NCBI GenBank assembly: GCA_015231795.1
Contig: JADGAX010000002.1
Span: 186,001 to 250,000 of the forward strand
Reading direction: 5' to 3'
Source of the DNA: Alphaproteobacteria bacterium
Lineage (GTDB): Bacteria > Pseudomonadota > Alphaproteobacteria > Rhodospirillales > WMHbin7
Length of the DNA: 64,000 bases
Position 1 is the first letter of the stretch. Each line of letters opens with the position of its first letter. Of the stretch, positions 1-64,000 are shown one piece after another. Below the pieces are notes generated by a model. That model searched no databases and had not been told where the DNA came from. It saw only the letters and a program-made list of their open reading frames with translations. Position numbers and translations under genes: made by a program.

Positions 1-2
1 TT

Positions 3-392
3 AACGGAACGCCACGTTCTGTGTCTTCGATCACGCTCGATTCGCAAATTATCGAGGCCCACGCGATTGTTTTAAAAATCGACGTCCAGGGCGCCGAGTT
101 GAAAGTGCTTGCGGGTGCCGCAGACGTCCTGAAGCGCGCCGAACTCGTGATCCTTGAAACCTCGTTCTTTCACTTCTTTCCGCAAGGCCCGCTTTTCGAC
201 CAAGTCGTCAGCTTCATGCTTGATCAGGGCTTTGTCCTTTATGATCTTTTCGGTCTTTCTCACCGACCTCTCGATGGAGCCTTGGCCCAAGTTGACGCGG
301 TTTTTGCCAAAAGGGAGGGCACTCTGCGCAGCCTTCACCATTACGCGACTCCAGAGCAGCGCGCAAAGTTAACTAGGCGGCTTCGAAGCTGA
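3..392 (+). CDS. FkbM-family methyltransferase, C-terminal part
   Basis: C-terminal part of an FkbM-type S-adenosylmethionine-dependent methyltransferase, a family that O-methylates sugars and other small molecules. The frame is open to the left edge, so the N-terminus with the main SAM motif lies outside the window. The visible part carries the family block LKIDVQGAELKVLAG, in which the Asp and Glu sit in the conserved post-motif region, followed by a strand VILETS typical of FkbM proteins. The stop codon overlaps the next start by one base (TGATG), so it is translationally coupled to the glycosyltransferase. In this setting it most likely methylates a sugar of the glycan; the substrate cannot be read from sequence. 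Confidence 0.85.
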   Translation, partial: NGTPRSVSSITLDSQIIEAHAIVLKIDVQGAELKVLAGAADVLKRAELVILETSFFHFFPQGPLFDQVVSFMLDQGFVLYDLFGLSHRPLDGALAQVDAVFAKREGTLRSLHHYATPEQRAKLTRRLRS

Positions 393-1219
393 TGCGCATT
401 TCTCTGGTAACTCCCAGCTTCAACAAGGCGGCATTCCTTGAGGCTTCACTTCGTTCGGTTCTTGACCAGCGACATCCCAATCTGGAATACGGCGTTGTAG
501 ACGGCGCATCGACAGATGCCACCCATGACATTCTGGCCCGCTACAAAGATAGGCTTTCCTTCTGCATATCAGAACCCGATCAGGGCATGTACGATGCCGT
601 GGCAAAGGGTTTTGCCCGGACTAGCGGCGAGATCATGGGATATTTGGGTGCAGACGATCTGCATATGCCGTGGACGCTTTCAGTCGTGGAGGAAATTTTC
701 AGCTCGTTTCCCAGCATCCAATGGATTACCTCGGCCTATCCTATGACGACCGATGCAAAGGGGCGCGTTCTGAAAGCTCGCCGTCTCATCCCGCCCACTG
801 CCGCGTCATTCTGGCGCGGCGAAAATCTGCCAGGCTTTTCTTGGTGGTCGGCGGGTTGGATACAGCAAGAATCGACCTTCTGGCGACGCAGTCTTTGGGA
901 GAAGGCGGGGGGGCTGGATTCTTCCTTAAAATTTGCAGGCGATTTTGATTTATGGTGCCGCTTTATGCACTTGGCTGATCCAGCAACCGTTGAAACGCCA
1001 TTAGCAGCCTTTCGCAGGCACGGCCAACAAATTACCGGCACGCATGCACAGGCCTATGCCAAGGAAGCCAAGGAAGCTTTGACAAGGCATGGCGGGTGTC
1101 CGGCTGGCCGCTATGCCTCTAGATTTCGGGCATTGCTTTGCCGGGCTGGCCTTGCCCGCCGCGGAAGCACGCTCACCTATGATTTCGCAAGGCAGACCTG
1201 GGTCCGTCTTGCGTCATAG
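392..1219 (+). CDS. family 2 glycosyltransferase
   Basis: Cytoplasmic GT-A glycosyltransferase of family GT2, adding one sugar from a nucleotide sugar to a growing glycan. The N-terminus ISLVTPSFNKAAFLEASLRS is the classic GT2 opening. VVDGASTDATHDIL (about residues 36-49) is the nucleotide-binding block, and YLGADDLH (about residues 84-91) holds the metal-binding Asp-x-Asp-type motif. At 275 residues it is a single catalytic domain without membrane segments. It resembles the WcaA/colanic-acid type with the phrase SEPDQGMYDA, common in O-antigen and exopolysaccharide loci. The gene ends convergently 22 bp from the reverse-strand glycosyltransferase. Donor and acceptor are unknown. Confidence 0.9.
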   Translation: MRISLVTPSFNKAAFLEASLRSVLDQRHPNLEYGVVDGASTDATHDILARYKDRLSFCISEPDQGMYDAVAKGFARTSGEIMGYLGADDLHMPWTLSVVEEIFSSFPSIQWITSAYPMTTDAKGRVLKARRLIPPTAASFWRGENLPGFSWWSAGWIQQESTFWRRSLWEKAGGLDSSLKFAGDFDLWCRFMHLADPATVETPLAAFRRHGQQITGTHAQAYAKEAKEALTRHGGCPAGRYASRFRALLCRAGLARRGSTLTYDFARQTWVRLAS

Positions 1220-1241
1220 GGCTTTGTTGCCGCCGCCTTCT

Positions 1242-2261
1242 CTAAAGCGGCAGCTGCGTTAACAGCCAATAGAGCAGCAGCCGAAGCGGTTTGCGGGACT
1301 GAATCAGTTTATCTCGCTGTCCCATCAGCTCCTCGAACAGCGCCAGATAGTTCGCACACATGTCGTCAGCGCTATGTCTATAGTCGGAAAGCGCCTCGAG
1401 ATGCCTGTCGTAGCCATCTATAAGCCGCAGCAGCGACTCTTCGACATCGTGGGGTCCTGCGAACATTTCGCCAAATCCATCGCAATATTCCGGCAGGGCG
1501 CCGCTGTTGCGGTAAAGTAGCGGCAAGCCGCAAAGCGCACCTTCGATATGATGCATGCCCGCAGGTTCGTTAATAGATGCCGTTATGTAGGCATGGTGAC
1601 GTTTCAACTCCTGGGCCAGATCTTCGCCATCCAGCGGAGACACAAGTCGCACATTGCGAAAGCGGACTGTCTTAGGAATGTTGCCAATATACGTGAAAGC
1701 AAAGGTGCCTCTCCACTTTGGCTCATCAAGCAAGCTATCTAGTCGTTCATAAACGTCAAACCCCTTGAGGGCATGGGCGCCCCAATGGTGAGTAACCAAT
1801 TTGATTGGCCCGGTTTTCGACCATGGGACATGACCGTTGCGATTGAATATGCGCGCGTCGGCTCCGTTCAGAACGACACTGTGTCCGGAATGTCTGTGCC
1901 ATACCTCAAGCGTACGAAGCCAGTGGCCGATGAATACCGTGTGATCGGCAAGAGAGTTGGCCACTCGCAGCCTGAAGTTCATCGTTCGCGTTCCCTTGCG
2001 TTCATCACATTCATTGATCCGATGCAGCACGAGAGTCTTAGGGTGTCGCAAACGGTATCGAAGAATCTGTCCAGGCGTGAAGGCGACGTTCGGGTTCCTA
2101 GCCCTGGGATCTACCATCACGATCAGATCAATGTCAGGATCGTTCAGACCATACACAACCTGATCGCCGCGTGAGGTTAAGGCTTGCGCAAGCGCAGCGG
2201 AAAATCGGTTGCCACCACCCCAAGGGCCAGACTTCAACTTATGACCAAGCGCGATTTTCAT
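1242..2261 (-). CDS. GT4-like glycosyltransferase
   Basis: Retaining GT-B glycosyltransferase of the GT4 group. I start it at the ATG at 2261 because this gives MKIALGHKLKSGPWGGGN, with the Gly-rich N-terminal loop near residue 16, and because it overlaps the upstream methyltransferase stop by four bases (ATGA). A longer reading would add 12 residues that belong to the neighbour. C-terminal features include GNIPKTVRF and HHIEGALCGLPLLYRNSGALPEY, the latter matching the donor-binding E-x7-E-like helix of the family. It is clearly paralogous to the protein at 47469-48545: both share the Gly-Gly-Gly-Asn loop, VLHR, THHW, LKGFD.Y.RLD and SG.LPEY. Specificity unknown. Confidence 0.85.
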   Translation of the reverse strand: MKIALGHKLKSGPWGGGNRFSAALAQALTSRGDQVVYGLNDPDIDLIVMVDPRARNPNVAFTPGQILRYRLRHPKTLVLHRINECDERKGTRTMNFRLRVANSLADHTVFIGHWLRTLEVWHRHSGHSVVLNGADARIFNRNGHVPWSKTGPIKLVTHHWGAHALKGFDVYERLDSLLDEPKWRGTFAFTYIGNIPKTVRFRNVRLVSPLDGEDLAQELKRHHAYITASINEPAGMHHIEGALCGLPLLYRNSGALPEYCDGFGEMFAGPHDVEESLLRLIDGYDRHLEALSDYRHSADDMCANYLALFEELMGQRDKLIQSRKPLRLLLYWLLTQLPL

Positions 2262-3016
2262 TGTTTGACTTTCGCTGCCGCCCAAATCTCGCCCCAAACC
2301 GTGATTTTCTCCGTTACTTCCAGACCAGCAGCATCCATTTCAGCTTGAAACTCGGCTAGTGTAGGCTCAATGAAGTGCGTCGGATCAGAACGAAAATCGA
2401 CCCCCAATTCGCGGCGAAGCGCCATTTGCCAGTCACGTTCAAACAAGGGCACGCGAAGCAGCAGCAAACCAGGACTGGCCATGGCTACCAACTGCCTTAG
2501 GAACTCAACCCGCCTTTCGATATGTTCAAGAACATTGGACAGCACGACCACATCCCACGGCCCCACGGGAATGCCGCTTGTCGCATCGCCTTTCTCAAAA
2601 ACCAGTCCCGGCGGATTGTCAATTTCCCGCGCTCGCGCCAGAACTTTCTCATCCATGTCAACGCCAACTACCCGCGCACCGGGAACTCGACTTGCGATCG
2701 ATCTCGCCACTTCCCCAATTCCGCAACCCAGGTCAAGAACGCGCTGGTTGGGCAGTATTCGGTCAACGAAGAAGTCATGATAGCGAGTGAGCCTGTGTTT
2801 GGGATTGATACCCCCGCCGTAAGCCGTCGCCCGCTCGGATATAAGCCGCTTAATGTCGTCTTCGATGGCAAACAGTCGCTTAAGCGCCGCGTCTGGCGCG
2901 CCGATACGCGATTCGATCAACAACAATGCACGGAGTATTGCTCGTCTAACCGCAAGCGGCAGAATGCCAGCCGCGAAGGCAACGACAGCTGCAACTCTTT
3001 TTGCCCAATCAAGCAT
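2258..3016 (-). CDS. class I SAM-dependent methyltransferase
   Basis: Class I SAM methyltransferase of 252 residues. SAM motif I is RVLDLGCGIGEVARSI (about residues 92-107), followed by an acidic VVGVDMD strand end that binds the ribose hydroxyls, and by VVLSNVLEHIE (motif of UbiE/BioC-type enzymes). A hydrophobic stretch at about residues 8-30 could be a membrane-associating helix. It is a close paralog of the protein at 62480-63247: both contain HPKHR(L/I)TRYHDFFVDRI or a near match, RVP(L/F)(F/I)ERDW and RTDPTH-like segments. Divergent from the acyltransferase at 3139, so the 122 bp between them should hold promoters for both. It precedes the GT4 gene with a 4 bp overlap. Substrate unknown. 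Confidence 0.85.
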   Translation of the reverse strand: MLDWAKRVAAVVAFAAGILPLAVRRAILRALLLIESRIGAPDAALKRLFAIEDDIKRLISERATAYGGGINPKHRLTRYHDFFVDRILPNQRVLDLGCGIGEVARSIASRVPGARVVGVDMDEKVLARAREIDNPPGLVFEKGDATSGIPVGPWDVVVLSNVLEHIERRVEFLRQLVAMASPGLLLLRVPLFERDWQMALRRELGVDFRSDPTHFIEPTLAEFQAEMDAAGLEVTEKITVWGEIWAAAKVKQ

Positions 3017-3138
3017 AGAATCATTTATCCTTTTGCATGCGCAGCGCCCTTTTTATCATTCTCTGGTTTCTGGTTCCATAGCGGTAAAATGGGCGGCCTT
3101 GATATCAACAATTTCACCACTCTCAGCTTAGGTGCTCC

Positions 3139-3897
3139 ATGGCAACGGATTCAGGGCAGATTGACCATACCGCCAGCATCGGCAGCGGCTTTTCCCATGG
3201 ATTCAATCTTATCGTAGGGACTGGCGTCAGCATCGGCGAAGACGTCGAAATTGGCCATAATGTCATCATTCATGCCGATGTCGTGATAGGCAATGGAGTC
3301 CGGATTGCCGACAACGCGGTCTTGGGACGCAAACCAGCCCCAGGGCCGACCAGCACGGCCAAAGTGGCGGCGGATTTGCCCGCCCTTCGGATCGGCGATC
3401 ATTCCATGGTAGGCGTTGGCGCTGTCATTTACGCTGGAACACTGATCGGCTCGAAGACCGTCATTGCCGATCAGGCATTTGTGCGCGAATCCTGCGTGAT
3501 TGGTGACTTGGTCATCGTAGGCCGTGGCTCGACGCTCGAAAACAGGGTCATCGTGGGTTCGCACGCCAAGATTCAAAGCCAAGTTTACATACCCACCGAT
3601 ACCGTGATCGAGGAGCATGTTTTTCTGGCGCCCTGCGTCGTCATGGCTAACGACAATTTCATGGGCCGGACAAAAGAGCGCTTTAAGTTTCGTAAGGGCC
3701 CGACAATCCGCCGTGGCGCCCGCATTGGCGCCAACGCCGTCCTGCTGCCGGGCGTTGAAATCGGCGCCGAGGCCTTTGTCGCGTCAGCTTCAGTCGTGAC
3801 CCGAGATGTTCCGCCCGGAAGGCTGGTTATGGGCGTTCCAGCAAAGGCCGTCAGGGACGTGCCGGAGCGCGAAATGATCGACCATGGCGAGCACTAA
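3139..3897 (+). CDS. left-handed beta-helix (hexapeptide) acyltransferase
   Basis: Trimeric left-handed beta-helix acyltransferase, 252 residues, built of hexapeptide repeats such as IGSGFS, IGEDVE, IGHNVI, IGNGVR over residues 13-75 and again at about 130-235 (IGANAV, IGAEAF). It ends with the family signature VTRDVPPGRLVMGVPAKAVRDV. Such enzymes O- or N-acetylate sugars from acetyl-CoA. It lies 24 bp upstream of the first HisH/HisF/amidotransferase set. In the Pseudomonas O5 wbp system the hexapeptide enzyme WbpD acetylates a 3-amino group before amidotransfer elsewhere on the pathway, so a similar role is possible. WbpD is usually shorter (near 190 residues), so this is not a firm assignment. 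The ATG is preceded by a weak AGGTG. Confidence 0.85.
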   Translation: MATDSGQIDHTASIGSGFSHGFNLIVGTGVSIGEDVEIGHNVIIHADVVIGNGVRIADNAVLGRKPAPGPTSTAKVAADLPALRIGDHSMVGVGAVIYAGTLIGSKTVIADQAFVRESCVIGDLVIVGRGSTLENRVIVGSHAKIQSQVYIPTDTVIEEHVFLAPCVVMANDNFMGRTKERFKFRKGPTIRRGARIGANAVLLPGVEIGAEAFVASASVVTRDVPPGRLVMGVPAKAVRDVPEREMIDHGEH

Positions 3898-3921
3898 GAT
3901 AGCCCGTGAGATTCCGAGACC

Positions 3922-4554
3922 ATGAATGATATTAGGTTGACAACCATTATCGACTATGGTGTCGGCAATATTGCCTCGATAGAGAACATGTTGCGCCGAC
4001 TTGACATTCCAGTTTGTGTCGGAACGGGGCCCAAGGACTTGGAAAGGGCGAAACGAATCATTCTTCCTGGTGTTGGCTCCTTCGACACTGGGATGCGCAA
4101 CCTACGCCAATCTGGCCTTCTGCCAGCGCTGGAAGAGCGCGTTCTGGGTGATCGGGTGCCCGTGCTTGGCATTTGTCTGGGCATGCAGCTTTTCGCCAAC
4201 GGAAGCGAAGAAGGAGCGGAAAGGGGGCTTGGCTGGATACCCGGATTTTGCAGAAGATTTCCCCCAGAAGTCGCTGACAAGCGCCTTCGCATTCCGCATA
4301 TGGGTTGGAACAGCGTTACACCCTTACCTCGGTCGCGCCTGTTCGAGCCTGCCGCTCAAAACCTACATTACTACTTCGTTCATTCGTACTTTTTCGAATG
4401 TGACTCCGAAGGCGACGTCTCTGCGAAAACTAGTTACGGCATCGATTTCTCTTCCGCCATTGAGCGCGACAATATTTTCGGCGTACAGTTTCATCCAGAA
4501 AAAAGCCATCGATTCGGCCTATCATTATTCAATAGCTTCGTAACACAAACCTGA
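3922..4554 (+). CDS. HisH-like glutamine amidotransferase subunit, set 1
   Basis: Class I glutamine amidotransferase of the HisH type, releasing ammonia from glutamine. The triad is intact: Cys85 in GICLGMQLF and the His/Glu pair in FHPEKSH near the C-terminus. N-terminal IIDYGVGNIASIENML is typical of HisH. It is not expected to serve histidine biosynthesis, because it sits with a degenerate HisF and an N-acetyl-sugar amidotransferase, the arrangement known from wbpG/hisH2/hisF2 of Pseudomonas O-antigen loci. There HisH and HisF supply ammonia for turning an N-acetyl group into an acetamidino group. Followed 10 bp later by the HisF-like gene. Two further HisH copies occur at 26006 and 31866. 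Confidence 0.92.
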   Translation: MNDIRLTTIIDYGVGNIASIENMLRRLDIPVCVGTGPKDLERAKRIILPGVGSFDTGMRNLRQSGLLPALEERVLGDRVPVLGICLGMQLFANGSEEGAERGLGWIPGFCRRFPPEVADKRLRIPHMGWNSVTPLPRSRLFEPAAQNLHYYFVHSYFFECDSEGDVSAKTSYGIDFSSAIERDNIFGVQFHPEKSHRFGLSLFNSFVTQT

Positions 4555-4564
4555 CGGATTCCCT

Positions 4565-5344
4565 GTGCTGCGCTCACGCGTTATTCCCTGCCTTTTGTTA
4601 CATGATGGCGCTCTTGTCAAAACACAGCGCTTCGGTAAGTTCGACTATATAGGTGAGCCTCTCAACACAGTTCGCATTTTTAACGAACTTGAGGTCGATG
4701 AAATTGTCGTTCTCGATATTCTGGCCTCACGTAGAGGGCTGGCGCCAGACTATCGCTTGATATCAGAGATGGCCAGCGAGTGCTTTATGCCGCTGAGTTA
4801 CGGCGGAGGAATAGCAACCATTGACCAAGCAAAAAGGATTTTTGCTTCAGGGGTCGAGAAGGTCATCGTCAATAGCGGCTTTATTCAACGCCCTGGCTTG
4901 GTTACGGAAATCGCCAAACATTCCGGCAGCCAAAGCGTCATTGTATCAATTGATGTTCGCAGAGGTTTTGGAAAGACACCTGTTGTCGCTTCCGCTCATG
5001 GCCTGCCCTGCAAGATATCTGATCCCGTTGAGGCCGCCAAGCATGCCGTGCAGCTTGGTGCCGGGGAACTGCTCTTGACCTCTATGGATCGTGACGGCAC
5101 TTGGGAAGGATATGATCTCGCCTTGGTAAAGTCTGTGGCTGACGCCGTCGATGTCCCCATTATTGCTAGCGGTGGCGCAGGCAACGTTCAGGACATCAAG
5201 TCCCTCATTTGCAGCGCAGGCGCTTCGGCAGCAGCCGTCGGCAGCATGGTCGTATATCAGAAGAAAGGATTTGGAGTGCTCGTCCATTTTCCCGACCGGG
5301 CCAAGCTGGATGCTGAGCTGCTGAGTGGACAACATGGACGTTAG
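4565..5344 (+). CDS. HisF-like ammonia-channel subunit, set 1
   Basis: TIM-barrel protein of the HisF family, 259 residues, starting at GTG. It aligns residue for residue with Thermotoga HisF at the N-terminus: RVIPCLLLHDG matches the family block, but position 11, the catalytic Asp of imidazole glycerol phosphate cyclase, is Leu. Asp130 (IVSID) is kept. The phosphate-binding loops YGGG (about 79-82) and SGGAG (about 199-203) are kept as well. This pattern fits a protein that keeps the HisH interface and ammonia tunnel but not the histidine cyclase reaction. It would pass ammonia to the adjacent amidotransferase, whose start lies inside the last bases of this gene. The loss of Asp11 is seen directly; the channel role is inferred from the family. 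Confidence 0.9.
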   Translation: MLRSRVIPCLLLHDGALVKTQRFGKFDYIGEPLNTVRIFNELEVDEIVVLDILASRRGLAPDYRLISEMASECFMPLSYGGGIATIDQAKRIFASGVEKVIVNSGFIQRPGLVTEIAKHSGSQSVIVSIDVRRGFGKTPVVASAHGLPCKISDPVEAAKHAVQLGAGELLLTSMDRDGTWEGYDLALVKSVADAVDVPIIASGGAGNVQDIKSLICSAGASAAAVGSMVVYQKKGFGVLVHFPDRAKLDAELLSGQHGR

Positions 5345-6509
5345 TCCGATTTCTTTGGCTGCAGAAGGGTCCAAGCAGGTCTGCAATCGGTGTCTTTACG
5401 ATGACCGCGTCCCAAAGATCTCGTTTGATGACTCGGGAATTTGCAGCTACTGCAAACTTCATGACCAAATGGAGCAAGAATATCCCAACGGTCCAGAAGG
5501 CGAGCGCAGGCTTGCGGCAATGGTCGATGAGATCAGGCGGGCTGGAAAGGGAAAGCCATACGATTGCGTGGTTGGAGTTAGCGGAGGCTGCGATTCCACC
5601 TATTTGCTTTACCGCATGAAGCAATATGGGCTTAGGCCTTTGGCGGCGTATTTTGACAACACCTGGACAACCACTGCAGCAACCATGAATATCCGCAACG
5701 CCACCGAGGCGCTGGGGGTAGACCTTTATACGCATGTCGCTAACAACCGGGAATATGATGACATTTACCGGGCATTTATCGCTGCTGGCGTTCCAGATAT
5801 CGAAGGGCCAACGGATTTAGCGTTAGCAGCAACGCACTATCATGCTGCTGCGAAGTTCGGAATTCGGCATATTATCGAAGGCCACTCCTTTAGAACCGAG
5901 GGAATATCTCCTCTCGGTTGGCTATATATGGATGCAAAGTATGTCCAAAGCGTGCATCGCAAATTTGGCGAAAGGACTCTGACAACGATTCCCCAGCTTT
6001 GGCTTTCAAGTCAATTGCGCTGGATGATTGTTAATCGCATCAAAAAGGTGCGCCCCCTGTACTTCATGAATTACAATAAAGCTGAAGCGATGGAGCTTAT
6101 GAAGCGCGAGCTTGGCTGGCAATGGTACGGCGGCCATCATCTTGATAATCGCTTCACAGCCTTTTACCACCGATACTACATGCCCGTCAGGTTCGGCATT
6201 GACCAGCGCGTTCTTGGCTGCAGCGCCCTTATGCGATCAGGACAAATGACCCGTGACGAGGCGCTTGCCGAAATGGCGACTCCACCCCACCTGAACCCCG
6301 ATATTATCTCGATCACGGAATTCGTGAAAAAACGTCTTGGCTATAGCAACAATGAATTTATATCGCTCATGGAGGCGCCGAGGCATTCTTATAAGGAATT
6401 CGTTACCTATAAGAAAGCCTTTGAACGGCTTCGCCCGCTTTTTTGGTTGATGTACAAGCTGGAACTTGTGCCAAAATCCTTTTATATCAAGTTTACCGCT
6501 AAGGATTAG
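5334..6509 (+). CDS. N-acetyl sugar amidotransferase (WbpG/PseA-like), set 1
   Basis: ATP-dependent amidotransferase of the WbpG/WbuX/PseA group, which converts a sugar N-acetyl group to acetamidino using ammonia from the HisH/HisF pair. An N-terminal four-Cys cluster (CNRC, then CSYC about 17 residues on) should bind zinc. The PP-loop ATP-pyrophosphatase motif is GVSGGCDS at about residue 84, with Cys where the other two copies have Lys. GHSFRTEG (about residue 190) is also family-typical. I start at the ATG at 5334; a GTG at 5325 is possible. Either overlaps the HisF stop, implying coupling. Of the three copies in this window it is the most divergent, so its sugar may differ from those of the other sets. 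Confidence 0.88.
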   Translation: MDVSPISLAAEGSKQVCNRCLYDDRVPKISFDDSGICSYCKLHDQMEQEYPNGPEGERRLAAMVDEIRRAGKGKPYDCVVGVSGGCDSTYLLYRMKQYGLRPLAAYFDNTWTTTAATMNIRNATEALGVDLYTHVANNREYDDIYRAFIAAGVPDIEGPTDLALAATHYHAAAKFGIRHIIEGHSFRTEGISPLGWLYMDAKYVQSVHRKFGERTLTTIPQLWLSSQLRWMIVNRIKKVRPLYFMNYNKAEAMELMKRELGWQWYGGHHLDNRFTAFYHRYYMPVRFGIDQRVLGCSALMRSGQMTRDEALAEMATPPHLNPDIISITEFVKKRLGYSNNEFISLMEAPRHSYKEFVTYKKAFERLRPLFWLMYKLELVPKSFYIKFTAKD

Positions 6510-6639
6510 CAAGGATATCAGAACTTCTAATTTATAAGCCATTTTGGAAGCATTTACTTGCTAGTGTTCTCGTCAATTTAATGGTTTGGAAATGGCCGCA
6601 ATTCCCAAATTCGTCACCGGTCACTAGAGGAGCTTAGCA

Positions 6640-8655
6640 ATTTCACTGCGCATCGCCCTGGCTCACCCCACCCACTCGACTCTTGGGCGGCATAATATTT
6701 TCATGCCCCTGAATATCGGTCTGATAGGGGCCTTGGTAAAGCATTGCGTCCAGGATTCGCAGACGGAGTTACGACTTTACAACGACGCCAATAGTCTTCT
6801 TGCGGAGATTGATACTTGGCGGCCGGATGTCATTGGCGCTTCAAACTATGTCTGGAACTCAAGGCTTTCCATGCACTGCCTTGCATACGCCAAGGCTAGG
6901 CTGCCAGATGTTGTCACAATTTCTGGAGGGCCGAATTTCCCAAATGCGCCAGAGGAAGTGCAGGAGTTTCTGCGGCAATATCCCCAGATCGATTTCTACG
7001 CTCCCCTCGAAGCCGAGGTGGCCGTTGCTGGTCTGGTTAAGTCGCTTCTGAGTGGAACAAGCCTTCAGCAGTTGAAACTTAATCCGCAGGATGGGCTTAT
7101 GGCCTACAGCCAGGATTTACATGAAGTGCTTGCGGGTAAGGCGGCAACGCGCCCGCAAGAGCTCGACTTCCTTCCGTCACCGTACCTCAATGGGCTGATG
7201 GATAAGTGGTTTGACGGAACCTGGGCGCCTTCCGTAGAATTTTCTCGGGGCTGCCCCTATCACTGCACTTATTGCGTCCAGGGAAGTGACGTCTATTCCG
7301 GCATCGCACGCCACTCTACGCAGAGAATTGCTCATGAGATGGAATATATAGCGGCGAGAATGGCGCCTTATCCCGACATTCCCCTGGGCATTTGCGATTC
7401 CAACTTCGGCATGTACAAGCAGGATGAGGAAATCGCTGACATTCTGGTCAATGTGCGCGCCCGTTACGGTTGGCCGAATTCCTTCGACGTCACGACGGGG
7501 AAGTCACAATACGAACGCATTTTGCGCATTTCTGATAAGCTGGACAGAAAGTTGAATGTCTGTGCGTCGACGCAGTCCATGAACAGCCCTACCTTGTCAG
7601 CGATCAAAAGGCACAACCTTTCGGAAGAAGCTTATTGGGCGCTTATCCGTGAACTGTTGGACCGCAGGATGCTGACTTCGGTTGAATTGATCGTGCCGCT
7701 TCCCGGAGAAACAAAGGAGACATATCTTAACGGAATCCGCAAGCTGATGAGGTTCGGCGTCACCTATTTCCAGCCCTACACGACGATGATGCTAATGGGC
7801 ACCGAATTATCATCGCAGGCTGTCCGCAAAGAGAATGGCTACGTCACAAAATGGCGTCTGCTGCCGCAGCAGTTTGGAGAATACAGGGGCGCCCGCGTTT
7901 TCGAAATCGAGGAAGTGGGCGTCGCCACCAACGCCATGCCCTTCGAAGACTATCTGGAATGCCGTAGCCTGGGCCTAGTTGCTGCTGCATTTTGTAGCGA
8001 GCAATTTGACGTGTTCCACAAGCTGACGGAAATTTGTGGGCTAACCCGATATGATTTCATCGAAAGAGTATGGAATCGAATACACCAGACAAAAGGTGCG
8101 ATTTATTGCACGCTGAAGGAATACCAGGCTGCCAGCGCTGACGAACTCTTCCCCACGCTAGAGAATGCTGATGCGCATTATGCGCAGGACCATGTTTATG
8201 ACAAACTCCTGGCGGGTGAAGTGGGAGACAATCTGATGCGCCGCTTCCGCGGTCAGATGATCATGCGCCACTCGCGCGAGGCTATCGACGTCGCCTTCGC
8301 CATCACACGCGAGTATGCCTCTGCAACTCTACTGGACGAATTGGAGAAATGGGTGCGAGCCTCCAGGGACCTAAATCAATACTTGAACCTTGGCGCCGCC
8401 AGCGGTCCTGTAGAACTTGAACTGCGATGGGACGCGCCGGGCTGGTATGAGCAAGGTTGCCCAGAGAACCTGAATGACTTCTGGCGCCCGGTGAAATACC
8501 TGATTGGCGCGAATATCGATGAACTGAATGAATTTGTGGCCTCTGCCGAGAAACTTTGCGGGGTCGATCTTAAGAAGAATCCGCTCTTCGTTTTGCCTCG
8601 TCTGCTCGACTGGTGGCAGATAGAAAAGCTTTGGCTAAGTTCGAAGAAGATTTAG
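6640..8655 (+). CDS. cobalamin-binding-type radical SAM protein
   Basis: Radical SAM enzyme with an N-terminal B12-binding-like Rossmann domain. The iron-sulfur motif is GCPYHCTYC (about residue 205), and SGGPNFP lies in the Rossmann part. The first in-frame ATG (6703) would cut off the first beta strand. The frame is open upstream to a stop at 6625 and encodes RIALAHPTHSTLG, the normal start of a B12-binding domain. No ATG, GTG or TTG is available there; ATT at 6640 has GAGGAG seven bases upstream, and CTG at 6646 is the alternative. I therefore propose an AUU start. Such proteins often methylate unreactive carbons, but the substrate here is unknown. It ends five bases before an IS end at 8661, with 130 AT-rich non-coding bases before it. 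Confidence 0.82.
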   Translation: MSLRIALAHPTHSTLGRHNIFMPLNIGLIGALVKHCVQDSQTELRLYNDANSLLAEIDTWRPDVIGASNYVWNSRLSMHCLAYAKARLPDVVTISGGPNFPNAPEEVQEFLRQYPQIDFYAPLEAEVAVAGLVKSLLSGTSLQQLKLNPQDGLMAYSQDLHEVLAGKAATRPQELDFLPSPYLNGLMDKWFDGTWAPSVEFSRGCPYHCTYCVQGSDVYSGIARHSTQRIAHEMEYIAARMAPYPDIPLGICDSNFGMYKQDEEIADILVNVRARYGWPNSFDVTTGKSQYERILRISDKLDRKLNVCASTQSMNSPTLSAIKRHNLSEEAYWALIRELLDRRMLTSVELIVPLPGETKETYLNGIRKLMRFGVTYFQPYTTMMLMGTELSSQAVRKENGYVTKWRLLPQQFGEYRGARVFEIEEVGVATNAMPFEDYLECRSLGLVAAAFCSEQFDVFHKLTEICGLTRYDFIERVWNRIHQTKGAIYCTLKEYQAASADELFPTLENADAHYAQDHVYDKLLAGEVGDNLMRRFRGQMIMRHSREAIDVAFAITREYASATLLDELEKWVRASRDLNQYLNLGAASGPVELELRWDAPGWYEQGCPENLNDFWRPVKYLIGANIDELNEFVASAEKLCGVDLKKNPLFVLPRLLDWWQIEKLWLSSKKI

Positions 8656-8660
8656 CAGAC

Positions 8661-8835
8661 GCTGAAAACCTCTCGTTTTGAAGTTCTGCCGTGATGCACT
8701 TTTTTGAGGGATCAGAGAGTTCAAGATGCGCGGCTCGGACGTTCAAGGCAGGAGTCTTTTCAGTAGTGTTCAACTTGAGGCACTGGTTCCGAAGTGGCGC
8801 CAGCTTCACCTGCGACTGGCGCATTTATGCGGAGC
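8661..8835 (+). mobile_element. IS5-family insertion sequence remnant (left end)
   Basis: Left end of an insertion sequence followed by the first codons of its transposase, then loss of similarity. The terminal sequence GCTGAAAACCTC at 8661 matches the ends of the decayed element at 59714-60751. In both places it lies 65 bases before a transposase ATG (8726 here). The start MRGSDVQGRSLFSSVQLEA is the usual opening of a subgroup of IS5-family transposases and matches MRGLDIQSGSLFNYVHLDA of the second copy. Similarity fades by about 8835. The remaining bases to 8976 hold no gene that I can support; no right end was found. Confidence 0.7.
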
Positions 8836-8976
8836 GGCACATCGGCAACCTCTCCGCATATCGAAAGAATGGAGCGGCTTAATGTGTCAACCGCCTAACG
8901 ATTTAGTTTATGGATGTTCTGCAGTAAGTATGCTTCTTAAATGTTTCCACAAGGCTTCGCTTGGCGACCTCTCCAA

Positions 8977-9894
8977 ATGACTAACTCGGCCCTTTTTGTC
9001 GGAAGTAAAATCTTTGGCCTCAATGTGCTCAAGCTACTTTACGAGACAACGCCTCAACATTTCTCAGATATTGTTTCCCTGGATGATCGAGATGACAGTC
9101 GGTCTGCATTCGATGGCTTTTCAAATTTTGCCCGCGAAATGTCCTTGGATCTACATTTGGACCCGACCCCAGAACATCTTCGCAGTCTGATCGAACGCGT
9201 CAAGCCAGACGTCATGTTCTTCTGCGGATGGTATCGCCTGATTCCTCAGACAATTCTAGATTTCCTGCCACTAGGGGCTCTGGGAATCCATCATTCTTTG
9301 CTGCCCAAATATCGGGGCGGCGCGCCACTCGTGTGGGCCATGATTAATGGTGAAGATGAAGTTGGATCGAGCATCTTCAGATTTACTTCTGGCATGGACA
9401 GCGGCGACACCCTTCTGCAAGTGCGTACGTCTGTTCAAGTTGAGGACTCGATTAATTCGGTTTCCTCTCGCCTCGAGGCAGAACTGCTTGCAGCACTGCC
9501 AAAACTATGGATCGACTATGTTAATGGTCGAGCAAAATCAACCCCCCAGGACCATGCAGCAGCATCATACTGCAGCCAGCGCAAGCCTGATGACGGATTG
9601 ATCGATTGGACCCTTCCCGCTGCCAAGCTCCACGACTTCATTCGCGCTCAGTCTTTTCCCTATCCTGGTGCCTTTACCATCTTTAAAGGCACGCGGCTGG
9701 TCATCCAAAGCGCCTCACTATTTGAATGGCCTTGCTCAGGGGTGCCGGGGCAGGTTGTCCTTATTCACGACGGCAATGTCGTTGTCGCCTGCGGCGAACA
9801 ATCAGCCCTTCGCTTGCTCAAGGTAGACTTTGACGATCAGCATCTGCCTGCGGTGAGCGTTCTAAATCGAATCGGCATTAGGCTGCCATCGTAG
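8977..9894 (+). CDS. sugar N-formyltransferase-like protein
   Basis: Formyltransferase of the Fmt/ArnA-N family, using N10-formyltetrahydrofolate to formylate an amino group. I choose the ATG at 8977 (305 residues), giving TNSALFVGSKIFGLNVL; a longer frame from 8941 adds residues unlike the family. The core motif is HHSLLPKYRGGAP. By position it aligns with ArnA residues Asn102, His104 and Asp140: His105 and Asp141 are present, but the Asn position is Gly103. The neighbouring epimerase and DegT aminotransferase would make a 4-amino (or 3-amino) sugar, the natural substrate for N-formylation. The Gly replacement may mark a subfamily or a change in mechanism. Low-resolution alternative: a methionyl-tRNA formyltransferase paralog. 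Confidence 0.82.
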   Translation: MTNSALFVGSKIFGLNVLKLLYETTPQHFSDIVSLDDRDDSRSAFDGFSNFAREMSLDLHLDPTPEHLRSLIERVKPDVMFFCGWYRLIPQTILDFLPLGALGIHHSLLPKYRGGAPLVWAMINGEDEVGSSIFRFTSGMDSGDTLLQVRTSVQVEDSINSVSSRLEAELLAALPKLWIDYVNGRAKSTPQDHAAASYCSQRKPDDGLIDWTLPAAKLHDFIRAQSFPYPGAFTIFKGTRLVIQSASLFEWPCSGVPGQVVLIHDGNVVVACGEQSALRLLKVDFDDQHLPAVSVLNRIGIRLPS

Positions 9895-9933
9895 AGATGG
9901 CCCAGCTCCTTCAGACACAAACAGGGGATTGAT

Positions 9934-10923
9934 ATGGATATTCGCGGTAAAAAACTTGTTCTGATCGGCGGGGCCGGTCTCATCGGTTCACACACTGCCG
10001 ACCAGTTGCTGGCGGAGGACGTCGGTGAAATTGTCATCTACGATAACTTTGTGCGAGGCACGCACGAGAACTTGACCAGCGCCTTGAAAGACCCGCGTGT
10101 CAAGATCTTCGACGTGGGCGGCGATATATGTCAGACGGACATTCTTGAGGCCGCCATCAAGGGCGCCGATGGCGTCTTCCACTTCGCCGCGCTTTGGCTT
10201 TTGCAATGCTACGATTTTCCGCGCGCAGCCTTCGACGTTAACATCCGCGGTACGTTCAACGTGCTGGAGGGGTGCTACAAGAACAACGTTAAACGGCTGG
10301 TATATTCGTCATCCGCCTCGGTTTATGGTGACGCCGTCGCAGAGCCGATGACGGAAGATCACCCCTTCAACAATACGAACTTCTACGGTGCCACTAAAAT
10401 CGCTGGCGAGGCGATGGCCAAGGCGCTTCATCATCGCTATGGCCTGCCCTATGTCGGCCTTCGTTACATGAATGTTTATGGGCCGCGCCAAGATTATCAG
10501 GGCGCCTACATTGCCGTAATCATGAAGATGCTAGACAATCTCGACCGCGGCCAACCCTTGGTCGTGTATGGCGACGGAAGCCAGGCATATGACTTCGTTT
10601 ATGTCGGCGACTGCGCGGCGGCGAATATCTGCGCCATGAAAGCCGAATCGGTGGACCGCTTTTACAACGTTGGAACGGGCAAGCGTACATCGATCAAGGA
10701 GTTGGGAGAATTGTTACTTCGCATCACAGGCTCCAGCGCCGGGATCACTTACAATCCGGGGGGCCTGACATTTGTGAAAAACCGGATTGGCTGCCCCAAG
10801 CAAGCCAGCAAGGAAATTGGCTTTGACGCCAAGGTAGGTCTTGAGGAAGGTTTGGAGAGACTTATTGAATGGCGGAGCGCTCACAAGGAAGAGGTTGTGG
10901 CCAGACGGGCGAAGGCGCGATGA
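9934..10923 (+). CDS. NAD-dependent sugar nucleotide epimerase/dehydratase
   Basis: Extended short-chain dehydrogenase acting on a nucleotide sugar. The Rossmann loop is GGAGLIGS (about residues 12-19), the active-site Ser region is SSSASVYG and the catalytic YxxxK is YGATK (about residue 150). The ATG has AGGGG six bases upstream. Length (329 residues) and the RYMNVYGPRQ segment fit the GalE/WbpP/WcaG-like group of UDP-sugar 4-epimerases and decarboxylases. Its stop overlaps the DegT start by 4 bp, so the two probably act in sequence, generating a keto sugar that is then aminated. The exact reaction cannot be told from sequence alone. Confidence 0.88.
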   Translation: MDIRGKKLVLIGGAGLIGSHTADQLLAEDVGEIVIYDNFVRGTHENLTSALKDPRVKIFDVGGDICQTDILEAAIKGADGVFHFAALWLLQCYDFPRAAFDVNIRGTFNVLEGCYKNNVKRLVYSSSASVYGDAVAEPMTEDHPFNNTNFYGATKIAGEAMAKALHHRYGLPYVGLRYMNVYGPRQDYQGAYIAVIMKMLDNLDRGQPLVVYGDGSQAYDFVYVGDCAAANICAMKAESVDRFYNVGTGKRTSIKELGELLLRITGSSAGITYNPGGLTFVKNRIGCPKQASKEIGFDAKVGLEEGLERLIEWRSAHKEEVVARRAKAR

Positions 10924-12068
10924 CAGTGAAGCGAAACATCGCCATCGCCCTGCCCTCAACAGGCGAAGAGGAGTGGCTTGCACTGCGCGAGCCAGTTATG
11001 TCGGGCTGGTTGACGCAAGGCCCGAAGGTTGCGGCATTTGAGAAGGCCTTCGCAGAGCGGCACCATGTTGCGCATGCATTTGCGGTTACGTCATGCACGA
11101 CCGGCCTGCATTTGGCTCTTCTGGCCTTGGGCGTAGGCCCTGGCGATGAAGTAATCGTTCCAGCCTTTACGTGGGTCGCCACTGCCAATGCAGTAATCTA
11201 TTGCGGAGCGAAGCCAGTTTTTTGCGACGTTGATCGCAAGACATTCAACATTGATCCGCTATTGGTACCTCCCCTTGTCACGTCACGCACGAAAGCACTG
11301 ATCGCCGTGCATCTTTTCGGCCTATGTGCCGACATGTCCGCCCTGCGTGAAGCGCTCCCAGCCCATGTCGGCATTGTCGAAGATGCTGCTTGTGCTGCCG
11401 GCGCCGCCTATCAAGGTAAGTTCGCTGGCGGCTTGGGCGAGGTTGCGTCTTTTTCCTTTCACCCGAGGAAGTCAATTACGACTGGAGAGGGCGGCATGGT
11501 TACAACCAACCATGCTGATCTGGCAGTAATGATTGACCGCATGCGCAATCATGGGGCCACGGTTTCAGAAGAGCAGCGGCACAGAGGGCCGCGGCCCTAC
11601 CTTTTGCCCGATTTTGACATATTGGGTTACAATTATCGCATGACCGATTTGCAAGGAGCGATCGGTCTGGTCCAACTGGGCAAGTTGGATTTCTTTATAG
11701 AGGAGCGCTCACAGTGGGCCGCATGGTACCGCAGCGAGCTGGAGGGTATTGACTGGTTGCGCTTGCCAGATGAGCCGACGTATGGGCGTCACGCCTGGCA
11801 GGCCTATGTGACATACGTAGATCCGTCAAAGGCCCCAATGCCCCGCAACCAGATGATGGAAAGATTGCAAGAGAGCGGCATATCCACCAGACCCGGAACG
11901 CACGCCATACATATGTTGGGCTTCTACAAATCATCCTTCTCAATTCACGGCGACGATTTTCCCGCCTCAAGAGACTGTGACTTGAACTCGATGGCTATCC
12001 CCCTCCACAATCGGATGGTAGAGGCCGACTACGCTTATGTTGTGAAAATGCTGAAGGCTCTGGGCTGA
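10920..12068 (+). CDS. DegT/DnrJ/EryC1/StrS aminotransferase
   Basis: PLP-dependent sugar aminotransferase, converting a keto sugar nucleotide to an amino sugar with glutamate as donor. The ATG at 10920 overlaps the epimerase stop (ATGA) and gives a 382-residue protein; a longer frame only extends into the upstream gene. Family marks are VSGWLTQGP-like SGWLTQGPKV near residue 28, the PLP-contacting VEDAACAAGA and the Schiff-base Lys in FHPRKSITTGEGG (about residue 184). It sits between the epimerase and an asparagine synthetase-like gene and downstream of a formyltransferase, suggesting an N-formylated amino sugar. It is also one of two candidates to fill the PseC step missing from the nonulosonic-acid operon. 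Confidence 0.9.
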   Translation: MTVKRNIAIALPSTGEEEWLALREPVMSGWLTQGPKVAAFEKAFAERHHVAHAFAVTSCTTGLHLALLALGVGPGDEVIVPAFTWVATANAVIYCGAKPVFCDVDRKTFNIDPLLVPPLVTSRTKALIAVHLFGLCADMSALREALPAHVGIVEDAACAAGAAYQGKFAGGLGEVASFSFHPRKSITTGEGGMVTTNHADLAVMIDRMRNHGATVSEEQRHRGPRPYLLPDFDILGYNYRMTDLQGAIGLVQLGKLDFFIEERSQWAAWYRSELEGIDWLRLPDEPTYGRHAWQAYVTYVDPSKAPMPRNQMMERLQESGISTRPGTHAIHMLGFYKSSFSIHGDDFPASRDCDLNSMAIPLHNRMVEADYAYVVKMLKALG

Positions 12069-13948
12069 TGTGCGGAATTGCAGGCGCGTTCTGCCCTGAG
12101 GGCGGCCCCCCAGGGGTTGATATCTCCGCCATGATCAGCGCCATCGCGCATCGCGGTCCGGATGGCGAGGGTGTTTGGATGGATGGGCCTGTTGCGATGG
12201 GCCATCGCCGACTTGCGATCCTTGACCTGAGTCCAGCCGCGGCGCAACCCATGCTGTCTGAATGCGGTCGCTTCGCCTTAATCTATAACGGTGAAATCTA
12301 TAACCATGACGAGTTGAAGCGGGAACTAATTGACCTTGGCTACGTTTTTCGAAGCCGCTCGGATACCGAGGTTCTCCTGATTGCCCTGTTGTGCTGGGGT
12401 GAGCGAGTCGTCAATAGACTTAATGGAATGTTTGCCTTTGCACTTTGGGACTGCAGGGAGAAGACGCTCCTGCTTGGTCGCGATCGCTACGGCATCAAGC
12501 CCCTTTACGTTGCTTGGAGCGGATCGACCTTTTTGTTCGGTTCCGAGATCAAGGCCCTTTTGGCCTCCGGAGTGTTAAGCGCAGAATTAGACCGCGAGGG
12601 TCTGACGGAATATTTTACCTTCCAGAATTTCTTTACTGAACGCACCCTGTTTCGCAACGTACACCTGATGCCTGCCGGCCATACGTTGCGACTTTCGGCA
12701 GATTCACAGCCCGGTATGTTTCGATTCAATCAATATTGGGATTTCTTGTTCGCAGAACCCACTTCCAATAACCGGGCGCAAACAGAGATTGCCGATGAAC
12801 TGGACCATTTGTTCGAACAGGCCGTAAAGCGGCAACTTGTCGCTGACGTCGATATTGGCGCCTACCTTTCAGGCGGTGCCGACTCTGGTTCCATCACGGC
12901 CATTGCGGCCCGCATGCTGCCAAATCTGCGCAGTTATACCGTCGGATTCGATTTGCGCTCGGCTTCCGGCATTGAAATGGCTTTCGACGAGCGCGCGTCA
13001 GCCGAGTACATGTCGTATCTTTTCCGCACAGAGCATTATGAAATGGTGCTGAAATCGGGCGACATGGAGCGCTCGCTTCCAAGCGTCGTGCGTTACCTTG
13101 AAGAACCACGCGTTGGCCAAAGCTATCCGAATTACTTTGCAGCCAAACTCGCATCACGCTCGGAAAAGGTCGTCCTTTCTGGAACCGGCGGCGACGAACT
13201 TTTTGGCGGTTATCCCTGGCGCTATTATCGCGCCACGCAGAGTTCTGATTTTCCATCCTATATCGACAACTATTATTCATACTGGCAACGTCTGCTCCCC
13301 CAGGGTATCGCCCAGAAATTCTTCGCGCCGATTTGGGGCGAGGCAAAATCCGTCGATGCTCGTGAAATTTTCCGCGGCGTATTTCGCAACAATGTCGGAC
13401 CGTTGGATCGACCGGAAGACTACATCAACCACTCTTTGTATTTTGAATGTAAAACTTTCCTTCATGGCCTGCTTTCGGTTGAGGACAAGCTGAGCATGGC
13501 CTTTGGTCTAGAAACTCGTGTTCCCTTTCTTGACAATGATCTCGTCGAATTCGCCATGCGGCTTCCAGTTCGCTACAAGCTTGCAAACCTAGGCGCGCTC
13601 AACTTCAGACTTAATGAGAATATTTCAGGACGGAAGAACGACATATTCTTCCAGAGGACACATGATGGAAAGTTGCTCCTGCGGGAAGTTCTCGGTCGCT
13701 ACGTTCCCGAGGAAGTGCGTAGCGCAGCGAAACAGGGTTTTTCCGCTCCGGATGCCAGTTGGTTTAGGGGCGAGAGCATCGACTACGTCCGTCGGCTCTT
13801 GTTGGAAGGCCCTCAGAGGTATGCGGAGTTTCTCGATAAAGATACAGTTTGCTCTCTTGTCAATGAGCACCTATCCGGAACGGAAAACCGCCGCCTGTTG
13901 ATCTGGTCGCTGATTTACTTTGAACGCTGGTGCAGGGAGTTTTTGTGA
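12068..13948 (+). CDS. asnB: asparagine synthetase-like glutamine-hydrolysing amidotransferase
   Basis: AsnB-type enzyme, 626 residues: an N-terminal class II glutaminase domain beginning MCGIAGAF with Cys2 as the nucleophile, and a C-terminal ATP-pyrophosphatase domain with SGGADS near residue 270. YNGEIYNH (about residues 76-83) and GRDRYGIKPLY are family landmarks. The start overlaps the previous stop by one base (TGATG). Paralogs of AsnB are frequent in O-antigen and capsule loci, where some are thought to amidate uronic acids or other carboxyl groups rather than aspartate. The location argues for such a role here, but it could simply make asparagine. Coupled downstream to the double hot-dog protein. 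Confidence 0.88.
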   Translation: MCGIAGAFCPEGGPPGVDISAMISAIAHRGPDGEGVWMDGPVAMGHRRLAILDLSPAAAQPMLSECGRFALIYNGEIYNHDELKRELIDLGYVFRSRSDTEVLLIALLCWGERVVNRLNGMFAFALWDCREKTLLLGRDRYGIKPLYVAWSGSTFLFGSEIKALLASGVLSAELDREGLTEYFTFQNFFTERTLFRNVHLMPAGHTLRLSADSQPGMFRFNQYWDFLFAEPTSNNRAQTEIADELDHLFEQAVKRQLVADVDIGAYLSGGADSGSITAIAARMLPNLRSYTVGFDLRSASGIEMAFDERASAEYMSYLFRTEHYEMVLKSGDMERSLPSVVRYLEEPRVGQSYPNYFAAKLASRSEKVVLSGTGGDELFGGYPWRYYRATQSSDFPSYIDNYYSYWQRLLPQGIAQKFFAPIWGEAKSVDAREIFRGVFRNNVGPLDRPEDYINHSLYFECKTFLHGLLSVEDKLSMAFGLETRVPFLDNDLVEFAMRLPVRYKLANLGALNFRLNENISGRKNDIFFQRTHDGKLLLREVLGRYVPEEVRSAAKQGFSAPDASWFRGESIDYVRRLLLEGPQRYAEFLDKDTVCSLVNEHLSGTENRRLLIWSLIYFERWCREFL

Positions 13949-14667
13949 TAACGTCTTCTCAATTCCCCGCGCAGTCTCATCTTCTCCCTTGCGGCTTCCA
14001 GCCTGAATGGGTGATTGCCAGCCATCGCTCAAGCATGTGGTTCGAAGGCTCGAGGAATTATGTGCAGGGTGCCGTTATGGCAAGCCAGGCGATTGAGTTG
14101 CTTGGACTCTCTTCCTTTGGCAGCAACGTCAAGGTCCGGCACGTTAAGTTCCCGCAGGAGGTGGTCTGCGATGGGTTCTTTATCTTGCTCAAAGACGATG
14201 GCGCAGATGAGCTTGCGGTTAACTCCAGCATGGTCATGGCTCTCAATGTGGACGGAACTGGTTATTCCGCCTTATTTCTTCCAGATCCGTCTACTCCCAT
14301 TCATGAGCGCAGGACTGGAGAATTTGGCCAAAGCCTGCTGTGTGGCGTGATGGCTCAATCGCCTTATACGGGCACTGCCGAAGCATGCGGCTTGTCAAAA
14401 GGCTGGCATTTGTTTTCTGCGCTTGTCGCGGCGAATAAGGCGATCCATCAGGAAACGGTTCCTGGCATCGGCGCCATTCGCCTTGGATTTATTGCGGGGC
14501 TAAGGGTGCCGATGGATAACGATGTTGTCGACAGGACCTTCTCGATTTCAGTGCTCGGGCACGAAATTAAAAGAGAGGGGGGCACCGCAACCTCGATTGC
14601 TGAGCTGAGCTATCAGACGGACAAGGACCGTGAAAGTGCCAGCATGTGCTTTGTCTTTACTGTTTAG
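13945..14667 (+). CDS. unknown protein, predicted double hot-dog fold
   Basis: I do not recognise a named family. I choose GTG at 13945: it overlaps the AsnB stop (GTGA) and has AGGGAG five bases upstream. Two halves each look like a hot-dog unit of the FabZ type: a helix then strands. The first is NYVQGAVMASQAIELLG followed by VKVRHVKFPQEV; the second is WHLFSALVAANKAIHQE followed by IRLGFIAGLRVPMDNDV. The end SIAELSYQ...MCFVF resembles a hot-dog closing strand. No canonical catalytic His/Glu pair is evident. It is paralogous to 36498-37193. It converges on a KAS III gene with an 11 bp overlap of coding ends. A role in acyl-ACP handling is inferred from fold-like pattern and context only. 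Confidence 0.7.
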   Translation: MITSSQFPAQSHLLPCGFQPEWVIASHRSSMWFEGSRNYVQGAVMASQAIELLGLSSFGSNVKVRHVKFPQEVVCDGFFILLKDDGADELAVNSSMVMALNVDGTGYSALFLPDPSTPIHERRTGEFGQSLLCGVMAQSPYTGTAEACGLSKGWHLFSALVAANKAIHQETVPGIGAIRLGFIAGLRVPMDNDVVDRTFSISVLGHEIKREGGTATSIAELSYQTDKDRESASMCFVFTV

Positions 14668-15625
14668 CCTGTCCCTCGTAGGATGTCAGGATCGTAGAGG
14701 CCCAAGACAAACCTACGCCAAAGCCGGCGATAAGAATTCTTCTCGCGCTCCTAAGGCGTGTTGCATCGAGCCGGGCCAGGGCAATGGGGATGGAAGAAGA
14801 TGTCGTGTTGCCGAATTCTGCAACGTCGACAACCAGACGGTCTAAGGGAATTTTTAGGGCGGCGCCCATAGCCTCGAGGATATAGCGGTTCGCTTGATGA
14901 AAAACCCAAAGGTCGATGTCTTGGCTGGCAAGCTGGTTTATCTCAAGACAACGCCGAATATCGCTTAGTACTTGCTCCATGGTGAAGTTGAATATTTCCC
15001 TGCCATCCATGAAGAGCGGCCTTCTTTCGACGGGCGCCGCGCCAGTTCCCAGCGCAGTCAGAGCGGCATGTTTGTCGCCAGCCGTTCCAAAGGTTGTCCT
15101 TCCAACTGTAAAGCGTGGATTGTCACACAACAAAGAGCTGGCTGCTGCATCGCCAAACAAGGGTGCGGTCGCCCGGTCCTTTGGATCGATCAGGCGAGAA
15201 TATGTGTCCGCCGTTATCAGTATAGCCTTCTTCCAGCCGTGTGCCGACATGGCTGGCAGCAAAAGGCCAAGACCATAGACAAATCCCGAGCAGCCAAGTC
15301 CAATGTCAAAGGCTGCTACATCCTTGCGAAATCCAAGGGCTGCGTGCAGCAGCGCGGAAACATGCGGGATCAAGTGATCCGGCGTTTGCGTGACGACGGC
15401 CAGAGCGTCAATTTCCTGCGCGGGCGTACCTGTTTCTTGAAGAAGCTTGCGTGCCGCTCTAACAGCAAGGACAGCAGTTGTTTCGTCCTCTGCCACAATT
15501 GGGCGGCTGTGGATTCCAAGCTTCTCTTTCAGAAACTCCGAGGAGAAACCTTGCTCCGTCGCCAATTGGTCGCTGCTTTTTCGCTCGCTTCCACAGGCAT
15601 AGGAAATATGGTGGATACCTATCAT
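14657..15625 (-). CDS. beta-ketoacyl-ACP synthase III-like enzyme
   Basis: Thiolase-fold condensing enzyme of the FabH/KAS III family, 322 residues. The triad is complete: Cys112 in GLGCSGFVYGL, His243 in WVFHQANRY and Asn273 in FGNTTSSSIP. A typical FabH primes fatty-acid synthesis by condensing acetyl-CoA with malonyl-ACP. In glycan loci, relatives are suspected of making short 3-oxo or 3-hydroxy acyl chains or of transferring acyl groups. It is encoded opposite to its neighbours, with its 3' end overlapping the double hot-dog gene by 11 bp. The other likely partners, an ACP (33255) and an AAC(3)-like transferase (35509), lie about 18 kb away. ATG start at 15625 is clear. Confidence 0.9.
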   Translation of the reverse strand: MIGIHHISYACGSERKSSDQLATEQGFSSEFLKEKLGIHSRPIVAEDETTAVLAVRAARKLLQETGTPAQEIDALAVVTQTPDHLIPHVSALLHAALGFRKDVAAFDIGLGCSGFVYGLGLLLPAMSAHGWKKAILITADTYSRLIDPKDRATAPLFGDAAASSLLCDNPRFTVGRTTFGTAGDKHAALTALGTGAAPVERRPLFMDGREIFNFTMEQVLSDIRRCLEINQLASQDIDLWVFHQANRYILEAMGAALKIPLDRLVVDVAEFGNTTSSSIPIALARLDATRLRSARRILIAGFGVGLSWASTILTSYEGQAKQ

Positions 15626-15766
15626 GCTTTTTTCATCGTCCGCTTCTCTTTGCTGGCCTCAGCCTGGGGTGCAATCACCCATCCATTCGTGGTAATCCTA
15701 AATTCGAATCGCCGTCTGAGCAATGGTTGAAGGAACCTCCGGAACATTCATGAACGGCTCCTTGCT

Positions 15767-17197
15767 TTGACCTTTTTCACGAATTTCAGCACGCGTCTAT
15801 ATGCCACAGGATGGCAGGTTCTTTTGTGGCTGGCCTACGGACCTTCAGCCACATTACTTTGTGCATTAGTCTACAGATATCTTTTTATTGCAAAAAGTGC
15901 TTGGCATGCCAACAGATGGCTATCGAGCTGGCAGCTGCGTCTCATTCCAACCATGTTCTCGCAAGAGGCCCCCAGCTTCTCGTTGCAGGGTTCTGCATTC
16001 CATGCCGGAGTAATGGCCCGGCTTGAAGAACCGCACGCAATGAAGCAAAGGCGACCGGTAGCCAAGTGTGTTTCACGCAAACCTCGTATCGGGTGTCTGG
16101 GCCGCTTTGCAGGAGCTTTAAGCTTTGGAACAGACTTCTTTCTTGGTTTTCCAAAGGATGCCGAACTTATCGTCTTCGACCTTCCTTTCGAAGGCCGTGC
16201 TTTGGAGCGCCTAGCAGAACTGCCCTTGAAATACATTCAGGTTTCAGACAGTGCCAACTGGGCTGACGCAGCCGGACACCCGCCACTGTCAGAGGCAATT
16301 GAAGCCGAGAACCTGGATGTCCTTGTTAATATATGGAGAAAGGCGCCGTCACAGCTGTTCGATTCGATCAGCGTTCCCATGATTGCTCACGTCAGTGGAG
16401 GGTCAGATATTCTGCATCACCCCAGAATAGACTTGAACATCATTGCGCAGTTAGCTCCTCATACTCATATTAAGAAGGGGCGCATCCACTGCAGGCTTAC
16501 CGATAAAGCGTTTGGCCAGAGAACAGAATATTTAGGCATGATTTATGATGCGCGCGACATCGTCGCATCAGAGCAACGAAAATGGCGGGATAGACAACCT
16601 TTTCTTTTTGCTTTCGGCTCGTTGTTCAAGTTCTCGCCACGCTGGCTGGACAGTGTGTTGACGGTCCTTGCCGATGATCAGAATGTTGATCTGGTCATCA
16701 TGGGCAGAGACTCGAATGGAGCCCTGGACAGAATTCGCCGTCATATAGCGACGTGGAATCTTCAGGGCCGCTTTCATTTTGAGGGTGGCTTCTCGTCAAC
16801 CCGCGACAAGAACGGCGATATCCCGGATCCAAATTGGCAGCGCTGCAAGGATCTATTGTCCAAGACCAGGGTTTCACCTGATAGTTGGCCAAACACCGGC
16901 GGCTCCAGTCGTTTTGAAGCCTACTTGTTAGGGGCACCCTTTCCCTATATGCAAATTCCTAAGGACGTCGGCGTTGGAGGAAGACGATCATATGCAGAGT
17001 TTGCCCTGCCGATTCTTGACATTCCGGAAACAGAGGCATTCACCCCGGAAGAGTTTACCAGCCTGATCCGCCGGTGCTTGTACGACGAGTGTTTTGCCGA
17101 TTTGGTGGCCACCAAACAGACGGAAACGACTCGAGCGGCAGGAGACGCGAAGCGCTGGTGGCGCGAGTTCATGCAATTGCTGGAACTGGGTCGTTAG
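15767..17197 (+). CDS. glycosyltransferase-like protein with N-terminal membrane segment
   Basis: Protein of about 476 residues with a probable membrane helix at about residues 17-42 (VLLWLAYGPSATLLCALVY) and a soluble C-terminal half that resembles a GT-B glycosyltransferase, distantly like the SPINDLY/GT41 type: FAFGSLFKFSPRWLD, then VIMGRD, then NTGGSSRFEAYLLGAP as the donor-side loop. The start is uncertain: TTG at 15767 is the only conventional one near the open frame's beginning, with AAGGA about 32 bases upstream. The first in-frame ATG would remove the membrane segment. It converges with the beta-propeller gene, overlapping its end by 29 bp. Donor and acceptor unknown. Confidence 0.7.
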   Translation: MTFFTNFSTRLYATGWQVLLWLAYGPSATLLCALVYRYLFIAKSAWHANRWLSSWQLRLIPTMFSQEAPSFSLQGSAFHAGVMARLEEPHAMKQRRPVAKCVSRKPRIGCLGRFAGALSFGTDFFLGFPKDAELIVFDLPFEGRALERLAELPLKYIQVSDSANWADAAGHPPLSEAIEAENLDVLVNIWRKAPSQLFDSISVPMIAHVSGGSDILHHPRIDLNIIAQLAPHTHIKKGRIHCRLTDKAFGQRTEYLGMIYDARDIVASEQRKWRDRQPFLFAFGSLFKFSPRWLDSVLTVLADDQNVDLVIMGRDSNGALDRIRRHIATWNLQGRFHFEGGFSSTRDKNGDIPDPNWQRCKDLLSKTRVSPDSWPNTGGSSRFEAYLLGAPFPYMQIPKDVGVGGRRSYAEFALPILDIPETEAFTPEEFTSLIRRCLYDECFADLVATKQTETTRAAGDAKRWWREFMQLLELGR

Positions 17198-18215
17198 ATG
17201 AAATTACAAATGGATCTGCCACAAAGGCGCTGTCCCACGCATTTTGATTCGGCGACCTGCTCAGTGACGTCCGATAATTCACCCACTGCCCCTTATCTGT
17301 TTGCGACAATTGGCCGATCTCCATATACCGGCGCCCAGCAGCCGTTAGGTTGTAAGCGTGAACGTACAAGCGGTTGCCCTCGACTTCCGGCAGCAGGTGG
17401 GCGTGAGCCAGCCCCTGCACCCCCCGTTCCAGGCCAAGCCGAGGCAGAATCATTTGTTTCATGCGCTGATACGAACCCAGCGCGCGCACAGCAAGGCGTC
17501 GAGCGGCAACTGACTTTTTTAGCGACATGGCTGCCCGAGGAGTATCCCACATCTCGCCTGTGATCAGAAATGGGTCTCGAAATTCAAGCCCGTCTTGTGA
17601 AGATAGGCTATAGATCGCATGAGAGTCGCTTCTTACTGTGACATACATAGTGAAGCCAGAGCCTTCCCGCACGACTTGCGGATACCAGATGGAGCCAAAG
17701 GGAAAGGCCGCCCCGGTAAGAACCGGGGTCGGATCAACGCGCCAACGAACAAGGTCTGTACTGCGAGCATGATATATGGCGTTGCCGGAAGCGCTTTTGT
17801 GCCGATAGACGAACCAAAGTCGATATCCATTCTCGACCTCTAGCACACATGGTTCGATGACACTGGCCATCGACCCATGCATAAGTCCGCTATCGATTTC
17901 TTGAACTTGCGTCCCGCGCAAAACTGGCGCGGCGTGGCAATTCCAGGCAAAGCCATCGCTTGACGTTGCGAGTCCAATGCAGCTGGCTTCGTTGGCAGCG
18001 GCAATACCCTGGTACAGCATTGCATAGCCGTTCCCAACCGGCAGGACATGGGGGTTGCACACCCTTAAGTTCTTCCAGTCACTGGCCGGATCAATGGGTA
18101 TGATCATGCCGTCTGCGCCATACCGGTGGAAGACTTCTCCATCATCGGAAAGGGCGAGGCCAATTTGTTCGGTCGTCCAATTTGAAGCCATGCCGGCATA
18201 ATAAAGAAAATACAT
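17169..18215 (-). CDS. five-bladed beta-propeller protein (GH43/GH32-like)
   Basis: Predicted five-bladed propeller related to GH43/GH32/GH68-type glycosidases: repeated phrases of the kind IGLA.S.DG..F, VCNPHVLP, IEPCVLEVENGYRLWFVYRH and WYPQVVREGSGFTMYVT mark the blades. It has no signal peptide, so it is probably cytoplasmic. The protein begins directly at MYFLYYAG, in the middle of what is normally the first blade, while the strand that usually precedes it (a D-P-x-V-I phrase) appears at the very C-terminus as VADPFVI. An in-frame TAA lies five codons upstream of the ATG, so the N-terminus is not simply mis-called. This looks like a circular permutation or an unusual ring closure. Proteins of this kind are frequent in polysaccharide loci, usually without a known reaction. 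Confidence 0.75.
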   Translation of the reverse strand: MYFLYYAGMASNWTTEQIGLALSDDGEVFHRYGADGMIIPIDPASDWKNLRVCNPHVLPVGNGYAMLYQGIAAANEASCIGLATSSDGFAWNCHAAPVLRGTQVQEIDSGLMHGSMASVIEPCVLEVENGYRLWFVYRHKSASGNAIYHARSTDLVRWRVDPTPVLTGAAFPFGSIWYPQVVREGSGFTMYVTVRSDSHAIYSLSSQDGLEFRDPFLITGEMWDTPRAAMSLKKSVAARRLAVRALGSYQRMKQMILPRLGLERGVQGLAHAHLLPEVEGNRLYVHAYNLTAAGRRYMEIGQLSQTDKGQWVNYRTSLSRSPNQNAWDSAFVADPFVISSNDPVPAIA

Positions 18216-18258
18216 GGTTGCGACCGCCGGTTAATGATATAGAGCAAGGAGCGAACAC

Positions 18259-18288
18259 TATATACACTGCACGGTCAAAGAAGTGCAA
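18259..18288 (-). promoter_or_regulatory. candidate sigma-70 promoter for the propeller gene
   Basis: On the reverse strand, TTGCAC (18288-18283) and TATATA (18264-18259) are separated by 18 bases and lie about 45 bases before the ATG at 18215. Both boxes are close to the housekeeping consensus. The site sits in the 84 bp between two divergent genes. Motif match only; no experimental support. Confidence 0.4.
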
Positions 18289-18299
18289 TCGAAACAGTC

Positions 18300-19463
18300 A
18301 TGAAGCCTCTTAATAGCCTGTTTTTTTTGTTTGTTGTTGCTGTACTTTGCGCAGGATCGGCAGGTTTTGCTGTTGGCGCGATTACGGTTCACTTCAACTT
18401 GCCCCCATACAAAGCACTGGTCTCCTCTGTTTGGCTGGCAGAGCTGCGGACGCGGATTCGCCCAGACACCCAAAGCGGACCCGAGACCGGCCAAAGCCGA
18501 GAGAATCTGACGCGTGGAGAAGGTGAGGTGTTGGCGCAAGCCTTCACTGACGATCTTGTTGCGCCCAGCGATCAGATGTTTTCCCCTGTGCTATCCCTGG
18601 ACGAATTGCATCAACGCCTTGAGGCGATGAGAATTCCTGACGCAAGTCTTCCCCGCGCCTATAGCGATCTCAGTTTGAGTGGTGCTGATGAACGCTCCCG
18701 GCCTGGCGTGCTTATTGTCAGCTTTGACTTTTTTGGCAAGCGACAAGCGCTCGCCTACAAGCGGCACGGACCAGACAAGTCAAGATGCGCGCTGTTGGTA
18801 ATCCCCGGCTCTGGATACAATCAAGCCTGGGAAATGATGCGGTCGAAGGAGCCGAATTACCAAAAAAACATCGTCTCTATTGGCCCCGCCTTCTGCGATA
18901 CTTTTGTCCAGATTAAGCCGGCCGACTCTATTGCCGCCATCCACGATGGTCAGCGCAGCCTGAATTTTCGGTCCATTGCCTATTACCTAATTAATCGGGG
19001 CGCGTCCTATTCGACGCTTTATCTGACCGAAGCGCTTGCCCTCGCGAAGCACCTGCGCAAATCCTATCCGAAACTGGTTATTGCAGGACTCTCGCAGGGT
19101 GGGCAGGCGGCGGCTATATTATCAACCTTGTCTAATCCAGACGGAGCTATTATCGCTTCCGGATATAGTGTTCTTAATGACAAATATGAAATAGCCGGCA
19201 TGGATCAACTTGCAGCCTCTGGCCTTTATGAATTGTACTCGCAAGAAGCAATCAAGGCGTGGCTGGCAAAGGGCAAAACCCAATCTCTTTTTACCTGGGG
19301 AAGCCAGGAGGGCGGCGTTTACGGAATGGATGCGATGTCACAACTGACGTGCGAGAGTTTCAAGGAGTTCAAGAACGTCCAATGTCGCGTCCACCCTGCC
19401 GGTCACGTTTACTGGCAGCCTTATGTTACTGACTTTTTATCTGTCGTTTTAGAAATGAAGTGA
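18300..19463 (+). CDS. exported alpha/beta hydrolase-like protein
   Basis: Protein of 387 residues with an N-terminal hydrophobic stretch (about residues 6-28, LFFLFVVAVLCAGSAGF) that is a signal peptide or a single anchor, placing the rest in the periplasm. The body looks like an alpha/beta hydrolase: LLVIPGSGYNQAW is the oxyanion-type strand and loop, AGLSQGGQAA is the nucleophile elbow (G-x-S-x-G), and HPAGHVYW near residue 370 offers the catalytic His. Five bases separate it from the ABC exporter. A deacylase or esterase acting on the exported glycan is plausible but unproven. No closer family recognised. Confidence 0.72.
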   Translation: MKPLNSLFFLFVVAVLCAGSAGFAVGAITVHFNLPPYKALVSSVWLAELRTRIRPDTQSGPETGQSRENLTRGEGEVLAQAFTDDLVAPSDQMFSPVLSLDELHQRLEAMRIPDASLPRAYSDLSLSGADERSRPGVLIVSFDFFGKRQALAYKRHGPDKSRCALLVIPGSGYNQAWEMMRSKEPNYQKNIVSIGPAFCDTFVQIKPADSIAAIHDGQRSLNFRSIAYYLINRGASYSTLYLTEALALAKHLRKSYPKLVIAGLSQGGQAAAILSTLSNPDGAIIASGYSVLNDKYEIAGMDQLAASGLYELYSQEAIKAWLAKGKTQSLFTWGSQEGGVYGMDAMSQLTCESFKEFKNVQCRVHPAGHVYWQPYVTDFLSVVLEMK

Positions 19464-19470
19464 TGAGTTG

Positions 19471-21342
19471 ATGAACCGTTCCACAGAAGCGCCAGCAAAC
19501 GAAAAAACCCTGATTACCAGGGATGTTCCTTTTTTCTGGCGCCTAGTTAAGCTGTCGTGGAAGTATCCACTGACTGTCGCCATGGTCAGCATTTTGGCGA
19601 TGCTCTCTGATTTTGTTTCAATTGGATTGCTTGTCCCATTTCTCCAGGCTCTCATGGGTGGAGGTATCGGCGCACGCATGGCCGACACTCCCCTGGGCTT
19701 TTTAACGCCATTTTTTTCCAATCTTGATCAGCTTAGCGGTATTCGCTGGCTGGCCTTGGCAATTATCTGCACAACGCTGCTGCGCGTTGGGCTTACCTAC
19801 GGGGCAACGCTTTTAAATTTTAGATTTCAAGTCGATGTCGAGCGGCGCGTTCGGAAAAAACTCTTTGATGCCGCACTTTTTATGAACTTCGATTCTGTGA
19901 ACAAATCACGGCTGAGCGACATTTTCTTCATTTTGAACAATCTCCCCAGCAGCGTTTCGTACAGCATGTTCACCCTTGTGTCATTTCTGCCCGCCTTTCT
20001 TTCGCTTGCTCTTTTCTCGACCGTCGTTCTTTTGGTCTCGTGGCAATTAACCGTCCTTGGGATGGGGCTATTTGCAATGACCTATTTTCTGGTCCAGAGG
20101 ATCAATCGGCAAATCCGCAAGAATGCCCGCGACCAAAATACCATCGTAGCCGATCTTCACCACACGGTTATGGAATGCGTCAACGGCCTATCCGTTATTC
20201 GACCGTTTACCCGTGAGGATTGGGCGGCAAAGCGCTATGCCGATCATCTTGCCTCGTATATTCGCGCCCTGACGACAGGGGTCGAGCTTCGCGCCAAGTC
20301 GCAGCCGATTCACTCGCTTGCCAGTACCTTTTCACTGGCCTTGATCTTGTTTTTTGGCACTTTTGTACTTACGGTCGACGGGCAGATTTGGTCTGAAATG
20401 ATCGTCTTATACCTAATTGTCATGGCTAGGCTTTCAGGCCCGGTGAGTACGATTCTTAGGCTTAGAAGTGATCTTGCCGCACAGGCCCCGGGCATTGCCC
20501 AAGTTGCGGACTTCTTGAGAGCAAACAAGCCGCAGCAGAACCTTGCAGAGGGCAAACCTTTTCCAGGCATTCAGACGAACATTCGCCTTGAACATGTCAG
20601 CTTCTCTTACTCGGGAAACGGCATGGCTGTGCTTGATGACGTCTCGTTGACGCTTGAAAATGGAAAAACGCTTGCGTTGGTTGGAGCCTCTGGTTCTGGA
20701 AAATCAACGCTGATCAAACTCTTGGCGCGGTTTTACTCGCCGACGCAGGGGGTTATTTCCTGTAACGGCATGAATATCGAGGACTTCGAGATTGCCTCCT
20801 GGCGAAAGTCGATCGGCATTGTCAGTCAGTCGACATTTCTATTCAACGATACCATCCGCGAAAACATTAGGTTCGGCAAACTTGAAGCTGACGATCAGCA
20901 AGTTGAAGAAGCCGCTAAATTGGCGCATGCGCACGACTTCATCTTAGAAACGGAACAAGGTTACGACACTCTTGTCGGTGACCGCGGCGTGCGGCTTTCT
21001 GGAGGTCAGGCTCAACGCATCGCAATTGCCCGCGCTCTACTGGCTAATCCATCCATTCTCATACTTGATGAAGCAACTAGCGCCCTGGACGCCGTTTCGG
21101 AACAGCACGTTCAAGAGGCCCTGGCTTTTCTCTGCCAAGACCGCACGGTTTTGGTCATCGCGCACAGGCTGGCCACAATTCGCAATGCCGACCACATTGT
21201 TGTTCTCGAGAACGGCCGTGTTGCCGAAGAAGGGTCATATTCAAGCCTATTTGAGCGCCGCGGCACATTTTGGAATTATGCCCGCCTTCAACACTTGAGT
21301 GACGACAACGAGGTTGCAGAACCTCTGCTTTTCTCTAAGTAG
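19471..21342 (+). CDS. ABC exporter, fused permease and ATPase (MsbA-like)
   Basis: Half-transporter with an N-terminal six-helix exporter domain (about residues 25-330) and a C-terminal ATPase. Walker A is GASGSGKST (about residue 406), the signature is LSGGQAQR and Walker B is ILILDEATSALD, followed by the H-loop IAHRL. All ATPase motifs are intact, so two copies should form an active exporter. Length and organisation match MsbA and capsule or glycolipid flippases such as PglK/WlaB. It is the only transporter in the window and is the likely flippase or exporter of the lipid-linked glycan. I start at ATG 19471; the TTG just before it is also possible. Confidence 0.93.
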   Translation: MNRSTEAPANEKTLITRDVPFFWRLVKLSWKYPLTVAMVSILAMLSDFVSIGLLVPFLQALMGGGIGARMADTPLGFLTPFFSNLDQLSGIRWLALAIICTTLLRVGLTYGATLLNFRFQVDVERRVRKKLFDAALFMNFDSVNKSRLSDIFFILNNLPSSVSYSMFTLVSFLPAFLSLALFSTVVLLVSWQLTVLGMGLFAMTYFLVQRINRQIRKNARDQNTIVADLHHTVMECVNGLSVIRPFTREDWAAKRYADHLASYIRALTTGVELRAKSQPIHSLASTFSLALILFFGTFVLTVDGQIWSEMIVLYLIVMARLSGPVSTILRLRSDLAAQAPGIAQVADFLRANKPQQNLAEGKPFPGIQTNIRLEHVSFSYSGNGMAVLDDVSLTLENGKTLALVGASGSGKSTLIKLLARFYSPTQGVISCNGMNIEDFEIASWRKSIGIVSQSTFLFNDTIRENIRFGKLEADDQQVEEAAKLAHAHDFILETEQGYDTLVGDRGVRLSGGQAQRIAIARALLANPSILILDEATSALDAVSEQHVQEALAFLCQDRTVLVIAHRLATIRNADHIVVLENGRVAEEGSYSSLFERRGTFWNYARLQHLSDDNEVAEPLLFSK

Positions 21343-21416
21343 CATGCCCCTCCCACTAACGCACATTCTTTGATGATGCGTAACCTAAACTCAGTCGTAA
21401 TCGGAGCCGTTCCAAA

Positions 21417-22439
21417 ATGGTAAGAGACTTTCTCGTTCCCAGCCCGGACTTAAATGGCAAGACCATTCTAATTACCGGCGGCACCGGTTCTTTCGGCAAA
21501 CACTTTTCACACGCGGTTCTAAAGCGCTTTCAGGCAAAAAAGATCATAATCTTCTCGCGCGACGAGCATAAACAAGTCGAGATGATGCCAGACTTTAATG
21601 AAGTGGAAATGGACATCATGCGCTTCTTCATCGGAGACGTGCGAGATGAACAGCGCCTTGACATGGCCATGAACGGCGTCGATGTCGTCATCCACGCGGC
21701 TGCGCTCAAGCATGTGCCGGTAGCCGAGTACAACCCTTTCGAATGCATCAACACCAATGTGATGGGCGCCGAAAATGTCGTGCGCGCCGCCCTCAGGAAC
21801 AATGTGCCTAGGGTTATGGCGCTTTCGACCGATAAGGCCGTCAATCCTGTCAATCTATACGGCGCCAGCAAACTGGCCGCCGACAAGATATTTGTGGCGG
21901 CGAACCACCTTTCCGGCAACCGCCTTACACGCTTTTCAGTCGTCAGGTACGGAAATGTCGTTGGCTCGCGTGGAAGCGTCGTACCCTTGTTTCGCAAGCT
22001 GATTAGGGAAGGCGCAACCAGCCTTCCGATTACAGACCCTCGAATGACGCGCTTTTGGATCACGCTTGAGCAAGGCGTCAACTTTGTTCTATCCTCGCTT
22101 GCCATGATGCAAGGATGGGAAATCTTTGTTCCCAAAATCCCCAGCATGCGCGTCACCGACTTAGCGGCGTCCATGGGGGCAGGTCTGCCGCACAAGGTTG
22201 TTGGGATACGGCCTGGCGAAAAGCTGCATGAGCTTCTTCTGACAGAGGACGATGCCCGAGGAACCTTAGAGCTTGAGGACAGATATTTGGTTCTTCCAGC
22301 TTCTGCTGTGCCCGAAATGGAGCAGTACAAACAGCGCGGCGCAAAACAAGTTCCGGAGAGCTTTCGCTACGCCAGTGACACCAATGACGAATGGGCGAGT
22401 GCCGATCTCATCAATTCTTGGCTTTCTGACGAAACCTAA
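21417..22439 (+). CDS. pseB: UDP-GlcNAc 4,6-dehydratase (inverting), PseB-type
   Basis: Extended SDR of the PseB/FlaA1 group, first enzyme of pseudaminic-acid synthesis: it removes water from UDP-GlcNAc and inverts C5, giving UDP-2-acetamido-2,6-dideoxy-L-arabino-hexos-4-ulose. Visible marks: TGGTGSFGK (about residues 21-29), FSRDE, HAAALKHVP, and the active site STDKAVNPVNLYGASK (about residues 140-155). The Tyr in NLYGASK separates it from the FnlA/WbjB group, which has Met there. The remaining pse genes lie 16 kb downstream (37264-41938), an unusual split. It is followed 19 bases later by an RmlD-like reductase. Confidence 0.88.
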   Translation: MVRDFLVPSPDLNGKTILITGGTGSFGKHFSHAVLKRFQAKKIIIFSRDEHKQVEMMPDFNEVEMDIMRFFIGDVRDEQRLDMAMNGVDVVIHAAALKHVPVAEYNPFECINTNVMGAENVVRAALRNNVPRVMALSTDKAVNPVNLYGASKLAADKIFVAANHLSGNRLTRFSVVRYGNVVGSRGSVVPLFRKLIREGATSLPITDPRMTRFWITLEQGVNFVLSSLAMMQGWEIFVPKIPSMRVTDLAASMGAGLPHKVVGIRPGEKLHELLLTEDDARGTLELEDRYLVLPASAVPEMEQYKQRGAKQVPESFRYASDTNDEWASADLINSWLSDET

Positions 22440-22458
22440 GCAAACAAGCGGCTGTTTA

Positions 22459-23328
22459 ATGACGCTTCTAATCATCGGTGGGTCTGGAACACTTGGAAAA
22501 GCGCTTTGCGTCGAATCTCGTCGGCGCGGCATTGCCTATAATGGCTTGGCGCGCTCAGGCTCAGAAATCGAGCTGGACATTCAAGACGCTTGCGCCCTTG
22601 CAGGGGCCGTTATGGCCGTCAAGCCCACATTGGTCATCAATTCAGCCGCTATCGTAGATTTGGCGGTCTGCGAGAGCGATCCAGGCGGCGCCTATGCCGT
22701 AAATGCGCGCCCAGCAGCTATTTTGGCGCACACTTGCCGTGAGATCGGCGCCAAGTTCGTTCATATTTCCACCGATCACTTCTACTTGGGCGACTGCGAT
22801 GTGGCGCATGATGAGACGGCAAGCGTGACCCTGGTCAATGAATACGCAAGAAGCAAGTGGGCGGCAGAATCATTCGCCCTGACGCTGCCGGGCACTCTTG
22901 TCGTCCGCACGAATTTTACCGGCTGGCGCGGTCTTCAAAACCGTCCAACCTTCATCGAATGGGCCGTGCGCTCGCTTCTTGACCGCTCGCCACTGACCCT
23001 TTTCAACGACTTCTGGACTTCGACATTGGATGCGCCGAGTCTAGCCAAGGCAATTTTCGATTTGTCCTTCAAGGATGCTAGCGGCATTTTCAATGTCGCC
23101 TCGCGCACCGTTTCTACAAAGCAAGATTTTGTCGCAGCCGTTGCCTGTCAGATGGGGATTGATCTTGATTGGACCGTAACGGGTTCGGTCTCAGGCCTGA
23201 CGCCTATGCGCGCTGACAGTCTTGGCTTGAACGTCTCAAAGGCGGAAACGGCCCTTGGCTACAATTTGCCTACGCTCCAGCAGGCCATCACCAGCCTTCT
23301 CTCCTCGCGGCCCACAGGTTATATATGA
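22459..23328 (+). CDS. RmlD-like sugar nucleotide reductase
   Basis: SDR of the RmlD substrate-binding family (290 residues), which reduces 4-keto sugar nucleotides. The start is the ATG at 22459, giving TLLIIGGSGTLGKAL with the Gly-rich loop at residues 7-14; an upstream extension would run back into pseB. STDHFY and the YARSK catalytic pair (about residue 133) are kept. Stop and next start overlap by 4 bp (ATGA). Directly after a dehydratase it could reduce the 4-keto product to a 6-deoxy-amino sugar, as FnlB does in L-FucNAc synthesis, but the upstream enzyme is PseB-type, so the real substrate is open. Confidence 0.82.
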   Translation: MTLLIIGGSGTLGKALCVESRRRGIAYNGLARSGSEIELDIQDACALAGAVMAVKPTLVINSAAIVDLAVCESDPGGAYAVNARPAAILAHTCREIGAKFVHISTDHFYLGDCDVAHDETASVTLVNEYARSKWAAESFALTLPGTLVVRTNFTGWRGLQNRPTFIEWAVRSLLDRSPLTLFNDFWTSTLDAPSLAKAIFDLSFKDASGIFNVASRTVSTKQDFVAAVACQMGIDLDWTVTGSVSGLTPMRADSLGLNVSKAETALGYNLPTLQQAITSLLSSRPTGYI

Positions 23329-25016
23329 TTATTCTTGGCCTCGGCTTTCTTTCAGACGCATCGGCCTGCATCTTGCGAGACGGCGAGCTACTTGCTGCCG
23401 TAAGCGAGGAGAGGCTAAACCGCATTAAGCTATGGCATGGCGTTCCGCATGCATCCATAGAATGCGTTCTGGCGCAAACGGGTTTGTCGCTTCAGGATGT
23501 TGATTTGGTGGCCACGCATGGCGCAACCGATGGCGCCTTCGCGGAAATTCCATTCGACGATAAGGCCAAACTTATCAGCGACTCTTCTTTGTCCGCCGAG
23601 CGGAAGACCTTTCAGCTTAAGGCCCTGCAGTCCAGACGCGACCATGAACGAATGGTAGTTTCAGTCCGCACGCCTGACTATCTTGCCGAAGTAGCGAAAC
23701 TTGGCAGACCCGTCCGCGTCTATTCCCATCATCAGGCCCACGCCGCCTGCGCCTTTTACGGCTCGGGCTGGGAAGACGCGCTTGTGCTAACGGCCGATGG
23801 CTGGGGCGAGGATGCTTCATCTACCCTTTGGCTCGGTCATGGTTCTGAATTAACAAGGCTCTCTTATTCTCACACCTTCGATTCCCTTGGTTATTTCTAC
23901 GGGGGCATCACGAAGGCCCTTGGTTTCATTCCGCATCGTCACGAGGGAAAAGTGCTTGGGCTGGCCGCCTTCTGCGCTGATCCGAAATCCTATTCCGCCA
24001 TTGCTGATATGGTTGACGTATTGCCTGAAGAGGGCCGTTTCCTCGGACGCATGGAGAACGGTCTTTATTTGCCGCGCTACGACAATCCTGCGCTGGCTGA
24101 GTTCGTTATGGACTTTAGCCGCGAGGATGTCGCAGCTGCCGCGCAACGCCGTCTCGAAGAGGTTGTCTGCGCCCTCGTTGCCAAGCAAGGCGACAGGGCG
24201 CGTCGCTTGGCCCTGGCGGGGGGGATTTTCGCCAACGTCAAACTGAACCAAAGACTGGCTGAATTAGACAATGTTGAAGAGGTCTATGTCTTTCCAAACA
24301 TGGGAGACGGGGGACTTTCCGTCGGCTCGGCGTGGCTTGCCCACGCGGAAATTTATGGCGTCGCGCCTCGGCCAGCGACAAGCATGTATTTAGGTCCATC
24401 CATAGACAATCGTGAAGCGCTGGCGTGTTTGGAGCAATCGGGTTTTCCATTCACGCGCCCAGCGAACATCGCCGAGACTGTGGGGAACTTATTGGCTGAC
24501 GGACATGTGGTGATCCGTTGTACTGGCGCCATGGAATTCGGGCCGCGAGCTCTTGGCCACCGCAGCATTCTTTACCGCGCCAGCGACGCATCCGTGAACG
24601 ACTGGCTGAACCGTCGTCTTCACAGGTCGGAATTCATGCCCTTTGCCCCGGCAACCTTGGCCAGCGACGCGCCTTCTTGCTACAGGAATCTTGATGCGGG
24701 TCGCAGCCCGGCGCGCTTCATGGCCATGACCTTTGATTGCACACAAAAGATGAGGGAGCAGGCGCCAGCCGCCGTTCATGTTGACGGAACGGCAAGGCCG
24801 CAACTGGTCTCAGAAGCGGACTACCCCGATTTCTTCGCCATCCTAACCGCCTATCATGCCAAAACGGGCCTTTCAAGCCTCGTCAACACAAGTTTCAACA
24901 TGCACGAAGAACCGATCGTTTGCTCTGCGCAGGACGCCTTGCGCGCCTTCTCGGCAAGCGGCCTTCCTTTCATGGCGCTTGGCGACTTTCTGGTGGAGGG
25001 TCCCGATGTGGCGTAA
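23325..25016 (+). CDS. carbamoyltransferase (NodU/TobZ family)
   Basis: Carbamoyltransferase of 563 residues, transferring a carbamoyl group from carbamoyl phosphate to a sugar hydroxyl through a carbamoyl-adenylate. The N-terminal Kae1-like domain opens with ILGLGFLSDASACIL and carries the metal-binding block HHQAHAACAF (about residues 134-143). The C-terminal part contains EFGPRALGHRSIL, MPFAPA and LVNTSFNMHEEPIV, all hallmarks of the family. Length matches NodU and TobZ. It lies between an RmlD-like reductase and an oxidoreductase, overlapping both, so its acceptor is probably a sugar built by this operon. Which hydroxyl is carbamoylated cannot be said. Confidence 0.93.
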   Translation: MIILGLGFLSDASACILRDGELLAAVSEERLNRIKLWHGVPHASIECVLAQTGLSLQDVDLVATHGATDGAFAEIPFDDKAKLISDSSLSAERKTFQLKALQSRRDHERMVVSVRTPDYLAEVAKLGRPVRVYSHHQAHAACAFYGSGWEDALVLTADGWGEDASSTLWLGHGSELTRLSYSHTFDSLGYFYGGITKALGFIPHRHEGKVLGLAAFCADPKSYSAIADMVDVLPEEGRFLGRMENGLYLPRYDNPALAEFVMDFSREDVAAAAQRRLEEVVCALVAKQGDRARRLALAGGIFANVKLNQRLAELDNVEEVYVFPNMGDGGLSVGSAWLAHAEIYGVAPRPATSMYLGPSIDNREALACLEQSGFPFTRPANIAETVGNLLADGHVVIRCTGAMEFGPRALGHRSILYRASDASVNDWLNRRLHRSEFMPFAPATLASDAPSCYRNLDAGRSPARFMAMTFDCTQKMREQAPAAVHVDGTARPQLVSEADYPDFFAILTAYHAKTGLSSLVNTSFNMHEEPIVCSAQDALRAFSASGLPFMALGDFLVEGPDVA

Positions 25017-25980
25017 GGGCGAGCCGATCGGCGTTCTGGGTTTGGGATCAATCGGGTTGCGCCACGCGCGCAACTTGATCAAACTTGGGCAACAGGTCAT
25101 TGGCTTCGACCCAAACCTTGAGCGGCGCCATCTTCTTGAGCAGGCAGGGGGAGGTACAACGACCGAGCGCAAGGACGTCTTGGGTTGCGCTGCCCTGGTC
25201 ATTGCTTCCCCTCCTGGCCAGCATTTGCAGGATCTGGCTGAAGCCGTGGCGCTTGGCCATTCGTGCTTGATAGAGAAACCTATCGCACACACGGACCAGG
25301 GACTGCAACAAATCTTGGATCATGCCGACAGCGCTGGTTTGATTGTCTATGTTGGGTTCATGCTGCGCTTTCACGCCTGCGTCACGCAAGCCAAACAGGC
25401 GCTTGAGAGCGGCGAGATTGGCCGCCCACTTTGGGCGCGATTCTTGGCGTCTGCATATTTGCCCTCGTGGCGGCCATATCAAGATTACCGAAATGGCTAC
25501 GCCGCCGACCCTGCTACCGGTGGCGTGCTGTTCGACGACATTCACGAGATAGACCTAGCCACATACCTGCTCGGGCGCGCCAGCCTTTCCGGCGCTGCAG
25601 TTTCAAACAGCCAAACGCTTGGTCTGGCGTCTGAAGACGTGGCTCAATTGATCCTAAGCCACCAGGGTGGACACATAAGCACGATCCACCTTGATTACTG
25701 CAGTCGGCCCGCGCGCCGTGAAGTTGAGATCATGGGGACGCTTGGCTCGTTGCGCCTTGATCTGATCGCAAGGCGTTTGCAGATGATCGACTTAGATGGT
25801 CGCATTGTGACAGATGCAACTTTGCCCGGTTCCTTCGATCAAGACTACGAAGAGGAAATGCGCAGCTACCTTGCCTGCCTTGAAGGCAAGGCTTTGCCGC
25901 CTTGCGACGGACGCGGAGCAGCGGAGGTTCTTGACATTGTTCTGCGGGCAAGGCGGCTTTGCTCTTTGCCCGTCCTTTGA
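25006..25980 (+). CDS. Gfo/Idh/MocA-family oxidoreductase
   Basis: NAD(P)-dependent sugar oxidoreductase, 324 residues from the ATG at 25006, which gives PIGVLGLGSIGLRHARN with the Rossmann loop GLGSIG. The longer open frame upstream is only the carbamoyltransferase gene in another frame. The EKP motif (LIEKPIA, about residue 93) and the substrate-domain region DDIHEIDLATYLLG are typical. Overlap with the carbamoyltransferase end is 11 bp. Members of this family oxidise or reduce a sugar ring hydroxyl, often at C3, ahead of amination. It directly precedes the second HisH gene, hinting that this oxidoreductase and set 2 work on the same sugar. Confidence 0.87.
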   Translation: MWRKGEPIGVLGLGSIGLRHARNLIKLGQQVIGFDPNLERRHLLEQAGGGTTTERKDVLGCAALVIASPPGQHLQDLAEAVALGHSCLIEKPIAHTDQGLQQILDHADSAGLIVYVGFMLRFHACVTQAKQALESGEIGRPLWARFLASAYLPSWRPYQDYRNGYAADPATGGVLFDDIHEIDLATYLLGRASLSGAAVSNSQTLGLASEDVAQLILSHQGGHISTIHLDYCSRPARREVEIMGTLGSLRLDLIARRLQMIDLDGRIVTDATLPGSFDQDYEEEMRSYLACLEGKALPPCDGRGAAEVLDIVLRARRLCSLPVL

Positions 25981-26005
25981 TCAATCATGAATGCGGAGTG
26001 ATTTT

Positions 26006-26641
26006 TTGACGCTGGCAATTGTGAATCTAGGCATCAGCAACGTCAGTTCGGTCGAACACGCTTTTGACAGGTTGGGCGTTGGCTGGTCGCGCGCCGATAG
26101 TCCGCAAGATATTGAAAGCGCCAGCGCAGTCGTCCTGCCGGGCGTCGGCGCATTTCCTGACGGAATGAGGCGTCTTGCCGCCAAGGGACTTGTTGAACCC
26201 CTAAGACGCCATGCGGGAACCCAGAGAAAACCCTTGCTTGGTATTTGCCTTGGCATGCAACTGCTAGCCGACCTGGGCGAGGAGCACGAACCTACGCAAG
26301 GTTTGGGCCTTATTCCCGGCAAGGTTACGCGGCTTCAGCCGCAGGAGGGGGCTCGCGTGCCGAATATTGGATGGTGCGGCGTGGAAGCGGCCGCCAATTC
26401 ACGCCTTTTCTCGTGCGCCAAGACAGATCCTACCTTCTACTTCGTGCACAGTTACCAATTCATATGCGAAAGCTCAGGTCACGTTTCCGCTACAATGCGG
26501 TTTGGCTCCACTTCTGTCGTGGCGGCCGTCGAATCGGGTCAGACCTTTGGCGTTCAGTTCCATCCTGAAAAGAGCCAGGATGCTGGAATGGACCTTCTTG
26601 AGGCCTTTGTCAAAATCATTGGCATGCGGATCGGAAGTTAG
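26006..26641 (+). CDS. HisH-like glutamine amidotransferase subunit, set 2
   Basis: Second HisH-type glutaminase. I prefer the TTG at 26006: it has GGAG seven bases upstream and gives TLAIVNLGISNVSSVEHAF, aligned with the usual HisH N-terminus. An ATG at 25991 would add five residues but has no ribosome site. The nucleophile Cys lies in GICLGMQLL and the His/Glu in FHPEKSQ, so glutaminase activity should be intact. Its partner begins three bases after its stop and is a HisF domain already fused to the amidotransferase, which makes the functional link between these proteins very direct. Not expected to act in histidine synthesis. Confidence 0.9.
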   Translation: MTLAIVNLGISNVSSVEHAFDRLGVGWSRADSPQDIESASAVVLPGVGAFPDGMRRLAAKGLVEPLRRHAGTQRKPLLGICLGMQLLADLGEEHEPTQGLGLIPGKVTRLQPQEGARVPNIGWCGVEAAANSRLFSCAKTDPTFYFVHSYQFICESSGHVSATMRFGSTSVVAAVESGQTFGVQFHPEKSQDAGMDLLEAFVKIIGMRIGS

Positions 26642-26644
26642 CGA

Positions 26645-28723
26645 ATGCCCTTTCCTCGTTTAATTCCCTGTCTGCTGCTCAAGAACGGTTTGCTGATGCG
26701 CAGCCAGTTGTTCAAGGTTCATCAGGTTATCGGCAACCCAATGAGCACGGTCGAACGGTTCTCGTCGTGGAACGTCGACGAGTTGGTTATTCTCGACATC
26801 AGCGCCGAAGACCGGCATGACCTGCGCCGCGACGATCTGGCACACCGCTACGACGGATCAACCGCCCTGGATGTCTTGAAGGCCATCGCCCGCGTTTGCT
26901 GCATGCCGCTGGCATTTGGCGGGCGCATACGGTCATTGGATGACATTTCCGCAAGGCTGGAAGCCGGAGCGGACAAGGTCGTCATCAACAGCCAGGCTTT
27001 GAAGTCTCCGCAATTCATTGCAAACGCCGCCAGGCGCTTTGGCAGCCAGTGTATCGTCGTCAGCATTGATGCTAAGCGTGCAGCCGATGGAAGTTACGAG
27101 GCATTCTCCGACAGCGGCGTCTGCCCTTCCGGCAAGACGGCATCCGCCTGGGCGCGGGAAGTTGAAAACCTGGGCGCCGGTGAGATTCTGCTGAACTCTA
27201 TCGACAGAGACGGTTCTGGTCTTGGATATGACCTTGATTTGGTTCGGTCGGTAACTGAAAGCGTTGCCATTCCCGTCATCGCGCTTGGGGGCGTGGGCAA
27301 TTACGGGCATTTCGCGCTAGGCGTCAAGGATGGCGGGGCGTCGGCCGTTTCGGCCGCCAACATCTTTCATTTCTTTGAACTCAGCTATCCATTGGCGAAG
27401 CAATCTTGCATTGATGCTGGCATTCCCATGCGTCGCGTTTCGCTTAACAGTCGGTGGTTTCCGCGAGAACCTGTTTTTGACGTACAGGCTGAAAATGCGA
27501 GGCTTGAAAAGCGGATGGCGCGAGCCAGGGCCATTCAGAGCGATGGGCCTGACGCAGACCCGTTTCCGCCGTCGCATGACGCAAGGCCAAAAGCCAGCTG
27601 GTGTACGAAATGCACTTACCCCTACCTATCTGCGGCGCCGATGGAGATGGATGACCAAGGCGTCTGCATGGGTTGCCGCATGTCAGAGGTCAAGCAAGCG
27701 ATTCCGATGTCTGAGTGGAATCGTAGACGAGATCTTCTAAAGGAGATCGTCGAGCAGGCACGATGCCGCGACGGCAGCAGACACGATTGCGTGATTGCGG
27801 TTTCAGGCGGCAAGGACAGCTATTTTCAAGCGCATGTACTGAAGAATGAATTTGGCCTTAATCCATTGCTCGTCACATACAATGGAAATAACTATACGCC
27901 GGTTGGATGGCGAAACCTTCATCGCATGAAGGAGGCTTTTGGTCTCGACCATGTGATTTATGCCCCAAATGTTGACGCGCTGAAAAAGTTGAACCGCCTC
28001 TCCTTTAAAGTCATGGGAGACATGAACTGGCACGCCCATGCGGGCATTACCACCATTCCAGTCCGCATCGCGGCACAGAACAAAATCCCGCTGGTATTCT
28101 GGGGCGAGCATGGCTATCTCGACCTTTGCGGACAGTTCTCGATGAACGACTTTCCAGAGATGAGCTATCGCGACCGGCTCGAGCATTTTGCTAGGAGCTA
28201 TGAGTGGAATTATTTTGAAGGCAGAGAAGGCTTGACCAGCCAGGACCTGATTCCTTGGAAGTACCCAAGCGACCAAGAATTGTTCGACCTCAATATGCGA
28301 GGCATATATCTTGGCAACTATGTTTACTGGGAGGCCAACAACCATACGGACATGGTCATTGAGCGCTACGGCTTCGAGGTCAGCGACGAGCCATTCGACA
28401 GGACCTACCGCAGAATGTCCAATCTGGACGACATGCACGAGAATGGAATTCACGACTATCTCAAATTCATTAAGTTTGGCTACGGACGCTGCACCGATCA
28501 CACCAGCAAGGACCTCCGGGCAGGCTTAATGGATCGTACGAAAGCGCTTGAGTTGGTAATGTCCTATGACCCGGTTAAGCCCAGGGACTTGGCACGTTGG
28601 CTGCAATATGTCGGAATGAGTGAGGCAGAGTTCGACGCAATTGCCGATACTTTTCGCGATCCTCGCGTATGGTGGCGAGAAGGCGGCAAATGGGTCAAGC
28701 ACGATATCATAGAGCAAGGTTAA
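26645..28723 (+). CDS. fusion of HisF-like domain and N-acetyl sugar amidotransferase, set 2
   Basis: Single 692-residue protein joining two proteins that are separate in sets 1 and 3. Residues 1-255 are a HisF barrel ([10 protein letters not shown] at 7-15, FGGR, LGGVGN). Residues 275-315 form a charged, possibly helical linker ([15 protein letters not shown]). Residues 319-692 are a WbpG/PseA-like amidotransferase with zinc-type Cys320, Cys323, Cys341, Cys344 and the PP-loop AVSGGKDS at 385-392. In the HisF part the cyclase Asp11 is Leu, while the second Asp (142) remains. The fusion would keep ammonia from HisH moving straight into the amidotransferase that makes an acetamidino sugar. No stop or frameshift lies between the domains. 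Confidence 0.92.
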
Positions 28724-28752
28724 TTATTTGTTGATCAGAGACTGGATTCAAC

Positions 28753-29724
28753 ATGACTGAAATTCCAATCAGACCCGATGCCCTTGAAAAATTAGAGGCT
28801 CAGTTCGAGCCTTTAGCCCCTTGGATGCATTGCTTCAAGTTTCATGACTCTGCCTATGTCGGCTACTACAAAATCCAGGGCCGCAACCTTAATGAAACAT
28901 ACTGCCACCGTGCGTCAGATGCGGGAAGAATTGATCTTCTGCGTACGGCCTACCAAAAATCCAATATTGCCTACCCTCGCCGATGGTTTGCGTCACTCTG
29001 CGACCATCTAGAGCTTTCTGATTTGAGCCAGTCAAGTCTTCTCGACATCTCAAGCGCAACTGGGGAAAAGTCGTTTTGGTTTGCCAAGCTCGGTTTTGGC
29101 AAAGTTGTTTCCACAGAAATTCGTAGAAATCAGCACCTGCAGCACCAGGCCATTCTCGATTCAACCAGCGATCAGGACTATTCCAGAATTACAGCCGTGC
29201 ACGACGCTGTATCAGCAGACCATCCTGACTTTCCTGAGAGATACGAGAAGTTCGATGTCGTTTGCAGTTTTGGCCTCTTGTATCACTTGTCAAATCCGTA
29301 CCAGCATATTCTCAATCTGTATCAGCTGAGCAAACGGTACGTTCTGTTAGAAACATTCACGCATCAAGACCACAACGCCATGGATTACTGGGCGTTTTTG
29401 CCAGAAGATCAGAGCGTCATTACAAAGGCCATTTCGTCGATCTCATGGCGCCCGCATTACTTGGCCGTACGAAAAATTGCCCGGCTTGCAGGTTTTCGGC
29501 GTGTTGAAATTCTTTATCCGGATTGCTTCTCTGTAAATTTTCCCGATTTTGAGTCAGGAGATTTCCCGAGAAATGAGCGTTGTCGCGAGGGCCTTCTACG
29601 CAAACTCGGCGTAAAAACCGATTATCATTGCCGAATGTCCGCCTTTCGAAAAAACTATGACCCCACCTACTACGAGCCGACAGGCATGAACCCAAATTAC
29701 TTTTATTATATACTTGAGAAATAG
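28753..29724 (+). CDS. class I SAM-dependent methyltransferase (DUF1698/CmoB-like)
   Basis: Methyltransferase of 323 residues with the SAM region SLLDISSATGEKSFWFAKLGF (motif I weakened: D-I-S-S-A-T-G rather than D-x-G-x-G) and the later strand VVCSFGLLYHLSNPYQHI, which is characteristic of the CmoB/DUF1698 group. In glycan loci such proteins methylate sugars. It sits 29 bases after the set 2 fusion and 44 bases before the GT42-like gene, in the same direction. The motif I change from Gly to Ser could reduce SAM binding, but several related proteins show such variation. Substrate unknown. Confidence 0.8.
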   Translation: MTEIPIRPDALEKLEAQFEPLAPWMHCFKFHDSAYVGYYKIQGRNLNETYCHRASDAGRIDLLRTAYQKSNIAYPRRWFASLCDHLELSDLSQSSLLDISSATGEKSFWFAKLGFGKVVSTEIRRNQHLQHQAILDSTSDQDYSRITAVHDAVSADHPDFPERYEKFDVVCSFGLLYHLSNPYQHILNLYQLSKRYVLLETFTHQDHNAMDYWAFLPEDQSVITKAISSISWRPHYLAVRKIARLAGFRRVEILYPDCFSVNFPDFESGDFPRNERCREGLLRKLGVKTDYHCRMSAFRKNYDPTYYEPTGMNPNYFYYILEK

Positions 29725-29768
29725 CATGCCGCCCCTCGGCAATCCGTTTGATTCTGGATGATCCCAAC

Positions 29769-30665
29769 ATGACTTCATTTTCACAATACAATGACATTTT
29801 TGCTGGACAGGATGCTTCGGAGCCGAAATGGCCGAAATGGCAAGCGCAGTGGATGCGCCTATATTCGCGTGTCCTTTTACACTTAGCCCAGCACCGGTAC
29901 TCAAGGCTAACCCAGGCGCAACTTCTTTCCCGCAAGACAAGTGACAGCATTTTTATTTTTGGTTCAGGTCTTTCAATTGAAAGCCTGTCGCCAGAGGAAT
30001 GGGAAGCCTTTTCCCGCCACAACACAATGGGCTTCAACTGGTTTGCCTTTAACCAGCGCGTTCGGATCGACTATCACCTTGTCAGAGAAACCGTTGCATT
30101 CAACAACATTTCTCATATGTGGCGCGTTGTCAGATATTATGGCGAACTCATCGCAGAAAATATTTGTTATTCGAATTGCGTTCTCATATATCAGGATGAA
30201 TTGAGAGGTTTTGCTTCTGCCAGATTGCTTGCCTCCGGTGCCCTGCGAGAGGGGATGGCCGTTTTTCCATACCACACGAAATCCAGAGGCAAGAGCGAGC
30301 CTCCTAGTAAGAGCTTTTCCGAAGGCCTCGTGCATGGCGCCAGCACTTTGATTGATTCCATAAATTTCGCATCAATCATGGGATATAGGCATATCGTGCT
30401 GGTTGGAGTCGACCTTTACGACTCCCGCTATTTCTTTGCTCAAGATGGCGACAAGAGCACCGAATGCCAGCGCGGAAATAGCGCCGATGACAAGCACCAT
30501 TCTACCAGGAATGAAATTATCCCATTTCTGGAAAGTTGGGGGCGCCACCTTGCCAATCAAGGCCAGCGGCTTTCTGTTTACAACCCACGCTCTCTTCTTG
30601 CCGAAGTGCTTCCAACCTATCCAAGTTTCCAAAAGACATGCGCTACTTCCAACCATGAGAAATAA
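29769..30665 (+). CDS. GT42-like (sialyltransferase-fold) candidate transferase
   Basis: Protein of 298 residues without an obvious named match. Its order of motifs resembles the GT42 sialyltransferases CstI/CstII: a start strand and loop FIFGSGLSIESL (residues 62-73), MGFNWFAFN (87-95), the block IMGYRHIVLVGVDLYD (203-218), a His in KHHSTRNE (242-249) where GT42 has its general base, and YNPRSLLAEVLP (271-282), which parallels the CstII C-terminal LCPNSLLANFI. The window also encodes a nonulosonic-acid synthase, so a transferase for CMP-activated acid is needed. Alternative: another member of the DUF115/Maf Rossmann group. I start at ATG 29769; a TTG seven codons upstream is possible. Confidence 0.6.
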   Translation: MTSFSQYNDIFAGQDASEPKWPKWQAQWMRLYSRVLLHLAQHRYSRLTQAQLLSRKTSDSIFIFGSGLSIESLSPEEWEAFSRHNTMGFNWFAFNQRVRIDYHLVRETVAFNNISHMWRVVRYYGELIAENICYSNCVLIYQDELRGFASARLLASGALREGMAVFPYHTKSRGKSEPPSKSFSEGLVHGASTLIDSINFASIMGYRHIVLVGVDLYDSRYFFAQDGDKSTECQRGNSADDKHHSTRNEIIPFLESWGRHLANQGQRLSVYNPRSLLAEVLPTYPSFQKTCATSNHEK

Positions 30666-30666
30666 T

Positions 30667-31860
30667 ATGTCCAATCTTCGTCTCTGCACACGTTGCGTCA
30701 TGCCGGAAACAGCGGAATCTCTCACCTTTGATACGCAAGGCGTCTGTTCAGTTTGCAAACAGATCGAGGTCAAGCAGACGACCGTGGATTGGGCCGCCAG
30801 AGGCGCTGAGTTTTCCATGATCGTCGATAAGGTCAGGGGCCGGCATGATTACGACTGCATTGTTCCTTTTTCGGGCGGCAAGGATTCCACATATACGCTC
30901 TGGCATCTTGTGAAGGAAAGAGGGCTGAAACCCCTTGTCGTTCGATTTGACCACGGCTTTATGCGCCAAAACTTGCAAGAGAACGTCTTAAGGACCCTCA
31001 GAATTCTGGGGTGCGACGCCGTCACTTTCACGCCAAACTGGCAGGTCGTGCGCAAGCTTATGTTTGAATCTCTGAAGCGGCGCGGTGATTTCTGCTGGCA
31101 TTGTCACACGGGTATTTTTGCATACCCAATGTGGGTGGCTCTTGAAAAATGCGTGCCGCTCGTCATTTGGGGTGAGCCCTCTTCTGAATATTCTTCGTTT
31201 TATTCATATGAGGATGATGAGGAAGTTGACGAAAGGCGATTCAACGCCTTCGTCAATCTTGGCATCAATGCAGAAGACATGTTAGGCATGTTGGATAATT
31301 CCATCTCATCCTATCCTGTGACGCCACGAGACTTGAAGCCCTACACCTATCCGCCTGCGGTGGAAATTCGCAAAGGCAAAATTCGTTCGGTGTGCCTTGG
31401 CTCTTACCAGCCATGGGATGTCAAGGAGCAGACGAAGATCATAGAGCGCGAATTGGGATGGAAGGGTGACGAGGTTGAGGGTGTTCCGCCGGAATATTCC
31501 TATGAGAAGATTGAGTGCTTTATGCAAGGCGTCCGTGACTATCTGAAGTTCCTTAAACGCGGTTTTGGCAGAACGTCTCATCTGGTTTCCATCGACATAC
31601 GCAACAACCGCAAGACAAGGGCGGAGGCGCTGGACTTGGTTGAGCGCTACGATGGCAAGAAACCTTATGCTTTGGAATTGTTTCTGTCCTATCTCGGCAT
31701 TGACGAACCAACCTTTTACAACCTGGTTAAAATGCATGTCGTCGCCCCGCACTCGATGCCGCCTCAGAGCGACCTAATGCAGTCAGTATCCGACTGGAAA
31801 CCTGCCGACGCAGCCAGATGGCCACGCATTTCCGGCGACAGGGATTGGGACGTCGGCTGA
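30667..31860 (+). CDS. N-acetyl sugar amidotransferase (WbpG/PseA-like), set 3
   Basis: Third amidotransferase of the WbpG/PseA group, 397 residues from the ATG at 30667 (one at 30655 would add four). The start gives SNLRLCTRCVMPET. Zinc-type Cys residues 7, 10, 27 and 30 are followed by the PP-loop PFSGGKDS (67-74). It resembles the C-terminal part of the set 2 fusion more than set 1, sharing FWGE/IWGE, DYLKF(I/L)K.G(Y/F)GR and the SGGKDS loop. Here the gene order is amidotransferase, HisH, HisF, the reverse of set 1. It begins one base after the GT42-like gene. Confidence 0.9.
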   Translation: MSNLRLCTRCVMPETAESLTFDTQGVCSVCKQIEVKQTTVDWAARGAEFSMIVDKVRGRHDYDCIVPFSGGKDSTYTLWHLVKERGLKPLVVRFDHGFMRQNLQENVLRTLRILGCDAVTFTPNWQVVRKLMFESLKRRGDFCWHCHTGIFAYPMWVALEKCVPLVIWGEPSSEYSSFYSYEDDEEVDERRFNAFVNLGINAEDMLGMLDNSISSYPVTPRDLKPYTYPPAVEIRKGKIRSVCLGSYQPWDVKEQTKIIERELGWKGDEVEGVPPEYSYEKIECFMQGVRDYLKFLKRGFGRTSHLVSIDIRNNRKTRAEALDLVERYDGKKPYALELFLSYLGIDEPTFYNLVKMHVVAPHSMPPQSDLMQSVSDWKPADAARWPRISGDRDWDVG

Positions 31861-31865
31861 CAATA

Positions 31866-32495
31866 ATGCGAATTTCAATCGTCGACTGCGGCGTTGGAAA
31901 TCTGGAATCCGTCAGAAATTCCTTTTTGCGCCTTGGCGCTGAAACCGAAGTGGTTGATACCCCGGAAGCCGTCTTGCGCGCTAGCCGCCTTGTGCTTCCA
32001 GGCGTCGGCGCGGCTGGCTATGTTCTTGATGCTTTGCGACATCGTGGCCTTGATGCTGCCTTGAGTGAGGCGGTTTTACAGAATGCTACGCCTTTACTGG
32101 GCATATGCGTAGGCATGCAGATTATGGCCTCGACCTTGCACGAATTCGGCAGACATCAGGGGCTAGGATGGATCAAGGGGGAAGTTGTGCCTTTGACGAG
32201 CGTTCGAGAGGGGCCGCCAATCCGGGTGCCTCACATGGGCTGGAGTCCCATCACAGTTGAACCAGTCGGCCAGAATTTCTTCGTCGACATTAGAGGAGAG
32301 AAGCAGTTTTACTTTTGCCACTCCTTTGGCCTTTTGGATGCAAGCGCCGAGATTGTGTCGGCCAGCTGCGCGTATGGACAACCGTTTGTCGCTGCCCTGC
32401 AATGGCAAACGGTGTTTGCCACGCAATTTCACCCGGAGAAGAGCCAGAGTAACGGCGAGAAACTATTGTCGGCTTTTATGGACTGGGCACCCTGA
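31866..32495 (+). CDS. HisH-like glutamine amidotransferase subunit, set 3
   Basis: Third HisH-type glutaminase, 209 residues. The ATG at 31866 gives RISIVDCGVGNLESVRNSF, the normal HisH start; a longer frame extends into the amidotransferase. Cys in GICVGMQIM and the His/Glu pair in FHPEKSQ are present. Five bases separate it from the amidotransferase stop, and the HisF start follows immediately after its own stop. It should supply ammonia to the set 3 amidotransferase through the HisF-like protein. Confidence 0.9.
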   Translation: MRISIVDCGVGNLESVRNSFLRLGAETEVVDTPEAVLRASRLVLPGVGAAGYVLDALRHRGLDAALSEAVLQNATPLLGICVGMQIMASTLHEFGRHQGLGWIKGEVVPLTSVREGPPIRVPHMGWSPITVEPVGQNFFVDIRGEKQFYFCHSFGLLDASAEIVSASCAYGQPFVAALQWQTVFATQFHPEKSQSNGEKLLSAFMDWAP

Positions 32496-33248
32496 ATGCC
32501 ATCAAACCGCATAATTCCTTCGATGCTGCTGCGCAAGCAGCGTTTGGTGAAGGGCGTTTCCTACGCCAATCATCAAGATGCCGGAGCGCCAGCAACGACC
32601 GCAAAGGCCTATGACGCACAGAAAGCGGATGAATTGATTTTAGTCGATATAGACGCCGCTCGGGAAGGAAGGGGGCCTGATCTAGAGGCCGTTCGCGCGG
32701 TTGCAAGAAACTGCATGTCGCCCCTTACTGTTGGTGGAGGCATCGTTTCACCTGAGATCGGACGCTCCTGTCTTGGCTCCGGCGCTGACAAATTATGCGT
32801 CAACTCGACAGCTCTTGCCAAACCTTCGCTTATCGAAGAGCTGGCCCACGCCTTTGGCAGTCAGGCGGTGGCTCTTGCCCTGGACTTGGTTCGGGATAGG
32901 CATGGCTGGCTTATCTATGATCATCTCAAGGGAACGTGCTTTGAGCAGCCTTGGCAGGACTGGGTGGTCATGGCGCTCCGGCTAGGCGCCGGGGAGATCA
33001 AACTGACGTCCGTCGACCGAGAGGGAACTCGGACAGGGCTTGATATTCAATTGTGGCAAGCAGCACGCGCCATTGGCGACGTTCCAATGATTCTTGAAGG
33101 CGGCGCAGGATCGCTGGACCACCTTGCCCACGCTATGACTGAAGGTGTGGACTCGATTGCCATTGGCACCATGCTTGTCTTTTCAGACAACAACATCATT
33201 CAACTGAAGCGCCACCTAAAGAATATCGGGTTCCCGATCAGAATGTAA
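32496..33248 (+). CDS. HisF-like ammonia-channel subunit, set 3
   Basis: Third HisF-type barrel, 250 residues. The N-terminus RIIPSMLLRKQRLVKG aligns with HisF; position 11 is Leu instead of the cyclase Asp, and the conserved Cys9 is Ser. Asp130 is kept (LALD), as are VGGGI (79-83) and EGGAGS. Compared with sets 1 and 2 it has drifted further from HisF around the first loop. It ends seven bases before the convergent acyl carrier protein gene, closing the long forward operon that begins near 18300. No terminator hairpin was seen in the gap. Confidence 0.88.
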   Translation: MPSNRIIPSMLLRKQRLVKGVSYANHQDAGAPATTAKAYDAQKADELILVDIDAAREGRGPDLEAVRAVARNCMSPLTVGGGIVSPEIGRSCLGSGADKLCVNSTALAKPSLIEELAHAFGSQAVALALDLVRDRHGWLIYDHLKGTCFEQPWQDWVVMALRLGAGEIKLTSVDREGTRTGLDIQLWQAARAIGDVPMILEGGAGSLDHLAHAMTEGVDSIAIGTMLVFSDNNIIQLKRHLKNIGFPIRM

Positions 33249-33254
33249 TGATCA

Positions 33255-33533
33255 CTATGGCGTAGTTTTTTCTGATATATAGTCGGTCAGCGCTCCAATG
33301 CTGGAAAGTCCATGACTTGAAATGTCCTCGGCGGAAATCTTGAACGAAAATGTTTTTTCAATTTTAAAGTAGAGGTTGATGACGTCGAGGCTGTCGAGTC
33401 CCATATCCTTGTCCAAAACCGCTCCCAAAATTTTCTCTGCCTGCCAACTCAACGCTGGGGCTTTCGGACGAATTTCTGCAATCATCGCCAAAAGCGCTTT
33501 AGTGATTTCTGCCTTACTATTCGTCATGTCCAT
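33255..33533 (-). CDS. acyl carrier protein
   Basis: Small acidic four-helix carrier protein of about 92 residues. The phosphopantetheine attachment site is Ser48 in the block DMGLDSLDVINLYFKIE, flanked by the expected Asp and Leu. An AAAGGAG lies just upstream of the start; an ATG two codons further in (33527) has the better nine-base spacing and may be the true start. It would carry a short acyl chain as a thioester. Reverse-strand partner of the radical SAM gene, and divergent from the AAC(3)-like N-acyltransferase two genes away, so it probably serves a dedicated acylation step rather than bulk fatty-acid synthesis. Confidence 0.9.
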   Translation of the reverse strand: MDMTNSKAEITKALLAMIAEIRPKAPALSWQAEKILGAVLDKDMGLDSLDVINLYFKIEKTFSFKISAEDISSHGLSSIGALTDYISEKTTP

Positions 33534-33574
33534 AGTCTCCTTTGAATTATATGATCGCGCGTTCTACGGCAATT

Positions 33575-35251
33575 CTACACCGCCGCCTGCGGACTCAGCC
33601 GTTTAATTATTCTCGCCGGCAACTGATTGGCCGTGACGCACAGTTCCTGCCAAATTCTCCTCTTGGCCTCCTGCGTTGTTCCCTCAGTCCATTCCGCAAG
33701 AAGAATCCGTTGGAGGACTCTGGTCGCCTCCTCAAGGCGCTGGTTGTAGTCGACCGCGCCAGGATTGACAAAGCCGGGCGCATGGTTGCGCAAAATATTG
33801 ACGAACAAGCTGTCTGTACCCTCGATCAATCGACGCATAACGTACTGGATATGCTGGGGCAGTTGGTGCAAACTCATTGTCTTATGGGACCATAAGCCGC
33901 TTTCCGTCATCGTAATTCCGTATTTCTCTCGAAGATTCCAAAGCGGGGTGTCGCGCACAATGCCCAAAGGATGCAGGAAGACGAAGTCGAAATTGCTGGC
34001 GGTCAGCGCGTCCAGGGTGTTGGAAATCGTCTTTTCTGTTTCGCCGGGGTAGCCAAGAATAAAGGAGGCCGTGACCTTGATGCCTTTCTGCTTTGCCAGT
34101 TTGGCTCCCTGCACCATTTCCCCGACATTGTAATACTTTTTCATTTCCATCAAAATCGACTCGTCACCCGATTCCATGCCAAAAGTTATGTCGCTTACAC
34201 CGGCATCGACCATTAGGTCCAGCAGATCCGTGTGCCTGGAAAGCAGATCAAGCCTTGCGTACATCCACAGCGTCATGTTCAGGCCGGAGTCTCTGATGGC
34301 CTCAAAAACGCTACGGCTGTGCTTAATGGGGGCAATAAATTCCGCCCCTACGAAGGAGACGCCCGTGAAGCCTTGGCGCTTCATTGCCGCCATTTCATCG
34401 ACGATACGTTGCGGACTTTTTCTTCGGAAGGCCGAGTATGTATGATAGGAACAGAAGCGGCACTTGAAAACGCAGCCTCTTCCTTCCTCTAGAGAAGGGA
34501 ATTGCGGGCGGTACAGACTGCGATCAAAACGGTCGGCGTTGATGCGGCATTTATCGATTAGGCTGTAGTCGGGAATCGGCACATGATCCAACTCGACGGA
34601 AGCTGGCTTGTCGCTGCCGTGCCAGCTTAATCCGTCTTTATAAAGGATGCCGGGGAGTTCAGGCCGTGGTCGGCCTTGGCTGAAAAAGCCGACGAGAGGC
34701 GCGATCAGTTCATCCGCCTCCCCCATAACGATGGCGGCCACGCCGTCGAATAATGTTGGTTCCGGCTCTGTCAAAGGATTCAGCCGCAGCGCCATCAACC
34801 CCTGCCCGCCCAAAATAATTGGAATGTCGGGTGCGGCGGTGCGGATCTGCGCCAAAAACTCTTCCAGCTCGAAACGGCTGGTGATGTAGGTCGTCGAGAC
34901 GGCGATCACCCTGGCGCGACGCAGTTCCCTTGTGGCAAGGTCGCCATATTTCTCAAATAGGTCGTCATCGTCGACTATGGCGCAGGAAAGTCCGCCACGA
35001 TCCAAGGCGGTCGCCAGTACGATGCTGGTCAAGGAAATCGCCCCCGACATCCCATGATTGGCCAACATTTCAATGGGGGGATGGCGCAATTCCTTGGGGA
35101 TTGGAAAATCGTTGGCTTTCGCTTCGTCCACAAAATCTTCCAGCGCCCTCCAGGCCATCCTGGCAATCATATCCGGCTCGGACGCCAGTCGCTTGACAAG
35201 GATAAGGCAGTCAACTGTCGCGTTAGAAGGATCGGTGTCGATCGGGATCAT
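33575..35251 (-). CDS. cobalamin-binding-type radical SAM protein
   Basis: Radical SAM enzyme of 558 residues with a B12-binding-like N-terminal half and a catalytic barrel. The cluster motif is GRGCVFKCRFCSY (about residue 270). IPIILGGQGLM and YARLDLLSRH, plus SFILGYPGET, are typical of B12-type radical SAM methyltransferases and cyclases. It has no obvious sequence partner in the other radical SAM protein at 6640, which is longer and has a different C-terminal part. It lies 41 bases upstream of the acyl carrier protein on the same strand, so it could act on a carrier-bound acyl group, for instance by methylating it. That link is inferred from position only. Confidence 0.85.
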   Translation of the reverse strand: MIPIDTDPSNATVDCLILVKRLASEPDMIARMAWRALEDFVDEAKANDFPIPKELRHPPIEMLANHGMSGAISLTSIVLATALDRGGLSCAIVDDDDLFEKYGDLATRELRRARVIAVSTTYITSRFELEEFLAQIRTAAPDIPIILGGQGLMALRLNPLTEPEPTLFDGVAAIVMGEADELIAPLVGFFSQGRPRPELPGILYKDGLSWHGSDKPASVELDHVPIPDYSLIDKCRINADRFDRSLYRPQFPSLEEGRGCVFKCRFCSYHTYSAFRRKSPQRIVDEMAAMKRQGFTGVSFVGAEFIAPIKHSRSVFEAIRDSGLNMTLWMYARLDLLSRHTDLLDLMVDAGVSDITFGMESGDESILMEMKKYYNVGEMVQGAKLAKQKGIKVTASFILGYPGETEKTISNTLDALTASNFDFVFLHPLGIVRDTPLWNLREKYGITMTESGLWSHKTMSLHQLPQHIQYVMRRLIEGTDSLFVNILRNHAPGFVNPGAVDYNQRLEEATRVLQRILLAEWTEGTTQEAKRRIWQELCVTANQLPARIIKRLSPQAAV

Positions 35252-35508
35252 CTCGTTGCTTCCTGGACCTCAGACGCACAGCAAGCCAAGGGGCATGCGG
35301 GCACCGAAGAATAGACTTCCGACAATAGCCATGTGAAGATGAAATATCCCCCTTACGTGGGGCATTTATTCATGGTAGGCGGGCCTGAATAATTCTCGTC
35401 CTTTCCCGCCCGGACTTGCAGCAAAGGCACTGACTTTGAACGCAAATAATACATTATGAATCATGATGGATCAACTGACCAGCATGCTGACATCCTGAAA
35501 GCGACGTT
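35252..35508. promoter_or_regulatory. divergent intergenic region with two weak inverted repeats
   Basis: Non-coding 257 bases between the reverse-strand radical SAM gene and the forward AAC(3)-like gene, so it should hold promoters in both directions. Two weak inverted repeats are visible: CCCC/GGGG at 35349-35352 and 35359-35362, and GGCGGG/CCCGCC at 35378-35383 and 35405-35410 with a 21-base loop. An AT-rich stretch follows near 35440-35460. I see no confident -35/-10 pair. Confidence 0.3.
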
Positions 35509-36501
35509 ATGAGCGCCCTACCCCGCCTTATAAAGTCCATGCTTGGGCCAATAGGAATGCGTCGGCTGAACATCATGCGCTCTTGCCTAGCGCAGATGCG
35601 CGACGTTCGGCCAGAGCCAAAGCCCGAGGCACGTTTTCCAGTGCCTCTTTCGAAACTGCGCGCGGCGCTTGAACAAACCGGGGTGCGCAAGGGGGATTTG
35701 GTGCTTGTGCACAGCTCAACCCGCCGTTTGATGGATGGCTGGCCGCTTCCCGATGACGAAACGCCGACCAGCCTCATTCCCTACAGCCTAGCCGTTATTG
35801 ATTTGTTGATTGATGCGGTAGGACCAACTGGCCATGTTCTCATGCCGACTGAATCCAAACAGGCGGGCCATCCCCTTGGCCGTTTCTTTAATGGAAGTCT
35901 CTTCGACTATAGAACCGCACCTTCTTCGCGCGGGCTTATTACCGAGCTTTTCAGAAGGAAAAGCGATGTCGTGCGCAGCGTGGCGCCTTGGTACAATATC
36001 AGTGTCTGGGGGCCTGATGCGACCGAACTGGTACAAGAGCATATCTCGGCCGCTCCCTTTCCCATGGGTCCCGGTTCGCCTTGGTTCAAATTTCACGAGC
36101 GAGGCGGCAAGGTCGCTCTTCTCGGCACGGGCTTTGGCAAGAACTCCATAATTCGTCTGCCGGAAATGACGATGCCACAGCTTTTTCCGCATCCAATCCA
36201 TTACGATAAGCCAATCGCGCTAAAATACATCGATCGGGACAACCTACAGAAAGAAGCTGCCTTCTTGATCAGAATCATAAACAATGAGAATTTCGAGTTG
36301 GAGAGATTTGCGGGATATGTCCTGAAGAAGCACGGCATTTATTCCGGCGTCAAGCTCGGTTCGACGGAGATATGGGTTTACTCGTCTCAGCAGCAGTACG
36401 ACATGCTGATCGCAGAGATGAAGAATGGCGTCTATCCGGCAATGGCCAGACAGTGGGGCGACGAATTCCTTGAGATGACGAAGTTGCCTGAGACAATATG
36501 A
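35509..36501 (+). CDS. AAC(3)-family N-acyltransferase
   Basis: Protein of 330 residues in the antibiotic N-acetyltransferase AAC(3) family, which moves an acyl group from a thioester to an amine. Visible marks: LRAALEQTGVRKGDLVLVHSS (about 43-65), GHVLMPTES, SVAPWYNISVWGPDA and GSPWFKFHERGGKVALLGTGF. In O-antigen and capsule loci the family N-acylates amino sugars, so an antibiotic-resistance role is unlikely. The neighbours are an acyl carrier protein and a double hot-dog protein, so the donor may be an acyl-ACP carrying something other than acetyl. Overlaps the next gene by 4 bp (ATGA). Confidence 0.85.
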   Translation: MSALPRLIKSMLGPIGMRRLNIMRSCLAQMRDVRPEPKPEARFPVPLSKLRAALEQTGVRKGDLVLVHSSTRRLMDGWPLPDDETPTSLIPYSLAVIDLLIDAVGPTGHVLMPTESKQAGHPLGRFFNGSLFDYRTAPSSRGLITELFRRKSDVVRSVAPWYNISVWGPDATELVQEHISAAPFPMGPGSPWFKFHERGGKVALLGTGFGKNSIIRLPEMTMPQLFPHPIHYDKPIALKYIDRDNLQKEAAFLIRIINNENFELERFAGYVLKKHGIYSGVKLGSTEIWVYSSQQQYDMLIAEMKNGVYPAMARQWGDEFLEMTKLPETI

Positions 36502-37193
36502 TGTCCTTGATACCCCATCCAAAAACCAGCCCGCCAACAACCCTCTGGTTCGAGGAGGGGCGCCCGTATATTCAGGCATCCGTCCTAACCGGTCAGGCGA
36601 TCTCCTTTCTTGAGCAAAGCCTACCAGCTTTGACCAGATCGCTTGGCGTTCTGCGCGTAGAGCACTGCAAGTACTCCCACGAGACAACTAGAAACGGGCG
36701 TTTTTATCTCTTTGACTCCTGCGAACCAGATGACGAAGCACTGGCGTTGTCTCCTCTGCATTTAAGGTGGCGGGCAAACGAGCGGCGGGGTTCTATCGTA
36801 TTTCGTGAAGATCCGGCGTTATCTGCGCCGATTCGATTGCAATCTTGCAAGGGAGACGCGCTTGTTGCTGACATAACGCTATCATCACCTTGGCGGGCGA
36901 AGGCCTTACTCGCGCCGCCTACAATACCGACTGACTTGTTGACAGCCCTTGTCACCGCAGTCAGGAAAGTGAACCTTCTGACGTTGCCTGAAACGAGACG
37001 CATACGCTGTGGATTTATTGCCAATTATACCGTACCCATGGCCGAGGACTTGGCGAAGACGCCAGTTCCAATTGTCATCGAAGGCCATCAGGCATCAAAA
37101 ACCGAAGCAACAAGCATCGCCCTGTCCGAAATATCCTATTCCTTAGCCGGAAAGCGCCAATCCATGTCGATCTGCTTTTTCTTGTGGGCCTAG
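36498..37193 (+). CDS. unknown protein, predicted double hot-dog fold
   Basis: Unrecognised protein of 231 residues, paralogous to 13945-14667. Shared landmarks: WFE.GR.Y(V/I)Q, a following helix QAISFLEQ, IRCGFIANYTVPMAEDL against IRLGFIAGLRVPMDNDV, and the end ATSIALSEISY...MSICFF. Overall identity is low, but these blocks occur in the same order. As with the paralog, I read two hot-dog-like halves and no clear catalytic His/Glu. It is coupled to the AAC(3)-like gene by a 4 bp overlap. A 70-base gap with a strong hairpin separates it from the nonulosonic-acid operon. Confidence 0.68.
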   Translation: MMSLIPHPKTSPPTTLWFEEGRPYIQASVLTGQAISFLEQSLPALTRSLGVLRVEHCKYSHETTRNGRFYLFDSCEPDDEALALSPLHLRWRANERRGSIVFREDPALSAPIRLQSCKGDALVADITLSSPWRAKALLAPPTIPTDLLTALVTAVRKVNLLTLPETRRIRCGFIANYTVPMAEDLAKTPVPIVIEGHQASKTEATSIALSEISYSLAGKRQSMSICFFLWA

Positions 37194-37220
37194 TCTTCAC
37201 GACATATTCTTGTCACTCAA

Positions 37221-37239
37221 TCGGGCGGGTTGCGCCCGA
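37221..37239 (+). terminator. perfect 7-bp hairpin before the nonulosonic-acid operon
   Basis: TCGGGCG, a five-base loop GGTTG, then CGCCCGA: a perfect 7-bp GC-rich stem. Outside it, TCAAT (37217-37221 region) and ATTGA can extend pairing past a bulge. It lies between the stop at 37193 and the ATG at 37264. It is not followed by a clear T run, so it may be a Rho-assisted terminator, an attenuator or an mRNA end stabiliser rather than a simple intrinsic terminator. Confidence 0.45.
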
Positions 37240-37263
37240 CTTCATTGAAAGAATGATAGAACT

Positions 37264-39309
37264 ATGACAACGCTTGCCCTCATCCAAGCCCGCATGGGTT
37301 CCTCGCGCTTTCCCGGCAAGATGTTGACCGATCTCTGCGGCAAGCCACTATTACAGTGGTGCGTCGAGGGGGCGTCATTGATACCGGGCGTCGACAAAGT
37401 CGCCGTCGCCACCTCAAGCGCGCCATCCGACGATGCAATTGCGGCTTGGTGTCAGGCCAACGGCGCGGCTTGTCATCGCGGCTCCGAAGAAGACGTCTTG
37501 GATCGCTTCTATCAGGCGGCCAAATCGGAAGGCGCCGAAACCGTTCTGCGCCTGGTCGGCGATTGCCCTTTGCTCGATCCAATCGTCTGCGGCCAAGTAT
37601 TGATGTTGTTGCGCATGACGGGCGCCGATTACGCGGCATCGTGCAATCCGCCTTCCTGGCCGGACGGACTCGATGCCGAGGCCATGACTTTTGCCGCCCT
37701 GGAAACGGCGGCCAAGCACGCCAAGCGCAAGCCGGAGCGCGAGCATGTCACGCCTTGGCTGCGCAATAACCGCCATCGCTTCAAGGTGGAACTTCTGGTC
37801 TGCCCTCTGCCGAACCTGTCGCACGAGCGCTGGACGGTGGACTATCCCGAAGATCTGGAATTTCTGAAGGCCGTCATTGAAAGGCTGCCCAAAGACCGCC
37901 GTCCGTCTTACCTTGATGTCTTGTCGGTTTTGATGGCAGAACCCGATCTGCGCAAGATCAATTCTGGGTCGGTTCGCAACGAAGGGCTGGCGCGCTCTCT
38001 TGCCGCCGAACCAGTCCCGCAGGAGCGAGACTACACTGCATCAAAAGCCATGTTTGAGCGGGCGGTGAAAACCATTCCTCTGGCCTGCCAAACCTTCAGC
38101 AAATCCCACATACAGTGGCCAGCGCCAAAAGCGCCGCTTTTCCTCACGCATGGCGAGGGCGGCAGGTCCTGGGACATTGACGGAAACGAGTATGTTGATC
38201 TTGTTTCCGGCTTGTTGCCGGTCGTTTTGGGCTACCAGGACCAGGATGTCGATCAAGCGGTTCGTCGCCAATTGACCAATGGCGTATCGATGAGTCTTGC
38301 CACGGAATTGGAAACCCAGTTGGCCGAGCGATTCGCTCGTTTGATCCCTTGCGCGGAAATGGTGCGTTTCGGCAAAAACGGAACCGATGCGACCTCCGCT
38401 GCCGTTCGCATCGCACGCGCGGCCACGCGCCGCGACCGCATCGCGGTTTGCGGCTATCATGGCTGGCAAGATTGGTACATCGGCGCCACGACGCGCAACA
38501 AAGGCGTGCCCGCCGCCGTGAGCGGCCTTACGCATATGCTGGCCTACAACAACCTGGACAAGCTGCGCGAAACGCTGCTGTCACATCCTGGAGAGTTCGC
38601 GGCCATTATTATGGAGCCAATGGGCGCCATCGAACCTTACCAGGGATTCCTGGCCGAGATGATGGAATTGGCCCACCAACATGGCGCTCTGTTTGTCTTT
38701 GACGAAGTGATTACGGGTTTTCGCTATGCCCTAGGCGGCGCTCAAAGCTACTTCAGCGTCACGCCAGACCTTGCATGTTTCGGCAAAGCCATGGCCAACG
38801 GCCTGCCCATAGCCGCCGTTGTCGGCAAGGGTAGATATATGCGCGAAATGGAGGAAATTTTTATCTCCTCGACTTTCGGCGGCGAGGCTTTGTCCCTGGC
38901 CGCCTCGATCGCCACCATTGACAAAATGGAGCGCGAGCCAGTGATCGAACGGCTCTGGTCTACGGGCGCTAGGCTCGCTACTGGCGCGCGGGAACGCATT
39001 AAGGCCGCGGGACTCGAAGGGGTCATTACACTGTCCGGCAGCGCGCCTTGGATGATCCTGGGTGTGACCGATCACCCCAAGGCCCGCAAGGAGGCCATCA
39101 AGACCCTGTTCTTGCGCGAGATGCTGCGGGCCGGGATATTGGTCAACGCCAGCCACAACGTCACTTACGCCCACAATGAGGCAGATGTCGTCAATGTGTT
39201 GGCAGCCTATGAATCGGCGCTGTCGATCGTGGCCTGCGAATTGGATGGCGGCAAGCTGGAAGATCGGCTTGGCCTGCCGGTGATTGAGCCTGTCTTCAAG
39301 GTCCGCTAG
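37264..39309 (+). CDS. fusion of SpsF/PseF-type cytidylyltransferase and class III aminotransferase
   Basis: 681-residue bifunctional protein. Residues 1-235 are a cytidylyltransferase of the SpsF (COG1861) type: LIQARMGSSRFPGKML (6-21) is the nucleotide-binding signature and LVGDCPLLDP the metal-site block; it should activate a nonulosonic acid with CTP. Residues 255-660 are a fold-type I class III aminotransferase of the glutamate-1-semialdehyde kind: FGKNGTDATSAA, FDEVITGFRY and the PLP Lys in CFGKAMANGLP. It heads the operon with PseH, PseG and PseI. The aminotransferase half could perform the amination normally done by PseC, which is not in this operon, or add an amine elsewhere on the acid. 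No internal stop separates the parts. Confidence 0.9.
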   Translation: MTTLALIQARMGSSRFPGKMLTDLCGKPLLQWCVEGASLIPGVDKVAVATSSAPSDDAIAAWCQANGAACHRGSEEDVLDRFYQAAKSEGAETVLRLVGDCPLLDPIVCGQVLMLLRMTGADYAASCNPPSWPDGLDAEAMTFAALETAAKHAKRKPEREHVTPWLRNNRHRFKVELLVCPLPNLSHERWTVDYPEDLEFLKAVIERLPKDRRPSYLDVLSVLMAEPDLRKINSGSVRNEGLARSLAAEPVPQERDYTASKAMFERAVKTIPLACQTFSKSHIQWPAPKAPLFLTHGEGGRSWDIDGNEYVDLVSGLLPVVLGYQDQDVDQAVRRQLTNGVSMSLATELETQLAERFARLIPCAEMVRFGKNGTDATSAAVRIARAATRRDRIAVCGYHGWQDWYIGATTRNKGVPAAVSGLTHMLAYNNLDKLRETLLSHPGEFAAIIMEPMGAIEPYQGFLAEMMELAHQHGALFVFDEVITGFRYALGGAQSYFSVTPDLACFGKAMANGLPIAAVVGKGRYMREMEEIFISSTFGGEALSLAASIATIDKMEREPVIERLWSTGARLATGARERIKAAGLEGVITLSGSAPWMILGVTDHPKARKEAIKTLFLREMLRAGILVNASHNVTYAHNEADVVNVLAAYESALSIVACELDGGKLEDRLGLPVIEPVFKVR

Positions 39310-39336
39310 GAAGCCGGCAGCTACGGGAGACCGCGC

Positions 39337-39870
39337 ATGAACGATGCCCCTGTCCTTAAAAGCGGCAATGTCGAATTGGCCCTATTTGGCCGTGAGCATG
39401 TCAGCGAGCGCTACCTCGGCTGGATTAACGATCCCGTCACCATGCGCTATACCGAGGCGCGCTATCGCTCCTACAGCCGGGAGGAAGCGGAAGCCTATGT
39501 CGAAGCCAGCAACGCCGGAGCATCCGCAAGACTATTTCGAATTCTCAGCGATGGCCGTCATGTCGGCAACCTAAGGCTTTCCGACATCAATTATTTTCAT
39601 CGCAGAACGGACATGGCCATCATCATCGGCGAGCCGGATTGCCGAGGAAGGGGCGTCGGAGCCGCCGCCATCGGTCTTGGCGCACGCTTCGCCTTTTCCG
39701 CCCTGGCCCTGCACAAGGTTACGGCTGGCATGTATTGCGTCAACCAGGCTTCCGTCCGGGCCTTTGAAAAGGCAGGTTTCAGAACCGAGGCGCTGCAGAA
39801 AAGCCACTATTTCTGTGAGGGCGAGTGGGTTGATGGCATCCTCATGGGGAAATTGGCCCCAGACGCATGA
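39337..39870 (+). CDS. pseH: PseH-like N-acetyltransferase (GNAT)
   Basis: GNAT-fold acetyltransferase of 177 residues. In pseudaminic-acid synthesis PseH uses acetyl-CoA to acetylate the 4-amino group of the UDP-sugar made by PseC. Typical blocks: YLGWINDPVTMRYTEAR at about 25-41, the acetyl-CoA loop CRGRGVGAAAIGLG (about 104-117) and ASVRAFEKAGF near residue 140. It precedes PseG with a 4 bp overlap (ATGA). RimJ/RimL-type protein acetyltransferases look similar, but the operon makes PseH the best reading. Confidence 0.86.
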   Translation: MNDAPVLKSGNVELALFGREHVSERYLGWINDPVTMRYTEARYRSYSREEAEAYVEASNAGASARLFRILSDGRHVGNLRLSDINYFHRRTDMAIIIGEPDCRGRGVGAAAIGLGARFAFSALALHKVTAGMYCVNQASVRAFEKAGFRTEALQKSHYFCEGEWVDGILMGKLAPDA

Positions 39871-40883
39871 CACGGCCAAAACAGGCGCTTTTTCGTTGTG
39901 ACGCCTCAGCCCAGCTAGGTGGCGGGCATGTGATGCGCTGTTTGGCGCTTGCAGATCACATGACGGCGCGTGGCTGGCGTTGCGTTTTTGCATCTTCATA
40001 CGACCTTGCCACACTCGTTCCCGCGTTGGCTCGGGCGGGACATCGCTTTCTGCGCCTACCTTCGCCGCTTGACCTTGTGCCGCAGACTTGGGAACTTGTC
40101 GTTGTCGATAGCCCGGAATCGTCTTATTCGCTTGAACAAATTTGGCGCAAATCGGCGGACGTCCTGTTGTCTTTTGAAGACATCCCCAGTCCCCGGCATG
40201 AATGCGACATCCTTATCAACCAGAATCTTGGTCAGGAATCCTCTTACGAGGGCGCTGCCCTCGCCCCGAATGTTCGCCTGCTTCTGGGTCCCTCTTTTGC
40301 CCTGCTCAGGGCCGAATTTTCCAACATGCGTTCGACGGCGCTGGCTCGCCGGAAGGACGATCCTGCCCGACATCTCTTGCTGTCTCTGGGGCTGATGGAT
40401 GGCGACAACATCACCGGATGGGTCCTGGAATGTTTGGAATTCATTGACCAGCCGCTTGAGATTGACGTCGTTCTGGGCAGCCAAGCGCCTCATCTTGCGG
40501 CCGTGCGCAGGCAAGCCAAGACCTCAAAGCACCGGATTGTCATCCATGTGGACAGCAACGACATGGGCAAGCTGATGGTCAAGGCGGATCTGGCGATTGG
40601 CGCAGGCGGCATCACCTCGTGGGAGCGTTGCTGTCTGGGCCTGCCCTCGTTGATTCTTCTGCTGGCGGAGAATCAGCGGTCGAATGCCCAAGAGCTAGAC
40701 AGGATGGGCGCCGCCCTGAATCTGGGCGCACTTACTACATTGGGACGTGATAAACTTGCCTTGGAAGCAACGCGCCTGCTTGGCGATGCGAGGGCACGGC
40801 TGGCAATGTCGGTCAGGGCAGCGGCGGTATGCGATGGCATGGGGGCAAGACGAGTGGTTCAAGTGATTGAGGATGCCCGATGA
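39867..40883 (+). CDS. pseG: PseG, UDP-sugar hydrolase
   Basis: GT-B-like hydrolase that removes UDP from UDP-2,4-diacetamido-2,4,6-trideoxy-beta-L-altropyranose. The N-terminal [12 protein letters not shown] block places the catalytic His at about residue 21, and the C-terminal [20 protein letters not shown] matches the nucleotide-binding loop. 338 residues is normal for PseG. Its start overlaps PseH and its stop overlaps PseI by 4 bp each. Its presence is the main reason for reading this operon as pseudaminic-type rather than legionaminic-type, since the latter uses a NeuC-like hydrolysing epimerase. Confidence 0.9.
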
Positions 40884-41938
40884 GCCACAACATCGTCATT
40901 TCTGGCCGCGAAATTGGCCCAAACCAACCGCCCTACGTGATTGCTGAAATGTCGGGTAATCACAATGGGTCGCTGGACCGCGCTCTGGCCTTGATTGAAG
41001 CGGCGCACAAGGCAGGCGCCGACGCCATCAAACTGCAAACCTATACGGCAGACACCATCACCATCGACCATGATGGGCCGGAATTTTTTATCACCGGTGG
41101 CCTTTGGCATGGAAAATCGCTTTATCAACTGTACCAGGAGGCATCAACCCCCTGGGAATGGCACGAGGCTCTATTCGCCAAGGCCCGCGCATTGGGAATT
41201 GGCGTCTTCAGCACGCCGTTCGATGAAACGGCGATCGACTTTCTGGAACAGCTGAACGTTCCGGCCTACAAGATCGCCTCTTTCGAATGCGTCGATTTAC
41301 CTTTGATTCGCAGAGCGGCGCAAACTGGCAAGCCCCTCATCATTTCCACCGGAATGGCGGACGAGCGTGAGATTGATGAGGCCGTTCAGGCGGCGCGGCA
41401 GGCAGGCTGCAAGGAGCTGATCCTTCTTCATTGCGTCAGCGGCTACCCGCTCCCTCCAGAGGACGCCAATCTGCGCACCATGGTCGATCTTGGCCAGCGA
41501 TTCCAGACACTGGTCGGCCTTTCAGATCACAGTCTGGAGACCGCCGTCTCGACGGCTGCCGTGGCCCTAGGTGCGCAAGTCATTGAGAAGCATGTCACTT
41601 TGGCGCGTTCGGACGGGGGGCCAGACGCCGCTTTTTCCCTTGAACCCGACGAATTGGCAAGGTTGGTTCAAGGATGCCGCGCAGCGCATGCGGCGATGGG
41701 TCGAATCGATTACGGTCTGAAAAGCAGCGAGCGGGCGAATATCGTCTTTCGACGCTCGCTCTACGCCGTTAAGGACATCGCGCTAGGCGAGATCTTCACC
41801 AAAGATAATGTTCGCTCCATCCGCCCCGGATACGGCTTGGCGCCCAAGCATCTGCCAGACCTACTGGGGCGGCGCGCCAGCAGCGCCCTTTCTAGAGGAA
41901 CGGCGCTGAATTGGTCAATGGTTTCCAAAGGAGAATAG
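40880..41938 (+). CDS. pseI: PseI, pseudaminic acid synthase (NeuB family)
   Basis: NeuB-family synthase that condenses the 2,4-diacetamido altrose with phosphoenolpyruvate to give the nine-carbon acid. The N-terminal TIM barrel begins [20 protein letters not shown], and [32 protein letters not shown] and HCVSGYP follow in order. [20 protein letters not shown] carries metal and substrate residues. The last 60 residues are a SAF/antifreeze-like domain ([13 protein letters not shown]), common to all members. [12 protein letters not shown] is of the PseI type. Overlaps PseG by 4 bp; followed by the 2-epimerase. Confidence 0.93.
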
Positions 41939-41940
41939 CC

Positions 41941-43017
41941 GTGCGCCTTCTTACCGTCGTCGGCGCCCGCCCGCAATTCATCAAGGCCATGCCCGTCTGC
42001 CGCGCCCTAAAGGCGGCTGGGATTGAGGAATATTTGGTCCATACGGGCCAGCATTACGATGCCGCGATGTCAGATGTATTTTTTGCTGAACTCAATCTGC
42101 CTGCACCCAGCGTCCATCTCGGCATTGGCTCCAGTTCGCATGGTCAGCAAACTGGGCGCATGCTTATCGCCCTGGAAGAAGCCATGCAAACCCAGAGGCC
42201 CGATTGCGTTCTTGTCTACGGCGACACCAACTCAACCCTGGCGGGGGCGCTGGCGGCAGCCAAACTGCGTATTCCTTTGGCCCATGTCGAAGCCGGTTTG
42301 CGATCCTTTAATCGCGAGATGCCCGAAGAGATCAACCGCGTCCTCACGGATCATTGCTCGACCCTTCTTTTCTGCCCTACGCGGACTGCCGTTGACAACC
42401 TGGGACGGGAGGGAATCGAGAAGGGCGTCCATCTGGTCGGAGACACCATGTTGGATGCCGTTCGACTGATCCGCCCAATAGCCGAGGCCAAAGCGCAGCG
42501 CTTCGGTCAACTTGGCCTAGCGCCGCAAGGCTATTATCTGCTGACCCTGCACAGGCCCTATAATGTCGATGACCCAGCCAAACTAAGAGCCATTCTTGAC
42601 GCCATGGCCGGGCTAAGCCAACCCGTCATCTTTCCCGTCCATCCCAGAACCCGCGCCGTCTTATGCGGCTTTGCGCCGCCAAAACCAAGCGCCTTGCGGC
42701 TCATCGACCCGGTGGGCTATCTCGACATGCTGAAGCTGGAAGCCAATGCGCTGGCAATCTTGACCGATTCCGGGGGCGTGCAGAAAGAGGCGCACATGCT
42801 GGCCGTTCCTTGCCTGACCATCAGGCCCGAGACCGAATGGGTGGAGACGCTGGAAGGCGGCTGGAATCGCCTAGTCCCCGCCGAGCCGGAAGCGATTCTT
42901 AACGCCATTCACTTGTTACGCTTGCCTCAAGGGCGCCCGCCCGCCGCTTTCGGAGACGGGAAGGCATCCGAGACAGTCGTCAGTCTGCTGGCCGGACTGC
43001 GGGCACCGCAAAACTAG
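41941..43017 (+). CDS. UDP-HexNAc 2-epimerase (WecB/WbpI-like)
   Basis: Non-hydrolysing UDP-sugar 2-epimerase, 358 residues. I choose GTG at 41941: it has AAAGGAG seven bases upstream and gives the family start RLLTVVGARPQFIKA; longer readings have no ribosome site. Further marks are YGDTNSTLAGALAA, HVEAGLRSFNR and TDSGGVQKEA followed by ETEWVETLE. That last block, rather than the WecB version, resembles WbpI/WlbD, which epimerise the 2,3-diamino uronic sugar to the manno form. The WbpB-like gene next door strengthens that reading. No UDP-GlcNAc 6-dehydrogenase is in the window. Confidence 0.87.
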   Translation: MRLLTVVGARPQFIKAMPVCRALKAAGIEEYLVHTGQHYDAAMSDVFFAELNLPAPSVHLGIGSSSHGQQTGRMLIALEEAMQTQRPDCVLVYGDTNSTLAGALAAAKLRIPLAHVEAGLRSFNREMPEEINRVLTDHCSTLLFCPTRTAVDNLGREGIEKGVHLVGDTMLDAVRLIRPIAEAKAQRFGQLGLAPQGYYLLTLHRPYNVDDPAKLRAILDAMAGLSQPVIFPVHPRTRAVLCGFAPPKPSALRLIDPVGYLDMLKLEANALAILTDSGGVQKEAHMLAVPCLTIRPETEWVETLEGGWNRLVPAEPEAILNAIHLLRLPQGRPPAAFGDGKASETVVSLLAGLRAPQN

Positions 43018-43067
43018 ACGCCTTTTACCAAGGCCAAGTCTATGCTATCTACAACTCGCTACAATCA

Positions 43068-44105
43068 ATGGGTTTTCACATGATCGGTCTTGCACAAATC
43101 GGCGTCGGCTACTGGGGCGGCAATTTATTGCGCTCCTTCAACTCGGTTGAAGGGGGCCTTCTGCGCAGGATTTGCGACGACGACAGCGCCAAATCCGCCA
43201 AACTGGCCCGCCAGTATCCCAACGCCGTCATAACCTCTGACTTTCGCGACTTGCTGAAGGCTAGTGACGTCGATGCCGTGGCGATCGCCACGCCCGCCCC
43301 GACGCATTACGACCTAGCGCGCGCGTTTCTTGAGGCTGGAAAGCACGTCTTCGTCGAAAAGCCTTTTGTGCTTGACCTAGGCCAAGCTGAAGAACTGACC
43401 GAGCTGGCCGCCCGCAAGAATCTGGTGCTGATGGTGGGGCACTTGCTGTTGTACCACCCGGCCTATGTCGAACTAAAGCGCCGCGTCGCCCTGCCCGAGT
43501 TCGGCGACTTGCGCTACGTCGTGTCGGAACGCGCCAGCCTTGGCATCATCCGCACAAATGAGAATGTCATGTGGAGCTTTGCGCCGCACGACATCGCGCT
43601 TGCGCTCTTCCTGATCAACGAGACTCCTTGCGAAATTCAGGCGATGGGACAGGCCTATATGCAACGGGGCATCGAGGACGTTTGCTTCCTGACCCTTCGC
43701 TTCCCCAGCGGACGAATGGCCCAGATACATGTCAGCTGGATGTTCCCAAGGAAAGTCCGCTTGCTGACCGCCGTCGGGTCAAGCCAGATGATTCAGGTGG
43801 ACGATGCGGAAATGAACGACAAAATGGCGATTTTCAATATCGACGCCGATGGAAGGAAAGCCGCCGATGCTGGCTCGGGGGGCTACGCTGACCGTTATCA
43901 GTATGAAACGATCACCTTCAAGCGCGGCGACACGATTCTGCCGCGGATCAGCGGCGCCGAGCCGTTGAAACTTGAATGCCAGCATTTCGTCGATTGCATC
44001 AAGAACGGCAGCGAACCTGTTTCTAGCGGCAGGGCAAGCCTTGACGTTGTGCGCATCCTGGCGGAAGCCGACCGGCAGCTTAGAAAGGCGCGTGGCGATG
44101 CGTAA
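43068..44105 (+). CDS. Gfo/Idh/MocA oxidoreductase (WbpB-like)
   Basis: NAD-dependent dehydrogenase of 345 residues. The start shows IGLAQIGVGYWGGNLLRSF with the Rossmann loop; an ATG four codons in (43080) is equally possible, and neither has a strong ribosome site. VEKPF (about residue 99), MVGHLLLYHPAY and MWSFAPHDIALALFL belong to the subgroup that includes WbpB/WlbA, which oxidise C3 of a UDP-sugar ahead of amination. An aminotransferase to complete the step could be either DegT gene in the window (10920 or 52605). The downstream SDR overlaps by 8 bp. Confidence 0.85.
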   Translation: MGFHMIGLAQIGVGYWGGNLLRSFNSVEGGLLRRICDDDSAKSAKLARQYPNAVITSDFRDLLKASDVDAVAIATPAPTHYDLARAFLEAGKHVFVEKPFVLDLGQAEELTELAARKNLVLMVGHLLLYHPAYVELKRRVALPEFGDLRYVVSERASLGIIRTNENVMWSFAPHDIALALFLINETPCEIQAMGQAYMQRGIEDVCFLTLRFPSGRMAQIHVSWMFPRKVRLLTAVGSSQMIQVDDAEMNDKMAIFNIDADGRKAADAGSGGYADRYQYETITFKRGDTILPRISGAEPLKLECQHFVDCIKNGSEPVSSGRASLDVVRILAEADRQLRKARGDA

Positions 44106-44997
44106 AGCGCTTCTCATCGGCTCCATGGGCAATATCGGCGTTCCGCTATCGAAGCATCTGCGCAAGCAAGGCTGGCAGGTGCTTGAATCGGATCATCATC
44201 CGGCTTGGCGCGATGACTACCTGATGGCTGACATCAATCAGCCGCTGGATTTGCTGCCAGCCTTCGACTGGAAACCGGATGTGGTTTTCCTGCTGGCCGC
44301 CATGGTCAGCAGAGTCACCTGCGAGCAGGCAGGCGGACTGGCGGTCGAGACCAATCTTAAGGGACTTTTCAACGTTCTTGAGCTGTGCAAGCGCTCAAAC
44401 GCCAAATGCGTCTTCTTTTCAACGTCGGAAGTGTATGGGCCGGAATGCGACCCGATGGACGAAGCCATCTCGGACCCCATGCCCAACAATCGTTATGGAT
44501 TGACCAAACTTCTTGGCGAGAAATTGGTTGAATACGAAGTCAGGCAGCACGGCATGAAGGCGGTTATCCTGCGGCCATTCATGATGTATGACGAGAACGA
44601 GGACTTTGGAGACCATCGGTCTGCCATGATTCGCTTTGCCTGGAGGCTGGCGCAAGGTTGGCCAATTGAAGTACATCAGGGAAGCGCGCGCGGCTGGTTC
44701 CATGCCGACGATGCCGTGCGGGCCATTGCCGCCGCAGCCGACTACAACGAATTCTCGATCATCAATATCGGCCATCCGGATATTGTTCCGATAGCCGATT
44801 TGGCCGAGATGGTGCGCACTCAACTAGGGGCCGCCAAGGAACTGGTCAGCATTCGCGACCTGCCCGAGCGCATGACGCTAATCAAGCGCCCGTCGCTCGA
44901 CCGCCAGTCCAAGCTTTTGGGCATTGTGCCACAAGTTTCGCTGTCCGAAGGGGTCGCCCGCGTTTGCCGAACCGCCGTCGAGCGGCTGCAGGCATAG
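44098..44997 (+). CDS. NAD-dependent epimerase/dehydratase
   Basis: Extended SDR, 299 residues from the ATG at 44098 (RKALLIGSMGNIGVPL). The Gly loop here is GSMGNIG. STSEVYG and the YGLTK pair (about residue 140) form the active site. A long upstream extension of the same frame lies inside the MocA gene and is rejected. It is somewhat shorter than typical GalE proteins. Being the last gene of the compact operon that starts at 37264, it presumably acts on the same sugar nucleotide pool. Reaction unknown; 4-epimerase and 4-reductase are both possible. Confidence 0.83.
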   Translation: MRKALLIGSMGNIGVPLSKHLRKQGWQVLESDHHPAWRDDYLMADINQPLDLLPAFDWKPDVVFLLAAMVSRVTCEQAGGLAVETNLKGLFNVLELCKRSNAKCVFFSTSEVYGPECDPMDEAISDPMPNNRYGLTKLLGEKLVEYEVRQHGMKAVILRPFMMYDENEDFGDHRSAMIRFAWRLAQGWPIEVHQGSARGWFHADDAVRAIAAAADYNEFSIINIGHPDIVPIADLAEMVRTQLGAAKELVSIRDLPERMTLIKRPSLDRQSKLLGIVPQVSLSEGVARVCRTAVERLQA

Positions 44998-44999
44998 CA

Positions 45000-46379
45000 A
45001 TGAAACTGAATCTTGCAATGCCCGAACGACTTTTTCGATTTTGCCTTTTGGGCCTTGCAGTCACTTTAATTGCTCTGCCGCTAATTCATCAGGAGTTAGG
45101 GAGCGGTGAAGACTTCCCACTATTTCGTCTGATCGGACTTACCAGATCGCTTTCCTTTGTATTGGGAATTGTAGCTGGCGCGATCTGGCTTTTCGCGCTT
45201 TGGATGGCCGCCGCAAGAAGCGGTCAAGATATCAAGAAGGCAGTACCTTCAAACATTAAACGCCCCATTCTGACGCTTTCACTCTTTCTTCTCCTTGTTT
45301 TCGTCATTGGGCTAGCAGTAACTGATGTTATTATCGGTGCCTTAAGTTCGGATCCGGGGCAAACCATGGCCGGGAGATATATTCGTCTGCGCGAATACCC
45401 TGTCTCCAGTACTTACACGCGCAAGCCCCGACCAAGCATGGCTACCCGACCAGGGTTGAAGCCAGAGTACTCTATCCGTACAGATGCAAACGGTTTTATT
45501 GAACCGGTCAGGCTTCATGACCGGCCGGATATCGTCATCGCCTTTCTCGGCGGTTCCACCACGGAAAATCTTTACCTCGACGAACTGGACCGCTTCCCTT
45601 ATCTCGCCGCGAAAAAGTTGCACGAGAAGACAGGAGTGAAGGTCAACGTCTTGAACGCAGCACAGAGCGCAAATACATCGATTCACAATTTGAATATCCT
45701 GCTCAACAAAGTTGCTCCCGCCAAGCCTGACATTATCGTGTTTATGGAAGCGATCAATGACCTGTCCATGCTTCTGCACGAAGGAAGTTACTGGCCGATA
45801 GCCCACAGCCGATCGCCGATCATCGAGATCGAGGCGAAGAACATTGCTGGAAGATCCCTAATTCATGCGGCAGCGGATTGGTTCAAGCACCCCTTTCCTA
45901 ATCTTAGAGTGCTTTTGCAGAAACCTCTCAAGACTGGCGAGGGTGACGAATTTGCAGCGACACGGCTTACTCCCCGACTCCTTGATGAAGATGCAATGAT
46001 TGCGGCCTTCAAAGGAAATTTGCGACTTTTCGTTCATATGGCTCGCGATTTGGGGTTCCAGCCTGTCTTGATGACCCAGCCAAATATGTTCGGGCCGCTT
46101 GCATCGCAGGAAGTGCGCAGCGCCTATGATAGAATGTCTGTGAGCGGCATAAATTTTGATCGCTATTCTGAGCTTTACGCAGCATTCAACGAATCGATCC
46201 GCCAAGTTGGCGACGAGCTAATTGTCGACATCATCGACCTGGATAGGGAGATGGGCAAGTTGCAGTCAGACTATTTCGATCTCGTCCATTTTGAAACCTC
46301 TGGTTCGCATCGGGCCGCAGAAATCATCTCCAGACATCTTGAGAAGCAGGTAATGCTAATAAAGAAGCGGAATGGCTAA
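45000..46379 (+). CDS. membrane-anchored SGNH/GDSL hydrolase-like protein
   Basis: 459 residues: two or three membrane helices at about residues 10-30, 45-70 and 90-115, then a periplasmic SGNH domain. The nucleophile block is FLGGSTTEN, the Asn block is EAINDLSM and the C-terminal pair is DLVHFETSGSHR, so Ser, Asn, Asp and His are all present. Such proteins add or remove acetyl or other acyl groups on extracellular sugars. ATG at 45000, three bases after the SDR stop. Two more proteins of this type occur (49838, 55664). It overlaps the next glycosyltransferase by 8 bp. Confidence 0.82.
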   Translation: MKLNLAMPERLFRFCLLGLAVTLIALPLIHQELGSGEDFPLFRLIGLTRSLSFVLGIVAGAIWLFALWMAAARSGQDIKKAVPSNIKRPILTLSLFLLLVFVIGLAVTDVIIGALSSDPGQTMAGRYIRLREYPVSSTYTRKPRPSMATRPGLKPEYSIRTDANGFIEPVRLHDRPDIVIAFLGGSTTENLYLDELDRFPYLAAKKLHEKTGVKVNVLNAAQSANTSIHNLNILLNKVAPAKPDIIVFMEAINDLSMLLHEGSYWPIAHSRSPIIEIEAKNIAGRSLIHAAADWFKHPFPNLRVLLQKPLKTGEGDEFAATRLTPRLLDEDAMIAAFKGNLRLFVHMARDLGFQPVLMTQPNMFGPLASQEVRSAYDRMSVSGINFDRYSELYAAFNESIRQVGDELIVDIIDLDREMGKLQSDYFDLVHFETSGSHRAAEIISRHLEKQVMLIKKRNG

Positions 46380-47472
46380 CATCTATATCTGCGCCATCGA
46401 CGACAGCGACACGCTTTCCTACTATCAGGATTGGCGTGACGCGTTTGCCCAGGCAGGTTTCAAGATTGTCAACCTGCGCAATGCGACAAAATGGGATGTC
46501 GTTAAAATTGGGATGCTAGGTCTGCTTAATTGCCAGTGGATAGTTCTTGGCCATTCCAGTTACTACAAACTAAGTGGAGCGACCCGCTATTACCTTAGTC
46601 GCTTGTTGCCAAAACTGGCGGCGAGAAAAGCCTTTTTCCTGGACAACGAATTCCGCCTTTTTCGTGAAAAGATCGCCTTTGCCCAATCAACTGGGGCTGA
46701 AGTCATCGTTTCCCAATTTCCTCAAGACGTAGCGGAATCGTTCTATGGGCCGCACACGGATCTGCACATTCTTTCCTTGCCGCACGCTCTCAATCCCGAC
46801 GTTTTCAAGCCAGGCCCCCATGCCCAGCTTCGCCCGATCGACGTTGGCAGCAGATCGCACGACTTTGCCTTCTATCTAGGCGACCGGGACCGGCAGAATG
46901 CTCTTTGCTTCACGCAACATCTGCAAGATATCCCAGACCTAAAAATCGATATTTCGACGGACGCCAACAGCCGTTTTACCCGAGCGCAATGGGCGGCGTT
47001 CTTGCAGTCGTGCAAGATGACGATCGCCTCCGAGGCTGGTTCAAGTTTTATTGAATATGACGACCGAACAAGGTTTGCCGTTAATGATTTCCTAGAAGCG
47101 AACCCCGGCGCATCGTTCAATGACGTCTTCGATAGGTTTTTTGCCAACTATGCAAATCCCGTCTCCGGCAAGATCATCTCGCCGCGGCACTTTGACGCCG
47201 CGGGCACCAAGACATGCCAAATTCTTATGGAAGGGCGCTACAACGACATTCTTTTGCCCAGTGTTCATTACATTCCGCTAAAGCGCGATCTGTCCAACCA
47301 GGCGGATGTTATTGAAATGATGCGCAACCCCGACCTGAGTTGGCGCATTGCCGAACAGGCATACAACCATATTCTTTCCGCGCACACCTACCAGAAGAGA
47401 GTTGCCACTTTCTTGGGTTTACTTGAAGGGTTGCGTCCAATCCGGGCTGATTTGCGGAGAAATGCCTCGTGA
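46372..47472 (+). CDS. glycosyltransferase, CgeB/GT1-like
   Basis: GT-B-type glycosyltransferase, 366 residues. The C-terminal half is characteristic: SCKMTIASEAGSSF, KIISPRHFDAAGTKTCQILMEGRYNDIL and VHYIPLKRDLSNQADVIE, the order seen in CgeB/DUF3880-type glycosyltransferases. No signal or membrane segment, so cytoplasmic. Coupled by overlaps to the SGNH gene before it (8 bp) and the GT4 gene after it (4 bp, GTGA). Donor and acceptor unknown. Confidence 0.82.
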   Translation: MANIYICAIDDSDTLSYYQDWRDAFAQAGFKIVNLRNATKWDVVKIGMLGLLNCQWIVLGHSSYYKLSGATRYYLSRLLPKLAARKAFFLDNEFRLFREKIAFAQSTGAEVIVSQFPQDVAESFYGPHTDLHILSLPHALNPDVFKPGPHAQLRPIDVGSRSHDFAFYLGDRDRQNALCFTQHLQDIPDLKIDISTDANSRFTRAQWAAFLQSCKMTIASEAGSSFIEYDDRTRFAVNDFLEANPGASFNDVFDRFFANYANPVSGKIISPRHFDAAGTKTCQILMEGRYNDILLPSVHYIPLKRDLSNQADVIEMMRNPDLSWRIAEQAYNHILSAHTYQKRVATFLGLLEGLRPIRADLRRNAS

Positions 47473-48545
47473 AACTGCGCCTAGCCATGAACATTAATTC
47501 CATTGCTGGCGCTTATGGCGGCGGCAATATCTTTGCGAACTTTGTCGAGCGCGCTATGCAGGCCCATGGACACGAGGTTTTTCGTTCCCTTGTCCCAGGG
47601 CTTGATCTAATTCTTATCGTTTCATCCAATTACCACCCTGCCACCTCCTCTTTCTCCGTGCAGGACATCTTGGCCTATCGGGAAGCAAATCCGCAGACGG
47701 TGGTTTTGCATCGCGTCAACACCTCGGACGAGGCGCGCGGCGTCAATGGTGGCCTTAACCAAGCGGTCCAGTTTGCATTTACGGCAGCCGATCATGTGGT
47801 GTTTGTCAGTCAGTTTATCCGAGATCTCTTCATCAGTCATGGGTATGACCCCCAACGGCCCCACTCCATCATCACAACCGGATCTGACGAAAGGATTTTC
47901 TATCCTGATGTCAATTCAGACTGGGTGGTGGATACCCCCCTGCGAATAGTGACACACCACTGGTCAAACAACTACCTGAAGGGTTTTGACATTTATCAGC
48001 GCCTTGATGAAATGCTGGCGCAATCGTCATTCAGGCAACGTTTCTCCTTTACCTGCATTGGTCGTCTACCAATCGGAGTCCAACTGAGCAATTCGACGGT
48101 ATTGCCACCATTGCCACCCAGCGATCTCGGCAGCACCCTACGGCAGCACCATGTCTATCTTTCGGCCGCCCGCTATGAAGCCGCAGGGAACCACTTTATA
48201 GAAGGCATGCGGTGCGGCCTGCCCATTCTGTATTTGAATAGTGGCTCGCTACCGGAATATGCCGCCCCCTTTGGTCTTGGTTTCACGCTGAATTCTTTTC
48301 CAGATCGCCTTGCCGAAATGCCCATCCGCTATGCCGAACTTAGAGCCAAGGCGCTGCAGTGCCCTTATACCGCCGATTTGATGACTAATAACTATGTGTC
48401 GCTTATGCTTAGGCTTGTTGAGGAAAGGCGATGCCGCCCGCTTGCCTCGCCTTCCTTCTCAACCCTGGCTCACTATCGGTTGACAAAGGCGCGCAGAAAA
48501 TTAGGGCGAATACGTCGCCGTTTGTGCAAACTCATTTGCGGGTGA
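47469..48545 (+). CDS. GT4-like glycosyltransferase
   Basis: Glycosyltransferase of 358 residues, GTG start overlapping the previous stop. Clear paralog of the reverse-strand protein at 1242-2261: both have a Gly-Gly-Gly-Asn loop near the N-terminus (AYGGGNIFANF here), VLHRVN, IVTHHW, LKGFDIYQRLDEML and YLNSGSLPEYAAPFG. The C-terminal block HFIEGMRCGLPI is the donor helix. The two copies are 46 kb apart on opposite strands, so they probably came from an old duplication and may use related donors. Confidence 0.87.
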   Translation: MKLRLAMNINSIAGAYGGGNIFANFVERAMQAHGHEVFRSLVPGLDLILIVSSNYHPATSSFSVQDILAYREANPQTVVLHRVNTSDEARGVNGGLNQAVQFAFTAADHVVFVSQFIRDLFISHGYDPQRPHSIITTGSDERIFYPDVNSDWVVDTPLRIVTHHWSNNYLKGFDIYQRLDEMLAQSSFRQRFSFTCIGRLPIGVQLSNSTVLPPLPPSDLGSTLRQHHVYLSAARYEAAGNHFIEGMRCGLPILYLNSGSLPEYAAPFGLGFTLNSFPDRLAEMPIRYAELRAKALQCPYTADLMTNNYVSLMLRLVEERRCRPLASPSFSTLAHYRLTKARRKLGRIRRRLCKLICG

Positions 48546-48549
48546 TGCG

Positions 48550-49668
48550 ATGCTGAGACGTGTCAAACGCCGATTGGCAACGAGCTATGCCGACCTGAAA
48601 CAGGTTTTCTTTCCGCAACCTTGTTTTCCAATTACTCTTGTTTCGGATGGCGCGGATTGGGCGCTGGATCGCGTGGCGCAAGATATCTTAAGGGGGCTTG
48701 AGGTAATCCATCCAGGAATGGCGACAATCTCGTCATCGATTTCCCACCATAGAAATTCTACCGTCCATTTCATGAGCCGCAATCTCTGGAATGGACGAGG
48801 AGGTGGTCTTCACCCATCGAACCGTGCCGTTGTCTTTTCATTGCATGGCCAGCCGGATGATAGCCCCGGCTTGGCAGAAGAAATTTCATCCTTCGTGGGC
48901 AGCCTTCGCCGCATTTCGCTAGTAGCGACATGCAATGAGACATTACGTCTTAGATTGCTTCAATGGGGCATTCCCAAAGACAAGCTGGCCATCATTCCGC
49001 ATGCAGTTGATTGCTCTTTGCTTAGACCTTGTGACAACAAACATAGGCAGACTATTCGCCAGGAACTCGGAATCCCTCACGACAGCTTTTGCATTGGTTC
49101 CTTCCAGAAGGACGGAGAGGGATGGGAAGCGGGTATGGTCCCCAAGCTCGTAAAGGGACCAGATCTCTTTCTGGCCACGATCGAAAACGTTGCAAAGCGG
49201 GTGCCTTTGTTTGTTCTTTTGACGGGGCCTGCCCGCGGTTACGTCAAGGCAGGACTGGATCGAATCGGCGTTCCCTATCGTCATGTCATGGTGGAGCGCT
49301 ACGAGGATATTGTCCCATGCCATCAGGCAATCGATCTTTATCTGGTGAGTTCGCGAGATGAGGGAGGGCCGCTTGCTTCTCTGGAAGCCTTGGCCTGCGC
49401 CACGCCCGTCGTCAGCACTCCCGTCGGCATGCTCAAGGATCTCATTCGCAATAATTTTGACGGCGTAATTGCTGAGAGTTTTGACCCACTGGAACTGTCC
49501 GGCATCGTCATCGCGCTTTATGAGGCTCCAGAGGAGCGCAAGCGCATCGGCAACCGGGGCAGGGACCTTGCCCTGACAATCGATCTTGTCCCCGTTGCCC
49601 GACAATGGTGGGAAAAAGTCTATGCGCCCCAGTTGATGGCATTGGGCCGACTTGATACAATACGTTAG
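48550..49668 (+). CDS. family 4 glycosyltransferase
   Basis: Retaining GT-B glycosyltransferase, 372 residues. The GT4 donor block is clear: LYLVSSRDEGGPLASLEALACATPVVSTPVGMLKDLI (about residues 255-295), with the E-x7-E pair. IIPHAVDCSLLRP matches the interdomain strand of the family. A 169-base gap with no gene separates it from the next membrane protein. I see no reliable promoter in that gap. Donor and acceptor unknown. Confidence 0.9.
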   Translation: MLRRVKRRLATSYADLKQVFFPQPCFPITLVSDGADWALDRVAQDILRGLEVIHPGMATISSSISHHRNSTVHFMSRNLWNGRGGGLHPSNRAVVFSLHGQPDDSPGLAEEISSFVGSLRRISLVATCNETLRLRLLQWGIPKDKLAIIPHAVDCSLLRPCDNKHRQTIRQELGIPHDSFCIGSFQKDGEGWEAGMVPKLVKGPDLFLATIENVAKRVPLFVLLTGPARGYVKAGLDRIGVPYRHVMVERYEDIVPCHQAIDLYLVSSRDEGGPLASLEALACATPVVSTPVGMLKDLIRNNFDGVIAESFDPLELSGIVIALYEAPEERKRIGNRGRDLALTIDLVPVARQWWEKVYAPQLMALGRLDTIR

Positions 49669-49837
49669 GCGCAAGATGATCACTGTTAGTCGGCGCTGAC
49701 GGGCGAAAAGCCGAAGGACAAGTTTCATCACGCTGGCGGGGACGCAGTCATTTTGAACCTTTTTGGATGACTTTTCTTTTGACCAAGCGAGCCGATGCGA
49801 ATGACGTCCCGCGACAAAATAGCCCTGCAATATATCC

Positions 49838-51295
49838 ATGAATCCGTTTGCCCTCTTTGCCGTGTTATTGGCAAATAGATTGCGCCGCGCCCTCCCTCTA
49901 ATCCGGCTGGGATTGACCGCCTTGGGGCTTTCGGGTCTAGGGGCTGTCGGTCTTGCCTCTCGATTTGGATTTGGCGATCCCCAATTTGGCCCACTTGAGC
50001 AGGCGGCTTTGGTGGATAGTGGGTTGTTGCTGGCGGCGGCTGGCCTTACCTTTGTCGGCCCAATTCAACAACAGCTAAAAACCTCCTTCCTGGTTATTCT
50101 TCGTCTTGGGCTTGGACTTGTAGCGCTTCTTGCCTTTGCCGTCCCAGCAGTTATTGCACCCAGCCCTGAATTTCCCATCGATCCAAATCGCATGTGGCTT
50201 TACGTAACCCTGCCATGCGCTCTAGGCATCTTTGCGATGGCGATGGCCTTACTCCCTCGGACAATCCGCATTCAACTCATCATCTTTCTGTCTTTAGTCG
50301 CCCTTATGGAATTAGGGACCAGGGCAGTTGGCTATTTTTCAGGGCCAGCCTCTTCGGGCGGAGCAAGCGCCGCCGTTTCGGTAGAGGGTACGTATTACAG
50401 CGGGTATTTCGAATACGATTCGTTGTTGGGGTATCGCGGCCGCGCAAACCGCGAAAGCCGTTCAATCCGTCGGCAAGGCGAGCATACGATCTACGATGTC
50501 CGCTACACAATCGGGCCGGAAGGGTTTCGCGAAACGCCTCAGGCCAACAGCGGACAAAAGACCTTCGCGGCCTTTTTCGGCGATTCCTTTACGGTTGGCG
50601 AGGGCGTTGAAGATGATGAGACCCTGCCTGCTCAGTTTTCCAAGCTGCTCCCGCAGCTGAAGGGATATAATTACGGTTTCCATGGCTATGGGCCGCAGCA
50701 AATGCTGGCGCTTCTCAACGCAGGCGACCGACTGACTGCTATTGCCGAAAGAGAAGGCTACGCTTTTTACCTGTATCTACCGTCGCACATTTTGCGCCTG
50801 AAGGGCTCACTTCAAGTTCAGGCATGGGGCCATCACATGCCACGCTACATTCTGGATTCCGAAGGCCAACTAAAGTTGGCTGCCAACTTCACAACAGGCA
50901 GGCCCGTTTTCGCGGCCCTTTATCCTCTACTGGTTCGTAGCCGCGTTTTGAAGCTAATGAAATTTGACCCTTGGGCGACAATTTCAGAATCTGACGAATA
51001 CCTTGCCGCCGCTGTCTTCCAGCAGGCCTGCGCGCGCTTTGCTGAACGTTTTGTCTCCAAAGGCTGTACCGTTGTCTTCTTTCCTGGATCGCAAGACGAA
51101 GCGAAGCGCCTGACTCCCCGCCTGCGTGAAGTGGGAGTGAATTCCGTGGATCTGAGCTCCGCCTGGGGGTCGGTAGAAAATAGCGCGTGGCGAATTCAAG
51201 GCGACGGTCACGCAACAGCGCTAGGTTATCGGGATATCGCAGAAAGGCTTTCCCGCCTTGTAAATGGTTCCACCCGTCAGCCATTAGCCCAATGA
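49838..51295 (+). CDS. multi-pass membrane protein with SGNH-like domain
   Basis: 485 residues: about five hydrophobic segments in residues 20-170, then a predicted periplasmic SGNH hydrolase domain. FFGDSFTVGEGVEDDET (about residue 245) is the nucleophile block and GDGHATALGY near the C-terminus carries the Asp and His. The layout resembles the acyl-handling partners of MBOAT acyltransferases (AlgX/AlgJ-like). It stands apart in its own transcription unit, with 169 bases before it and 61 after. May act on the same modification as 45000 and 55664. Confidence 0.78.
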   Translation: MNPFALFAVLLANRLRRALPLIRLGLTALGLSGLGAVGLASRFGFGDPQFGPLEQAALVDSGLLLAAAGLTFVGPIQQQLKTSFLVILRLGLGLVALLAFAVPAVIAPSPEFPIDPNRMWLYVTLPCALGIFAMAMALLPRTIRIQLIIFLSLVALMELGTRAVGYFSGPASSGGASAAVSVEGTYYSGYFEYDSLLGYRGRANRESRSIRRQGEHTIYDVRYTIGPEGFRETPQANSGQKTFAAFFGDSFTVGEGVEDDETLPAQFSKLLPQLKGYNYGFHGYGPQQMLALLNAGDRLTAIAEREGYAFYLYLPSHILRLKGSLQVQAWGHHMPRYILDSEGQLKLAANFTTGRPVFAALYPLLVRSRVLKLMKFDPWATISESDEYLAAAVFQQACARFAERFVSKGCTVVFFPGSQDEAKRLTPRLREVGVNSVDLSSAWGSVENSAWRIQGDGHATALGYRDIAERLSRLVNGSTRQPLAQ

Positions 51296-51356
51296 TCCTG
51301 TGCCCAAAGCAAGTTCATCTTTTTAAACAGATTGCCCACCATGAGGGTGTTGGATT

Positions 51357-52574
51357 ATGAGTTTCTCCCGCTTGACCCGTAGTTTTCTTCGTCGCGCCTT
51401 AGGACGATCAGCTCCTGCCCTGCCCGTGGCTTTGTCTAGCAGCGAGCTATCCCTCACCCACCTTCCCGCGCCAACAGAAGAGCCGGAATTTCATAAGATA
51501 TCCACGAGCGGCAGAATTGTTCCTATTTATCCGTCCTATCGCTACGGCCTTAAACGCGGATGGCTATATTATTCTTCGCTCTCCGCGCTGAACGATCTCA
51601 TGCAACGCGAGCTTTTACCCAAGGAAGGAGTTGAGTTTCTAGCCCTTACCTCAGGGACGAGAACGTTGACTATGCCTCTTGGTGAAGTGGACCAGATGGC
51701 AAAGGCGTGGATCGAACCCTATGCCGACTTGTTCATTGGCGGAATCCTCCCCCCCAGTAGCGGAGCCATGCTTGATCCCGGAGATCCAACGTTGGTAGCC
51801 GCCAAAAGCGCGATGGCCGTGGGTTATCGGCAAATCATGGAAAAAGTCAAACGCACGACAGACATCTCAATGTCCGATCTGTGCGGCCATGATCTCCTGG
51901 AAATTGGCTTTAACGATGGCCTGTCCTGCCTCGCCTGGGAAGAACTTGGTTTTCGAGTTACGGCCATAGACAATGGATATGGCATCGGTGCGCACGATCC
52001 CGCCGCTCCCTTCATCCAAAAACGCTTAGGGGGGCGGGCAGCATTTCAATTTGGCGACGTCGTAAAGGGCTTGGCGTTTTCCAACGGAGCCTTTTCCGTC
52101 ATCGTTTCGACGAGCGTTCTCGAGCATATTTTGGATCTTCCCGCCGCCCTCAAGGAAATGCACAGGCTGTTGGCGGACGACGGCATCATGATTCACTCTT
52201 ATCATCCCTATTTTGGCCCGGATGGCGGCCACGCCCAAACGATTCCGGATTTTCCGTGGGGCCATGTCAGGCTTTCGCTGAACGACTATTCTGCCTATCT
52301 TGATGATTTCCGACCTCATGAGGCGGAGGTTGCCAAACAATTCCTTTCCGAAGGTCTTCACCGCTCGTATCCGATAGCCTCCATGCAGACCGTGCTGGCC
52401 GCTAGCGGCTTCGAACTCCTCCTCTGGCGAGAAGATGCAGCAAGCCAGGAAAAGCTCATAGGCTTGTGTCCACAAGTCTGTTATGAAGCCCAACAAGCCT
52501 ACCCGGGCGTGTCTTTGAGAGATCTTATTGCACGCAATATATTTTTTATCGCCCGCAAAAGCAAAATCGACTAA
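51357..52574 (+). CDS. SAM-dependent methyltransferase
   Basis: 405-residue protein with an N-terminal extension of about 170 residues of unclear role, then a class I methyltransferase core: LLEIGFNDGLSCLAWEELGF is motif I (D/E-x-G-x-x-x-G form) and VIVSTSVLEHILDLPAALKEM is the later block. The ATG has GAGGGTG seven bases upstream. The extension contains LYYSSLSALNDLMQREL and no recognised domain. In this locus a sugar or glycolipid O-methyltransferase is likely. Followed 30 bases later by the aminotransferase. Confidence 0.8.
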   Translation: MSFSRLTRSFLRRALGRSAPALPVALSSSELSLTHLPAPTEEPEFHKISTSGRIVPIYPSYRYGLKRGWLYYSSLSALNDLMQRELLPKEGVEFLALTSGTRTLTMPLGEVDQMAKAWIEPYADLFIGGILPPSSGAMLDPGDPTLVAAKSAMAVGYRQIMEKVKRTTDISMSDLCGHDLLEIGFNDGLSCLAWEELGFRVTAIDNGYGIGAHDPAAPFIQKRLGGRAAFQFGDVVKGLAFSNGAFSVIVSTSVLEHILDLPAALKEMHRLLADDGIMIHSYHPYFGPDGGHAQTIPDFPWGHVRLSLNDYSAYLDDFRPHEAEVAKQFLSEGLHRSYPIASMQTVLAASGFELLLWREDAASQEKLIGLCPQVCYEAQQAYPGVSLRDLIARNIFFIARKSKID

Positions 52575-52604
52575 AATTGTCTTTTTCATCAACTGTCCGG
52601 CAAA

Positions 52605-53732
52605 ATGATCCCTGTCAACGAACCCTGGCTTGAAGAGAGCGACCTAGCCAACATCACAGACTGCGTACGCACCGGCTGGATTTCATCCGCTGGAACATAT
52701 ATTGAATCCTTTGAGCGCGGCTGGGCTGCCTATTGCGGCAGAAAGCACGGTATTGCCGTTGCCAATGGAACCGTTGCGTTAGACCTTGCCGTTGCCGCCC
52801 TTTCGCTGGAGAAGGGGTCGGAAGTCATCCTGCCTAGCTTTACCATCATTTCTTGCGTCACGGCTCTGCTCAATCACGGCTTGGTGCCGGTTCTCGTGGA
52901 TTGCGATCCAGATACTTGGTGCATGGATGTCGAGCATGTTGCCTCCAAGATAACGTTGCGCACCAAGGCTATAATGCCGGTTCATATCTATGGTCATCCG
53001 GTAGACATGGATCCGCTGCTTGACCTTGCGGATAAATATGGTCTCGCCATCATTGAGGATGCCGCCGAGGTTCATGGCTCAGAATATTTGAGTAAGCGTG
53101 GAGCCACGAGCGAGTGGAAGCGCTGCGGGTCGTTCGGTGAATTCAGCTGCTTCAGCTTTTACGCCAATAAGATCGTTACGACCGGTGAAGGTGGCATGGT
53201 TTTGACGGACGATGATCGGCTCGCCGAACGCGCCCGATCCATCCGCAATCTTTGTTTTGGCCCGCAACGTTTTTTGCACCGTGAGCTTGGCTACAATTAC
53301 CGGCTAACGAACATGCAGGCCGCCTTGGGCGTGGCCCAGCTTGGCCGCATCGACCGCATTCTTGAACGCAAGGCTTGGCTGGGACGAAGCTATGCGGAGG
53401 GCCTGTCTGGAATAGAGGGCCTGCAGCTTCCTGTCGAGCGCGCCTGGGCAAAAAATGTCTGGTGGATGTTTGGGGTTGTGCTGGACGACGGCATTCCATT
53501 CGATGCTTCCGCCTTTGCGGAGAAACTGAAGAATTTGGGGGTCGACACCAGACCGTTCTTTCAGGGCATGCACTTACAGCCCGCCCTTCTTGATCGCGGA
53601 CTGTTCGAAGGGGAGAGCTATCCTGTCACCGAGCGAATATCAAGACGTGGCCTCTATCTGCCCTCCGGTCTCAAGATGACGCAAGATCAGATGCGCGCCG
53701 TCTGCTCAGCCGTCCGCGAGGCCTTGTCATGA
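52605..53732 (+). CDS. DegT-family aminotransferase, perosamine-synthase-like
   Basis: PLP-dependent sugar aminotransferase of 375 residues. IPVNEPWLEESDL, the phrase RTGWISSAGTYI and SFTIISCVTALL closely match GDP-perosamine synthase (Per/RfbE) and relatives. IMPVHIYGHPVDMDP and EDAAEVHGSEY are also characteristic. The Schiff-base Lys lies in FYANKIVTTGEGG (about residue 188). It would convert GDP-4-keto-6-deoxymannose, or a similar 4-keto sugar, to a 4-amino sugar. No GDP-mannose 4,6-dehydratase is in the window. It overlaps the next methyltransferase by 4 bp (ATGA). Confidence 0.9.
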   Translation: MIPVNEPWLEESDLANITDCVRTGWISSAGTYIESFERGWAAYCGRKHGIAVANGTVALDLAVAALSLEKGSEVILPSFTIISCVTALLNHGLVPVLVDCDPDTWCMDVEHVASKITLRTKAIMPVHIYGHPVDMDPLLDLADKYGLAIIEDAAEVHGSEYLSKRGATSEWKRCGSFGEFSCFSFYANKIVTTGEGGMVLTDDDRLAERARSIRNLCFGPQRFLHRELGYNYRLTNMQAALGVAQLGRIDRILERKAWLGRSYAEGLSGIEGLQLPVERAWAKNVWWMFGVVLDDGIPFDASAFAEKLKNLGVDTRPFFQGMHLQPALLDRGLFEGESYPVTERISRRGLYLPSGLKMTQDQMRAVCSAVREALS

Positions 53733-54496
53733 AGGATGTGTTTGGATCGACTTACGCCGACGCATATGACAGTCTCTACGCAAGCAAGGATTACGCTGCG
53801 GAATGTCGCCTGATTGAACAATTGGCGACAGAACATGGCTTGACCGGCCCGGGTCGCCTGATCGACTTTGGGTGCGGCACGGGAAGTCACGCGATTATTC
53901 TTGCCCAAAGCGGCTGGTCGGTTTCCGGTATTGATCTGTCGCGCGAGATGCTGTCTCAGGCTGCCGGCAAGGCCAAGGCGCTTCAGGTTGAAATCGACCT
54001 GCATGAAGGGGACGTGAAATGCGCATGCGCTGGGACCGATTTCGATCTGGCCGTGATGATGTTCGCAGTTCTTGGCTATCAGAAAAGCAATGCCGATGTT
54101 TTGGCGGCTCTTCGCAACGTTCGCAACCACTTGCGCCCCGATGGCTTGTTCGTTTTTGACGTCTGGCATGGGCCTGCCGTGCTATCGGAGAAGCCGGGAG
54201 AGCGACTGAAGCGAATTTCATTCGAGGGTGGAGAGATGCTCAGGGCGGCCAAGGGATCTCTAGACGTCCGCAGGCATCTTTGTGCGGTCGACTACGACTT
54301 ATGGATATTCAACGGCAACCAACTTGCGCGTCGGACTAGCGAACGGCATGAAATGCGTTTCTTTTTTCCACTCGAGATCGAGTTCTTTCTCAGTCAGTCA
54401 GGCTTTCGGATATTGCGGTTGGCCAGTTTCGACGAGCCCACTCTCGAACCTACCCTAACAGATTGGAATATGTTCGTCGTCGCCCAGGCAGCTTAG
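53729..54496 (+). CDS. class I SAM-dependent methyltransferase
   Basis: 255-residue methyltransferase. Motif I is LIDFGCGTGSHAIIL (about residues 45-59), with GIDLSREML following and MMFAVLGYQ further on. This looks like the group that includes N-methylating sugar methyltransferases such as DesVI/TylM1, in which an amino sugar is methylated. Its direct coupling to a perosamine-synthase-like aminotransferase supports an amino-sugar N-methyltransferase, but that remains inference. Five bases separate it from the next glycosyltransferase. Confidence 0.85.
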   Translation: MKDVFGSTYADAYDSLYASKDYAAECRLIEQLATEHGLTGPGRLIDFGCGTGSHAIILAQSGWSVSGIDLSREMLSQAAGKAKALQVEIDLHEGDVKCACAGTDFDLAVMMFAVLGYQKSNADVLAALRNVRNHLRPDGLFVFDVWHGPAVLSEKPGERLKRISFEGGEMLRAAKGSLDVRRHLCAVDYDLWIFNGNQLARRTSERHEMRFFFPLEIEFFLSQSGFRILRLASFDEPTLEPTLTDWNMFVVAQAA

Positions 54497-54500
54497 CCAG

Positions 54501-55667
54501 ATGCGCGTCCTTGTTCTTAACACGGACTATTCACCCTTCTTAGATCGGCTTTATGGGGACGCCCCAAAGCTTGCGGAGCGCTCCTACGCTGACCAGATGG
54601 CGGCGAGAAACGCCTCTTTGTTTGGCGTGTTCGATTCCTACTCGCGCCACCTGACGGCAGCAGGCTGCGAGGCCTGGGAAATCCATGCCAACAACGAGCC
54701 AATGCAAAAACGCTGGGCAACAGAAGCAGGTTTAGATTATGGCGGCCCTGTACTTTTCCAAAGCCAACTGAGCAAGCGGATTGCCAAGCTACCCATCCTC
54801 GGCCGCAAGTTTCGCCGACGCCCCAGTAGAGAACCATGGTTCCTCGATATTTTGAAGAGCCAGATCGCGCACTATCACCCTGACGTCATCTTGAACCAGG
54901 ACGTCTACCAGATCTCCGGGTATTTTCTTCGTCGGCAAATGGGGGAGAAGGGTCTTGTCGTTGGTCAGCTCGCATCCCACCTTCCAACGTCTGCGGATTG
55001 GGGTGGATATGATTTGATGATTTCATCCCTTCCTAATCTGGTTGAATATTTCAGCAACCAGGGACTGGCGGCTGAATTCTGCCCGCTTGGCTTTGACTCG
55101 GCTGTATATGCTTACGCCACGCCAGCCATAGAGCGCGATATTCCGGTTCTTTTTGTTGGCTCTCTCACAAGTCAGCACCAAACCCGCATCGAGCTGCTGG
55201 AGTATCTCTGCCGCCATATTGACATCGAGATCCGGGGCGCCAGCCTATCGGCCCTGGAACCCGGGTCGCCTGTCCGCAATTGCGTCAAGGGCGAAGCCTG
55301 GGGCGTCGAGATGTATCGCCTTTTAGGCCGGGCGGCCATTGCGCTTAACCAGCATATCGACATGGCGGGACCCTATGCCAACAACTGCCGCCTGTTTGAA
55401 GCAACAGGCATGGGCGCCATGCTTCTCACCGACCGCAAGAGCAACCTGGACTACTATTTCAAGCCTGGAATCGAGGTGGCTGATTTTGGCTCGCCGCAGG
55501 AGTGCCTGGAAAGGATTCGCTATTTCCAAGACAATCTCGGAGAGCGTCAGCGCATAGCCGAGGCGGGAAGAAATCGCGTTCTTGCCAGCCATGGGTACGC
55601 CCAGCGCATGAACGACCTTGCCGCCTTGTTTGGTCGGTACTTGACGGAAAAGCGGCGAGCGCTGTGA
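54501..55667 (+). CDS. glycosyltransferase, CgeB-like
   Basis: 388-residue glycosyltransferase. N-terminal VLVLNTDYSPFLDRLY, and a C-terminal domain with GPYANNCRLFEATGMGAMLLTD, FKPGIEVADFGSP and IAEAGRNRVLASHGYAQRM, as in CgeB-type enzymes (Glyco_trans_1_2 domain). The N-terminal half would bind the acceptor. Stop overlaps the next gene's GTG by 3 bases (GTGA). Donor unknown. Confidence 0.84.
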   Translation: MRVLVLNTDYSPFLDRLYGDAPKLAERSYADQMAARNASLFGVFDSYSRHLTAAGCEAWEIHANNEPMQKRWATEAGLDYGGPVLFQSQLSKRIAKLPILGRKFRRRPSREPWFLDILKSQIAHYHPDVILNQDVYQISGYFLRRQMGEKGLVVGQLASHLPTSADWGGYDLMISSLPNLVEYFSNQGLAAEFCPLGFDSAVYAYATPAIERDIPVLFVGSLTSQHQTRIELLEYLCRHIDIEIRGASLSALEPGSPVRNCVKGEAWGVEMYRLLGRAAIALNQHIDMAGPYANNCRLFEATGMGAMLLTDRKSNLDYYFKPGIEVADFGSPQECLERIRYFQDNLGERQRIAEAGRNRVLASHGYAQRMNDLAALFGRYLTEKRRAL

Positions 55668-56869
55668 TCGATTCGACGGAGGCCAACAAGGCGGGATATG
55701 CGAAGCGCAGCCTACTGCGCCTTGCTCTTGCTCTGATCTTGGCAATGACGCTTTTGTATGTACTCTTTGCCAATGATAGAACCGACTTTGCGCAGGCTGG
55801 TCTTGGCGCGGACGCAGTCAGCGTTTACGCGCAACAAGATGGCGTAAAGGTTCATTGCGCAAGTCCATGGGATGATGCGAGCTGTCTGCCTTCCCCCTCG
55901 GCCAAATCGCATGTGCTTTGGCTTGGCGCTTCACAGCTGCACGTGATCATGCGCGCCAAACTTGGCGAAAGGACGGCGCCAGACCTTCTGGCGGAGGCCC
56001 TGAGCGTCCATGGCGTAGAAGTGAAAACCTATTCTGTCGGCAATGCAAACCTCCAAGAAATGAGGATTATGCTGGAAGGGGCAATTGCCGGAGCAAAGCC
56101 TAACTATCTTGTCCTTGGCTTGGTTTATGATGATCTTAAGGAGGAGGATATCCATCCTCAGGTGGCTGAAATCTTGGGAAACGCTTCGGCCGTAGCCAAG
56201 TTGAGAGCCACCCATTCCGGTCGCAGCTTGCTTGAGCAAGTGACAGCACTCAAGTCCCGCTTTGAATCTGCAAACGCCGCCACCTCTCAAGCGCAGACGT
56301 CGGATCGCACCGCCTCAGCGAAACCGCGCATTGTAACTCTGCAGGAGGGCGTCGAGGCCGCATTGACTGGTTGGCTGTCTAACCATAGTGAGTTATGGCG
56401 TTTGCGCGATGCCGCCCGTGGACACCTGAGGATAGTTTTGACTAAGGCCCACGACGAGATTCTTCTCTTACGTTATACGTTGCTTGGCAAAAAGCCACCT
56501 TCTAGCCATGTGCCAATTCCCGAAGCAATCCGCCAAAGGAATTGGATGGCCTTTCTTGACCTTCTCGAACGATCACGCGAGGCGGGGATTCATCCTTTTG
56601 TCTATATCGCGCCAAAGCCGAAAGGCGCCTTCTTTCCCTACAGCCAGGGTGATTATGCCGCCTTCAAGCAGCAAGCAGCCCTAGCCGTTGGGAAAATGGG
56701 GGGGGATTTTGTCGACCTCGAGGATGCGCTTGATGACGATGGTGTTTGGGGAACAATCTTCGACGGCAAGGGCAGAACGGCAATGGATATTTTCCATTTT
56801 GATGGCAAGGGACACCAGGACTTCTTCAGGGTGATAGAGGCACACCTTGAAAGGATAATGACGCCGTGA
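55664..56869 (+). CDS. membrane-anchored SGNH-like partner of the MBOAT protein
   Basis: 401 residues from GTG at 55664, chosen because of the GTGA overlap; a longer reading runs back inside the glycosyltransferase gene. One N-terminal membrane helix (about residues 15-35, LALALILAMTLLYVLF) and a periplasmic SGNH-like domain: LWLGASQLH (about residue 85) has the nucleophile Ser, and IFHFDGKGHQDF near the end has Asp and His. In alginate and D-alanyl systems, AlgJ/AlgX and DltD are the periplasmic partners of the MBOAT proteins AlgI and DltB. The direct overlap with the MBOAT gene supports that pairing. Confidence 0.8.
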   Translation: MIDSTEANKAGYAKRSLLRLALALILAMTLLYVLFANDRTDFAQAGLGADAVSVYAQQDGVKVHCASPWDDASCLPSPSAKSHVLWLGASQLHVIMRAKLGERTAPDLLAEALSVHGVEVKTYSVGNANLQEMRIMLEGAIAGAKPNYLVLGLVYDDLKEEDIHPQVAEILGNASAVAKLRATHSGRSLLEQVTALKSRFESANAATSQAQTSDRTASAKPRIVTLQEGVEAALTGWLSNHSELWRLRDAARGHLRIVLTKAHDEILLLRYTLLGKKPPSSHVPIPEAIRQRNWMAFLDLLERSREAGIHPFVYIAPKPKGAFFPYSQGDYAAFKQQAALAVGKMGGDFVDLEDALDDDGVWGTIFDGKGRTAMDIFHFDGKGHQDFFRVIEAHLERIMTP

Positions 56870-58329
56870 TCTTTAATTCCGTCAGCTTTATACTTTTCCT
56901 TGCCGCCTTCACTTCCTTGTGGTGGATGCTTCCCGAAAGGCCGCGCCATTGGCTGATATTCTTGGGCAGTTTGCTTTTCTACGGCTTCTGGCGTGTCGAA
57001 TTCGTCGCCGTCTTGCTGCTATCTATGAGCACGGATTATGCCGCCGCACTCGCACTTGATCGAACAACGACGCGCTGGAAGCGTCGCGCCCTGTTGTCTC
57101 TCAGCGTGTTGGTCAATCTGGGCCTGCTGACTTACTTCAAATACGCGGATTTTCTTTTGTCCAATTTTGCCAAACTATCGCTGCTGACAGGATTTGATCT
57201 AAGCGTCACGCCCTTGAACATCGTGCTGCCTTTAGGGATTAGTTTTTATACTTTTCAGAGCATCAGCTACACCGTGGATGTCTATCGCCGTCAAGTCAGA
57301 GCCGAGCGCGATTACCTTTGCTTTGCCAATTTCGTTCTCTTTTTCCCACAGTTGGTGGCCGGGCCGATTCTGAGAGCCGCCGAGGTTATTGAACAACTGA
57401 AGTCGAGGCAGCCGTTCAGACTTTTCGATTTGTCCTTCGGCATCAAAACCATTCTGAGCGGCATGTTTCTTAAGGTGGTCCTGGCTGATAATTTAGCGCC
57501 TCTAGTCGACGACGCCTTTAGCATGCCATCAGGATCATTCGGGGCCAAAGAAAGCTGGGCCCTGGCAAGTCTTTTCGGCTACCAGATTTACTTCGATTTT
57601 GCCGGTTACTCTCTGATCGCAATCGGTAGCGCCCGCCTAATGGGCGTCCACTTCCCGGCAAATTTCGACTGGCCCTATATCAGCCGCAGCCCAAGAGAAT
57701 TCTGGAGACGTTGGCATATATCTCTCTCAAGCTGGATCCGCGATTACCTTTATTTACCTCTTTGCGGAATGCGCACGAGGGATGATTCGCTAGGCGGTCT
57801 TGCGGAGGTGGCGCAACAAGACGTCAAGACGCGCGAAGGCAAGCGCATTTGGGCGCTCTTGGTTACCTGGGCGATCATGGGTCTCTGGCATGGCGCCAAT
57901 TGGACCTTTGTTCTGTGGGGCTTGTGGCACGCCGTCCTGATTTTGGGCTACCGTCTGTTGACGCCACGCTTGGTTCTCCCACGCCCTCTGGCGGCAATTG
58001 GCGGATGGCTGGTTACTTATCCTTTGATTCTTCTGGGCTGGATCCCCTTTCGGGCACAGTCTGTCTCCGAAGCCGTGTCTCTCATGATCAACGCCTTCAC
58101 GCCTTCCAGTTATCTGCTGCCCTTTGCTCTACCCCGACATTATTATACGCTGTCCCTTCTTTTGCCGCTGGCAATGGTTACGGCCTACATACTCCACGTT
58201 TCGTGGCCGCGCCTTCGCCGCCTGCCTGTCGTGGGCGACGTAATGCACATCGGCGGACTAGCCTTCGCGTTCGGATTGGTTTTTGTGTTTTTCCGCCCTA
58301 TCCGCCAGTTTATCTACTTTCAGTTCTAG
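56866..58329 (+). CDS. MBOAT O-acyltransferase (AlgI/DltB-like)
   Basis: 487-residue polytopic membrane protein with about 11 helices. FNSVSFILFLAAFTSLWW is the usual AlgI start, and LVAGPILRAAEV, SPREFWRRWHISLSSWIRDYLYLPL and MGLWHGANWTFVLWGLWHA follow in order; the His in GLWHGANW is the catalytic His of the family. It would move an acyl group across the membrane to the SGNH partner encoded just before it, which then acylates the exported glycan. GTG start overlapping the previous stop (GTGA). The glycosyltransferase after it starts 9 bases on. Confidence 0.93.
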   Translation: MIFNSVSFILFLAAFTSLWWMLPERPRHWLIFLGSLLFYGFWRVEFVAVLLLSMSTDYAAALALDRTTTRWKRRALLSLSVLVNLGLLTYFKYADFLLSNFAKLSLLTGFDLSVTPLNIVLPLGISFYTFQSISYTVDVYRRQVRAERDYLCFANFVLFFPQLVAGPILRAAEVIEQLKSRQPFRLFDLSFGIKTILSGMFLKVVLADNLAPLVDDAFSMPSGSFGAKESWALASLFGYQIYFDFAGYSLIAIGSARLMGVHFPANFDWPYISRSPREFWRRWHISLSSWIRDYLYLPLCGMRTRDDSLGGLAEVAQQDVKTREGKRIWALLVTWAIMGLWHGANWTFVLWGLWHAVLILGYRLLTPRLVLPRPLAAIGGWLVTYPLILLGWIPFRAQSVSEAVSLMINAFTPSSYLLPFALPRHYYTLSLLLPLAMVTAYILHVSWPRLRRLPVVGDVMHIGGLAFAFGLVFVFFRPIRQFIYFQF

Positions 58330-58337
58330 GCTGACCG

Positions 58338-59654
58338 ATGCATCTTGGCGTAGTTCCCCTTCTTGATGGCAATAGCGGAGGTGTTTATCAATATAGCCTG
58401 TCCGTTCTAAGGGCGCTTGGAACACCCGGCGTGCTGTCCGCCAATGATCGCGTAACGCTTTTCGTGCACGACCCGAAGGCTCCGGTTCTGGCGCGCGTGA
58501 AGCAGCCGGAATGGAAAGTGCTGCCTTTAAGCCCGCCGACATGGCGCCAGCGCATCTCTAGGCTTGCTCGTTACATTCCCGGCATCAAAATGGTCGTTGA
58601 CCGGATCCGCGCCAACCAAGGGAAGGGGGCGCCGCGCGAACCTGCAGACCTGGATCGACCGCGATACAATCACGCCCTTAACCAGTGGTTTAAAAAGTCC
58701 GGGGTAGAGATAATTCTCTATCCTGTGCCGATGTCGATCTCCTTTGAATGCGGCGTGCCCTATATCTTCACCGTTCACGACCTTCAGCACCGACTGCAGC
58801 CACAATTTCCCGAGGTCGGGGACCCAAAGGAGTGGCATTTGCGCGAGTATCTTTTCCGCAATGGCGTTCGCAACGCTCTCGTTATTGTTGCTGATTCGCA
58901 GGTTGGTCGTGAGGATGTTTTGTCCTGTTATGGCGAGTACGGCGTTCCGGCTGAGGATGTGTTCGCCCTTCCCTTTCTGCCCGCCGACTACATTCCTAGG
59001 CAAGTGGATGCGAGGCAAGTGGAAAGCTCTCGGCAGCGCCATGGGCTTTCCGAGACCTATTTTTTCTATCCCGCCCAACTCTGGCCCCACAAGAACCATG
59101 CACGCCTCGTAGAGGCGCTTTCGATTCTCAAAATTCGCGACAAGCTTATGCCAACGCTGGTTCTTTGCGGATCACATAAAAATGCGATAAGGGAGGCGAC
59201 TTTCAGCGAAGTTATGGCTCTTGCGGATAAGCTTGGCGTTCTCGAACAGATACGCTATTTAGGCTTTATCCCAGATGATGAGATGGCTGCGCTTTATGCT
59301 GGCGCGGAGGGCTTGCTTATGCCCACCTTCTTTGGCCCAACCAACATTCCCATTCTCGAGGCGTGGTCGCTTGGCTGCCCCGTTATGACTTCAGACATCA
59401 GAGGCGTTCGCGAACAGGCAGGAGATGCCGCTATCCTCGTCGATCCAACCCAGTCCCCTGCCATCGCGGACGCCATGGCAAGACTATTGAGCGACAAGGA
59501 ATTTTGCGAGGAGCTGAGGGGCAGGGGGAGAATTCGCCTGAAATCCTGGGGGCCAGATGACTTCTCACATAGACTTTCAGAAATCCTATCTCACGCCCGA
59601 AGCCGTCTTTCTGCCAGTGGGTTACGGCAAGAGTCGGCGAGTTATATCTCGTAG
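58338..59654 (+). CDS. family 4 glycosyltransferase
   Basis: 438-residue GT4 enzyme. N-terminal LGVVPLLDGNSGGVYQYSLSVL, FYPAQLWPHKNHARLVEALSIL (about 250) and AEGLLMPTFFGPTNIPILEAWSLGCPVMTSDIRGV (about 330-365) are classic. The central part, with EIILYPVPMSISFECG, fits a large acceptor domain. It is the last gene before the decayed IS element; 59 bases separate its stop from the IS end. Donor and acceptor unknown. Confidence 0.9.
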   Translation: MHLGVVPLLDGNSGGVYQYSLSVLRALGTPGVLSANDRVTLFVHDPKAPVLARVKQPEWKVLPLSPPTWRQRISRLARYIPGIKMVVDRIRANQGKGAPREPADLDRPRYNHALNQWFKKSGVEIILYPVPMSISFECGVPYIFTVHDLQHRLQPQFPEVGDPKEWHLREYLFRNGVRNALVIVADSQVGREDVLSCYGEYGVPAEDVFALPFLPADYIPRQVDARQVESSRQRHGLSETYFFYPAQLWPHKNHARLVEALSILKIRDKLMPTLVLCGSHKNAIREATFSEVMALADKLGVLEQIRYLGFIPDDEMAALYAGAEGLLMPTFFGPTNIPILEAWSLGCPVMTSDIRGVREQAGDAAILVDPTQSPAIADAMARLLSDKEFCEELRGRGRIRLKSWGPDDFSHRLSEILSHARSRLSASGLRQESASYIS

Positions 59655-59713
59655 CAGAAAAGTTGTGTGCTGATTGATTTGCGGGAAAACCGGCACAGAA
59701 GAGCTAGCTGGCA

Positions 59714-59727
59714 GCTGGAAAACTCGT
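59714..59727 (+). repeat. IS terminal inverted repeat, left
   Basis: GCTGGAAAACTCGT. Pairs with the opposite-strand sequence at 60738-60751, and resembles GCTGAAAACCTC at 8661. Confidence 0.65.
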
Positions 59728-60686
59728 CATGATCGGTTTGGATTTTCGCTTTTGACCGTCATTTTGATGGTTTGGGCGCTGGACGAGGCTGCATTTCGCC
59801 GCACCTTTTGTTTTTTCGTTCGATCCGTGGAATTTGGGCGCGGTCATCCCGTTTTGGCCAGAGGTTTGAATGTGCGGCGTTACGTTCCGCTCAAACAAAT
59901 CGCTTATGAACTCGCTTGCCTCATATCCCTTGTCGCCGCCCAAGGGTGATCCGACGCTTGCCGCTTCCTGCGACGTCAAGTATCGAAAGCGCCGCTTCGC
60001 GCTCCGTCGCGCCGGTGGCACGCGTCACCTCCAGACCGTTGCGGTTCTCCATCAGCGCGCGGCCCATGTAGCGCAGCGGCTGAAGTGCCCGTTGCCCTTG
60101 CGGTACAGGCGGTCATCGGGATCGGTTGTGCTGGCATGCGTCTCGTTCGAACGTTTCTTGCCCTTGAAATCACGTTCGGCATTGCTTCCCCGCCCCGGCG
60201 GATCTACAGGGCCGTTCTTGAGCTGGAAGCTCTTCATCGACGCCAGGGCGTCGAGCAGTGTGCCTTCCACCGAAAAATGCTCGTGCGACAGATGCCGCTT
60301 CACCCGCGAATTCGACAATAGGCCAGAGAGAAGACCCTGCGCCACCTCCACCGTCAAAAGCCGGTCACGGATCTTCGAAAATGTGCTGGCGCCCCACACC
60401 TATCGTCGATTCCAAGCCCAACAAACCAGCGGAAAGGCATGTCGAACTCGATGTGGTTCACCAACTGGCGCTCAGAGCGGATCGTATACAGCATCTGCGG
60501 CAGGCGCTCCGGCGCAATCGACGGTCGCCCTTCGTCGGCCTAGAGCCGGCCAAACTCGCCTTTCAGCCCGGCCAACGCCTAGTTCGCCAAATCCCGGATC
60601 AGGCTAAGCGGGTGTTACTTCGGAAACCGCGCATCAAGGTGGACGTAATTGAAAAGGCTGCCGCTTTGAATGTCCAATCCGCGCAT
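59720..60686 (-). pseudogene. IS5-family transposase, disrupted
   Basis: Reverse-strand transposase remnant beginning MRGLDIQSGSLFNYVHLDA at 60686. Family segments follow with damage between them: HPLSLIRDLAN, GRPSIAPERL, YTIRSERQLVNHIE, FRWFVGLGI, SVEGTLLDALASMKSF, KRSNETHASTTDPDDRLYRKG and, in a different frame, GGDKGYEASEFISDLF. Stops interrupt the N-terminal part at least three times (for example where a Tyr codon is expected before ADEGRPS), a few codons are missing before LYTIRSERQ, and the C-terminal part is frameshifted and diverged. Non-functional. Confidence 0.85.
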
Positions 60687-60737
60687 TCGCCCCCCATGTC
60701 CGTTCCAAAAGTGAATTACGGCCAATGCGTCAATGCC

Positions 60738-60751
60738 AGGAGTTTTTCAGC
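60738..60751 (-). repeat. IS terminal inverted repeat, right
   Basis: On the reverse strand GCTGAAAAACTCCT, 65 bases before the transposase ATG at 60686, the same spacing as in the fragment at 8661. Confidence 0.65.
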
Positions 60752-60941
60752 AACCCGCTTGACGACCAAGCGGACCCAGCACAGGTGCCGGGAAATGGCG
60801 TCACTGGCCAAGCAGTGCGGTATCAAGAAGATTGCACAGGTTACACCCTCTGGAACTTTTTATTGTTTCACGCTATCTTTGCGCACTCATGTATACGCCC
60901 TTCCATTCCATATGGCAGATTCGACAGGAAACGCTTTAAGC

Positions 60942-61370
60942 ATGGATACTAGGCCACTTGCGGTCGATTACATTCACCGTGCTGGCGCTCTTCGCGCCCT
61001 GATCGTCCGCAGCAGGGCGACCCCAGATCAAACCACCTTCTTGACCGAAGACGACGCCCTGTTTCAGGCCGGTTTCATCGTTTACGCAGCGGGCGGCGCC
61101 GTGGCGCCCCACTATCACAAACCGGTTGAGCGGCAAATTTCTGGAACCTGCGAGGCCATTCTGGTCCGCTCCGGATCCTGTCACTTGGATTTGTACGGGG
61201 ATGATTTGAAATGCTTCGCCACCCGGGAATTGCATGCGGGAGATCTGGTCGTTCTATACGGAGGTGGCCATGGCTTTCGCATGATCGAGGACTGCACCCT
61301 ATTCGAGATTAAGCAGGGGCCCTATGGCGGCCTTCAGGAAAAAGAACGTTTTATCCCGATTGTCGATTGA
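60942..61370 (+). CDS. small cupin-domain protein
   Basis: 142-residue protein from the ATG at 60942; an ATG at 60912 would add ten residues. A single cupin domain: GAVAPHYHKPVERQI carries the His/His/Glu metal-type motif and AGDLVVLYGGGHGFRM the second motif with a further His. Cupins in glycan loci can be sugar isomerases or epimerases, but this one is short, so a binding or enzymatic role is open. It heads a compact operon: the next ATG follows its stop directly. A long reading upstream covers the IS remnant and is rejected. The 190 bases between the IS and this gene are non-coding. Confidence 0.75.
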   Translation: MDTRPLAVDYIHRAGALRALIVRSRATPDQTTFLTEDDALFQAGFIVYAAGGAVAPHYHKPVERQISGTCEAILVRSGSCHLDLYGDDLKCFATRELHAGDLVVLYGGGHGFRMIEDCTLFEIKQGPYGGLQEKERFIPIVD

Positions 61371-62483
61371 ATGCGGCTGGTCCTCGTCTTTTCACGCTGG
61401 ATGTCGCTGGGCCGATGGGATGAGCTTGGAATGTTCGAGCGGGAGACGGCCCTGTATCGGCGCTTGTCCGCTATGGGCGTGCAAGTCAGTTTCCTGACCT
61501 GGGGCGCTGGGGCCGAGTTGGATTTTGCGGCTCGTCTTCCAGGAATCTCGATTCTTTGCAACCGCTTCAATCTTCCGACCAAGCATTACGAGCGCTTGGC
61601 GCCGCTTCTTCACGCCCGTCATCTCTGGCAAGCCGATGCGATTAAAACGAACCAGGCCAGCGCGGCGACAATAGCGCAGCCTGCCGCTAAGTTATGGCGT
61701 CGCCCCTTGATCGCTCGCATGGGTTTCATGGCCTCCGAATTCGCCGCGCGCGATTTTGGAGATGGGTCGCCGGAATATCGGACGGAAATTATGAGGGAAG
61801 ACACGCTATTTTCTGCAGCGCGCGCCATCGTCGTCACAACGCCGACCATGGCGGACAATGTTGCAAACCGCCACCCAGATGCTCAAAACCGAATTCGGGT
61901 CATTCCAAATTACGTCGATACGGAGTTGTTCGCGCCTTTGCCAAGCGTAGAAAAGCTCTATGACGTCGTTTTTATCGGCAGGCTGACGGCGCAAAAGAAC
62001 ATCCCAGTTCTGCTTGAGGCCCTGGAAATCAGCGGATCTCGGGCGCTGATTGTCGGGAGCGGTCCACTGGAGAACCTTGTCATTAGTGCATCAACCAACT
62101 CTCAAGGCATGATCTCGTGGCTGCCGTCACTGCCCAACGAGCAGCTGCCGCGAGCCATAGCAGAGGCGGACATGTTCGTTCTGCCTTCTCTGTGGGAGGG
62201 TCATCCAAAAACGCTGATAGAGGCCATGTCGGCGGGAGCGGCTGTTATTGGCGCTGACTCTCCTGGAATTAATGGCGTGATCAAGCCCGAGACGACGGGC
62301 CTGCTGTGCCCCGCCAATGCCAGTGGCTTGGCACAAGCCATTTCCCGCCTCAAGACCCAACCATTGCTAAGGAAAGAACTTGGAGAAAGGGCGCGGCAAT
62401 TTGCCTGTGAATCCTGGTCGTTGGAACGTATCCTCCAACTAGAGCTGGCCCTTATCAAGGAATTTGCTGGAACTAGCCCATGA
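61371..62483 (+). CDS. family 4 glycosyltransferase
   Basis: 370-residue GT4 glycosyltransferase. VIPNYVDTELFAPL, VVFIGRLTAQKNIPVLLEAL (about 205-225) and FVLPSLWEGHPKTLIEAMSAGAAVIGAD (about 270-297) are the full GT4 signature, with the E-x7-E pair intact. Starts on the base after the cupin stop and overlaps the methyltransferase by 4 bp. The pair GT4 + this methyltransferase type mirrors the reverse pair at 1242-3016. Donor unknown. Confidence 0.92.
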   Translation: MRLVLVFSRWMSLGRWDELGMFERETALYRRLSAMGVQVSFLTWGAGAELDFAARLPGISILCNRFNLPTKHYERLAPLLHARHLWQADAIKTNQASAATIAQPAAKLWRRPLIARMGFMASEFAARDFGDGSPEYRTEIMREDTLFSAARAIVVTTPTMADNVANRHPDAQNRIRVIPNYVDTELFAPLPSVEKLYDVVFIGRLTAQKNIPVLLEALEISGSRALIVGSGPLENLVISASTNSQGMISWLPSLPNEQLPRAIAEADMFVLPSLWEGHPKTLIEAMSAGAAVIGADSPGINGVIKPETTGLLCPANASGLAQAISRLKTQPLLRKELGERARQFACESWSLERILQLELALIKEFAGTSP

Positions 62484-63247
62484 TGCGACTTTTGTTTAAG
62501 GCGCTTGCCGCCATCTCCCGTCGGCTGCCCGCCTCCTGGGTTGAAGCTCTGGTTCTGACCTTGATCAACGCCAGGGCCGATTCCTTGCCCTCGCCACAGG
62601 GCCTGCGGATGCTCTTTCGCCTGGACAACCGCCTTTACGAAGCGCAAAGCAGACTGGCGCAGCGACATGATGGCGGGACCCATCCGAAGCATCGCATCAC
62701 GCGCTATCACGATTTCTTCGTCGATCGCATTGGCGGGGGCGAACGCGTTCTGGATGTGGGGTGCGGCAAGGGCGCCCTGTCCTTTTCGTTGGCGACGCAG
62801 GCTGGCGCACAGGTGACCGGCATCGATCTATCAGCCGATAATATTGCAACGGCAAAGCAAAGATTCAAACACGCGAGTCTTTCCTTTCTTGAAGGGGACG
62901 CCCTTAGCGCGTTGCCGGAAGGTCGGTTCGACGCAGTCATTTTGTCCAATGTGCTTGAGCATCTGCCCGAGCGCCCCGCTTTTCTCAAGCGCCTGATGAC
63001 CGCCTCGTGTGCTCGCAAAATCTTGCTGCGCGTGCCTTTGATTGAGCGCGACTGGCGCGCCCCTTTGAAGCGTGAGTTGGGCGTCGAGTGGCGAACAGAC
63101 CCGACCCACCACATTGAATACACTTTGCAGGAACTGGCCGATGAGCTGCAAAGCGGCGGCTTGACTGTTGACGAAATCAAAGTGTGTTGGGGAGAGGCAT
63201 GGGTTGTCGCCCATCCAGTCGCGATGGAGGGCGGGCATGAAGTTTAG
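62480..63247 (+). CDS. class I SAM-dependent methyltransferase
   Basis: 255-residue methyltransferase. Motif I RVLDVGCGKGALSFSL (about residues 91-106), then GIDLSADNI and VILSNVLEHLPERPAF. A close paralog of 2258-3016: HPKHRITRYHDFFVDRI, LLRVPLIERDWR, and KRELGVEWRTDPTHH all have counterparts there. The two lie 60 kb apart near opposite ends of the locus, each next to a GT4 gene. ATGA overlap with the upstream gene; its stop overlaps the next start. Substrate unknown. Confidence 0.87.
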   Translation: MMRLLFKALAAISRRLPASWVEALVLTLINARADSLPSPQGLRMLFRLDNRLYEAQSRLAQRHDGGTHPKHRITRYHDFFVDRIGGGERVLDVGCGKGALSFSLATQAGAQVTGIDLSADNIATAKQRFKHASLSFLEGDALSALPEGRFDAVILSNVLEHLPERPAFLKRLMTASCARKILLRVPLIERDWRAPLKRELGVEWRTDPTHHIEYTLQELADELQSGGLTVDEIKVCWGEAWVVAHPVAMEGGHEV

Positions 63248-64000
63248 CCCGTTCGGCTCATCGGCCGCCCTGCTGTTCTGGAGCGGCATATATACCCTTG
63301 TCTGGTTCAACATTACCTTTACGACTTATCCGGGTTTTTGGCTGGTCGATGAGGAAATGGCCATTCACAGCCTGGGGCATGGCGCTTACATTGACAACCT
63401 GTTGGTTGCTGGAAACGGTCACGCCAACAGCTTCTTCCAATTTCTGCATCCGGGCTTGCCGTTGCAGCTATGCGCTTGGCTTGCCTATCGCCTGACATCG
63501 CCAAATCCCTTGGCTGCGGCGCCCGATGTGTTTCACGCTACTTTGCTCAACCCAGAACCTTTTCATCTTGCCACTCAGACGATGGGCTGGGTGATCGTTC
63601 TTTTGGGCCTTTTTCTCATCTGGAGGCAGTTGCGCGATGTTGGCCTTGTCGCAGCTTTCGTCGCTTTAAGCCTGCCGTTCGCCTGCCAAGGCAATTGGTC
63701 CGTTGGCTTCTGGCGGTTGGATAGCGAGACCTTTTCTCTTGTGCTGGCTGCCGCCTACTTTGGAGCGCTTGGCTTGGCGCTGACCAGAATGCCAGCCAAA
63801 AACTGGTTTTGGCCCGGCTGGTTCTGGCTGGGCGCGCTTTTGGGCTGCGCCTATCTGAACAAAGTCAGCCACATTTCCTGGTTTGCGGGGGCTGCAGCCG
63901 GATGGCTTGGCTGGTTGTGGTTTCGTAAAGCCAGTGCGCGGGTTGCCGCGCAGACAGTCGGCTCAGTCCTGATCGGCGGATTTGTAGCGGGCTTAGTAGG
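63237..64000 (+). CDS. polytopic membrane protein, GT-C-like, 5' part
   Basis: Open frame from the ATG at 63237 to the right edge (254 codons seen, no stop). Very hydrophobic, with about six predicted helices, for example at residues 9-27, 120-140 and 145-165. The first outer loop has WLVDEEM, the acidic pair seen in GT-C glycosyltransferases that use polyprenyl-phosphate sugars, and HPGLPLQL follows. The start overlaps the methyltransferase stop by 11 bp. The family cannot be fixed from half a protein; an O-antigen polymerase is another possibility. Confidence 0.7.
   Translation, partial: MKFSPFGSSAALLFWSGIYTLVWFNITFTTYPGFWLVDEEMAIHSLGHGAYIDNLLVAGNGHANSFFQFLHPGLPLQLCAWLAYRLTSPNPLAAAPDVFHATLLNPEPFHLATQTMGWVIVLLGLFLIWRQLRDVGLVAAFVALSLPFACQGNWSVGFWRLDSETFSLVLAAAYFGALGLALTRMPAKNWFWPGWFWLGALLGCAYLNKVSHISWFAGAAAGWLGWLWFRKASARVAAQTVGSVLIGGFVAGLV

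Follow-up and report, generated by a model that had tools for sequence, protein, structure and literature searches.

Does a HisF-like barrel hand ammonia to an N-acetyl-sugar amidotransferase (NASAT)? The question is raised by a single open reading frame of an alphaproteobacterium (Rhodospirillales, WMHbin7), in which the two proteins are joined as one chain. We analysed 64,000 nucleotides of contig JADGAX010000002.1 (assembly GCA_015231795.1, positions 186,001 to 250,000), hereafter the window, and positions are counted from its first letter. A link of HisF and HisH to this amidotransferase family is already known from the family names and the literature; in the literature covered, the service of HisF2 and HisH to acetamidino-forming amidotransferases has so far been assumed from gene neighbourhoods. 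No paper describing a HisF-NASAT fusion was found in open-licence PMC among the matches listed. A natural covalent fusion makes the pair available to structure work as one chain and defines where to look for a hand-over.

A HisF barrel and an amidotransferase in one frame

The earlier note had described one uninterrupted frame of 692 residues, and this is what we find: 692 codons, from an ATG at 26645 to a stop codon finishing at 28723. The gene follows that of a HisH-type glutaminase at a spacing of 3 bp (TAG, CGA, ATG), with both genes in the same frame. The features needed for the argument, all on the + strand, are as follows.

25991-26641, +: HisH-type glutaminase, 216 aa, partner of the fusion (TIGR01855; triad C86, H191, E193)
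26645-28723, +: HisF-NASAT fusion protein, 692 aa (single open frame, family models, AF2)
26645-27436, +: HisF-like barrel, residues 1-264 (NCBIfam and structure comparison)
26798-26863, +: beta2-alpha2 loop, residues 52-73, with the HDLRRDD motif, on the exit face, ~12 residues beyond cyclase HisF
27437-27598, +: linker, residues 265-318 (R274-E275-P276 conserved, helix 280-303 predicted, 304-318 variable)
27599-28720, +: NASAT domain, residues 319-692 (TIGR03573, match to 8WEX)
27602-27676, +: tetracysteine (zinc) motif C320, C323, C341, C344, invariant in a 37-row fusion alignment
27803-27820, +: PP-loop S387-GGKD-S392 (ATP pyrophosphatase motif), invariant in the same 37 rows

Among the NCBIfam models, the WbuZ/HisF-type barrel was found at residues 4-243, and the HisF model covers 5-263. 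The barrel had been placed at residues 1-255; its identity holds, but the HisF model and the AF2 structure match put its end near residue 264. Likewise, a charged linker at about 275-315 is present but partly ordered, with a conserved R-E-P-x-[YF] motif in 258-279, a predicted helix at 280-303 and a poorly conserved stretch at ~304-318. The assignment of 319-692 to a PP-loop amidotransferase is borne out by TIGR03573 at residues 319-667 (297.1 bits, above the curated cut-off of 203.2) and by the 8WEX fold over 313-692. Both motifs that define NASATs in passages of PMC10607449 are present, the PP-loop SGGXDS and the tetracysteine CXXCXn[GN]XCXXC. The adjoining HisH scores 198.6 bits against a cut-off of 105.4, and the Cys-His-Glu triad is kept in 36/36 HisH of other fused loci, as well as in 37/37 from loci with no fusion. 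In the alignment used for HisH, the HisH rows are 37-54% identical.

Predicted assembly with HisH

The AF2 model of the fusion (101 rows) has a pLDDT of 94.1 and a pTM of 0.93, and because of this pTM the barrel and the NASAT are predicted to pack rigidly, in a confidently fixed relation. Residues 1-264 of the model match the HisF structure 1h5y_B (Z 36.0, rmsd 1.7, 245 residues), and residues 313-692 match the NASAT 8WEX (Z 38.5, rmsd 2.4, 351 residues).

The earlier note had proposed modelling the complex of HisH with the fusion. We modelled the two, together with nine natural rows of similar kind, as one chain of 910 residues in which the HisH stop was read as glycine because it is the sole stop separating HisH from the fusion. 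This read-through model has a pLDDT of 88.6 and a pTM of 0.83. The pLDDT falls below 50 at residues 1-3 and at the artificial joint, 211-219, and is 63-64 in two further ten-residue blocks. Residues 2-489 superpose on yeast HisHF (1jvn_A), with 460 residues matched at 2.5 A, so that canonical docking of HisH, the part of the proposed check that this model addresses, is predicted, while the NASAT part still matches 8WEX. Because the match to 1jvn_A is obtained with the NASAT also placed, HisH is predicted to occupy the barrel entry in the canonical way known from yeast imidazole glycerol phosphate synthase, with the NASAT not competing for that place, in a model whose artificial joint of two residues may by itself draw HisH and the fusion together.

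In both models, the HisF designs 5d38 and 6c8b align as far as fusion residues 546-549, within the NASAT (read-through residues 764-767, minus 218); the chains of these designs run on to 259-260, which we infer to be a tag. This hints that the NASAT occupies the same place in both models. Because HisH occupies the entry and only the exit side is altered, the barrel exit is the likeliest dock for the NASAT in these predictions. Indirectly, this favours an exit that faces the PP-loop, and so speaks against the second refuting condition of the earlier note.

The alteration of the exit side is confined to one loop. The beta2-alpha2 loop has 22-23 residues in the fusions versus 10 in cyclase HisF, and every other loop of the fusions is within one residue of cyclase HisF at the median. 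Among 105 HisF-NASAT pairs, the long loop was found in 79/79 in which the NASAT shares at least 45% identity with that of the window and in 0/26 of the others. Since such pairs are inherited together, this association may go back to a single event in the ancestor of a clade. A coevolution test with a reduced alphabet (105 pairs, effective 53) did not distinguish the top from the bottom HisF loops for the NASAT (p 0.80), and its HisF-HisH control (88 rows) also failed (p 0.67). The cyclase active site sits at this same C-terminal face of HisF, according to passages of PMC11350729.

Both faces of the barrel are conserved in the fusions. Identity of at least 90% is seen at 39/99 exit-face loop positions and 19/36 entry-face positions, with 14/77 for helix positions and 21/45 for strand positions. 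In the numbering of T. maritima HisF, which is used for the barrel below, R5, E46, K99 and E167 are the residues of the ammonia gate. The barrel in the window keeps all four, as R5, E46, K111 and E180. Among the fused rows, R5 is present in 35/35 with a letter at that position and the equivalents of E46, K99 and E167 in 38/38; in the 51 separate HisF rows the four residues are found in 51, 51, 50 and 51, respectively.

A proposed ammonia relay

For the histidine enzyme it is established, as stated in passages of PMC8115485, that the ammonia path leads from HisH across HisF to the opposite face. The features of a HisF-type conduit are found here as well, in the retained gate and in a HisH docking face that is used canonically in the model. 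The conservation and the AF2 models agree with a conduit role, which we regard as partly supported. We favour a relay, with a probability of about 0.78, in which glutamine-derived ammonia passes from HisH through the HisF pipe to the ATP site of the fused NASAT to give an acetamidino sugar. The fusion would then act as the synthase half of a sugar amidotransferase that depends on glutamine. HisH would dock on the barrel at its N-terminal face and hydrolyse glutamine; the ammonia would pass the conserved gate, cross a barrel that no longer makes imidazole glycerol phosphate and leave at the C-terminal face, straight into the NASAT pocket. The NASAT, described as an ATP pyrophosphatase fold in part of PMC10607449, would use ATP (yielding AMP and PPi) to activate the acetamido oxygen of an N-acetylated sugar, and ammonia would displace this activated oxygen to form the acetamidino group. 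The acceptor would be a nonulosonic (pseudaminic-type) sugar or a precursor of one. The sealed tunnel, the NASAT chemistry, the transfer of ammonia into the NASAT and the acceptor substrate are inferred.

A stricter form of this relay, towards which we lean only slightly, has three sites: the (beta-alpha)8 barrel would be demoted to a pipe and sealed into a covalently fixed, ATP-dependent enzyme of unrelated fold, and the HDLRRDD insert and the ordered linker would serve as the gasket.

The fusion had been called direct genetic evidence that the HisF-like protein hands ammonia to the amidotransferase. This wording is too strong because a fusion demonstrates partnership and not the passage of ammonia; a physical HisF-NASAT partnership, by Rosetta stone reasoning, does stand. 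A channel could be dispensed with if the fusion only fixed stoichiometry and co-expression, with HisF allosterically activating HisH and the ammonia diffusing to the NASAT. Such an arrangement would fit the many relatives in which the proteins are encoded by separate adjacent genes, but it leaves aside the retained gate residues, the prediction of the two domains as one rigid body and an exit-face loop that is enlarged only with this type of NASAT, and we consider it unlikely.

Neighbourhood and candidate substrate

The acceptor proposed for the relay comes from the surrounding genes, several of which are of the pseudaminic acid type.

21417-22439, +: PseB, UDP-GlcNAc 4,6-dehydratase, upstream of the fusion (TIGR03589, 508.1 bits, cut-off 407.75)
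39337-41938, +: pseudaminic acid genes, GNAT acetyltransferase (PseH-like by position), then PseG and PseI
39867-40883, +: PseG (224.2 bits, cut-off 153.55)
40880-41938, +: PseI (499.7 bits, cut-off 340.25)

Campylobacter flagella are known to carry acetamidino forms of pseudaminic and legionaminic acids (passages of PMC3958885), and the product of the fusion is perhaps an acetamidino sugar of this kind, a pseudaminic acid. At the other fused loci, neighbourhoods of ~6 kb were covered, some contigs being shorter. At least one pseudaminic-type gene was found within this distance at 8/37 of them (clusters 9, 12, 13, 15 and 18, named from one representative or from the member in the window, cluster 15 by cytidylyltransferase matches below NCBIfam cut-offs). 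Two other kinds of gene, a DUF4910 gene and an asparagine-synthase-like gene, were each found at 14/37, the loci with DUF4910 having another kind of neighbourhood, so the fusion clade may serve more than one sugar.

These recurrent genes, often accompanied by methyltransferases, also leave room for a NASAT that uses the same pipe architecture with another acceptor or nucleophile, for example to thiolate or amidate a molecule that is not an N-acetyl sugar. We regard this as improbable, given a NASAT score far over the cut-off, an invariant PP-loop and tetracysteine, and the pseudaminic genes in the window and at the eight other loci.

Other genes nearby deserve mention. The window holds a second natural fusion at 37264-39309, directly preceding the GNAT, PseG and PseI genes, which joins a CMP-sugar-type cytidylyltransferase (residues 5-174) to a class III aminotransferase (290-631). 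At 23325-25016, with PseB on one side and the HisH and fusion genes on the other, lies a NodU-like carbamoyltransferase, which scores under the cut-off of the NodU model. The recurrence of DUF4910 and asparagine-synthase-like genes can be seen, for example, at 3941-5347 and 10707-12578 of locus L016.

What the barrel has lost

The relay supposes a barrel that has given up its own chemistry. In the HisF cyclase, D11 is the general acid and D130 the base, as given in the covered part of PMC11350729. The barrel in the window has L11 in place of the acid and keeps the base, as D142. Asp is found at the D11 position in 0/37 fused rows with a letter there (Leu in 36, Phe in 1, with a gap in one further row) and in 0/51 separate rows, which have Leu, Tyr, Phe or Asn, and it is present in both canonical HisF of the genus. 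The D130 equivalent is kept in all 38 fused and 51 separate rows, and other features of the cyclase site, the D176 equivalent and the phosphate-loop glycines, survive as well. By sequence, the loss of D11 is a feature of this HisF group and not of every amidotransferase-adjacent HisF-like protein, since two proteins of the genus retain D11.

These two HisF-like proteins, at 1489-2247 of L003 and 1504-2262 of L012, appear to represent a different state of the barrel change. In the L003 protein, whose gene lies ~1 kb away from that of a NASAT, the D130 site is occupied by Glu; the L012 protein retains Asp there.

The fused barrel scores 215.2 bits with the HisF cyclase model TIGR00735 (cut-off 294.55), 247.1 with the WbuZ model TIGR03572 (cut-off 299.7) and 213.7 with the AglZ/HisF2 model NF038364 (cut-off 310). 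Because it reaches the curated cut-off of none of these three HisF-type models, the fused HisF is an unnamed subgroup, related to WbuZ and AglZ/HisF2.

Could the barrel still be a working imidazole glycerol phosphate synthase that links histidine and glycan synthesis? The retained D130 and D176 equivalents and phosphate-loop glycines would allow it, but this is very improbable in view of the missing D11, the score under the TIGR00735 cut-off and a canonical hisF elsewhere in the genome (372.1 bits, above the cut-off), which stands beside a HisA-like frame and a HisH. The fused barrel, which has lost D11, now probably only pipes ammonia.

Spread and ancestry of the fusion

The HisF-NASAT fusion is not peculiar to this genome. 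A scan at one genome per species gave at least 79 loci, and both domains lie in one frame in 38/92 loci, the window itself (L001) included. After further searches the fusion was found in 44/182 loci, which amount to 38 distinct proteins with that of the window, as judged over the last 640 residues. The same domain order was thus recovered elsewhere, as the earlier note had suggested looking for, in 37 other distinct fused proteins, cultured strains among them: Rhabdaerophilum calidifontis, Leptolyngbya PCC 6406, Acidovorax delafieldii DSM 64 and Desulfovibrio A2. These proteins, from independent genomes, rule out an assembly or sequencing error that removed a stop between the domains as the source of the fusion; nothing was found in favour of such an artefact, and purifying selection on the linker in the pairs compared also speaks against it.

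That selection was estimated in six related pairs. The linker dN/dS is 0.05-0.33 in five of them; in the sixth (L036/L040) the linker ratio is 0.09, with dS saturated in both domains and 3.4 in the linker. Since other fused proteins exist and dN is lower than dS in the linker, the joint is a maintained coding feature, its linker under purifying selection in the pairs compared.

By the record titles, the 38 distinct fused proteins span nine phyla. Pseudomonadota contribute 16, Thermodesulfobacteriota, Myxococcota and Cyanobacteriota four each, Actinomycetota three, and Verrucomicrobiota, Armatimonadota, Planctomycetota and Fidelibacterota one each; three, the one in the window included, have no phylum label. 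The Fidelibacterota label is doubtful, because the protein of L038 (titled Candidatus Marinimicrobia) is identical over its last 640 residues to that of L095, from a genome assigned to the same order as the window; L038 is likely a mislabelled metagenome bin.

Within taxa the fusion is sparse. With a match required to reach E 1e-80 and to cover the two domains within a single open frame, it was found in 4/297 genomes of the order and in 3/398 of the phylum sample, the window's genome being counted in each. It was found in 0/3 other members of the genus, two of which are 81-87% complete. Such patchy presence, scattered over many phyla, suggests horizontal spread.

Trees built from the domains, with the linker proper excluded, point to shared ancestry and one origin of the fusions. 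A NASAT tree of 109 rows has all 38 fused rows on one side of a branch (SH-aLRT 99), and in a NASAT tree of 87 rows the fusion clade has a support of 100/100 and is recovered in all of 200 bootstrap trees; in both NASAT trees, some long-branch joins occur among unfused rows. The HisF tree (96 rows) again has the fusions as one clade, with a support of 98; some long end branches in this tree, and some in the 87-row NASAT tree, are likewise among unfused rows.

HisH accompanies the fusion at 43/44 loci, and the exception, L035, begins within the fusion. No HisH-HisF-NASAT triple fusion was seen among the collected loci; the long HisH frames at L034, L044 and L064 stop at or before the start of the fusion. 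A plasmid search (E 1e-40 or better) gave no single place covering 80% of the query in 28 records, a phage search (E 1e-20 or better) gave none in the best 10 of 13 records, and none of 65 viral-contig loci had a frame with both domains. Two IMG/VR contigs labelled as viral (L118 and L119) carry HisF2 and NASAT as separate genes, and their HisF proteins are without the beta5-alpha5 hairpin region (model positions ~145-167).

Comparison with known systems

The same three activities are adjacent in the systems of P. aeruginosa O5, E. coli O145 and Campylobacter, which have a NASAT of the WbpG/WbuX type, a group in which we take PseA to belong, with separate HisH and HisF2. The TIGR03573 model, the PP-loop and the tetracysteine are shared with the fusion (PMC10607449, in part), whereas HisF2 and the amidotransferase are separate chains there and one chain with an ordered linker here. 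Passages of PMC2147049 document the WbpG-HisH-HisF trio both in Arcobacter and for the O-antigen of P. aeruginosa, and a Sphingomonas screen yielded all three as separate genes affecting colony morphology (passages of PMC11340318). The NCBI name for HisF2 is acetamidino modification protein.

Compared with imidazole glycerol phosphate synthase (yeast His7, T. maritima HisFH), HisH docks alike in the model (1jvn) and the gate residues are shared, but the fusion is without D11, has the exit-face loop insert and probably has a second enzyme at the exit face in place of PrFAR chemistry. The yeast fusion is also of a different kind, joining HisH to HisF and not HisF to NASAT. The L. pneumophila NASAT (8WEX) has the same fold as the C-terminal domain of the fusion but is a stand-alone protein; its paper, in the passages covered, does not discuss HisH/HisF as the ammonia source. 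A survey of archaeal fusions (PMC11237513) names HisH-HisF and HisA/F-HisIE fusions, and the terms 'N-acetyl sugar' and 'acetamidino' do not occur in the part of it that was covered.

Other copies and annotation

The earlier note was also right that the two further sets in the window consist of separate proteins: HisH-HisF-NASAT at 3922-6509 and NASAT-HisH-HisF at 30403-33248, the latter standing beside the fusion. The 3.6 Mb genome has five NASATs, two of them outside the window (C2:124110 and C2:150114), and several of the five have their own HisH and HisF; of its five HisF-like genes, one is the canonical hisF. Such a genome offers rich material on amidinated glycans. Acetamidino sugars occur as decorations of flagella and O-antigens (passages of PMC3958885 and PMC10607449), and the presence of the fusion in dozens of other genomes makes the hand-over of ammonia testable. 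The fusion suggests that a metabolic barrel has been reused as a conduit. It also helps to correct annotation, as HisF and HisH copies of this kind are still read as histidine genes. For example, HisH Cj1315c and HisF Cj1314c are read as histidine biosynthesis genes in the covered part of PMC12102941. They are numbered next to PseA, Cj1316c, and their histidine annotation is probably wrong.
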